Source of the DNA: Nitrospira sp. UW-LDO-01
GTDB taxonomy: Bacteria; Nitrospirota; Nitrospiria; Nitrospirales; Nitrospiraceae
Direction of reading: 5' to 3'
DNA length: 34,182 nucleotides
Assembly (NCBI GenBank): GCA_002254365.1
Contig: NIUT01000048.1
Coordinates: 40,888-75,069 of the forward strand
Each line of letters starts with the position of its first letter. Positions within the stretch are counted from its first letter, which is position 1. The position numbers were made by a program, and so were the translations under genes. The notes beneath the pieces are model-generated. The model was not told the origin of the DNA and ran no database searches. It worked only from the letters and a program-made list of their open reading frames with translations. Shown one piece after another: positions 1 through 34,182 of this stretch.

Positions 1-196
1 TTATTCATGACGGTTCGTCACGAAACCGACAAGACGCCTTGCGAGACGGGCACGCGGAGGCCCGAGGGACCAAGGCGTACTTGAACAGTACGTCGAGGTC
101 GCGAGGGACGAGCCTGCCCGCCTGGCCGCCGCACACGCGCAACCCGGCTTGTCGCAGCAGCGTCTTGGCGGTTGCAGTAGAAGTGTTCATGAATAA
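1..196. repeat. MITE-like palindromic element
   Basis: The stretch begins with TTATTCATGA and ends with its exact reverse complement at 187-196. The similarity continues inward imperfectly for about 50 bases: AACCGACAAGACGCC near 25-39 matches the reverse complement of the segment near 160-175, AACCGCCAAGACGCT. A smaller palindrome around 74-91 (GCGTAC, short loop, GTACGT) lies near the middle. No transposase is encoded; the 61-codon reading frame across it follows from the structure and I do not regard it as a gene. The element could extend left of the window. Its nature as a non-autonomous mobile or REP-like element is inferred from the structure only. Confidence 0.5.
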
Positions 197-635
197 TGCG
201 GGCTAGTGGCCTTGGACTGGCCCTTGGATGTGCTCTTTTCGAAAGACCTAGTCCACTTTAGAACGACTCGCCCTCATACCCCGCCGCCGGTGAGCGAATT
301 GATAAAGCTTGGACCAATACCAGACTCAGGTGAATCCCCAGAACAATGTGCCAAGCTCACAAGTCAGGCCGCTCCTTCTCGACCGATCCTCCACGGCACG
401 ATGCAATCCATTTTGGCGAGACACACCTCCCGTCGCTTTCTCTTCGGGACCCGCCCAATCGTCTACACAGTCATCCTTCCTGCTGACCCCGTACTCTTCT
501 GATCCCAGAACTTTTCAAGACATGTAGGCTCTATCCTACACCATGCTTGATGAATATCTGATCTCAAGATTGGGCACCCTCTGATCCTGTCCTGTGCAGC
601 CATAGCATGTAATGCCACCATGCGATCAGAAATAG
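197..635. other. intergenic region, no convincing gene
   Basis: Short open frames occur on the plus strand (for example 206-502), but they lack a ribosome binding site, show no recognisable domain and have unordered composition, so I do not call them. No clear promoter, terminator or RNA gene was seen. Confidence 0.4.
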
Positions 636-647
636 AAGGAGGATCTC

Positions 648-1403
648 ATGATGACTCACGGCGCTCAGGCAAGACCGCACATGAAGCCATTGTGGTTCTC
701 ACCTCTGGTGGGCTGTCTGTTGGTCACAACGGTCGTCATGGCAACTCTGCAACCCACAAGTCTAGTACGCGCAGCAGGGTGCCTCGTCAATGAAGAGACT
801 GTGACATTCGAAGATCGGCCACATTGGGAAATAATCGTCTCACCCATTCATGAACTCCGTCCTACACTGGCGTGGAATTGCTTCTGTGGGTATGCCCCAT
901 ACATGAATAGCGTTCAATATGGTTTGGGGAAAACGGGTATCCGTGGAATCAGCACACTCACGACTTGTCCCAGTCTGAATGGTGTGAAGATGGCACGCGT
1001 CGATCGTACCACGCTCACCCCTATCGGTAAGGCCAACTCGAAAAGGCAGACCCTGGGAGTGGCGACACTCCCTTACACCGGCATGAAATCAGTGCTCGTA
1101 AGACGAACGTCTCCTCTGGAGAGCAAGCGCTCAACATACTCTACTCCCTATACACCAACTGCCACCATTGGACCAGTTCAGGAATTCCAGAGCTCTTCTC
1201 TCTCCAGTGAGCGCAACCTAATCCAAACAATCCCAGTGGTACCTCTTAGAGACACGTCTTCTGTCCTATTCGGAGATCATCGTTGGAATCTCTTAACCCA
1301 ATTCCAGGGACTTCAGCAACTGCCGAACGGCGAATCTCATCGCATGAACATGACGACGACGTTGGCATTACATGGCAGAGACTGTGTGAGCGGCTGTCCC
1401 TAA
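648..1403 (+). CDS. exported protein of unknown function
   Basis: This 251-residue protein starts at an ATG preceded by a strong AAGGAGG (636-642) five bases upstream. The first ~43 residues look like a signal peptide with a long n-region: a hydrophobic stretch (residues ~14-34) ends in VRAAG, with a cysteine directly after. The mature part contains a short cysteine-bearing segment (NCFCGY near residue 77) and a Ser/Thr-rich, Arg-rich second half with no domain I recognise. It ends in CVSGCP. The strong ribosome binding site argues that it is translated. It stands alone, and its relation to the genes downstream is unclear. Confidence 0.55.
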   Translation: MMTHGAQARPHMKPLWFSPLVGCLLVTTVVMATLQPTSLVRAAGCLVNEETVTFEDRPHWEIIVSPIHELRPTLAWNCFCGYAPYMNSVQYGLGKTGIRGISTLTTCPSLNGVKMARVDRTTLTPIGKANSKRQTLGVATLPYTGMKSVLVRRTSPLESKRSTYSTPYTPTATIGPVQEFQSSSLSSERNLIQTIPVVPLRDTSSVLFGDHRWNLLTQFQGLQQLPNGESHRMNMTTTLALHGRDCVSGCP

Positions 1404-1637
1404 GAGAACAGGGAAAGCCAGGCACAACATACTGACACCTGACCCTTCAGGGATTGAGGTCGCACATGGCTCATCGGAAAGTAGACGCTCCTCTCACCCA
1501 GGCAACTCACACAAATAGCTATGACATTTCTCCCAGCCATGCGGAGTCTACGCTCAGAGACTTTTCAAAATGCGTCGTGGCATTGCGTATCATCTTTTAC
1601 CAAGACCGACTCCTAACGAGGAGATGAAGTCCTGTTC
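1404..1637. other. intergenic region
   Basis: No gene or clear regulatory motif is seen here. A purine-rich GAGGAG at about 1618-1624 precedes the next candidate gene but is rather far (about 13 bases) from its ATG. Confidence 0.3.
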
Positions 1638-2015
1638 ATGGAAAAACATATGCGGGTCTTACAAATGGGCTATCTGCGTTCGAAACGGAAACATGTTCGC
1701 TCCATGATCCACATGACTGTATCGGACACCATGGCCAGGCCGGGCTCCAAGATTGTGAAAGGTGACGTGCTGAAAACCGAGAGGGAGTACGACATCGTTC
1801 GCCAAAGGTCTCGTCAGGACGCGCGCTTGCAGGTCGACGAAACAGCACACTTGGAGGGTGGTGCCTTCCGAGTCAGAGATAAGCTCGAGACCTACGTGAC
1901 GGATAAAGGCCATGTGCGATACCGATATCACTATCGCACACGTGTAGACGCAGATGGCCCAGGGGTACCCCATCGCAACAACACAAGGAGTGTGATGAAT
2001 GCCGCAGTTCTATGA
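1638..2015 (+). CDS. hypothetical basic protein
   Basis: A 125-residue frame rich in Arg, Lys and His, with no recognised domain. Its last 17 bases overlap the start of sthA, and the sthA ribosome binding site lies inside it. The start is uncertain: the upstream GAGGAG is ~13 bases from this ATG, and a second in-frame Met occurs at codon 6. The C-terminal half alternates basic and hydrophobic residues (DKGHVRYRYHYRTRV), compatible with beta strands. It could be a real small protein translationally coupled to sthA, or a chance frame; I lean slightly to real because it fills the gap in the same direction. Confidence 0.4.
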   Translation: MEKHMRVLQMGYLRSKRKHVRSMIHMTVSDTMARPGSKIVKGDVLKTEREYDIVRQRSRQDARLQVDETAHLEGGAFRVRDKLETYVTDKGHVRYRYHYRTRVDADGPGVPHRNNTRSVMNAAVL

Positions 2016-3408
2016 CTTCGATCTGATAAGTCTCGGGAGTGGTCCGGCCGGCCAACGCGCGGCAATTCAAGCTGCAAAACTCGGAAAACAAGCAGCAATA
2101 GTAGAACGCAGGCAGACTGTGGGAGGAGTCTGTGTTGCGACGGGCACAATTCCCAGCAAAACATTCCGGGAAGCCGTGTTGTCATTCATGACGCAAGGCA
2201 GCTTGCTCGACGGAAATCTTGATCATCAATTCAAAGGCCGTCCGACTGCCGAACAATTACTTCGGCGTGTGAACAGTGTCATTCAGCGTGAGGCGCAAGT
2301 CGTGCAAGACCAGCTCTGGCGCAATGATGTTCAGTTGCTACGAGGAGAGGCCTCGTTCATCGATCCCCATACGCTGATAGTAGCGTCCCCAGAGGGGTCA
2401 AGGAGAGTCACGGCCGATAAGATTGTAATCGCGGTGGGCACCCAACCGGCAGTACCCCCCGGTATAAATGTGGACGGAGAGCTCATCTTGACCAGCGCTC
2501 AGATATTGCACATCAAGCACTTGCCTCGAAAGATGGCGGTAGTGGGAGCTGGTGTGATCGGTATTGAGTACGCCTCCATGTTTGCCGCGTTAGAACTCGA
2601 CGTGACGGTCATCGATAAACGAGCACACCCGCTCGAATTTGTGGATGAAGAAATCGTTGAAGAACTCATGCACCAAATGCGCAATCATGGAGTAACATTC
2701 CGACTTGGCGAAGCCGTAGAGAGCGTGGAAGTCGCCGAGGGTTCCCGGCCTCAAGTCATCATTCACTTGGAATCCGGCAAACTGATTGTTTCTGATCTTG
2801 TCCTCTTTTCTGCCGGACGCACCGGAGCGACCGCGCAGTTGAATCTCGAGGCGGCAGGACTGACTGTAAATCCTCGCGGCCTGCTGACCGTCGATCCACA
2901 GCTTCACACCCAAGTGCCGCATATCTTCGCGGCCGGGGATGTCATTGGCTATCCCAGCTTAGCGGCGACCTCTGCTGAGCAAGGCCGTCTGGCCGCCTGC
3001 TCAGCATTCGGAGTGGAGTCCAAGCCCATGGGCACCCATTTCCCGGTGGGGATCTATTCAATTCCAGAAATCTCGACGGTAGGAGATCGTGAGCATGAAT
3101 TGACGGCCAAAACAATTCCGTACGAGACAGGGATCGCCCGGTATCGGGAAATTGCTCGCGGTCAAATTCTGGGAGACAACAGCGGACTGGTCAAGCTTTT
3201 ATTTCACCGCGACGACCATCGGTTACTGGGTGTTCACGCCATCGGCACGAGCGCGACCGAACTGATTCATATCGGCCAGGCAGTCCTGGCGCTCAATGGA
3301 GGCCTTGATTACTTTCTCAACACGGTATTCAACTATCCCACCTTTGCGGAATGTTACAAGGTGGCAGCGTTGAACGCGTCGAATAAGATGACGCGCGTGA
3401 CTGGTTGA
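1999..3408 (+). CDS. sthA: Si-specific NAD(P)+ transhydrogenase
   Basis: A 469-residue soluble flavoprotein of the pyridine nucleotide-disulfide oxidoreductase family. It moves hydride between NADPH and NAD+ in the cytoplasm. An N-terminal FAD site GSGPAG (residues 13-18) is followed by GGVCVATGTIPSK (42-54), which keeps one cysteine (C45). A dihydrolipoamide dehydrogenase would have CxxxxC here, so the single cysteine and the GTIPSK context point to SthA. The second dinucleotide site GAGVIGIEYASMF lies near 183. The AAGDVIGYPSLA segment and the C-terminal dimerisation domain (FNYPTFAECYKVAALN) resemble E. coli SthA closely in sequence and length. AAGGAG stands about 9 bases before the ATG. 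Its position upstream of bc-complex genes suggests a role in redox balance, but this is inference. Confidence 0.88.
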   Translation: MPQFYDFDLISLGSGPAGQRAAIQAAKLGKQAAIVERRQTVGGVCVATGTIPSKTFREAVLSFMTQGSLLDGNLDHQFKGRPTAEQLLRRVNSVIQREAQVVQDQLWRNDVQLLRGEASFIDPHTLIVASPEGSRRVTADKIVIAVGTQPAVPPGINVDGELILTSAQILHIKHLPRKMAVVGAGVIGIEYASMFAALELDVTVIDKRAHPLEFVDEEIVEELMHQMRNHGVTFRLGEAVESVEVAEGSRPQVIIHLESGKLIVSDLVLFSAGRTGATAQLNLEAAGLTVNPRGLLTVDPQLHTQVPHIFAAGDVIGYPSLAATSAEQGRLAACSAFGVESKPMGTHFPVGIYSIPEISTVGDREHELTAKTIPYETGIARYREIARGQILGDNSGLVKLLFHRDDHRLLGVHAIGTSATELIHIGQAVLALNGGLDYFLNTVFNYPTFAECYKVAALNASNKMTRVTG

Positions 3409-3580
3409 TACGATGAACGGTTCCTGGCATCGAGTGTTCTCGCTAAAACCAATCAATACATGACCGAATGGAAGATGTATCGACCGACTAGGCTGCCGTA
3501 CACAAGAATGGGATCTATGTGATTTCTAGAATTGCGATGTCAAGGCAGAAGGCACATTAAACCACATAAGGAGGCTCTGT

Positions 3581-3784
3581 GTGAAAAAGCGCGTCACCAC
3601 ACCGACTCGAACGAACACCGTTAGAAACGATCCTGCCCACGCTCCGGATGCGTTGACCACGAAAGACTGGAACCGCATTGCGATGAAGGCCTATGAGTTG
3701 TACGAACAACGAGGGTGTCTCGATGGACACGCCTTGGAGGATTGGTTGAAGGCGGAAACTATCATTAAAGGTCCAGCCGAGTGA
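3581..3784 (+). CDS. DUF2934-type small protein
   Basis: A 67-residue protein with a GTG start, preceded by a perfect AAGGAGG (3568-3574). The C-terminal half, WNRIAMKAYELYEQRGCLDG followed by a few residues and DWLKAE, fits the DUF2934 pattern (I..AY.LYE.RG....DWL.AE). DUF2934 is a short helical domain of unknown function common in Nitrospirota, Acidobacteria and Proteobacteria. The N-terminal ~25 residues are basic and probably disordered. It sits 52 bases upstream of the Rieske gene and may be co-transcribed with it; nothing in the sequence shows a functional link. Confidence 0.72.
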   Translation: MKKRVTTPTRTNTVRNDPAHAPDALTTKDWNRIAMKAYELYEQRGCLDGHALEDWLKAETIIKGPAE

Positions 3785-3836
3785 GGCGGTTGCTGATGAT
3801 TTCCGACAACTCCCCCCTGATGAAGAGGATACGCAT

Positions 3837-4355
3837 ATGGCCATAACAACAGAGCTGACGGAAACCCGCCGTTCGTTTTTTGCCTGGATAACCGGCTTAG
3901 CTACGAGTTTAATCGGTCTAGGCTTAGCCGTTCCCTTCACAGGCTATGTGATTGCCCCGGCACTGAAACGGCGGGAGTCATCCTGGGCTACAGTAGGAAC
4001 GATCGACCGTTTACGCACGAGCGAACCGACAGAGCTTGACTATGCCGGCACTGTCAGGGACGGCTGGCGAACAGTTACGGCCAAGAAAGCGATTTGGGCG
4101 GTCAAGCAGCCGACTGGCGCGGTGGTCGTGTTCTCTCCCATCTGTCCGCATTTAGGTTGCGGCTTTCGATGGGATTCAGTCGAGCGTGCGTTCAAGTGTC
4201 CATGCCACGGCAGCGTCTATGACGTAACGGGCAAAGTAGTTGCCGGGCCAGCACCGCGCTCCCTGGATATATTGCCGTCCAAAGTCGAACAGGGAAACCT
4301 GTTAGTCATGTATAAGGAATTCAAGTCAGGCCTCGACCATCCTGTAGAATTATGA
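3837..4355 (+). CDS. Rieske iron-sulfur subunit of a cytochrome bc/b6f-type complex
   Basis: This 172-residue protein carries the [2Fe-2S] cluster that takes electrons from quinol at the Qo site of a bc-type complex. Both cluster motifs are intact: CPHLGC (103-108) and CPCHGS (121-126), which supply two Cys and two His ligands plus the bracing disulfide cysteines. The N-terminus has a twin-arginine-like TRRSFFAW (10-17) just before a hydrophobic anchor (~17-40), as expected for a Tat-inserted Rieske protein facing the periplasm. The GPAPRSLDI segment after the second motif is the family's Pro loop. The cytochrome b gene follows about 78 bases downstream on the same strand, so the two form a minimal complex operon. 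Confidence 0.93.
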   Translation: MAITTELTETRRSFFAWITGLATSLIGLGLAVPFTGYVIAPALKRRESSWATVGTIDRLRTSEPTELDYAGTVRDGWRTVTAKKAIWAVKQPTGAVVVFSPICPHLGCGFRWDSVERAFKCPCHGSVYDVTGKVVAGPAPRSLDILPSKVEQGNLLVMYKEFKSGLDHPVEL

Positions 4356-4433
4356 CCGGCAGGCGCGTGGGCTTCGCTTGTCTATGTGCATGCCGTCAGG
4401 CGACCTCCGAGGGTGTATCACAAAGGAATGAAG

Positions 4434-5771
4434 ATGATGGCTGAGAAGCTCTACAAGTGGCTTGATGCAAGACTGAAGCTCACGTCCTTGAGCCACACGC
4501 TTCTGGATGAACCGATCCCCGGCGGCGTGAGTTGGATTTACGTGTTCGGATCGGCCACTCTTTTTCTCTTTTGTCTCCAGGCCACGACGGGCATGTTTCT
4601 CGCCCTCTACTACGTTCCCTCGCCGGACACCGCCTATGACACGGTCCAATTCATTCAGCATGAGGTGCTGTTCGGATGGTTTGTCCGAGGACTGCATCAT
4701 TGGGGCGCATCAGCGGTGATGGTGGCGATCGGACTTCATCTGCTGCAAGTCTATCTATTCGGAGCGTACAAACGGCCGCGTGAGCTTCTCTGGATGGTCG
4801 GAGTCTGCTTGTTGCTTATAATGATGGGGTTTGGGTTTACTGGCTACCTCTTACCCTGGGATCAGAACGCCTACTGGGCAACGCAGGTAGGCACGAACAT
4901 GGTGGCCTCGGTCCCGCTGGTCGGCGATGTACTCGTGCGTGTGCTGCGAGGTGGAGACACCCTGGGAGCCTTGACCCTCTCGCGATTTTTTGCTGTCCAT
5001 ACGTTATTCTTGCCAGCTCTCATTGTGTTCGGCATCGCCGTTCATCTCTTTCTTTTGCGTCGGGTTGGCCCAGCCGGTCCATGGAGCCTCGAGCAAGCGC
5101 GGCAACGGAGCGAGCCATTTTATCCGCGCCAGGTTTACATGGATGCCATGGTCATGCTGGGCGTATTTCTCTTGGTTGCCACACTGGCTTGGACGGTGGA
5201 GTTCCCACTGGCTGATCGTGCCGATCCCGCCGACCACACGTTCACCCCTGTTCCCGAGTGGTATTTTCTATTTTTCTATCAGTTTCTGAAGTACATGTCG
5301 GGCCCGCTGGAACCATTGGCGACATGGGTGCTTCCGGGACTCTTCATCTTAGGACTGCTGCTGTGGCCCTTGATCGACCACAATCCAGAACGACGGCCAA
5401 GTTCCCGCCCGATAGCCCTGGCCGCAGGGGGAGCCTTCTTACTCGTCGTGTTCGCACTGCTGGGAGTCTCGCTATGGAATCTGTACACGCTACCCAAAAC
5501 AGATCCCTCGGTGGCACGCGGAAAGGCCATCTTTGCTCAGCATCAGTGCGTGGCCTGTCACCGCATTCACGGAGACGGGGGCATGGTCGGACCTGACCTT
5601 TCCTATGTGGCTGATCGGCGGCCTGACCGCCAGTGGCACATCAAGCACTTGCGCAATCCTCAATCCGTATCTCCAGGTTCCATCATGCCGTCGTTCCCCT
5701 TGAACGAGAAGGATCTGAACGACCTGACCAGTTACTTATTGAACCTGAAGAGCGAGTCTCACAAAAGTTAG
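4434..5771 (+). CDS. cytochrome b fused to C-terminal c-type cytochrome
   Basis: Membrane core of a quinol-oxidising bc/b6f-type complex, about 445 residues. I choose the ATG at 4434 because AAAGGA (4422-4427) lies six bases before it; the frame is open further upstream to 4386. Seven hydrophobic helices are visible. Haem b ligands are the histidines of RGLHHWGAS...GLHLLQVY (helix B) and of FAVHTLF...IAVHLF (helix D). The helix D pair has 14 intervening residues, the b6 spacing rather than the 13 of mitochondrial-type cytochrome b. The Qo motif PEWY is present (VPEWYFLFFYQF). After the last helix comes a monohaem cytochrome c domain with CVACH and a likely Met ligand in SIMPSFPLNEKD. Electrons would pass from the Rieske centre to this attached haem. 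The b6 and subunit-IV parts are joined in one chain. Confidence 0.92.
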   Translation: MMAEKLYKWLDARLKLTSLSHTLLDEPIPGGVSWIYVFGSATLFLFCLQATTGMFLALYYVPSPDTAYDTVQFIQHEVLFGWFVRGLHHWGASAVMVAIGLHLLQVYLFGAYKRPRELLWMVGVCLLLIMMGFGFTGYLLPWDQNAYWATQVGTNMVASVPLVGDVLVRVLRGGDTLGALTLSRFFAVHTLFLPALIVFGIAVHLFLLRRVGPAGPWSLEQARQRSEPFYPRQVYMDAMVMLGVFLLVATLAWTVEFPLADRADPADHTFTPVPEWYFLFFYQFLKYMSGPLEPLATWVLPGLFILGLLLWPLIDHNPERRPSSRPIALAAGGAFLLVVFALLGVSLWNLYTLPKTDPSVARGKAIFAQHQCVACHRIHGDGGMVGPDLSYVADRRPDRQWHIKHLRNPQSVSPGSIMPSFPLNEKDLNDLTSYLLNLKSESHKS

Positions 5772-5976
5772 GAACATCGTCATACAGACCCTACCATGTG
5801 CGGGAAGGGGAAGAGAGGTAGCCCATCACGCAGCCTCGGCATTTTCAGAATACAGATACGTTCCCAGCCCCACCCTATGGCACAAATCTAGCACATATAC
5901 GTACATAAATTTAGAGACACCGCCTAGCCGTCAAGTCCGACTTGATGATCTTATGGAGCGATCGGCCAGAAGGAAC
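5772..5976. other. intergenic region with a small palindrome
   Basis: The region separates the cytochrome b-c gene from a convergent minus-strand pair. It contains an AT-rich stretch (about 5893-5915) and a short perfect inverted repeat TCAAGT-CCG-ACTTGA at 5931-5945. No T-run follows the palindrome on either strand, so I do not call it a terminator. Confidence 0.35.
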
Positions 5977-6186
5977 CTACTCCCCGCTGCCGGCCATGTC
6001 ATCGATGAGAGGACGGTTGATGTCTGTGCATCCGCAACAGATGGTATCGAAGAGCGTGTCCGCGTCTGCGACAAAATTCTTTTCGTCCGTGAGTTTATCC
6101 GCAATGACCTGGGCATAGCAGATGTCGCAGAGCATCATCAAACCACGCGATACTCCGACGGTTTTTCGTCCTGTACTTGAAGCCAT
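5977..6186 (-). CDS. small cysteine-containing hypothetical protein
   Basis: A predicted 69-residue protein containing CDIC near the N-terminal third and CCGC in the second half (DTICCGCTDINRP). The four to five cysteines suggest a metal site or disulfides; I do not recognise the family. The ATG at 6186 is preferred over the longer frame (to 6261) because it begins just after the stop codon of the upstream small gene at 6192. That gene's end supplies an AAAGGA within 20 bases, so the two genes look translationally coupled. Composition is like a real soluble protein (acidic, ordered). Confidence 0.5.
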   Translation of the reverse strand: MASSTGRKTVGVSRGLMMLCDICYAQVIADKLTDEKNFVADADTLFDTICCGCTDINRPLIDDMAGSGE

Positions 6187-6191
6187 GAGGT

Positions 6192-6386
6192 CTATACCGA
6201 TCCTTTCTGGAGAGCCATAAAGAAATCTTCTGCTTCGAGGTCGATACCGCATTGCTGACATTCATGCGGGCGATCTTCGGGAGGCACTTCTAACGGCGTT
6301 CGATCGATGCGCCCTCGGCAGACATGGTAAAACCGCCCACGAGCATGCTCGTCATCCAGCGGATCACTCTCGTATACCAGCACCAT
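6192..6386 (-). CDS. small putative zinc-ribbon-like protein
   Basis: A predicted 64-residue protein with three cysteines, one at HVCRGRID and a CxxC at HECQQCGIDLEAEDF. This resembles half of a zinc ribbon, but the spacing does not let me name a family. The ATG at 6386 follows GGGGAAG by about five bases, a better site than the far upstream ATG at 6461. It lies five bases upstream of the other small Cys-containing gene, and both are read in the same direction, so they form a two-gene unit. Function unknown. Confidence 0.5.
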   Translation of the reverse strand: MVLVYESDPLDDEHARGRFYHVCRGRIDRTPLEVPPEDRPHECQQCGIDLEAEDFFMALQKGSV

Positions 6387-6561
6387 AAATCTTCCCCATT
6401 CCCTTGTTCTTCTTCGGAAGTATAACGACTCTTGATTTCTGACCGCAACCACAGAGGTCACGACCAGTTCACACCCGCGCGTACTCCGACCAAGCAGACA
6501 CTATCCTCAACGGGTTCTTATACGAGACGCTGGAAGATCTTGACACTCCAGAGAAGCCTCA

Positions 6562-6682
6562 CAGGAGGCTCAAAAAGACCGTCTGACAAGGCCGCAGCGA
6601 GCAAAAGGCCGAGGCATACGCGGTTGGTATGTGAGACCTTGAGCGAAGGGAGAACGATGCCGGCGGACTTTTTCAGCATCCG
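6562..6682. repeat. dispersed TIR repeat, copy 1
   Basis: A ~121 bp element with inverted ends: a left end containing GGCTCAAAAAGACCGTCTG and a right end containing CGGACTTTTTCAGCATCCG. The inside (CCGCAGCGAGC, AGGCC, and a palindromic core around 6620-6640) aligns with the element at 14750-14877 in the same orientation. It ends one base before the stop codon of the ABC exporter gene. As a transcript it could form a long hairpin. Whether it moves, terminates or stabilises transcripts cannot be told from the sequence. Confidence 0.7.
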
Positions 6683-6683
6683 G

Positions 6684-8408
6684 TCACACTTGGAACTGGG
6701 CTTCATAAAGACCTGCATACACCCCGCCTCGGGTCAGCAATTCTTCATGCCGACCATCTTCAACTAACTGACCATGGTCGAGCACGAGAATCCTATCCAC
6801 ATCGTGTAATGTTGATAAGCGATGGGCAATGATGAAGGTGGTGCGTCCGGCGGTCAGTTCGTTCAAGGCCTCTCGGATCTTGACCTCCGTCTCTGTATCG
6901 ATATTGGATGTCGCCTCATCGAAAATAACAATGGGCGGATCTTTGAGCAAGACCCGGGCGATCGAGACTCGCTGTTTTTGCCCAACGGAGAGTTTCACAC
7001 CCCGTTCCCCGATCCAGGTCTCATAGCCTTCCGGCAACGCAGCGATAAACTCGTGCGCCCGAGCGGCTCGCGCCGCCGTCTCCAGTCGATTCTGATCTGC
7101 TTGGAGATCGCCGTAGAGCAGGTTGTCCCGAACGGTGCCATTGAATAGGAATGGTTCCTGTTGGACAAACCCAATCTGCTGGCGCAGATACGCAATCGGT
7201 AGATCGCGGACATCCGTCCCATCGATACAGACCGCCCCCTCTGTGACGTCATAGAACCGCATCAACAACTTCACAAGCGTGCTCTTCCCTGCTCCACTCA
7301 TTCCAACCAAGGCCACACGCTCTCCCGCTGGGACCTTGGCTGAGAATCCTTTAAGGACCGGCACATCCGACCGATAGTGGAACCGCACGTGCTCGAATCG
7401 CACGTCGCCCTGTGCGCGATGACCTGGAGCAAGTACGCCTGAACGATCGGCCACGTCGGGAACCGTATCCAACACATCGAACACCCGCTCGCTCGCGGCC
7501 AAGGCATGCTGCAACATGTGATTGACGGAGTGGATCTGATTAATGGGCACATAGAACATCGCCAAATACGACAGAAACAGTACCAACTCGCCGAGCGTCA
7601 ATCGCCCATCCATCACTTCACCGGCCCCATACCAGAGGATCAAGACCGTCCCGAAGGCCCCAACCAAGATCATTGCGGGTGAATAGATCGACCACAGCAC
7701 CATGGCCTGAAGATTCTTGTCACTATAAACTTGGCTGAGTCGGTCGAAGCGAGCCTGCTCATGACCGTGACGCCCAAATCCCATCGTTTCCCGGATACCA
7801 GACAAGGCATCTTGCAGGTAGCCGTTCAGCTCTGCCGCGCTCTGACGAGTCTCCCGGTAGTAGCCATGCACTTTGGAGGTGAACCAGCTGGCCGACAGAG
7901 CGAGCAGCGGGATTGGGAGCAGCGCAAGTGCCGCCAGTTTCCAATTCAGCATGAACAAGAGTCCCGTGATGCCGACCAGGGTCAAGGAGGCCGTCATCAT
8001 CCCCTCAAGTCCATCGATAAAAATCCGCTCGACATGTTCGGTATCATTCGTCACGCGAGACATAATTTCGCCCGTCGAGCGATTCTCAAAATAGGTGATC
8101 GACAGGCGTTGCAGAGCGGCGAAGATATGACGACGAAGATCGTGGACCACCGTCTGCTCAAGTTGATTATTGAGCCGGATGCGCAACGAAGCAAAGAGGT
8201 TCTTGAGCAGATAGGCACCGACCAGAAGCCCGATCACCCCCGGTAATAACGAGGCCTGCTTCGCCTGAATCACATCGTCGATGATGATCTTGATGACCCA
8301 GGGCGGCACCAACTCCATCGCCGTCGAACCGGCGGCACAAAGCAAAGTCAGAACGGCAAGCGTACGATGGGGTCGAAGATATTGCAGGACACGAAGAAGG
8401 ACTTTCAC
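6684..8408 (-). CDS. MsbA-like ABC exporter (fused permease-ATPase)
   Basis: A 574-residue half-transporter that should work as a homodimer in the inner membrane. Residues ~1-300 form a six-helix type I exporter domain; ~335-574 form the nucleotide-binding domain. Walker A GMSGAGKST (369-377), signature LSVGQKQR (473-480, Val in place of the usual second Gly), Walker B IVIFDEAT (493-500) and the H-loop IIAHRLS (526-532) are all present, so it should be an active ATPase. The closest general type is the lipid/drug exporter group that includes MsbA; the substrate cannot be read from the sequence. It starts 22 bases after the peptide deformylase stop codon, indicating co-transcription. Confidence 0.88.
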   Translation of the reverse strand: MKVLLRVLQYLRPHRTLAVLTLLCAAGSTAMELVPPWVIKIIIDDVIQAKQASLLPGVIGLLVGAYLLKNLFASLRIRLNNQLEQTVVHDLRRHIFAALQRLSITYFENRSTGEIMSRVTNDTEHVERIFIDGLEGMMTASLTLVGITGLLFMLNWKLAALALLPIPLLALSASWFTSKVHGYYRETRQSAAELNGYLQDALSGIRETMGFGRHGHEQARFDRLSQVYSDKNLQAMVLWSIYSPAMILVGAFGTVLILWYGAGEVMDGRLTLGELVLFLSYLAMFYVPINQIHSVNHMLQHALAASERVFDVLDTVPDVADRSGVLAPGHRAQGDVRFEHVRFHYRSDVPVLKGFSAKVPAGERVALVGMSGAGKSTLVKLLMRFYDVTEGAVCIDGTDVRDLPIAYLRQQIGFVQQEPFLFNGTVRDNLLYGDLQADQNRLETAARAARAHEFIAALPEGYETWIGERGVKLSVGQKQRVSIARVLLKDPPIVIFDEATSNIDTETEVKIREALNELTAGRTTFIIAHRLSTLHDVDRILVLDHGQLVEDGRHEELLTRGGVYAGLYEAQFQV

Positions 8409-8430
8409 AAATGGTTCAACAAGGCGGGTC

Positions 8431-8976
8431 TCAAATTACGTTCGTGGGTTCTTTCTGCCAGTACTGAGAAAATTCGTCCAGCTGCGTGAGGGTGGACATG
8501 TCCGTCATACGATCGAGAAAGACCTTACCGATCAAGTGGTCGAGCTCGTGCTGGATACAGACTGCATATAATTCCGTCGCCTCAAAATCCAAGGGCTTGC
8601 CCTTCCGGTCCAACGCCTTGACTCGCACCAGTGACGGTCTGGTGACTTTCCCCCTCAACCCATCGACACTCAAACAGCCTTCCCAGTTTTCTACCTGTTC
8701 TGGTCCATAATAGACGATCGACGGATTGATGAGGACCGTTTCGGGGAAGCCGCCTTCCCCTTTGCAACCCATGACAACCAATTGAATAGACCGTGAGACT
8801 TGCGGCGCCGCCAACCCGATCCCAGGCTCATCATACATCGCCTCAAACATGTCATCGATCAAGCGCTGGATTTCAGACGACTTGATCTCTCGTGGATCGA
8901 TTGGCGCCGAAATTTTCCGGAGGATCGGATTTCCGAGCTTCGCAATCTTCAGCATGGTTCCTGTCTTCAATTTCAT
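8431..8976 (-). CDS. def: peptide deformylase
   Basis: Removes the formyl group from the N-terminal Met of nascent proteins; a cytoplasmic metalloenzyme. All three motifs are intact: GIGLAAPQV (motif 1), EGCLSV (motif 2, metal-ligand Cys) and QHELDHL (motif 3, HExxH with two metal-binding His). Its length (181 residues, or 174 if translation begins at the Met at 8955) is normal. The ATG at 8955 gives the usual family N-terminus (MLKIAKLGNPILRK) and has AGGA three bases before it; the ATG at 8976 has no visible ribosome binding site, so the shorter form may be correct. The gene is upstream of the ABC exporter in the same transcription unit. Confidence 0.95.
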   Translation of the reverse strand: MKLKTGTMLKIAKLGNPILRKISAPIDPREIKSSEIQRLIDDMFEAMYDEPGIGLAAPQVSRSIQLVVMGCKGEGGFPETVLINPSIVYYGPEQVENWEGCLSVDGLRGKVTRPSLVRVKALDRKGKPLDFEATELYAVCIQHELDHLIGKVFLDRMTDMSTLTQLDEFSQYWQKEPTNVI

Positions 8977-9035
8977 AACGTATGCGATATTCGTAACATA
9001 GCCGTCTTCGCGCTCGCAACCTCCTCAGCGTCCCG

Positions 9036-9860
9036 TCACAGACGCCGTTTTGGTCGGCGAGGTTCCGGAATCTCAAAGGTCTCTTTGTTGATATCCCACC
9101 ACTCGACCCATTCGCTCGACCAGGCCGCTCGATCCTGCTTTGTCGAGGTATCCCAATCGTGAAACTCGGTTTCATGGCGAGTCAAAATCCAGAGCGATTG
9201 CAATGCCGACAGCGCCACGAATCGTTCGTCATCGCCCACCATGGAAATCAGGATCGGGATGACAGCCTTCTGACGGATATACCGCGCTTCGAACGCGGCT
9301 GCCTTTCTTACTGATGAATTGGGATCCTTGGCCATGACGTCGACGGCTTCGGAGGCTTTGGCCGCATCCAGACGAACGGCCACCCGTAACGCATGTTCCC
9401 GCACGCGTGACAGTTCGCTCGGCTCCTTCGCTGTCTCGATGAGAGCGGGCACACCTGCCACCCCCTTCATCATCAACAGCGTCTCAATTGCATTGTACCG
9501 GATTCTTGGACTGGGCATGGTCAAGGCCTTGATCAACACCGGAACGGACGATTCGCCTAAATGCACGAATTCTCCCATCGCCCAGAACTCTTGTTTCCCT
9601 TCCAACAACGGCAGCAAGGTCTCGGCTCGCTTGAGCTCTTCCGGGCCGAGCGGTGTCGTATTGGGAGGAATCGAAACATCCGGCACATCTGGGTTGGCCG
9701 GTGGACCCTCATAGGGAACCTGAACGCTCCAAGCTCTACCCGGCTCCTCCCCTGCGTACAGAGGGTCTGCCCCACACAGCACAGCGAGCAACCCGATCAC
9801 TCCCAGTCGAAACACATGCGATTGGTTCACGATAGTGACACTCCTCTTTCGCTGGTTCAA
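9036..9860 (-). CDS. exported HEAT-repeat protein
   Basis: A protein of up to 274 residues with a signal peptide (hydrophobic FRLGVIGLLAVLCGADPLYA) and an alpha-helical repeat body. Repeat units such as SSVPVLIKALTMPSPRIRYNAIETLL, VAGVPALIETAKEPSELSRVREHALRVA and NSSVRKAAAFEARYI are typical of HEAT/PBS-lyase-like scaffolds that bind other proteins. Two starts are possible: a TTG at 9860 with AAGGGGA five bases upstream, or a GTG at 9830 with GAGGAG upstream, which would give a more conventional signal peptide. No catalytic residues are visible. It precedes def by 59 bases on the same strand. Confidence 0.75.
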   Translation of the reverse strand: MNQRKRSVTIVNQSHVFRLGVIGLLAVLCGADPLYAGEEPGRAWSVQVPYEGPPANPDVPDVSIPPNTTPLGPEELKRAETLLPLLEGKQEFWAMGEFVHLGESSVPVLIKALTMPSPRIRYNAIETLLMMKGVAGVPALIETAKEPSELSRVREHALRVAVRLDAAKASEAVDVMAKDPNSSVRKAAAFEARYIRQKAVIPILISMVGDDERFVALSALQSLWILTRHETEFHDWDTSTKQDRAAWSSEWVEWWDINKETFEIPEPRRPKRRL

Positions 9861-10008
9861 TGCATCCCCTTTTCATGCATCGAGATGTTCATCGATATGC
9901 CCAGGACGTGTGGCTAACGGAGCTCGTGTCGGCGGCGAGTGTTGGATCAGAGCGTATTGGGGGCACTCAATCCAACGGTCTATGTGAGATCAGCGATCTG
10001 CGGCGACC

Positions 10009-10293
10009 TTATGAACTGAGTGCTCGAAGATGCTTCCGCACCCGGACCTTCTCATGATGTTTTCGAAGCAACTGCCGGCGAACCACATCCTGGTTCTCAG
10101 CCACAATCCGAACCAGTCGATCCATATCTTCCGCATGGTCACGCACCAGTTCAGACAACTTCTGGATCTGCTCCTCTAATTTCTCCAGTCGCCAGGCCAT
10201 GTTCTCGAGTGAGTCGGAGGTTCTCTCCCCCAGCTTCGTGACTCGCCTTGAATCGACTCGCGGCAAAGCCGCGACTACGACATCTCGCTTCAT
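10009..10293 (-). CDS. small coiled-coil protein
   Basis: About 94 residues starting at the ATG at 10293, which has AAGGAG six bases upstream; the frame continues upstream to 10335, but without a site. The central part (NMAWRLEKLEEQIQKLSELV) shows heptad spacing of Leu/Ile and should form a coiled coil. The two ends are rich in Arg and Lys (LLRKHHEKVRVRKHLRAL). No known family was recognised. The gene is divergent from glgC and lies about 150 bases upstream of the HEAT-repeat gene. Confidence 0.6.
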   Translation of the reverse strand: MKRDVVVAALPRVDSRRVTKLGERTSDSLENMAWRLEKLEEQIQKLSELVRDHAEDMDRLVRIVAENQDVVRRQLLRKHHEKVRVRKHLRALSS

Positions 10294-10431
10294 GCGCACT
10301 CCTTTATTCAGGGCCAATCGAACCGCATGGCTCAATCCGGCGTTCTGGTGGCTAGTATTATCCGCATGGCACGGGAAGTCAACGATTCCCTTTTCTTTCT
10401 ATTTCAAGACGGTCCTGCTAGAATCCGCATA

Positions 10432-11670
10432 ATGAAGAATATTTTCACCATGGTCTTAGCCGGAGGAAAAGGTGAGCGACTCAATCCCCTTACGGCGCAA
10501 CGGGCCAAACCCGCGGTGCCATTCGGCGGGAAATACCGCATCATCGACTTTACACTCAGTAACTGTTTGAACTCAGGGCTTCGCAAGATCGCCGTCCTCA
10601 TCCAATATAAATCCCATTCGCTAGACCGTCATATTCGAGCGGGCTGGAACATTCTCAGCGCCGACCTCGACGAATACATCGCTTCGGTTCCTCCCCAGCA
10701 GCGCATCAGCGAAGATTGGTACCGCGGCACAGCCGACGCGGTCTATCAGAACATGTTCTTGATCGATGATGAACACCCTGAGTTCCTGCTGATTCTCGCA
10801 GGTGACCACATCTACAAGATGAACTACGCGGAGATGTATCACTGGCTCATCGCCACGAGCGCGGACGCGGTCGTGGGAGCCATCGACATCCCCATCCAAG
10901 AAGCCTCTCGCTTCGGCGTCATCGCCGTGAACGAAGACTACCGGATTACCCGATTCGATGAAAAACCGGCGCATCCCATTTCGCTGCCCAACGATCCGGA
11001 CCATGCCTTTGCCTCGATGGGGATCTATCTCTTCCGCACCAAGGCGATCCGGGAATACCTACTGGCCGATGCGAAAGAAGGCAGCGCGCACGACTTCGGG
11101 AAAAACATCATCCCGAAAATGATCGCGGAGAAACGGGTGTATGCCTTCAAATTTCAAGATGCGAACAAGAAAGCGGTCAAGTATTGGCGTGATATCGGAA
11201 CGCTTGATGCCTACTGGGAAGCGAATATGGATTTGGTCTCCGTGGACCCGCAGTTCAATTTCTACGATGCTGAGTGGCCGATCCGAACCTATCAGGGACA
11301 GTTTCCTCCGGCTAAGTTCGTCTTCGCCCAGGATTTTCAGGGAGGCCGCATGGGTGTCGCGCTTGACTCGATCGTGTGCGGCGGCTGCATCATCTCGGGC
11401 GGGAGGGTCCAGAATTCCGTCCTCTCCCCGAACGTGCACGTGCACGACCATGCCGATATCCGTGACTCTGTCGTCATGGAAAACGTCATCATCGGTGCAC
11501 AGAGTCGCATCAGACGCGCCATCATCGACAAGGATGTGACGATCCCTCCTCAGACAGAGATCGGGTACAACCGAGAGACCGACGCGCAGCGGTTTACCGT
11601 GACAGAATCGGGCCTCGTGGTCATCTCAAAAGGAATGAAGCTGCATGCCTCCGTCGATCCATCCGGTTGA
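10432..11670 (+). CDS. glgC: glucose-1-phosphate adenylyltransferase
   Basis: Makes ADP-glucose from glucose-1-phosphate and ATP, the committed step of bacterial glycogen synthesis. The 412-residue length is normal. The nucleotide-binding loop LAGGKGERL (residues 9-17) is followed by KPAVPFGGKYRIIDF, which contains the regulatory/substrate-binding lysines. GTADAVYQN, LILAGDHIYKM (catalytic Asp region) and FDEKP are also present. The C-terminal third is a left-handed beta-helix (SVLSPNVHVHDHADIRDSVV and following). I choose ATG 10432 because it gives the family N-terminus MKNIFTMVLAGG; the frame is open to 10327. Its last 26 bases overlap the next gene. No other glycogen gene is in the window. 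Confidence 0.95.
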   Translation: MKNIFTMVLAGGKGERLNPLTAQRAKPAVPFGGKYRIIDFTLSNCLNSGLRKIAVLIQYKSHSLDRHIRAGWNILSADLDEYIASVPPQQRISEDWYRGTADAVYQNMFLIDDEHPEFLLILAGDHIYKMNYAEMYHWLIATSADAVVGAIDIPIQEASRFGVIAVNEDYRITRFDEKPAHPISLPNDPDHAFASMGIYLFRTKAIREYLLADAKEGSAHDFGKNIIPKMIAEKRVYAFKFQDANKKAVKYWRDIGTLDAYWEANMDLVSVDPQFNFYDAEWPIRTYQGQFPPAKFVFAQDFQGGRMGVALDSIVCGGCIISGGRVQNSVLSPNVHVHDHADIRDSVVMENVIIGAQSRIRRAIIDKDVTIPPQTEIGYNRETDAQRFTVTESGLVVISKGMKLHASVDPSG

Positions 11671-13504
11671 TCTGATCTCCGCACTCCGTCAGAAACATCT
11701 TACGCCTGCGATCGTCTTTCTCACCTCACGGCGAGCCTGTGATGAAGCTATGGAAGCCTTCGACCACGCGAACTGTGTCTTGCCGACGACACGCCAAGAG
11801 GCAATTGCGAAGGCACTCGAGCAGGTCATGGCTCGCCACCCTAGCATTGCCGAGCACCCACTGATTTCCATCGTCCAACGAATCGGCGTGGCCGCCCATC
11901 ATGCCGGGCATCTGCCGACCTGGAAAATCGCCATCGAAGAATTGATGCGACAAGGGCATCTCGATGCGGTCTTTGCCACGACGACCTTAGCAGCCGGCGT
12001 CGATTTTCCCGCACGTACGGTCGTGATCACGCAGTCCAGCATCCGAAAATCCCGCGACTTCACCGACCTGACGGCCGGCGAGGTACAGCAGATTGCGGGA
12101 CGAGCCGGACGCCGAGGAAAGGATCACGTCGGATTTGCCGTGATTACCCCTTCGCCGTATATCGATCTGTCCGTGTTGACCAAAGGGCTGACCGGACAGC
12201 CGGAAGCCATCGACAGCCAGTTTACAATCAGCTATCCGATGGTCTTGAATCTCTTGAAAGCCCATCCTCATGAACACATCCAAGGAATCCTGGCTAAGAG
12301 TTTTGCTCAGTTTCAGTTGAATCAGCGAGCCGAAGTCCTCGAGCAGAAGCTCGATGCCCTCCACATCAAGATGGAACCATTCGGCCCTCGCGTCTGTACG
12401 GACTGGATCACCCAATGGCACACCTTCGACCATGCGCGAAGACACCGCCATACGCGCCATCCGACCTATCGCGCTGAACCACCTGAAATTTCAGCACGAC
12501 TGCCGTTTCTCACGCCAGGACGGGTTGTTGGGTTCAGTAGAGGACGAGGAATCGTGCTTCGCCAATATCGGAGCAAAGGCCAGAGGAATTCGATGCTCAC
12601 CGTGTTGAGGCCGGAAAGCGCCGTCACGGAATGTCCGGTCACGAGCGTGAAAGAAGTCTACGACCGCACGTACGACTGCCCGGAAACATCAGCCTATCCC
12701 TGGTGTTCCACCGATACGTTCGATCGACTCAGTCACCAACTCGAAGAACTGCCGCTCCGGTTACCCCTGCTCCCCATTCTAGTATCCAGCAATAACGAGC
12801 CTCTTCCCGACGCCATCGTCCAATCGCTGGAAGATTTCTCTTGTCCGACCTGTCCATCACGATCCGCTTGCCAAAAGGACTTTCTCACAGCATCACGCCT
12901 CCGGCAGGAACAACAGCGGCATACCAAATCCATTCAGGCCCTGCGTACCAGTTTATGGCATCGATTCCAGGAGCGCGTCGAAGTCTTGCAGACATTCGGC
13001 TATCTCACCCTGACGACTCAACTGACGGCTGAGGGGGAATGGGCACGACTGATTCGCATCGACCATTCGCTGCTCATCACCGAACTCATTCGCGCGGAGG
13101 CCTTCACCGGCGCAGACCCGTCCCTCCTCGCCGGCATTCTGGCCAGTCTGGCTCACGATGATGATCGCCCCGGTGCATTTCCTCGCATCAGTCCAGGACT
13201 GAGTTCCTTGCTCGGGCAAGTTCGCAAACTCGCGGAAAGCTTATCGCCCTACGAAGATCCCCCGCTCCTCCGCGCGGATGTGGCGGCCCTTGTGGAGCGC
13301 TGGGTCGCCGACCAAACCCTCACTTGGATCGGACTCTGTCGGCTGACCACCATGGCTGAAGGCGACATCTATCGACTACTGGCCAGGACCTTGGAGTATC
13401 TGTCGCAAGTGCAAACCCTCAAAGGAACCCACGCTGGCCTCGCCGAATCCGCATCCCAAGCGATCACGGCAATCCGACGCGGTGTATTGGAGGAATTGCC
13501 CTGA
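11645..13504 (+). CDS. Ski2-like helicase, RecA2 and C-terminal half
   Basis: A 619-residue protein that begins at motif IV of a superfamily 2 helicase (PAIVFLTSRRACDEAM) and lacks Walker A and DExH. It has AHHAGHLPTWK (~84-94), motif V TTLAAGVDFPART (~113-125) and motif VI QQIAGRAGRRGKD (~148-160), all intact and of Ski2/Mtr4 type. Behind these are winged-helix/helical regions and a Cys cluster CPTCPSRSAC (~400-409). It starts inside the 3' end of glgC with AAAGGA upstream. Alone it cannot hydrolyse ATP; the missing RecA1 half is encoded directly downstream at 13594. The two products probably assemble into one helicase, but this is inference. The gene order is reversed relative to a normal full-length helicase. 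Confidence 0.82.
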   Translation: MPPSIHPVDLISALRQKHLTPAIVFLTSRRACDEAMEAFDHANCVLPTTRQEAIAKALEQVMARHPSIAEHPLISIVQRIGVAAHHAGHLPTWKIAIEELMRQGHLDAVFATTTLAAGVDFPARTVVITQSSIRKSRDFTDLTAGEVQQIAGRAGRRGKDHVGFAVITPSPYIDLSVLTKGLTGQPEAIDSQFTISYPMVLNLLKAHPHEHIQGILAKSFAQFQLNQRAEVLEQKLDALHIKMEPFGPRVCTDWITQWHTFDHARRHRHTRHPTYRAEPPEISARLPFLTPGRVVGFSRGRGIVLRQYRSKGQRNSMLTVLRPESAVTECPVTSVKEVYDRTYDCPETSAYPWCSTDTFDRLSHQLEELPLRLPLLPILVSSNNEPLPDAIVQSLEDFSCPTCPSRSACQKDFLTASRLRQEQQRHTKSIQALRTSLWHRFQERVEVLQTFGYLTLTTQLTAEGEWARLIRIDHSLLITELIRAEAFTGADPSLLAGILASLAHDDDRPGAFPRISPGLSSLLGQVRKLAESLSPYEDPPLLRADVAALVERWVADQTLTWIGLCRLTTMAEGDIYRLLARTLEYLSQVQTLKGTHAGLAESASQAITAIRRGVLEELP

Positions 13505-13593
13505 GCCCTGTAGGACTAACTAAGGAACGAGGCTTCAGGACTGAGTGTGGCTGCGACTTTACCCTCAGCACTTAGTCCTCAGCACTTCAAAAT
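13505..13593 (+). other. spacer with inverted and direct repeats
   Basis: Between the two helicase halves, AGGACTGAGTG (13537-13547) is mirrored by CACTTAGTCCT (13569-13579) with one mismatch, and CTCAGCACTT occurs twice (from 13565 and from 13579). The hairpin lacks a T-run. It may mark an old rearrangement junction. Confidence 0.45.
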
Positions 13594-14649
13594 ATGACCA
13601 CCGACGAACTCGAACAGCTCTTAGCGCAACAACCCGTGGCAGTACTGCATCGCTTGGCCCGTGGACGTGTCCAGCGCCACTTTCGCGCCGGAAAACGCCG
13701 CCTGATCGAGCTACTGCTCCAACATTCGAGCCAAAATCGTGCCGGCTTTGAGTCCGATCTGCTGACGCTGATCGGAGAACGTCAAGCCGGACCCACATCC
13801 GGATCACCACGTCGCCACGAGGCTCCCCCGATCGCTCATAAGAAAGCCGCGATCAGGTCGTCGGAATCAGAGCCGTCTGATCCTCCCGTCTCGCTCACAG
13901 AATGGCTGCAGGGACTCGGCGTACCGGCGCCCCAACCCTTCGTCCAGGATCCCTGGCAGATTGAAGCCCTGGCAGCGGTAAGTGAAACCGATGTGGTGAT
14001 CAGCGTCCCGACCGGAAGTGGGAAGACCTATGTCGCGATTGAAGCGGCACGACGGGCTATGGAAGAAAATCGCAGCGTCATTTACACCTCGCCGCTCAAG
14101 GCCTTGTCGAACACCAAGTATGCAGAGTTTTCGAAGATCTTTGGACCGGACAAGGTCGGCATTCTCACCGGGGATCGCCAGGAAAACGGGCAGGCCCCGT
14201 TACTCGTCATGACGACGGAGATTCTCCGCAATTTGCTCTACGATGCGGCGAGTGGTGAGATCGATGTCAGATTGGACACGCTCGGTTTGGTCATCCTGGA
14301 TGAATCACAGTACCTGGCTGATCCCGAACGCGGTGTTGTGTGGGAAGAAACGATTATCTTCTGCCCCTCCCAGGCCAGACTCTTGTTACTCTCGGCCTCC
14401 ATCGGCAATCCACAAGATATCGCCGATTGGCTCACGTCGATTCGCTCAACCCCCTGTCGACTGGTGCGGCACAGCAAGCGCACCGTGCCTCTGAGAGCCG
14501 GCTATCTGCACCCCAATGGGAAACTCACTCCCTTGTTTCGCACGCTGGGTATTCCACAGGGACATCCCGGCCACCTCCATCCCGAAGCGAAACACCTCTT
14601 CATGGAATACGAAGAAGAGACCTTGCCCTCCGGACGACCAAGACGGTAG
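13594..14649 (+). CDS. Ski2-like helicase, N-terminal RecA1 half
   Basis: A 351-residue protein carrying the first half of a superfamily 2 helicase. Q-motif region FVQDPWQIEAL (~116-126), Walker A PTGSGKT (139-145), motif Ia SPLKALSNTK (166-175), DExH-box variant DESQY (236-240) and motif III SASIG (268-272) are all present. It stops after GYLHPNGKLTPLF and a charged tail (MEYEEETLPSGRPRR), exactly where the linker to RecA2 would be. The RecA2 half is the gene just upstream. The N-terminal ~90 residues are basic and lack a recognised domain. A truncated copy of the dispersed repeat begins 22 bases after the stop codon, so repeat-mediated rearrangement may have produced the split. Confidence 0.82.
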   Translation: MTTDELEQLLAQQPVAVLHRLARGRVQRHFRAGKRRLIELLLQHSSQNRAGFESDLLTLIGERQAGPTSGSPRRHEAPPIAHKKAAIRSSESEPSDPPVSLTEWLQGLGVPAPQPFVQDPWQIEALAAVSETDVVISVPTGSGKTYVAIEAARRAMEENRSVIYTSPLKALSNTKYAEFSKIFGPDKVGILTGDRQENGQAPLLVMTTEILRNLLYDAASGEIDVRLDTLGLVILDESQYLADPERGVVWEETIIFCPSQARLLLLSASIGNPQDIADWLTSIRSTPCRLVRHSKRTVPLRAGYLHPNGKLTPLFRTLGIPQGHPGHLHPEAKHLFMEYEEETLPSGRPRR

Positions 14650-14671
14650 TCGCTCCAGGACGCCCGACACT

Positions 14672-14749
14672 TAGCAGGCTGCGGAAAAACTCGTTTTGAC
14701 CTCTGTCGCTGTCACAGATATCGAGGGGTGAGATGACTCTGAACAGCCC
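14672..14749. repeat. partial copy of the dispersed TIR repeat
   Basis: AGCAGGCTGCGGAAAAACTCG at about 14671-14691 closely matches the inverted-repeat end of the complete element directly to the right (AGCAGGATGCGG AAAAAG). The rest of this stretch does not align clearly, so this is a truncated or degraded copy placed just after the N-terminal helicase gene. Confidence 0.45.
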
Positions 14750-14877
14750 AGCAGGATGCGCAAAAAGACTGTCCAGCAAGACCGCAGCGAGCGAAGAGGC
14801 CAATCGTACTCCGTGCCGTACGTTGAGCCTCGGACCGATGCAAGAACGCCGCTGGCTGACTTTTTCCGCATCCTGCT
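14750..14877. repeat. dispersed TIR repeat, copy 2
   Basis: A 128 bp element with long inverted ends: AGCAGGATGCGCAAAAAG at 14750-14767, and CTTTTTCCGCATCCTGCT at the right end (to 14877). The pairing continues for about 27 bases with few mismatches. The core contains CCGCAGCGAGC and a palindromic CGTAC-spacer-GTACG. It aligns over its whole length with 6562-6682 in the same orientation. Its right end includes two bases of the stop codon of the beta-barrel gene (14876-14878). Confidence 0.78.
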
Positions 14878-15910
14878 AGAATGAGGCCGTCAGCCCAGCC
14901 GTCAGGCCATGTCGGAGGGATTGAAACTCCGTCAGCGGAAAGGACGCAGACCGACCATCGGCAAGATGACTTTCCCATGTGCCATCGATCAAGCGATTCC
15001 ACCAGACCCGGTAGCCGACCTGAGCCGCAAGCCACCGCGTGAGGTGCACCCTTACGCCGATGTCAGCATCTGCCCCGAACCCGATGCCGCGCATGGTAAA
15101 ACTGGGGGCACTCAACTCACCACCCGCCACCCTCAAATGATGGGTATCTTCATTGGTAAAGAGGTTGATGGGCTTCAGCACGATCGACCCGTAGAGGCTC
15201 ACCCATCGTAGCAGGTGATACTCGCTTGTCGCACCGACTCGAAGCGAGTACCACGAGCTACTGTTGGAAATGACCTCTACACTGGGACTAATGCCGATAT
15301 CACCTGGAACACATAACGGGTCTAATCCAGGGGTGCCCCCATCCAAATCGGTCGAGGCCCCAGCTGCTGAACAGCTGATCTGCTGGACTCCATAGGCGTT
15401 GTGCTTCTGACGCCAGTATTGAAAGCCAAGAAAGCCATCCAGATGACCACGACTATTGGGAAAGGCTATCAAGGCTCCACCTAGATCGGCATTCACAAAC
15501 CACAGTCCGGATCCACTGATGTCGCTATGGGTTCGCAACGAGGGGTTTCCTCCGTCGGCTGCGAGAAAATCGTCGTCGGTTAGCCGACCGCCTCCGATAT
15601 GAGCCCCTCCAACCTGGAGTCGACCGAAGAAATGAGGTCTGAGATAGACCTTGGCGGTCAGCTCTACAATATTCGTGGAATGATCGGCATAGGTCAGCCT
15701 CGAGGTCGGGTTGCCCAATAGTCCCTGCGACGATGCATTGTGGCTCCACCGAGTGTCTCCCACGCTGATCCAGGTCCCGAGCGTGAGATCCACTCGCTTC
15801 TGGAAAGCTAGAGGTGACTCTTGGGCAAATCCGTAAGTCACCATGCTACAAGGCCCTGAAAGAAGAACTGCAAGCGCGATCAATAACTTGGCAGATGCAA
15901 ATCTGTTCAC
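14876..15910 (-). CDS. outer-membrane beta-barrel protein
   Basis: About 344 residues if read from the GTG at 15910, which has GGGAGGGG upstream and gives a clean signal peptide (ASAKLLIALAVLLSGPCS ... GFAQ). The frame is open to an ATG at 15943 without a good site. The mature part alternates hydrophobic and polar residues in strands typical of barrels and ends in a terminal Phe (GLTAGLTASF), the BAM recognition end. Segments such as SRLTYADHSTNIVELTAKVYLRPHF, and the later GGRLTDDDF, recall omptin-like barrels, but I cannot confirm the omptin catalytic set. It is monocistronic as far as visible; its stop codon overlaps the dispersed repeat. Confidence 0.72.
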   Translation of the reverse strand: MNRFASAKLLIALAVLLSGPCSMVTYGFAQESPLAFQKRVDLTLGTWISVGDTRWSHNASSQGLLGNPTSRLTYADHSTNIVELTAKVYLRPHFFGRLQVGGAHIGGGRLTDDDFLAADGGNPSLRTHSDISGSGLWFVNADLGGALIAFPNSRGHLDGFLGFQYWRQKHNAYGVQQISCSAAGASTDLDGGTPGLDPLCVPGDIGISPSVEVISNSSSWYSLRVGATSEYHLLRWVSLYGSIVLKPINLFTNEDTHHLRVAGGELSAPSFTMRGIGFGADADIGVRVHLTRWLAAQVGYRVWWNRLIDGTWESHLADGRSASFPLTEFQSLRHGLTAGLTASF

Positions 15911-16164
15911 TATCCCGCCCCTCCCTGCTCGATGAACATGCATTGAAGCTAACGTCTTCGTCTGCGTAGTTGGGAATCGCTCCGAGAAATCATACCTGAG
16001 ACATGCCCACCTGAATAGCTATTTAGGCCTTGTACCGCACGGGTGAGGGAAATCAAGGACTGTGCATACGGCTGGTAGAGGGATCATCTGGATACAGCGA
16101 GACATGATCACAGGCACAGAGTCACCGTAAGAGAGATCCAAGAAAGAAGTAGTTCACAAAACAG

Positions 16165-16198
16165 GACGGCCATCCCGATAGTCATCGGGATGGCCGTC
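16165..16198 (-). terminator. strong hairpin terminator
   Basis: A perfect 15 bp stem (16165-16179 with 16184-16198) around a four-base loop. On the minus strand it is followed by CTGTTTTGTG, a partial U-tract. It lies about 40 bases past the stop codon of the PEP-CTERM gene and should end that transcript. Confidence 0.75.
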
Positions 16199-16236
16199 TT
16201 GACGAAGAGCTGAGCTATATGGAGAATGCCGACGAG

Positions 16237-16920
16237 CTACGCGCTCTTACGCATCTTCCGACCCCACAGCCCAAGACCCAAGAGTCCTGAACCCAGTAGA
16301 AGCATGGACGCAGGCTCCGGCACCGTGGAAATCTCCGCATCGAAGGAGCTCGACACATTATTTCCAGACAGGTGGGTAATCGTCACCACTTGTGTCACAG
16401 AAAATGGGCCGACTCCACCGCCAAGACCACCGCTCGTATTAGAAAATGCTCCAGGCCCCAAGAGTCCAGAGTTCGTCAACGGCGTGGTTGTTGCGAATGC
16501 ATTATTCCCGGCATCCCAGTAAGTCTGATATTGAACCCGGTTTGATGCAGTCCCACCGATCAACGCGAGAAAACTAAACGCGGGCGGAGTGGTAAAACCC
16601 GTCTCGGTTAGCATGAGTTGCATAGTCCCACCACCACCGTCAGAGACATTGACGCTATTCAAGTCCAGATGTGGTTGAGTTGAACTCCCAATGTTAATTC
16701 CTGTGGCGACATTAATGCGCCAGTTACTCACGGAACCAATGAATGTGATCGCATCAAGGGCCCCATTGGCATCTCCTGCGCCATTGTCGCTGAGATTAAC
16801 TTCAACAGCCCCACCTCCAGCATTCAACGAGAGCCTCAAGGCTGAAGCCTGTTGAGGAATTGCCACACTTCCTACGAGCAGAGCAAGCACTGCCACATAT
16901 ACCATTCGCTTCATATGCAT
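16237..16920 (-). CDS. PEP-CTERM protein, exosortase A substrate
   Basis: A 227-residue exported protein. It has a signal peptide (residues ~1-27: MVYVAVLALLVGSVAIPQQASA) and a Gly/Ser/Asn/Thr-rich beta-type body. The C-terminal sorting signal is textbook: VPEPASMLLLGSGLLGLGLW followed by GRKMRKSA, i.e. VPEP motif, hydrophobic helix and basic tail. XrtA, encoded ~8 kb away, is expected to cut after the PEP motif during export to the surface. The body contains no recognisable enzyme domain. The start is ATG 16920 or the third codon (also Met), behind GAAGGGGGTGA. It is transcribed alone, from a sigma-54-type promoter at 17015-17030, and closed by the hairpin at 16165-16198. Confidence 0.9.
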   Translation of the reverse strand: MHMKRMVYVAVLALLVGSVAIPQQASALRLSLNAGGGAVEVNLSDNGAGDANGALDAITFIGSVSNWRINVATGINIGSSTQPHLDLNSVNVSDGGGGTMQLMLTETGFTTPPAFSFLALIGGTASNRVQYQTYWDAGNNAFATTTPLTNSGLLGPGAFSNTSGGLGGGVGPFSVTQVVTITHLSGNNVSSSFDAEISTVPEPASMLLLGSGLLGLGLWGRKMRKSA

Positions 16921-17014
16921 TCACCCCCTTCTCAATTATTGAATGACTACTTTGTGAACTTCATGATCGCTCTTCGATAAGGCCATGAAGTCCTCAATAC
17001 AGTCAGATTCAGTG

Positions 17015-17030
17015 AGCAATATACTTGCCA
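17015..17030 (-). promoter_or_regulatory. sigma-54 promoter of the PEP-CTERM gene
   Basis: Read on the minus strand the sequence is TGGCAAGTATATTGCT. It matches the RpoN consensus TGGCACnnnnnTTGCW at all key positions, with GG and GC separated by exactly 10 bases. A start of transcription near 17004 would leave an ~84-base leader before the gene. A sigma-54 activator (PrsR) is encoded in the same locus. Confidence 0.8.
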
Positions 17031-17618
17031 GGCCATTTAAGCTGTTGAAAATGCTACATAGTTAAAAATACAGCTAACAGATCCATGACTCATTTCGTCA
17101 GATAATTTTACACCCCTACCAGGAGAAATCATGGATATGACGGTATTCTGTTAGTACAGCTGTTATAGATAAGCTTTTCACTTCAATTAGTTATCATTTG
17201 TTCACGATAGAGAATCGCGTCAGCTCTGTACTGTAAAATATTTTTACACTCGCATGTTTCCTGTTTAATCCTGCCTTCTGGCTAGGCATAGAGCCGTCTG
17301 GTGACTCTCCGGTTCGGAACGCTATTCGATCCGTTCCTCAGAACCATTCCTTAGACTACCCCGTTTGAGACCTCGCTACGCACTAGACAGCATGACAGAT
17401 CGCTCTATCCTGGAAAGGCGTCATCTCACCCTTTCCATGGATCCGGTCGCAAACCTGCACCATCGGTCCCACCAACGTACGTCGACTCGAACGACTCCAC
17501 ATCGCCTCCCCCCTGGACCGATCTTTCTCTACGCTTGGCAGCTATGAATTTGTGCAAGGGCTGTCGTAAGATAGCCGCTGATTGGATGGCTCGAACCTCC
17601 TGACCAGAAAGGTTATCC
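17031..17618. promoter_or_regulatory. divergent control region between PEP-CTERM gene and prsT
   Basis: No gene is visible in this AT-rich stretch. It holds several inverted repeats that could be activator sites upstream of the minus-strand sigma-54 promoter: TGTAAAA-TAT-TTTTACA (17232-17248), the palindrome ACAGCTGT (17156-17163), and CTAACAG (17074-17080) paired with CTGTTAG (17148-17154). TTTTACAC recurs at 17106 and 17242. Which of these, if any, binds PrsR is unknown. No clear sigma-70 promoter for prsT could be picked out. Confidence 0.45.
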
Positions 17619-19910
17619 ATGTCTTTTCGTTCCACGATGATCATCCGGAATCTGCTGCTCGCTCTCATCATAGTTGGCCATCTCGGGTGTGATTCGAAGA
17701 CACCGGGGGAAAAGACGGCCAAACATCGCGAACGAGCAGAAACCTATATAAAGAATGGCCAATATCCAGAAGCGATCATCGAATATCAAAACGTGATCCA
17801 GTCAGAGCCTAATAGCTCTGACACACATTACCGATTAGCCCTGGCCTACCTGAAACACGGTACGATTCCCAGCCTCCAGGCCGCCTTCTCTGAGCTCACG
17901 AGAACAGTGGCCTTGGACAAGGCGAATCAGGATGCCCAACTCAAGCTTGGCGAACTCTACCTTCTGGCACAGGATCCCGGCAAAGCCCGTGAACGCGCCG
18001 AGATCGTGTTGGCGTCTGCTCCTCAACACCTCGATGGACTGATCCTCCATGGACGGAGCTTGATCAATGAAAAACAGTACAAGGACGGTATTGCTGAGCT
18101 CAAGAAAGCACTCGAGCAAGACCCTAAGAATATCCAGGTCTACATTGACCTGGCCCGAGTCCATTTCCTCCTGAACGATAAGCCGGCAGCGGAGGCCACG
18201 CTCCGCCAAGCCTTGTCCGTCGATCCTCACGCGCTTCCGGCGCTCCTGGCATTGGCCGACTATTACGATGTCGTGGGACAATCAGCGCGGGCTGAGACGC
18301 ACTACCAGCAAGCTATGGAAGCCGATCCCGAGAATGAGGCGGTCTACCTTCACTTGGCAAGCCACTATCAACGTCATGCCAAACCGGTTGACGCAGAAGC
18401 CACTCTGCAGAAGTTGGTGGCGCGTAAGCCTCAAGCGGACACTCCGCTCATCCATCTCGGGGACTATTTCACCGCCCTGGGGCAACCAGAGAAAGCCCTT
18501 GTCAGCTACCGGCGGGCCACAGAAGTCGTCCCGTCGTCGTCCAACGCGCGAGATAAGTTGATCGGCCACTATCTGGATACAGGAAAGATCGCGGAGGCCG
18601 AGCCGCTCGTGAACGCTCTCCGGGACAAAGACAAACACGACCTTATGGGGCGGTTCTTCGATGCGCGGCTGAAGCTTGCCCATGCAAAACCCGATGAAGC
18701 TCTCACGCTGCTCCAGGCTGTTCTGAAGGACAGTCCTCAATTTGCCGGAGCTCACCATTTTCTCGGGATAGCGTACCTGCAAAAGCAGCAACTCCCTCAA
18801 GCCAAAGCCGCGATTGCTGACGCCGTGAAGTTCAACCCCCAGCTGAGCGATGCCCGAACGGCGCTGGCACAAATTCACCTGGCGGAAGGATCCGTCGACT
18901 TGGCGCTTGAGCAAGCACAAGCCGCCATTCAGATCAACCCACGTAACGTGCAGGCTGCCATCGTCGCTGGTACCGCCTACCTCCGGAAAGGCGATCTGAC
19001 GAAAAGCCGGAAGGTCTTTGAAGCCATCGCGCAAGCCGCCCCCAAAGAACCGATCGGCCCCTACAACCTCGGCTTAGTCGCCCGGGCGGAAAAGAATACG
19101 ACAAAAGCCCTGGCATATTTTGAAGAGGCCCTGGCCAAGCGCGCGACGGCTATCGAGCCGATTCTCCAAATCGTCGCCATCAAGAGCGTCCAGGGCAAGA
19201 CGCAAGAGGCACGGGAACGAGTGATCAAGCAGTTGGAGACCGTACCGAACAGTCCCTTGCTCCATAATCTGGTCGGACAACTCTGGCTGAATGCCAAGGA
19301 CCCTGCTCAGGCAGAGCAATCATTCAAGACCGCGATTGAAATCGACGGTTCAGCGCTGGCTCCATATTTGAACTTGGCGCAACTCTACTACCAAACCGGA
19401 AAGGTGGATCAATCGATCATAGAATATGAAACCATCCTCGCCAAAACCCCCAACGCCCCTGCCGCGCTGATGATGTTGGGCATCATCCATGAAGGCCGCA
19501 AAGAGTACGACAAGGCCAAAGAACGATACGACCAGATCCTCAAACTCAATCCCCGCTTCGCGCCGGCCGCCAATAACCTGGCCTGGTTGATCGCTGAGCA
19601 GGGAGGGAATCTCGACGTGGCTCTCTCTCATGCCCAGACCGCCCGAGAGCAGAGACCGGAAGACCCCAATATTGCCGATACGTTGGGATGGATTTACTAT
19701 AAGAAAAACGCCTCCCTCCTCGCTGTGAGCCTGCTGAAAGAGGCTGCAGACAAATTACCAAATGAGCCGCTCGTTCACTACCATCTCGGAATGGCACAGG
19801 CCAAGAACGGTGAGGTTGCGGCAGCCAAAGATGCGCTGCAGACCGCATTGAAGCTCAACCAGCATTTTACCGGAGCTGAGGACGCGAAGAAGACTCTTTC
19901 AGGGCTGTAA
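17619..19910 (+). CDS. prsT: PEP-CTERM system TPR lipoprotein PrsT
   Basis: A 763-residue periplasmic TPR protein. A short signal sequence ends in a lipobox (IIVGHLGC, Cys 24), so it should be lipid-anchored. The rest is an almost unbroken array of ~34-residue tetratricopeptide repeats; recurring signatures include AETYIKNGQYPEAIIEYQNVI, AYLQKQQLPQAKAAI and ERYDQILKLNPRFAPAANNLA. PrsT proteins of this form accompany XrtA loci and are thought to take part in assembly or export of the exopolysaccharide, like other TPR subunits of polymer secretion systems. The ATG at 17619 has AGAAAGG upstream. It is divergent from the PEP-CTERM gene, and its stop codon is only 10 bases from the stop codon of the convergent M48 gene. 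Confidence 0.85.
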   Translation: MSFRSTMIIRNLLLALIIVGHLGCDSKTPGEKTAKHRERAETYIKNGQYPEAIIEYQNVIQSEPNSSDTHYRLALAYLKHGTIPSLQAAFSELTRTVALDKANQDAQLKLGELYLLAQDPGKARERAEIVLASAPQHLDGLILHGRSLINEKQYKDGIAELKKALEQDPKNIQVYIDLARVHFLLNDKPAAEATLRQALSVDPHALPALLALADYYDVVGQSARAETHYQQAMEADPENEAVYLHLASHYQRHAKPVDAEATLQKLVARKPQADTPLIHLGDYFTALGQPEKALVSYRRATEVVPSSSNARDKLIGHYLDTGKIAEAEPLVNALRDKDKHDLMGRFFDARLKLAHAKPDEALTLLQAVLKDSPQFAGAHHFLGIAYLQKQQLPQAKAAIADAVKFNPQLSDARTALAQIHLAEGSVDLALEQAQAAIQINPRNVQAAIVAGTAYLRKGDLTKSRKVFEAIAQAAPKEPIGPYNLGLVARAEKNTTKALAYFEEALAKRATAIEPILQIVAIKSVQGKTQEARERVIKQLETVPNSPLLHNLVGQLWLNAKDPAQAEQSFKTAIEIDGSALAPYLNLAQLYYQTGKVDQSIIEYETILAKTPNAPAALMMLGIIHEGRKEYDKAKERYDQILKLNPRFAPAANNLAWLIAEQGGNLDVALSHAQTAREQRPEDPNIADTLGWIYYKKNASLLAVSLLKEAADKLPNEPLVHYHLGMAQAKNGEVAAAKDALQTALKLNQHFTGAEDAKKTLSGL

Positions 19911-19920
19911 CGGAACGTGA

Positions 19921-20931
19921 TCAGTCGAGTGGGGCAAACTGAAACTGCAACGATTCACCACGTTGACGTTTATGTTGGATTTCCGTGAAGGTTTCCTGAA
20001 ATGCAGCCAAGCGTTCCGTAGTGGTTGGATGAGTACGACTTATCTCATGCCCAGACGTGGATTGTGCCCGTTCGAGCTGCCGTAGCCGTTCCCATACCCG
20101 TCGAACCGCATCCAGATCATAGCCTGCCCGGGCCATGAGATACGCCCCGACATGATCGGCCTGCGCTTCGAGCATGCGAGCCTCTGGGTGAGGCGTATCT
20201 GGGGTCCCAGGCCCGACTGCCGCGTGGAGAAAAGCGTTCAGCATCACCCTCAGCTGAGCATTCTGGGCATGATTGAGGATGTTGTGCGCAACCTCATGCG
20301 CCAGAATCCAGGCCAATTCGTCATCCCTGACAAATGCTCGCATCGCTCCCGTCGTCACCGCAATGACTCGGCCATTAGACACCCCGTTGATGAGGTCGCT
20401 TTCAATCAGTCTCAACGAGAATTTGCAGACCGGCAGCGCCCGCATCGTCACGGTTCGACGCGCGGACCCACGCTGGACTTCTAACTGCAAGGGTTGAATA
20501 CGGGCCGCCGTCAGCCGAGACACCAGCTGCATGATTGTGTGCGCGTCGTGTGCTTCGACATTCGCCGTATTGACTTCAATGATATGATCCCCCAGAACAA
20601 GCCCAGCCTGGGCCGCAGGCAGGCGCGGATGCACATAGGAGACGATCGGACCTGTCACGCCTCGACTTGTGCCCCCTCCCTTTCTCGGATGGTTCTCAAG
20701 GAAGAACCCATAGGTCGCCTCCTGTTCGAACGGACACCAACCGACGGCTACGGCTAGGAGGGGCAAGCCGACATCATGCAGACGGCGTTGCAGTGCTTCC
20801 GGATCATTCGGGAGCGTGAGTTTTCGAACATCGTAGAGGCTGGAACAGGCGCTTAGGACAGCAAGCGCGAGAAGCAGGAACCCGATAGCGAGATTCCTAG
20901 AAAGTTTTAACACTGTAAACCGATCTAACAA
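19921..20931 (-). CDS. PDZ-M48 metalloprotease lipoprotein
   Basis: A 336-residue protein with a lipoprotein signal (ALAVLSAC, Cys 29). A PDZ domain spans ~90-165 (GPIVSYVHPRLPAAQAGLVLGDHIIEV), and a gluzincin peptidase domain carries the zinc motif HEVAH (212-216) and the third ligand in EAQAD (Glu 255), as in family M48. It is predicted to be an active periplasmic protease anchored in a membrane. The most upstream start in frame is a TTG at 20931; a GTG at 20913 is also possible, and neither has a strong ribosome binding site. It follows prsR by about 50 bases on the same strand and is probably co-transcribed with prsK-prsR. A target is not known; PEP-CTERM or EPS machinery would be an inference. 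Confidence 0.8.
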   Translation of the reverse strand: MLDRFTVLKLSRNLAIGFLLLALAVLSACSSLYDVRKLTLPNDPEALQRRLHDVGLPLLAVAVGWCPFEQEATYGFFLENHPRKGGGTSRGVTGPIVSYVHPRLPAAQAGLVLGDHIIEVNTANVEAHDAHTIMQLVSRLTAARIQPLQLEVQRGSARRTVTMRALPVCKFSLRLIESDLINGVSNGRVIAVTTGAMRAFVRDDELAWILAHEVAHNILNHAQNAQLRVMLNAFLHAAVGPGTPDTPHPEARMLEAQADHVGAYLMARAGYDLDAVRRVWERLRQLERAQSTSGHEISRTHPTTTERLAAFQETFTEIQHKRQRGESLQFQFAPLD

Positions 20932-20980
20932 CGTCTTGACAGGCTATTTGGACTCATCGCGAAATCGTGTTCAGGTGAGA

Positions 20981-22369
20981 TTAAACGTTTTCCGTTTGGC
21001 CTTCGGCTTTTGTCTTCTTCAACCCATAGCGGTCCAGTAATTGATAGAGAGTGGGACGACTGATCCCCAACTCAGCAGCCGTCTTGGATACATTCCCCTC
21101 ATGCTTATCCAAGGCTAACCGAACCAGATCCTTCTCGTGACGCTGGCGAGAGGTTTTTAAGCTCAACGCTTCATCGCCTCCCATAGCCAGGCCACAGAGT
21201 CCAAGATTTCCAGGGGTGATATAAGCCCCCTCAGCCATCAAAACCGCCCGATTCATTCGATTTTCCAATTCCCTCACATTCCCGGGCCACCCATACGCCT
21301 GTAATGCCGCCACCGCCTCTGGGGAAAAACCCTTCAGCTGTTTGCGTTGCTCGGCTGCAAATCGCATCATGAATCGGCGTGCGAGTAGAGCAATGTCGGC
21401 ACCGCGTTCATTCAGCTGAGGCACCGCAATTTCGATCACGCAAAGACGATAGAACAGGTCTTCCCGAAACCGCCCCTCCTCAATGGCCTTGTGAAGGTCA
21501 GCATTGGTAGCCGCAAGGATCCGGACGTCGACGGAAATCGCATCCTTTCCACCAAGCCGCTGGACTTTATGATCCTGCAAAAACCGCAAGAGCTTGACCT
21601 GTAAGCCAAGGGGAATATCACCGATCTCATCCAAAAAGAGCGTGCCACCATCAGCATACTCAATTCGCCCTTTCTTTTGCTGAGCCGCTCCGGTAAAGGC
21701 GCCTTTTTCATAGCCGAACAGCTCGCTCTCCAGGAGGTTGTCGGGAATGGCGCCGCAGTTGATCGCCACAAAAGGCTGTTCGCGGCGCGTACTCTGGCGA
21801 TGAATCGCCTGTGCCACCAGCTCTTTGCCGGTGCCACTTTCCCCCATGATCAATACGGGCATGGCGGTTGGGCCAACCTGACGAATCGATTGAAAGACCT
21901 CCTGCATCGGCTCACTAACCCCCACAATCCCTTCAAACTCTTCCCCTTCCACCGACGCATAATGGGCGCGGCGGTCTTGCTCCACACCATAGCGATACAG
22001 CGCTCGCTGCAGCACGACCCGTAAGACATCGAGTTGAATCGGCTTCTCAATGAAATCATACGCGCCGCTTTCAATGGCCGTCACAGCATTCGTGCGGTCA
22101 CTGTTACCGGTCACGACAATGACCTTGGCTAATGGATTCAGGTTCAGAACTTCACGCAAAATAGCCAATCCTTCCGAGGCGCCATCCACATCCGGAGGCA
22201 GACCAAGATCCAATAGCACCACCGGCGGCATCGCCGATCGGATCTGCGTCACCGCGGTTGCGCGGTCCTCTGCCTGAAGCACCTGGTAGTCGGACATCAG
22301 CGCCCATTTCATCTGGTCACGAATATCAGAATCGTCATCGACAACTAAAATGGTGGAGAGTGTGCTCAT
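20981..22369 (-). CDS. prsR: PrsR, sigma-54 activator response regulator
   Basis: A 462-residue NtrC-family regulator. The receiver domain (1-120) has the acidic pocket DDD (11-13), phospho-acceptor Asp 54 (LLDLGLP) and Lys 109 (IEKP). The AAA+ domain (~147-375) has Walker A GESGTGKE (176-183), the sigma-54 contact loop GAFTGA (223-228) and Walker B FLDEIGD (245-251). A Fis-type helix-turn-helix ends the protein (GNVSKTAAELGISRPTLYQL, ~425-444). It should therefore activate RpoN-dependent promoters when phosphorylated by the neighbouring kinase. In Zoogloea the PrsK-PrsR pair with RpoN controls PEP-CTERM gene expression. The gene starts 24 bases after prsK. Confidence 0.93.
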   Translation of the reverse strand: MSTLSTILVVDDDSDIRDQMKWALMSDYQVLQAEDRATAVTQIRSAMPPVVLLDLGLPPDVDGASEGLAILREVLNLNPLAKVIVVTGNSDRTNAVTAIESGAYDFIEKPIQLDVLRVVLQRALYRYGVEQDRRAHYASVEGEEFEGIVGVSEPMQEVFQSIRQVGPTAMPVLIMGESGTGKELVAQAIHRQSTRREQPFVAINCGAIPDNLLESELFGYEKGAFTGAAQQKKGRIEYADGGTLFLDEIGDIPLGLQVKLLRFLQDHKVQRLGGKDAISVDVRILAATNADLHKAIEEGRFREDLFYRLCVIEIAVPQLNERGADIALLARRFMMRFAAEQRKQLKGFSPEAVAALQAYGWPGNVRELENRMNRAVLMAEGAYITPGNLGLCGLAMGGDEALSLKTSRQRHEKDLVRLALDKHEGNVSKTAAELGISRPTLYQLLDRYGLKKTKAEGQTENV

Positions 22370-22393
22370 AGAGTATGCGGCTCCATCTGAATA

Positions 22394-24493
22394 TTATGAC
22401 GAAACAACCGATTGCCCTCGGGTATTGGAGGCCTGTGCCGCGGACAGGGATGAGAGAGGAAGTTCGATTCGCACGTTGGTTCCCTGCCCCACGGCACTCC
22501 GAATCTGAATCATGCCGCCATAGCCCTCGACGATTCGCCGACAGTGATACAACCCGATCCCAAGGCCGCCTGGCCGACTCGATTGCACCGGACGAAACAT
22601 CGATCGCAGTCTCTCCGGTGCAATACCACATCCGGTGTCTTCGACCGTCAGCACAAGAACCCTCTTGAGGTGCATGAGCGCGATTCGAATCTCTCCCTCT
22701 TCACCGACGGCTTGTTTGGCATTCAACAGGATGTTGAGCAACACTTGTTGGATCTCTTCTCGGACGATCATGATCGGTGGAACTGGTTCCATCGTGATCT
22801 GCCAGCACTGCCTCCTCTCCCCCAAGGAAGCGACGATGTCTTCAATCATCGAGAGCATATCCACCAGCTCCGGTGCGGCGGTGGTGGGTGCCTGGAATGC
22901 TTTGAGTGAGAGCTTCGACATCAGTGCTGTCATTTTCTTCGCGGTATCACTCACGGTCTTCATGGCGGACTCCTGAAACGCAGGATCCTGACCATGCAGA
23001 TCGGCGTTCTGTGCGACCAAGGACAGACGAGCCGCTAGATTCTTCAAGTCATGCAGACAGAAGGCAGAAAACCGATGCAGCGCTTCCAGCTCAGCCGAAC
23101 CCTGGCGCTCTTCCGCCAACCGTGCATGGGCCAACAACACGCCGGCATGATGTGCCATGGCCCTCAATAAATCATGATCATCCTGCCCATACGGTACCCC
23201 AGCCACATCCCCACTCAGGGCAATAAAACCGATTAGTTCTGACTCAGAACGAATCGGCACACACAAGACCGCACCGGTCGCCCTTACGAACGGATCTTCC
23301 AGCAACAATTCGACCATCTCCACAGTCAACGGCCTATCTGTCTCTGCCAGCGAGCGAATCAAACGATGAAAGACTTCTAGCGGTTCAGGCGGAGACTCGG
23401 TGTTCGTAGACCGCACCTGATGAAATCGTCCTTCAGCCTCGATTTTGTGCCAGAGCGAAATTCGGCCTGCAGAAAATGTGCGGCTCAGCAGCCCCAGCAG
23501 TCCATCCCAAATCGCATCTACGGAATCTCTGCCCCGAAACACTTCCGTGACTTCCAGCCACTGCGCCCGGTAATCATACTTCGACCGGTAAAAATTGCGC
23601 GTCACAGTGGTCCGCAACGCTGTCCGTGTACTGCGAGACAGCACCAGTATCGCCAATGCTATCAAGGCCAACAACACAAAGAGCACGCTCAAGGCGACTC
23701 CGAACGATACCCCCACGGAGCGGACAACTTGACTGACGACACCAACTCCAAACAAATACAGTCCTACCACCAGAAATGTCAGTGACCCGGACAGCACTTT
23801 CGGCGAGATATAGATCCGTTCCGTAAAAGACTGAAACCTCGCTCGCATGAATCCATAGGCCATGAGGCCCACCACCATAAGAATGGCAAGCCCATGTGTG
23901 GCAGCATCAAGCCGCTGTCCCTGCGGAAAGACTGTTTGGCTCAATGCAAAAATCCGGAATCCGGCCAACGCAACCAACCCAACCAGCACAAACTTCAGTT
24001 GATAGAGGAAGGGGTCTTTCAACGTGCGTAGAAGCCCTTCCATGTAGGCAATGCTCACGACATACATGATGATGAGGAACAGGTAGGTGATGTTTCCACT
24101 CAGCCCCACTTCATTCCCGAGCCTGTCCCTCGATGCATCGACATCCAACATAGCCACGACAACCCACATGCCCAAACCAATAGACGCAGCGGTTGAGAGG
24201 TATTGCAGCCAGCGAATGCGCGTTACATCTTCGTCCAGCTCCTGCTCGAACGCGGTCGCCGCATGAAACAACATCACCACCAGTAGCAGTTCACTGAGAA
24301 AACACAGGGCAGACCCGAGTCCCGACACTGCCTGAGGAACGCTCACCAGCCACTCGCCGACACAGACACCTGCTGCACCCAACAACACGCCGGCAACACT
24401 CCGATGAAAGCGGCTTGCCCACCCCTTGAGAACAGTGGTGAGAGTCAACGCCAAGCAGGTCGAAACCGCGAGCAGGACGATGATGTCAATCAT
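22394..24493 (-). CDS. prsK: PrsK, XrtA/PEP-CTERM sensor histidine kinase
   Basis: A 699-residue membrane kinase. The N-terminal ~290 residues hold about nine hydrophobic helices, the typical PrsK membrane region. A GAF domain follows (~325-465). The kinase core has H-box HDLKN (His 481), N-box NILLNAKQAV (Asn 591), G1 DTGCGI (619-624) and G2 GGLGIGL (642-648). It presumably senses an envelope or polymer signal and phosphorylates PrsR, the next gene downstream. The start at 24493 (MIDIIVLLAV) gives the normal N-terminus. The ~147 bases between xrtA and prsK leave room for a promoter of the kinase-regulator unit. Confidence 0.92.
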   Translation of the reverse strand: MIDIIVLLAVSTCLALTLTTVLKGWASRFHRSVAGVLLGAAGVCVGEWLVSVPQAVSGLGSALCFLSELLLVVMLFHAATAFEQELDEDVTRIRWLQYLSTAASIGLGMWVVVAMLDVDASRDRLGNEVGLSGNITYLFLIIMYVVSIAYMEGLLRTLKDPFLYQLKFVLVGLVALAGFRIFALSQTVFPQGQRLDAATHGLAILMVVGLMAYGFMRARFQSFTERIYISPKVLSGSLTFLVVGLYLFGVGVVSQVVRSVGVSFGVALSVLFVLLALIALAILVLSRSTRTALRTTVTRNFYRSKYDYRAQWLEVTEVFRGRDSVDAIWDGLLGLLSRTFSAGRISLWHKIEAEGRFHQVRSTNTESPPEPLEVFHRLIRSLAETDRPLTVEMVELLLEDPFVRATGAVLCVPIRSESELIGFIALSGDVAGVPYGQDDHDLLRAMAHHAGVLLAHARLAEERQGSAELEALHRFSAFCLHDLKNLAARLSLVAQNADLHGQDPAFQESAMKTVSDTAKKMTALMSKLSLKAFQAPTTAAPELVDMLSMIEDIVASLGERRQCWQITMEPVPPIMIVREEIQQVLLNILLNAKQAVGEEGEIRIALMHLKRVLVLTVEDTGCGIAPERLRSMFRPVQSSRPGGLGIGLYHCRRIVEGYGGMIQIRSAVGQGTNVRIELPLSSLSAAQASNTRGQSVVSS

Positions 24494-24640
24494 TGTGAAA
24501 CCCGGAGATCCTGTAACCTATGAAACGACAGCGGAACACCCGTGAAAGGAGGACACTCTTTATACGTATCGATACTGAACGGACAGAGTGAGCTCCAACG
24601 GATCGTGGGGACCTCGGCGGTCGTACGCTATAAGAGTGCT

Positions 24641-26293
24641 TCAGCTTGCTGGCATGAAATCAACGATCAACGGCCATGAGTCTTGAAGGAACATGCGCGC
24701 CTGCGCTTGTGCCGCCTCCACCGTCGTCGTCACAGGCACCGAAATCCGAACCAATGCGCCATCCGATCGATGCTTGGTTGCGGCATCCCAGATCAGATAC
24801 GCTTTGGCCCAGTACTCGCTGGCAATCACCCGCCCACGATCATGATACCAATACACGATCACCTGCTTATCAAGCCCTTTTTGTATCGTCACCTCGTTGA
24901 CCGTGATGGAACGATCAGCTACCGAAACAACCATCTCCGTAGACTCGACAAATTGCCATCCGGCCCCGGGAAGACAGTTCTTCGGTGAGTGATATGTAGC
25001 ACCAGTTCGTTGTGACTCATAATAACCTACATAGAGCCACACCGGCCCATTCGAAGATGAGCGATCAGCGATTACCCGGGCGACAGGTCTTGGCGTGCGC
25101 TCCGTTGATGAAACCGGTCGTGCTTCAGGTACCATGGGAGAAATCGGGACGTACACCCGCATGATGTATTCAGACAGTCGGAGAACCTTCAAGACCTCTT
25201 CCTCTAAACCCAATTCTGTTCCAGCCCAACGCTCGGCGATGGTGAGTGGGAAGTTCTGAAGGGACTGCTTTGTGGGAATGCGTTCTCCTTGAGATACTGA
25301 CTGCACAGCAAGGAGAGCACAGCACAGGAAGCCCATCGCAATCCCGATCGGTTTCTTCTGAAGGGCAAACGGCTGTGGGCGTGAAACAGTAGGCGTATTG
25401 TGTTGGCCTGCGCCAACCTGATCTCGGCCTAACTTCGAGAGTACGAAACCTCCCAGGAGAAGAAACAGAAACGCCACCAGAAAGATCAACCAGCCCTCAA
25501 AGGTATGATAAAACCCTTGAGCAGCTTCAGGTCCCCAGTAGTGGGCCAAGACCCCTGTGCCACTCACTCGCACCGCATTCGCCGCAATCGCGATGGGAAC
25601 AGAGAGCGTCACCAAGACCCACCGTTTCCACAGCATGGTCTGGGAAAAGTAAGCAAACACTGTCCCTAAGGCTACTAACGCCTGCAGAGAACGAATTCCG
25701 CTGCAGGCCTCCGCGACTTCAAGTCTCGTGCTGGCCAACACGATGACGTTCCCCTCCCGCAACACGGGAATTCCGAACGTATCGAGACAATACGTAGCCG
25801 TCTTGGCAGCAAATACCTGTAACGGGAAGGCGATAGCATTCACCACGATGGCAGGAAGAGGGATCATGAACAGCATGAACCCGATTGGAAACACGAGAAC
25901 TTTGAGCGCTTCACGCCCGAGAATCAGAAGCACTCCGCCAGCAAGGACAATCAGCAGCGACACACGTTGCATGTACAACTCGGCTCCGAGAAGGCCGACC
26001 AGCAAAATACTTAGTCCAAGCCCGATCAGAGGCATGCCGAAACGATCGAGCTGAGGTGGGCAGGCAAGAAGATGCTGACGTCGTTCCCAGATAAAGTAGG
26101 CCACAATGAATGGAATCAAGAATCCATGCGAATAGTCCGGGTCATCATTCCACTGCACGACCATGTGATAAAGAACAGGATAGTACAGTATCGCCAGCAA
26201 GCCCACGAGGCCGACCAGCAAACTTCCGGTCACCATGGCATCGGACCCGATGGGCTCTCTCATCGGTTGAGAGAGATGATCTGCTTCTTTCAT
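24641..26293 (-). CDS. xrtA: exosortase A fused to EpsI domain
   Basis: A 550-residue protein with two parts. Residues ~20-290 form the polytopic exosortase, with the transpeptidase-like residues Cys 197 (EACSGIRS), Arg 242 (NAVRVSG) and His 263 (FYHTFEG) all present; it should cleave PEP-CTERM proteins in the membrane. Residues ~315-550 form an EpsI-like periplasmic domain (NFPLTIAERW, LYVGYYESQRTGATYHSPKNCLPG in two parts, GWQFVES), which in other bacteria is a separate or fused partner in exopolysaccharide production. Between YIMRVYV and LYVGYYES there is an insert of ~35 Pro/Arg/Ser-rich residues (about 383-417) that I do not expect in EpsI. The gene lies 27 bases after the glycosyltransferase stop codon. 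Confidence 0.93.
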   Translation of the reverse strand: MKEADHLSQPMREPIGSDAMVTGSLLVGLVGLLAILYYPVLYHMVVQWNDDPDYSHGFLIPFIVAYFIWERRQHLLACPPQLDRFGMPLIGLGLSILLVGLLGAELYMQRVSLLIVLAGGVLLILGREALKVLVFPIGFMLFMIPLPAIVVNAIAFPLQVFAAKTATYCLDTFGIPVLREGNVIVLASTRLEVAEACSGIRSLQALVALGTVFAYFSQTMLWKRWVLVTLSVPIAIAANAVRVSGTGVLAHYWGPEAAQGFYHTFEGWLIFLVAFLFLLLGGFVLSKLGRDQVGAGQHNTPTVSRPQPFALQKKPIGIAMGFLCCALLAVQSVSQGERIPTKQSLQNFPLTIAERWAGTELGLEEEVLKVLRLSEYIMRVYVPISPMVPEARPVSSTERTPRPVARVIADRSSSNGPVWLYVGYYESQRTGATYHSPKNCLPGAGWQFVESTEMVVSVADRSITVNEVTIQKGLDKQVIVYWYHDRGRVIASEYWAKAYLIWDAATKHRSDGALVRISVPVTTTVEAAQAQARMFLQDSWPLIVDFMPAS

Positions 26294-26320
26294 GGTACCA
26301 TCCTTCCGCGATCGAGCATC

Positions 26321-27496
26321 CTACCGCCCCCGGCTCTTAGAGGGCGTGGAACTGTTCAACCCGTCGACCAATTCTGAGATGTACTGAACCTTAGAAACCC
26401 ACGTTTCATCGGCTACGGCATCCAGAAAGACCCGGGAGTCCAACCCCTGACGAATTCCGACCGCCTCGTCCAATGCGGCAGTAAACTCCGTAGCCGTCGA
26501 ACCAAACCGCACCACATGCTGGTACGCTCTCGCCTCTCGCAACGGCGTGGAGACGACCGGAAGCCCGGCGGCCAAGTATTCACGTAGCTTGATAGGATTC
26601 ACATTGTCCGTTAGCCGATTAATCCTGAACGGCATGATGCCGACCGTAAACCCCTTTGCAAATGCCGGTAATGTGTCATACGACCGAACACCCAAGAGGT
26701 GCACATTGGGTACCTGCTCGAGCACACTGCAATCGACGCCGCTCTTTCCGATCAGCACAAAAGACCACCGCGGTCGCTTCGCCGCAACCTCTGCGATCAG
26801 TTCGAGATCGATCCACTCATGAATCAGTCCCCAAAACCCGATCACAGGATGCGGCAGTGTTGCAACCTCTCTCGGAACAGCGGTATCAGAGGAAGTGGCT
26901 TTCCCAAAATGCTCGCTATCAACTCCATGGGATACCAGATAGGTCTTGGGGTGAAGGGCTCGCTTACTCTCGTAGAGTGTTTCTGCCGATGTGATAACGA
27001 GATCACTCTGTCGAATCACCTCAGCTTCCATGTCTGCCATCAGCTTCGCATTGAGGAAGCTGAAGGCAGACCACTCGTCCACACAATAATAAATAACTTT
27101 TTGGGGCCGTAAGTGGGCAATCACCGAAGCCATCGTCGGCATAAACGTCCAGACTTGAAAGTCACTCATCCCTAAGCGGGTGGCCTGATATCGTATATAC
27201 CGAGCGAGAAACCACGCATTAAACGTCGGAACTCCCTTGATGTCGTGAAAGGGAATCACCAGAGGAGTCACGACATGTAAATTAGGCATGACACTCACAG
27301 GCCCTTGCATGAACTTCTTGAGCTTTTGCAGCATTCTCGATGCATCTCCCGCAGATGCCCCTGGCCGCCGCAATCCGATAGAATTCACCCACAGAACACG
27401 ATTGCTTCTCGCAAGAATCTTCATGACCTGGTGTTTGCTGGTCGGGTCCGCATCCCAATCATTTGCAAAACAGATAATATTCTGCCCATGCATCAT
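26321..27496 (-). CDS. GT-B glycosyltransferase of the XrtA locus
   Basis: About 391 residues. The ATG at 27496 overlaps the stop codon of the upstream amidotransferase gene as ATGA and has GGAG seven bases upstream; the frame is open to 27523. The protein has the two-domain GT-B layout: an N-terminal Rossmann part (IICFANDWDADPTSKHQVM, YYCVDEWSAFSF) and a C-terminal donor-binding part with GFWGLIHEWIDLELI and PIKLREYLAAGLPVVSTPLR. It is a cytoplasmic enzyme that should add a sugar to the lipid-linked repeat of the XrtA-associated exopolysaccharide. The sugar cannot be read from the sequence. Confidence 0.83.
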   Translation of the reverse strand: MMHGQNIICFANDWDADPTSKHQVMKILARSNRVLWVNSIGLRRPGASAGDASRMLQKLKKFMQGPVSVMPNLHVVTPLVIPFHDIKGVPTFNAWFLARYIRYQATRLGMSDFQVWTFMPTMASVIAHLRPQKVIYYCVDEWSAFSFLNAKLMADMEAEVIRQSDLVITSAETLYESKRALHPKTYLVSHGVDSEHFGKATSSDTAVPREVATLPHPVIGFWGLIHEWIDLELIAEVAAKRPRWSFVLIGKSGVDCSVLEQVPNVHLLGVRSYDTLPAFAKGFTVGIMPFRINRLTDNVNPIKLREYLAAGLPVVSTPLREARAYQHVVRFGSTATEFTAALDEAVGIRQGLDSRVFLDAVADETWVSKVQYISELVDGLNSSTPSKSRGR

Positions 27497-29367
27497 GTCC
27501 GTACTCCAAATCGTTGAAACCAATACTCCAAGACCAACAACCCCCAGAGTTCATTCGAGAAATCAACGCCACCTACTTTATGCCGTTGTAAAAGAGAGGC
27601 TATTTCGGCTCTGTGAAGATAGTCAACGATGCGGCTGTTCCGTCCCAGCAATACATCATGCGCCACGTCATATAACCCTCCTCGAAACCAATCAGCCACA
27701 GGAACAGGAAACCCCTTCTTCGGACGATGCACAATTTCACGCGGCAGATACGGCTCGACAACTTGCTTCAGCAAGTACTTGGTTATTCGGCCTTTGATCT
27801 TATAATCGGTGGGAAGCCCTGCGGCAAATTCCACGAGCCGGTGATCAAGAAACGGCACCCGCAACTCGACGGATGCAGCCATCGTCATCTTATCTGCCTT
27901 AATTAACAGATCATCCGGCAGCCACGTCTTCGAATCGATGTAGAGCATTTGATTGAGTGGATCGCAATCCTGCACACGGGCGAAACATGATGAGAGAGTG
28001 TGGGAGAGATAGTTGTACCCTCCCTCAGAGGCTCCCCACTCTGGTCTGATCAACATGTGCCGCATACCTTCGAGAAAATGCCCGGAGACACCACGATAGG
28101 CCTGCGAAAGTGGTTTCCCAAAGAGGCGACAATACCGAGATAGTTTCCCCCCTCCACCGACAATCTCTCCAAGCCGACTGAGCAAAGTGGATACAGACGC
28201 AGGCGTCAACGCTCGCGTCCGTGCCATGGTGAGCATCTTGTGATAGATTGAGTACCCTCCAAAAATCTCGTCCGCCCCTTCCCCTGATTCAAGAACTGTG
28301 GCACGCGGCTTGGCATACCGCGCCAAGAAATACAATGGTATACAAGCTGCATCTCCTACAGGCTCATCAAGATGCCACACGAGCTGAGGAATCCATTCAG
28401 CAAAGTCTTGAGCCGATAGGCGCAACTCATGATGCTCAGATCCCGTAACCCGACTGACGAGCCCAGCATAGTCGAATTCATTCACATCTGCAGCCTGCTC
28501 ATACCCAACGGTAAATGTCCGAACCGGATCCTTCAGGATGCGATGCAGCACAGCCACAACAGTACTGGAATCAATCCCGCCGCTAAGAAACACACCATAC
28601 GGCACTTCACTCATCAAATGATCTTGACAGACTTCAAAGAGTAGTTTTTCCAACTCTGCTTTGAGCTGGGACTCATCTCGAGGTTCCGGATGGAAAGCAA
28701 GATCCCAATATTGTCGGACCGCCCACCCCCCCTCGTCCACCACCAGGGTATGTCCCGGCAATAGTTTGAAGATCCCCCGAAATAGCGTCTTCTCTCCCGG
28801 CACATACCGTAAACTCAGATACGCATCGAGTGCGTCGTAATCCACCTGACGTTCTATCCCCTTAATGGTGAGCAGCGCCTTGATCTCTGAAGCAAACACC
28901 AGCTGATCGCCAACGATGGCATAGTAGAGTGGCTTAATCCCGAGTCTGTCTCTGGACAACACCAATCGTTTCCGCACTCGATCCCAAATGGCAAAGGCAA
29001 ACATGCCAGTGAGCTGAGACTCAAACTCATCTCCAAATTCTTCATAGGCATGTAGGATAGATTCCGTATCGGAATGTGTCCGATACCGATGGCCGGCGAC
29101 CTCCAATCGACTCCGTAGTTGAGCGTGATTGTAAATCTCTCCGTTGAAGACGATTGCGAGGCGATCGTCTTCGTTAAACATGGGTTGATGCCCTTGACTG
29201 ACATCAATAATGCTCAACCGTCGATGCGCCAACCCCACGGGTCCGTCAATAAAAAACCCCTCATCATCAGGCCCCCGATGCACAATGGTATTCGCCATCG
29301 CGTGAAGCTGCTCCTGTCGAACAGTCCCCGCTCTGTTTAGATGTACAATTCCCGCGATTCCACACAT
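27493..29367 (-). CDS. asnB: XrtA-associated asparagine synthase-like amidotransferase
   Basis: A 624-residue class II glutamine amidotransferase of the type found in XrtA loci (exosortase A system-associated amidotransferase 1, TIGR03108). Cys 2 (MCGIAGIVHL) is the N-terminal nucleophile after Met removal; glutaminase residues lie in HRRLSIID, FNGEIYN and SDTE. The synthetase half has the ATP PP-loop SGGIDSST (262-269). It probably amidates a sugar acid or an amino-acid substituent of the polymer rather than making free asparagine; that is inference from context. In Zoogloea an asnB gene of this kind is needed for floc formation. It starts three bases after the epimerase gene and is coupled to the glycosyltransferase by a 4-base overlap. 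Confidence 0.9.
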   Translation of the reverse strand: MCGIAGIVHLNRAGTVRQEQLHAMANTIVHRGPDDEGFFIDGPVGLAHRRLSIIDVSQGHQPMFNEDDRLAIVFNGEIYNHAQLRSRLEVAGHRYRTHSDTESILHAYEEFGDEFESQLTGMFAFAIWDRVRKRLVLSRDRLGIKPLYYAIVGDQLVFASEIKALLTIKGIERQVDYDALDAYLSLRYVPGEKTLFRGIFKLLPGHTLVVDEGGWAVRQYWDLAFHPEPRDESQLKAELEKLLFEVCQDHLMSEVPYGVFLSGGIDSSTVVAVLHRILKDPVRTFTVGYEQAADVNEFDYAGLVSRVTGSEHHELRLSAQDFAEWIPQLVWHLDEPVGDAACIPLYFLARYAKPRATVLESGEGADEIFGGYSIYHKMLTMARTRALTPASVSTLLSRLGEIVGGGGKLSRYCRLFGKPLSQAYRGVSGHFLEGMRHMLIRPEWGASEGGYNYLSHTLSSCFARVQDCDPLNQMLYIDSKTWLPDDLLIKADKMTMAASVELRVPFLDHRLVEFAAGLPTDYKIKGRITKYLLKQVVEPYLPREIVHRPKKGFPVPVADWFRGGLYDVAHDVLLGRNSRIVDYLHRAEIASLLQRHKVGGVDFSNELWGLLVLEYWFQRFGVRT

Positions 29368-29370
29368 GGA

Positions 29371-30366
29371 CTAGTTCCTCGGAAGGCGAAGTCGCGCCAG
29401 ATTCTTGGTGAGCAGAAAAGCACTATAAATTTCGGCCTGGTCGAGCCAGGATCGCTTCGGTGGAAGCCATCGGTGCGCACGGACCACCAGCTCCTCATCA
29501 CCTACCAACGTCCCAACCAACTCGAGCAAACACGCATTCAATTGATGATAATGAGGCGGACAAAGATACCCATGCGTCCCATACCAGCTCCACTTCCCGC
29601 GATAGTCCCACATACCAAGGGCCTCGCGCAGACCGCACACGCCATCCGCAAAGAGACCATGAATCTGTGGCGCGCCCGTTTCGACCGCCAAATCGTACAG
29701 CCCTAACAAGCTGAATAAGAACCCATCTAAGACCCGAGGAAGTGGATACACTGGATACTCCTCGTACAGCGCGCCGCGCCCCATCACAGTACGTACTCCT
29801 CCATCTTCAATCGAGAGGGAAAATACTTTTGTGGCCTTGAGACACAGGTCGATCAACTCGGAATCCTTCTTCAAGCGATAGGCCCGCACAAGCGCGCTGA
29901 TCACGACGCTTTGATACATCGCGGAGATCCAGGGGGACTTTAGTCGCGCGGCTCCTTCTTGCCAATCAAAGGCACAGGGCCAGACAACCGCCTCATCCTG
30001 TCGTCGCAGGGCATGCAATCGCAGCCACTCGATTTGCACCCAGAAATCCTTTAACGCGTCCGAGTCCCCGGTGGCATGAAAGACCCCTAGCCGATGCAAC
30101 CCCCACCACGCAATAAACAGAGGATTGTATTGTGGACCCTGTGCTCGATACACTTTCTGCACCACGCCTTGCGCATCGAAGCGCATATCGTCTAAAAAGA
30201 GAACATCGCTGACAATGTAGTACTCCAGTGCCCCTGCACACGCCGCGTGCACGCGCGCCTGTAACGGAAACGAGAAGGTGAATCCGACCGCTTCGCGCTT
30301 CAGCGCGCGTAACGCATGCTGAAGTTGAGACACTGTCCGTTTCCCACTCATCGTGTTACCTAACAT
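29371..30366 (-). CDS. D-glucuronyl C5-epimerase-like protein
   Basis: A 331-residue protein without a signal peptide. Its second half matches the conserved C-terminal domain of glucuronyl C5-epimerases: a repeated alpha-toroid pattern with NPLFIAWWGLHRLG (~81-94), YPLPRVLDGFLFSLLGLYDL (207-226), a WSWYG block (259-263) and PPHYHQLNACLLE (270-282). Such enzymes invert C5 of glucuronate in a polymer (as in heparan or other uronans). Here it would act on a uronic acid in the XrtA exopolysaccharide, but the substrate is inferred, and animal-type enzymes act outside the cytoplasm while this one shows no export signal. It is the first gene of the minus-strand array, three bases before asnB. The start is 30366 or the Met at codon 6. 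Confidence 0.75.
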   Translation of the reverse strand: MLGNTMSGKRTVSQLQHALRALKREAVGFTFSFPLQARVHAACAGALEYYIVSDVLFLDDMRFDAQGVVQKVYRAQGPQYNPLFIAWWGLHRLGVFHATGDSDALKDFWVQIEWLRLHALRRQDEAVVWPCAFDWQEGAARLKSPWISAMYQSVVISALVRAYRLKKDSELIDLCLKATKVFSLSIEDGGVRTVMGRGALYEEYPVYPLPRVLDGFLFSLLGLYDLAVETGAPQIHGLFADGVCGLREALGMWDYRGKWSWYGTHGYLCPPHYHQLNACLLELVGTLVGDEELVVRAHRWLPPKRSWLDQAEIYSAFLLTKNLARLRLPRN

Positions 30367-30695
30367 GTTCTCCGCATTGCCAGGTGCACAAATAGATCAT
30401 GGCGACAGATGCCATGCAGTGCGTAATCATCGTCTTAACGCCTTGGATAAATGTGAACGACGTTGTTGCGTCTGGCGTTCACAACAAGCTACGGTGCTCA
30501 CACCACTTTCGTGATTTGGAGCAGTTGGGGGTGGTTTTTCTCAACTGCAGAACTAGTCGGGTGGCACGCCTATTGCGTGCCTTGAAGGAAAGTCTATGCC
30601 ACCGGAAGCATCAACGGATAGTCCCTTGACAAGATTGATACAGCGTTTCGATTAGGAGAATTCATCCCACTGGGCAGATAACCTGGAGAGCTACG
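30367..30695. promoter_or_regulatory. divergent control region with inverted repeats
   Basis: No gene is seen. Besides the plus-strand sigma-54 promoter at 30562-30577, it contains GTGAACG (30453-30459) with CGTTCAC (30476-30482), and GCAGTTG (30521-30527) with CAACTGC (30542-30548), both perfect 7 bp inverted repeats upstream of that promoter. They are candidate activator sites. No sigma-54 element for the minus-strand array was found. Confidence 0.45.
30562..30577 (+). promoter_or_regulatory. sigma-54 promoter of the beta-helix gene
   Basis: TGGCACGCCTATTGCG matches TGGCACnnnnnTTGC exactly, with 10 bases between GG and GC. Transcription would start near 30588, leaving a leader of about 108 bases. 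The element is itself partly palindromic (GGCACGC/GCGTGCC), which is a by-product or could aid binding of another factor. Confidence 0.82.
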
Positions 30696-32363
30696 ATGAT
30701 CCATCTCACGCGATTCAATCACCATGCGATTTCAGTTGGACTGTGCCTCTTAATGGGGTGGCCAGTCCTGGCCCTCAGTCAGACGCTTCCTCAGCTGCCA
30801 GTGATCCCGGATATTAGCTGCGGGACTTCGTCCGGTAAGACAACGATGGTTCCCAGCGGAGGCAAACTACAAGCGGCAATCGATGCCGCTTCTCCTGGAG
30901 ATAGAATCCTGCTTGAGGCCGGTGCGACATTCGTCGGTCCCATTACCCTGAAAGTGAAACCAGGCACCGGCTGTATCACCATCCGCACCTCGGCCCCAGA
31001 CTCTGCCCTGCCACCGACTGGCGAGCGCATCTCTCCGGCCTATGCCAACGTGATGGCGAAAATTGTGTCACCAGGATTGAATCAGCACGCGATTAAAACC
31101 GAATATGGTGCGCATCACTATCGACTGCTGGGCCTCGAAGTCACAAAGCAGAACAACGACGCATTTGTCTCCCAGCTGATTGAGCTGGGTGACGGGCTAA
31201 TGACCGAGCTCTCACAAGTCCCACACCACATTGAGCTGGACAGAATGTACGTCCACGGGTTGCCGACATCGGCGCTCAAGTTTTGCATACTGCTAAACAG
31301 CGCTTCCTCCACAGTCAAGAACTCGTACATCGCCGATTGCAAGGAACGTGGTTTCGACTCCCAAGCCATTGGAGGCTGGACCGGCCCTGGTCCGTTTGTG
31401 ATTCTCAACAACTATCTGGAGGGAGCGGGAGAAAATGTCATGTTTGGTGGAGCGGATCCACGCATTCCGAATCTCGTTCCATCGGACATCGAGATCCGCA
31501 AGAACCTCTTCACGAAGCCGTTACGGTGGAAAATTGGAGACGCATCCTATGCAGGAATCCCATGGCAAATCAAGAATCTGTTCGAACTGAAGAATGCTCG
31601 CCGGGTTTTGATTGATGGGAATATCTTCGAATATAGCTGGGTACACGCTCAGGTTGGCTACGGCATTATGATCACCGTTCGCAACCAGAGTAACCGAGCA
31701 CCCTGGTCCGTGACTGAGGACATCACCTTCACAAACAATATTGTGAAGCATACGGCTAATGGCTTCGCCCTCTCTGGCCTTGACAGCAACTATCCCAGTC
31801 AACCCACCAAGCGTGTGTTGATCAAGAACAATCTCTTTCTGGATATCGGCAATCCACAATGGGGTGGCGGCGGTCGGTTGTTTCAGATTTCTAACGGTCC
31901 CTCGGATGTCACGATCGAACACAATACCGGATTTCAGACAGGTCAAATACTCTACGCGGCGGGGAGTATACCGAGTCTAAACTTTATCTTCCGCGACAAC
32001 ATCGCGCCTCACAACGCCTATGGGGTTTTCGGTGACGGAGCAGGCGTCGGTCTAACCACGCTGAACAAGTACTTCCCAGAGTTCAAGTTCAGCACGAATG
32101 TCCTGATCTCGAATCCATTTCCCAAGAATTATCCATCGGACAATTTCAACCCGGCGGGAGTTGCTGCCGTCGGATTTACAAACGTTGCGACTGGCAACTA
32201 CAGCCTCAACCCGACCAGCCCTTATTCCCAAAAAGGTACCGATAATACCGACATCGGCATTAATTGGTCACTGCTGCAAGCAGCACTTCATATAGAGACA
32301 GGCCCCATCTCATCTCGCTCCGATAGCCATTTAGCCGCCCCAGCTCTAACCATCGGTCCCTAG
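30696..32363 (+). CDS. secreted right-handed beta-helix protein
   Basis: A 555-residue exported protein with a signal peptide (VGLCLLMGWPVLALS). A typical beta-helix opening follows (KLQAAIDAASPGDRILLEAGATFVG) and then many short repeats with stacked Asn and hydrophobic residues (HHIELDRMYVHG, FVILNNYLEGAGENVMFGG, SDIEIRKNLF, RRVLIDGNIFE, VLIKNNLFLDIG, VTIEHNTGF). This fold is used by polysaccharide lyases, epimerases and hydrolases, but I cannot point to a catalytic set. Its paralogue lies convergent downstream. A sigma-54 promoter upstream suggests PrsR control along with the PEP-CTERM gene. A role in modifying or remodelling the extracellular polymer is inference. No PEP-CTERM signal is present at its C-terminus. 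Confidence 0.8.
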   Translation: MIHLTRFNHHAISVGLCLLMGWPVLALSQTLPQLPVIPDISCGTSSGKTTMVPSGGKLQAAIDAASPGDRILLEAGATFVGPITLKVKPGTGCITIRTSAPDSALPPTGERISPAYANVMAKIVSPGLNQHAIKTEYGAHHYRLLGLEVTKQNNDAFVSQLIELGDGLMTELSQVPHHIELDRMYVHGLPTSALKFCILLNSASSTVKNSYIADCKERGFDSQAIGGWTGPGPFVILNNYLEGAGENVMFGGADPRIPNLVPSDIEIRKNLFTKPLRWKIGDASYAGIPWQIKNLFELKNARRVLIDGNIFEYSWVHAQVGYGIMITVRNQSNRAPWSVTEDITFTNNIVKHTANGFALSGLDSNYPSQPTKRVLIKNNLFLDIGNPQWGGGGRLFQISNGPSDVTIEHNTGFQTGQILYAAGSIPSLNFIFRDNIAPHNAYGVFGDGAGVGLTTLNKYFPEFKFSTNVLISNPFPKNYPSDNFNPAGVAAVGFTNVATGNYSLNPTSPYSQKGTDNTDIGINWSLLQAALHIETGPISSRSDSHLAAPALTIGP

Positions 32364-32430
32364 TCGGAAATGAGAACGAACCATGGAAGATCACCCAACC
32401 TGCCTTACGCACACATACTTCACGACAACA

Positions 32431-32454
32431 CCCTCGGCGTGCAGATGCCGAGGG
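32431..32454. terminator. possible bidirectional hairpin
   Basis: A perfect 8 bp stem CCCTCGGC/GCCGAGGG with an eight-base loop lies between the two convergent beta-helix genes. No run of T follows on either strand, so its action as an intrinsic terminator is uncertain. Confidence 0.4.
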
Positions 32455-32503
32455 ATCGACAGGGTCGTTGCGTCATCGCCGAGCCGTGTTACGCATGCTA
32501 GGG

Positions 32504-34182
32504 CTATAACCCATGAACCGCGACATATTCGACATAGTCAACACCAAGGTCCTTGCCATCTGATCCCGCAGCTTTAAATGGGCTGGCACTTGTTAGCCGG
32601 TACATACCGGACGAATAATTTTCATAGCCGATGGCTGCTTCACTCACAGGAAAGGCATTCTCTGCACTCCATCCTGGAAGAATTCCTACCGTACAACCAG
32701 CAGGAGTTGGCCATGGGCCAGCGATCGCATTATGGGTCCATTGAAAGCCAGGGGTATACGTGACAAGTGCTGTACTGGAACAACCCCCAATGAAGCCAAA
32801 CAAGGGATACTTTCGAGCGGGCAGAATATTGTTCTGAAAGACAAACCCTGATGACGTTGACGGCGAACCAGCTTGCAGATCCAATCCCTTTCCATCAAGA
32901 TTGGTTGCATTGTACTTCACAACCGTATTGTGAGTGATGGTCACATCACCAGGCCCATTGGCCATGGCAAAGGCAATGCCTGTTCCTGGATAGCCTCCAA
33001 GCCCTTCCAGGATGTTGTTCCGAATAGTAAACCGTCTTCCCGCACGAGTCGCGTACGTATAGGGCCCACCAGGATCACGGCCGGAAATGGCGACGCCGTT
33101 GGAAGCAGCCTTCACCTTATTATTCCGGATCGTGACGTCTTGGACGATCGTCCAGGGAGCACAACCCGGGGAACCGGCCGGACCACACTTTGCACCGACT
33201 CCCGAACCTTGTCTCGGAGTGAGCATGAACGCAAAACCCGCCTGCGCATCAGGCCACACACCCTCAAACGTGTTGCCCTCAACCAACACCCGTTGAGCGT
33301 GCTTCAGCTCGAGCAGGTTCTTCACACTCAAGAATGCAAATTCGAGATTCTTCCAACGGAGTGGCTTTGTGATTGTGTTCTTGACAATCGTGATATCCGA
33401 GGGTGTGAGATTCGGCACAAGCGGGTCAGCCCCTCCTATAAGAATGTTAATCGAAGAGCCTTCAATATAATTGTCCTCAATCCGTAATGGGCCTGCAGCT
33501 CCCCAACTCGCTATGGCGTTTGCCTCAGAGTAGTTGTGCTTGATGTCCGAGATCCATGAGTCAATGACCGCCTGATGTCGCCCCTGCAGGATCACGCCAA
33601 ACCGAACATCTTGCCCGGCAAGTGATGGGCCATGAACATACACGCGATCAAAAACAATATGGTGAGGCTGGTCATCCACAGTTGTTTCAAATCGCCCGCA
33701 ATGAATAAGGGCGCCGGAAGAATGGCCAGTAGCACCGTTACCTGGATTGCGGAACTCCAAGCCGATAAGGCGATAGTTGTGTGCATTCGGCTCACAGGTC
33801 ATCCCATACGTTCCAGTTCGTTCAAGCTTCGGGAGTTTTGGTGCATCACTGACGGTCAGACGTTCGCCTGGCGGAGCGAACTGACTATCCGGCGTACTCG
33901 TTCGAATAACGATCCAGCCCGCCCCCGCCTTATTGCGAAGAATGAAACCCTTATCGTCTGGAGGTGACTGATAGATTTCACCGGCTTTCAACTGTATGGT
34001 CGTACCTGGTACCGCCGCGTCAATGGCCGTCTGTAGTTGCGAATTCTTATAGGTACAGCCGGAGCTACAGACCGTGATGATAGCCGGTGCGGCGGGCATC
34101 GTCACATCAACAATTGACTGGGGAAGCACTGCGACAGCCGCAAGGGATTCGCTAGTTGGCAATCTTGTAGCGATACAAGAAA
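32504..34182 (-). CDS. right-handed beta-helix protein, 5' end outside window
   Basis: Paralogue of the protein at 30696, at least 552 residues. The frame stays open to the window edge, so the true start and any signal peptide are probably beyond it; a TTG at 34162 is the first internal start. Shared blocks with the paralogue include LQTAIDAAVPGTTIQLKAG, PHHIVFDRVYVHG, GGADPLVPNLTPSDITI, KPLRWK, LLELKHAQRVLVEGN and IRNNILEGLG. Differences include a Cys-containing insert CGPAGSPGCAPW and CSSGC near the start. It has the same beta-helix fold and equally unknown catalytic activity. It is transcribed towards its partner, ending 140 bases from it. Confidence 0.78.
   Translation of the reverse strand, partial: SCIATRLPTSESLAAVAVLPQSIVDVTMPAAPAIITVCSSGCTYKNSQLQTAIDAAVPGTTIQLKAGEIYQSPPDDKGFILRNKAGAGWIVIRTSTPDSQFAPPGERLTVSDAPKLPKLERTGTYGMTCEPNAHNYRLIGLEFRNPGNGATGHSSGALIHCGRFETTVDDQPHHIVFDRVYVHGPSLAGQDVRFGVILQGRHQAVIDSWISDIKHNYSEANAIASWGAAGPLRIEDNYIEGSSINILIGGADPLVPNLTPSDITIVKNTITKPLRWKNLEFAFLSVKNLLELKHAQRVLVEGNTFEGVWPDAQAGFAFMLTPRQGSGVGAKCGPAGSPGCAPWTIVQDVTIRNNKVKAASNGVAISGRDPGGPYTYATRAGRRFTIRNNILEGLGGYPGTGIAFAMANGPGDVTITHNTVVKYNATNLDGKGLDLQAGSPSTSSGFVFQNNILPARKYPLFGFIGGCSSTALVTYTPGFQWTHNAIAGPWPTPAGCTVGILPGWSAENAFPVSEAAIGYENYSSGMYRLTSASPFKAAGSDGKDLGVDYVEYVAVHGL

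Follow-up and report, generated by a model that had tools for sequence, protein, structure and literature searches.

We report that one end of a 34,182-nucleotide stretch of Nitrospira sp. UW-LDO-01 (the whole stretch is called the window below) encodes two paralogous proteins, P0001 and P0002, which are best read as representing a new family of beta-helix enzymes. In the account that we favor, and to which we give about an even chance, they are exported right-handed beta-helix enzymes that act on the EPS made by their own locus and would most likely be polysaccharide (uronate) lyases, where we infer both the catalysis and the substrate.

30696..32363, plus strand: P0001, first beta-helix protein, 555 aa, ATG start (PF13229 8.8e-7)
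32504..34180, minus strand: P0002, second paralogue, 558 codons, open at its 5' end

The earlier note on this DNA had described a convergent pair of secreted paralogues of about 550 residues beside an EPS locus, and most of this stands: the open reading frames lie on opposite strands and their products share 37% identity (BLASTP, 2e-103), the N-terminus of P0001 carries a hydrophobic, signal-peptide-like stretch, and the pair adjoins the exosortase/EPS locus of this Nitrospira genome. The length given fits P0001, while P0002 is incomplete, i.e., the end of the window is the end of the contig and cuts the gene at its 5' end; because a near-copy of P0002 at another locus (L011) has 611 codons, P0002 is short of roughly 50 N-terminal residues, and the TTG listed as its start is therefore not the true start. 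A separate candidate, that the two are themselves exosortase substrates (PEP-CTERM proteins), is ruled out by their C-termini, as P0001 (...AAPALTIGP) and the near-copy of P0002 (...YVAAHGLLP) show none of the expected signs (C-terminal PEP motif, hydrophobic stretch, basic end). The neighboring genes are as follows.

29371..30366, minus strand: C5-epim_C (D-glucuronyl C5-epimerase C-terminus) protein (PF06662 1.4e-33)
27493..29367, minus strand: asparagine-synthase-type amidotransferase (TIGR03108 578 bits, below the cut-off of 817; TIGR01536 above cut-off)
26321..27523, minus strand: TuaH-like glycosyltransferase, below the cut-off of the TuaH model
24641..26293, minus strand: exosortase with a C-terminal EpsI/DUF3485 domain
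22394-24493, minus strand: PrsK histidine kinase, part of 20981..24493
20981-22369, minus strand: PrsR sigma-54 response regulator (TIGR02916 and TIGR02915 above cut-off for PrsK/PrsR)
16237..16920, minus strand: PEP-CTERM protein, C-terminus VPEPAS...RKMRKSA read directly

This association recurs in other genomes. Of 20 family loci, 13 have EPS-type genes nearby, versus one of 20 control stretches, and in stretches fetched around 36 acidobacterial family loci an EPS marker was present in 23 and absent from 13, so that homologues occurring mostly without an EPS locus, the outcome named earlier as fatal to the proposal, is not what we see, though the margin is not wide. The family co-occurs with a uronate C5-epimerase gene in Nitrospirota: of 59 relatives, five have both the family and C5-epim_C (the family in six; C5-epim_C in six, plus one weak match), which, treating genomes as independent, has a P of 7e-6 to 2e-5. 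The two genes are at most 4 kb apart in six genomes (G000, G011, G155, G225, G038, and G070), and C5-epim_C was found in none of 32 acidobacterial genomes having the family.

The sigma-54 promoter that had been proposed for the first gene is also borne out, with an exact core 134 nt ahead of the ATG.

30562..30577, plus strand: sigma-54 -24/-12 site of the P0001 gene TGGCACGCCTATTGCG, with the exact core TGGCACgcctaTTGC at 30562-30576
30453..30482, plus strand: inverted repeat GTGAAC...GTTCAC, 5' of the sigma-54 site, a candidate activator site by its presumed role
17016-17030, minus strand: sigma-54-like site TGGCAAGTATATTGC upstream of the PEP-CTERM protein gene

Upstream of the first-type gene, such a site is found at six Nitrospirota loci (four exact copies, those of the window, L011, L097, and L012, and two with a single mismatch, those of L021 and L023), with a background of 11 of 532 other genes at zero or one mismatch, and there is no sigma-54 site near P0002. 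The inverted repeat is partly retained in the diverged L012 promoter. In the PrsR/sigma-54 PEP-CTERM regulon, the distance from the sigma-54 motif to the start is 23-221 nt, and an activator motif precedes it (PMC1569441); when motif 1 of Haft et al. was sought upstream of the P0001 gene, GTGAAC/TTCACA half-sites alone were found, which resemble that motif. PrsK/PrsR and sigma-54 may turn on the P0001 gene together with PEP-CTERM matrix proteins, upon which the cell would trim, release, or remodel its matrix, like RbmB in Vibrio biofilms.

At the protein level, three conserved blocks had been pointed out in mid-protein, and all three are present in both paralogues.

31446..31490, plus strand: block 1 of P0001, residues 251-265 GGADPRIPNLVPSDI, covering the turn that follows strand 246-250 and the beginning of strand 263-268
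31515..31532, plus strand: block 2 of P0001, residues 274-279 KPLRWK, loop preceding strand 296-298
31578..31610, plus strand: block 3 of P0001, residues 295-305 LFELKNARRVL, in which E297 and K299 are invariant, K293 standing just ahead
33392..33436, minus strand: block 1 of P0002 GGADPLVPNLTPSDI
33350..33367, minus strand: block 2 of P0002, KPLRWK
33284..33316, minus strand: block 3 of P0002, LLELKHAQRVL

The two copies of the third block differ, so that it reads L[LF]ELK and not LLELK as first given. In the predicted model, the blocks lie off the Asn ladder, on two adjacent coils, where they form a turn, a loop, and a strand in that order, and they are kept well beyond the pair. All 38 homologues in alignment A1 (29-97% identity to P0001) have G252, W278, K293, E297, and K299 unchanged, and the charged residues among the invariant columns are R183, K293, E297, and K299; R329 is conserved in just 62% (alignment A2). 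Most A1 rows came from whole-genome protein searches and six (L011-L014) from a pattern scan that used WQIKNLFE among its six patterns. The scan patterns behind A2 included [FL]ELK and Nx[LI]E..EN, and the invariance of these residues in A2 is thus partly selected; hence, we rely on A1.

Confident AF2 models (P0001, pLDDT 90.8 and pTM 0.89; P0002, pLDDT 87.6 and pTM 0.92) predict a right-handed parallel beta-helix for both paralogues. The comparison with lyase and epimerase structures that the earlier note called for, run with VIA-align, returned uronate-polymer enzymes as the best matches. For P0001, these were AlgE6 (Z 29.2) and AlgE4 (Z 29.0), with the alginate epimerase/lyase 8ja4 close behind, RbmB (Z 28.2, rmsd 2.8, 314 aligned, 18% identity), and the alginate lyase 6kfn (Z 28.2, rmsd 2.3, 274 aligned), with PL6 structures at Z 24.6-26.7; for P0002, they were again AlgE6, AlgE4, and RbmB (Z 27.4, 318 aligned, rmsd 2.9). 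High scores of this kind are common to lyase, epimerase, hydrolase, and adhesin folds, and tailspikes, NosD, the PfbA adhesin, and GH28 fall within 2-5 Z units of the best. The earlier suggestion of enzymes or adhesins acting on the polymer is partly supported: neighborhood, promoter, and C5-epimerase co-occurrence tie these exported beta-helix proteins to EPS genes. A sequence-profile comparison with the PDB puts alginate lyases nearest (7dmk, 4.2e-10; 6kfn, 6.8e-10; 7o79, 2e-6), trailed by alpha-galactosidases (6e-5) and an exopolygalacturonase (2.8e-4).

PL6 alginate lyases and chondroitinase B (e.g., BcelPL6, AlyGC) share the fold class and Asn ladder with the family and are its best sequence-profile relatives, with an alignable N-terminal cap; HHalign against eight PL6 proteins gave a local probability of 98.7% over residues 45-217, a match resting mainly on this cap, which is common to many beta-helix proteins. 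The family differs in its long loops bearing the conserved blocks and in the absence of the E-x-E calcium ligands. In PL6, the two Glu of E-x-E are metal ligands that precede the catalytic Lys by five and seven residues, and the PL6 proteins compared have a GEVEIISVK-type motif; the family lacks a counterpart, with KNLFELK before K299 or, in the other register, GENVMFGG with one Glu only. The catalytic pair of BcelPL6 is Lys K249 and Arg R270 (PMC6879350). HHalign prefers K299 on R270, as in several alignments, and K299 fits K249 by coil count alone; that count, from DSSP and Asn-ladder positions, matches K299/R329 to K249/R270. The register is ambiguous by one coil, and a PsAly-like protein from L214 favored neither placement. 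Since the PL6 catalytic residues have no certain match and the calcium ligands are absent, we do not file the family as PL6.

Two further lyases are instructive. PsAly of Paenibacillus FPU-7 (6kfn), which scores just 24.7 against P0002, has a fully conserved active-site D250-V-K252 and catalytic Tyr184/Lys221 (PMC6796002); E297-L-K299 of P0001 resembles the former, a tentative equivalence by Asn-ladder step count, and no counterpart is assigned to Tyr184/Lys221. The Vibrio cholerae VPS lyase RbmB (PDB 9ozl/9ozd) is likewise a secreted beta-helix protein and has been shown to cut its own species' EPS at a modified guluronate (PMC11637428), although it has 17-18% identity to the paralogues, is not found by the sequence profile, and belongs to another phylum with another regulator and other neighbors. 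In a lyase mechanism for the pair, a uronate-containing chain would be bound in a groove along sheet PB1 and cleaved by beta-elimination. The lining of this groove would comprise the invariant E297/K299, K293 and W278 from the adjacent loop, and, from neighboring coils, E246/N247 and mostly R329; the adjoining C5-epimerase may set the uronate configuration.

The AlgE matches, first for both paralogues, together with 8ja4 would also suit uronate C5-epimerases (AlgG/AlgE-like) that work on the polymer, or mixed epimerase/lyases, which would tune the EPS instead of cutting it. The AlgE mannuronan C5-epimerases (5lw3, 2pyg) have 15-17% identity to the paralogues. We consider this reading unlikely: a C5-epim_C protein from another family is already encoded at the locus, sequence profiles favor lyases, and phage copies next to tail genes suit a depolymerase better. 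To the same small degree we entertain beta-helix glycoside hydrolases (GH28/GH110/GH87-like or tailspike endoglycosidases) on EPS, which need no uronate and draw on the galactosidase and polygalacturonase profile matches and on structural scores of Z about 25-27.5 for tailspikes and GH28; such hydrolases usually carry paired or clustered acids, whereas the invariant charged set shows neither. Least probable are non-catalytic matrix-binding or adhesin proteins keeping the polymer on the surface, for which the PfbA adhesin (Z 26.1) and additional repeats (FG-GAP in one relative, InlB-type in another) speak; against them, an invariant Lys/Glu set at identity down to about 30% is more than binding usually demands, and the family is linked to phage structural genes.

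These phage relatives, from uncultivated soil phages, have terminase, portal, or tail genes close by, and five copies have no N-terminal hydrophobic stretch. Phage beta-helix tailspike depolymerases are alike in fold, and cellular family members, unlike them, look secreted; phages may reuse the fold, minus the signal peptide, as depolymerases. Taking the lyase reading further, we tentatively suggest, with distinctly less conviction, that the pair represents an undescribed family of polysaccharide lyases whose active-site set would be its own (K293/E297/K299 plus W278) and would lack the PL6 calcium site. Nitrospirota and Acidobacteriota would use it to remodel the EPS that they make themselves, with exosortase-linked PrsR/sigma-54 control in the case of Nitrospira, and soil phages would have exchanged copies with hosts several times and would attack the same polymers with them as virion depolymerases. 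Both Nitrospira and Acidobacteriota are common in soils and waters, where they live in flocs and biofilms with poorly known polymers. An enzyme cutting the native polymer could be used directly to release that polymer and to size and sequence it, the exosortase/PrsK-PrsR regulon would gain a matrix-remodeling step, and a host matrix enzyme would be linked to phage depolymerases.

The family is unnamed, sporadic in Nitrospirota, and commoner in Acidobacteriota. Pfam gives generic Beta_helix alone, searches of Pfam and NCBIfam and a phmmer search of the PDB with the single protein gave no specific match, and we found no paper on the family in the open-access literature. PF14592 (Chondroitinas_B) is absent from the 17 families listed by hmmscan of 38 members at E<=1; it also had no match in 119 acidobacterial genomes, where controls likewise had none, so that this search says nothing on absence. 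Plasmid records held no relative of P0001, and neither P0001 nor one phage-contig member matched any of 50,697 GenBank phage records. Scanning viral contigs with one sequence had returned none, and scanning them with the alignment found 89.

Two ORFs at the contig end (the window reaches position 75069 of 75069) bear out the earlier note's observation of a paralogous pair, being convergent and 37% identical over 550 aligned columns:

30696-32363, + strand: ORF of the first paralogue (P0001), converging with P0002
32504-34180, - strand: ORF of the second paralogue (P0002), its 5' end lost off the contig

The near-copy of P0002 in locus L011 has 611 codons. A genome search found only these two family copies in this Nitrospira genome, and the Pfam matches of both were to Beta_helix alone (8.8e-7 and 6.6e-6, respectively), while an NCBIfam scan of the two gave no match. 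Leftwards of the pair, the window holds in order a C5-epim_C protein, an asparagine-synthase-type amidotransferase, a TuaH-like glycosyltransferase and an exosortase with an EpsI domain, followed further left by PrsK, PrsR, and then PrsT and a PEP-CTERM protein. Near-copies of the pair (L011, L012/L018 and L097/L098) have EPS-type genes on the other flank too, namely hexapeptide-type acetyltransferases, glycosyltransferases, a methyltransferase-like protein and another amidotransferase (names assigned partly by eye), which places the pair within an EPS region rather than at its edge. Elsewhere in the window, two same-strand ORFs (11645-14649) look by eye like a single helicase split in two with its parts exchanged, the DEAD-domain part (13594-14649) lying downstream of the apparent C-terminal part (11645-13504).

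The link to EPS genes was evaluated with 18 query proteins from the window and L011, 10 of which served as EPS markers, in 20 family loci (18 acidobacterial and two from Nitrospira) and 20 control stretches of the same contigs. At least one marker occurred in 13/20 family loci versus 1/20 controls (Fisher 1.4e-4), and at least two in eight versus none (of 20 each; Fisher 3.3e-3); with the acidobacterial loci and matching controls alone, the count was 11/18 versus 1/18. Across 36 acidobacterial loci, several genomes supplying two loci each, 23 had an EPS marker and 13 had none. Relatives of the window amidotransferase (27493-29367; 578 bits to TIGR03108, the XrtA/PEP-CTERM amidotransferase model, under its cut-off of 817) turn up again close to the beta-helix gene at 16 of these 36, and the polymer may thus contain an amidated sugar.

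The family was detected in 6 of 59 relatives (this genome counted; E<=1e-10) and C5-epim_C in seven, including one weak 46-column match, with five holding both (hypergeometric P = 7e-6, 2.4e-5 with the weak match and 6e-4 within the genus only, kinship being ignored throughout). More broadly, the family is present in 5/295 Nitrospirota genomes and 31/297 Acidobacteriota genomes (E<=1e-20 for the latter). C5-epim_C accompanies it in 8 of 10 family-bearing Nitrospirota genomes and in none of the 32 others (Acidobacteriota), so acidobacterial polymers differ or are epimerised another way.

Both paralogues were confidently modelled, and we compared them with solved lyase and epimerase structures, as the earlier note had proposed. 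VIA-align placed AlgE6, AlgE4, RbmB, the alginate lyase 6kfn and an alginate epimerase/lyase at the top for P0001 (Z 29.2 to 27.7), and AlgE6, AlgE4, RbmB and the same epimerase/lyase for P0002 (6kfn at Z 24.7). Uronate-polymer enzymes thus rank first, but other beta-helix folds follow closely (Sf6 tailspike 27.5, NosD 27.0, PfbA 26.1, GH28 about 25), so function is not given by fold alone; epimerase, hydrolase and adhesin roles are the less likely alternatives to a lyase. The best Foldseek E-values for P0001 went to lacto-N-biosidases, alginate lyases and one tailspike, and by sequence profile the closest solved chains were alginate lyases, mostly via the N-terminal cap.

In an alignment of 38 members, L85, R183, G252, N270, W278, K293, E297, K299, N309, T411 and N435 (P0001 numbering) are invariant. 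On the model, with PB1 and PB2 labels assigned by us, N270, N309, N348, N379, N410 and N435 trail PB2 strands in the manner of an Asn ladder, so that a structural role is probable for them. E297 and K299 are located on or just past the PB1 strand 296-298. The loop ahead of this strand contains K293 and W278, and G251-D254 come after PB1 strand 246-250 of the preceding coil. Hence, the three shared blocks that the earlier note took as likely functional (GGADP-type, KPLRWK and L[LF]ELK-type) form a turn, loop and strand on two adjacent coils of the PB1 side, a region we infer to be an open cleft.

HHalign matched the family to PL6 (local probability 98.7%, residues 45-217). BcelPL6 loses all or nearly all of its activity when K249, R270 or H271 is substituted (PMC6879350), and eight PL6 proteins from plasmid records carry motifs of the GEVEIISVK...LRHG type. 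In the central part, HHalign set K299 against R270 or one coil away, whereas counting coils by DSSP paired K299 with K249 and R329 with R270; K299 therefore falls on a PL6 catalytic position in both registers, which one depending on the register. The family differs from PL6 in lacking the E-x-E metal ligands in both registers, and its E297-L-K299 is similar to D250-V-K252 of PsAly (6kfn), where the active-site residues D250 and K252 are described as fully conserved and the proposed catalysts are Y184 and K221 (PMC6796002). Taken together, P0001 and P0002 would most likely be beta-helix lyases cleaving the uronate-containing EPS of their own locus, working in the way of RbmB, though we claim no membership in a named PL family.

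The sigma-54 promoter suggested for the first paralogue corresponds to TGGCACGCCTATTGC, 134 nt upstream of its ATG in the window and likewise in L011 and L097. TGGCACATATATTGC stands 272 nt upstream in L012, where the remaining upstream DNA has strongly diverged, and TGGCAT-N5-TTGC occurs at 90 nt in family locus L021 and at 86 nt in L023. Sites with 0-1 mismatch precede 11 of 532 other genes of the loci, and the window total (three with <=1 mismatch) was reached in 11/100 shuffles and is not above chance; the weight is in position and recurrence rather than site number. TGGCAAGTATATTGC lies upstream of the window's PEP-CTERM gene, and proteobacterial PEP-CTERM genes are reported to have an upstream sigma-54 motif with an activator motif ahead, tied to PrsK, PrsR and PrsT (Haft et al., PMC1569441). 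In three near-copies, the DNA up to 400 nt from the start of the second paralogue contained no such site (best, three mismatches).

A quick tree of 102 members put both paralogues in one Nitrospirota group (nine rows, SH-aLRT 97), where their duplication looks old, and the L023 copy with the second type. Other Nitrospira have a far more distant subfamily (L019 and L020 of G033, L096 of G070); the L020 copy follows a small protein that looks fibronectin-like by eye and is preceded by an exact sigma-54 site, and no EPS marker was found in the stretch examined. Six acidobacterial members (L083, L084, L085, L087, L088 and L105), most in amidotransferase-glycosyltransferase loci, have an N-terminus that by eye resembles a membrane anchor rather than a plain signal, which hints that they act bound to the cell.

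With the 38-member alignment as query, relatives were also found on 89 IMG/VR contigs (80 loci kept, L106-L185), some of which may be bacterial; our guess is that these uncultivated phages are mostly from soil. Two family queries matched nothing among 50,697 GenBank phages. From 12 of the 80 loci we took 84 neighbouring proteins, and the 60 scanned (11 loci) matched terminase, portal, tail, tail-assembly, endolysin and head-tail families. Thirty proteins scanned singly placed a terminase in L107 and L115, a portal in L113, tail and tail assembly ahead of the family gene in L118, a tail-fibre match in L106, marginal terminase and tail matches in L116 and L122, a protease in L119 and a helicase in L108, most of the rest having no named match. 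An N-terminal hydrophobic stretch, not seen in the copies of L107, L110, L113, L115 and L118, occurred in 34/80 viral versus 39/60 cellular ORFs on a crude scale with uncertain start codons. Viral and cellular rows are intermixed in the tree, with at least six forced changes of the viral label.
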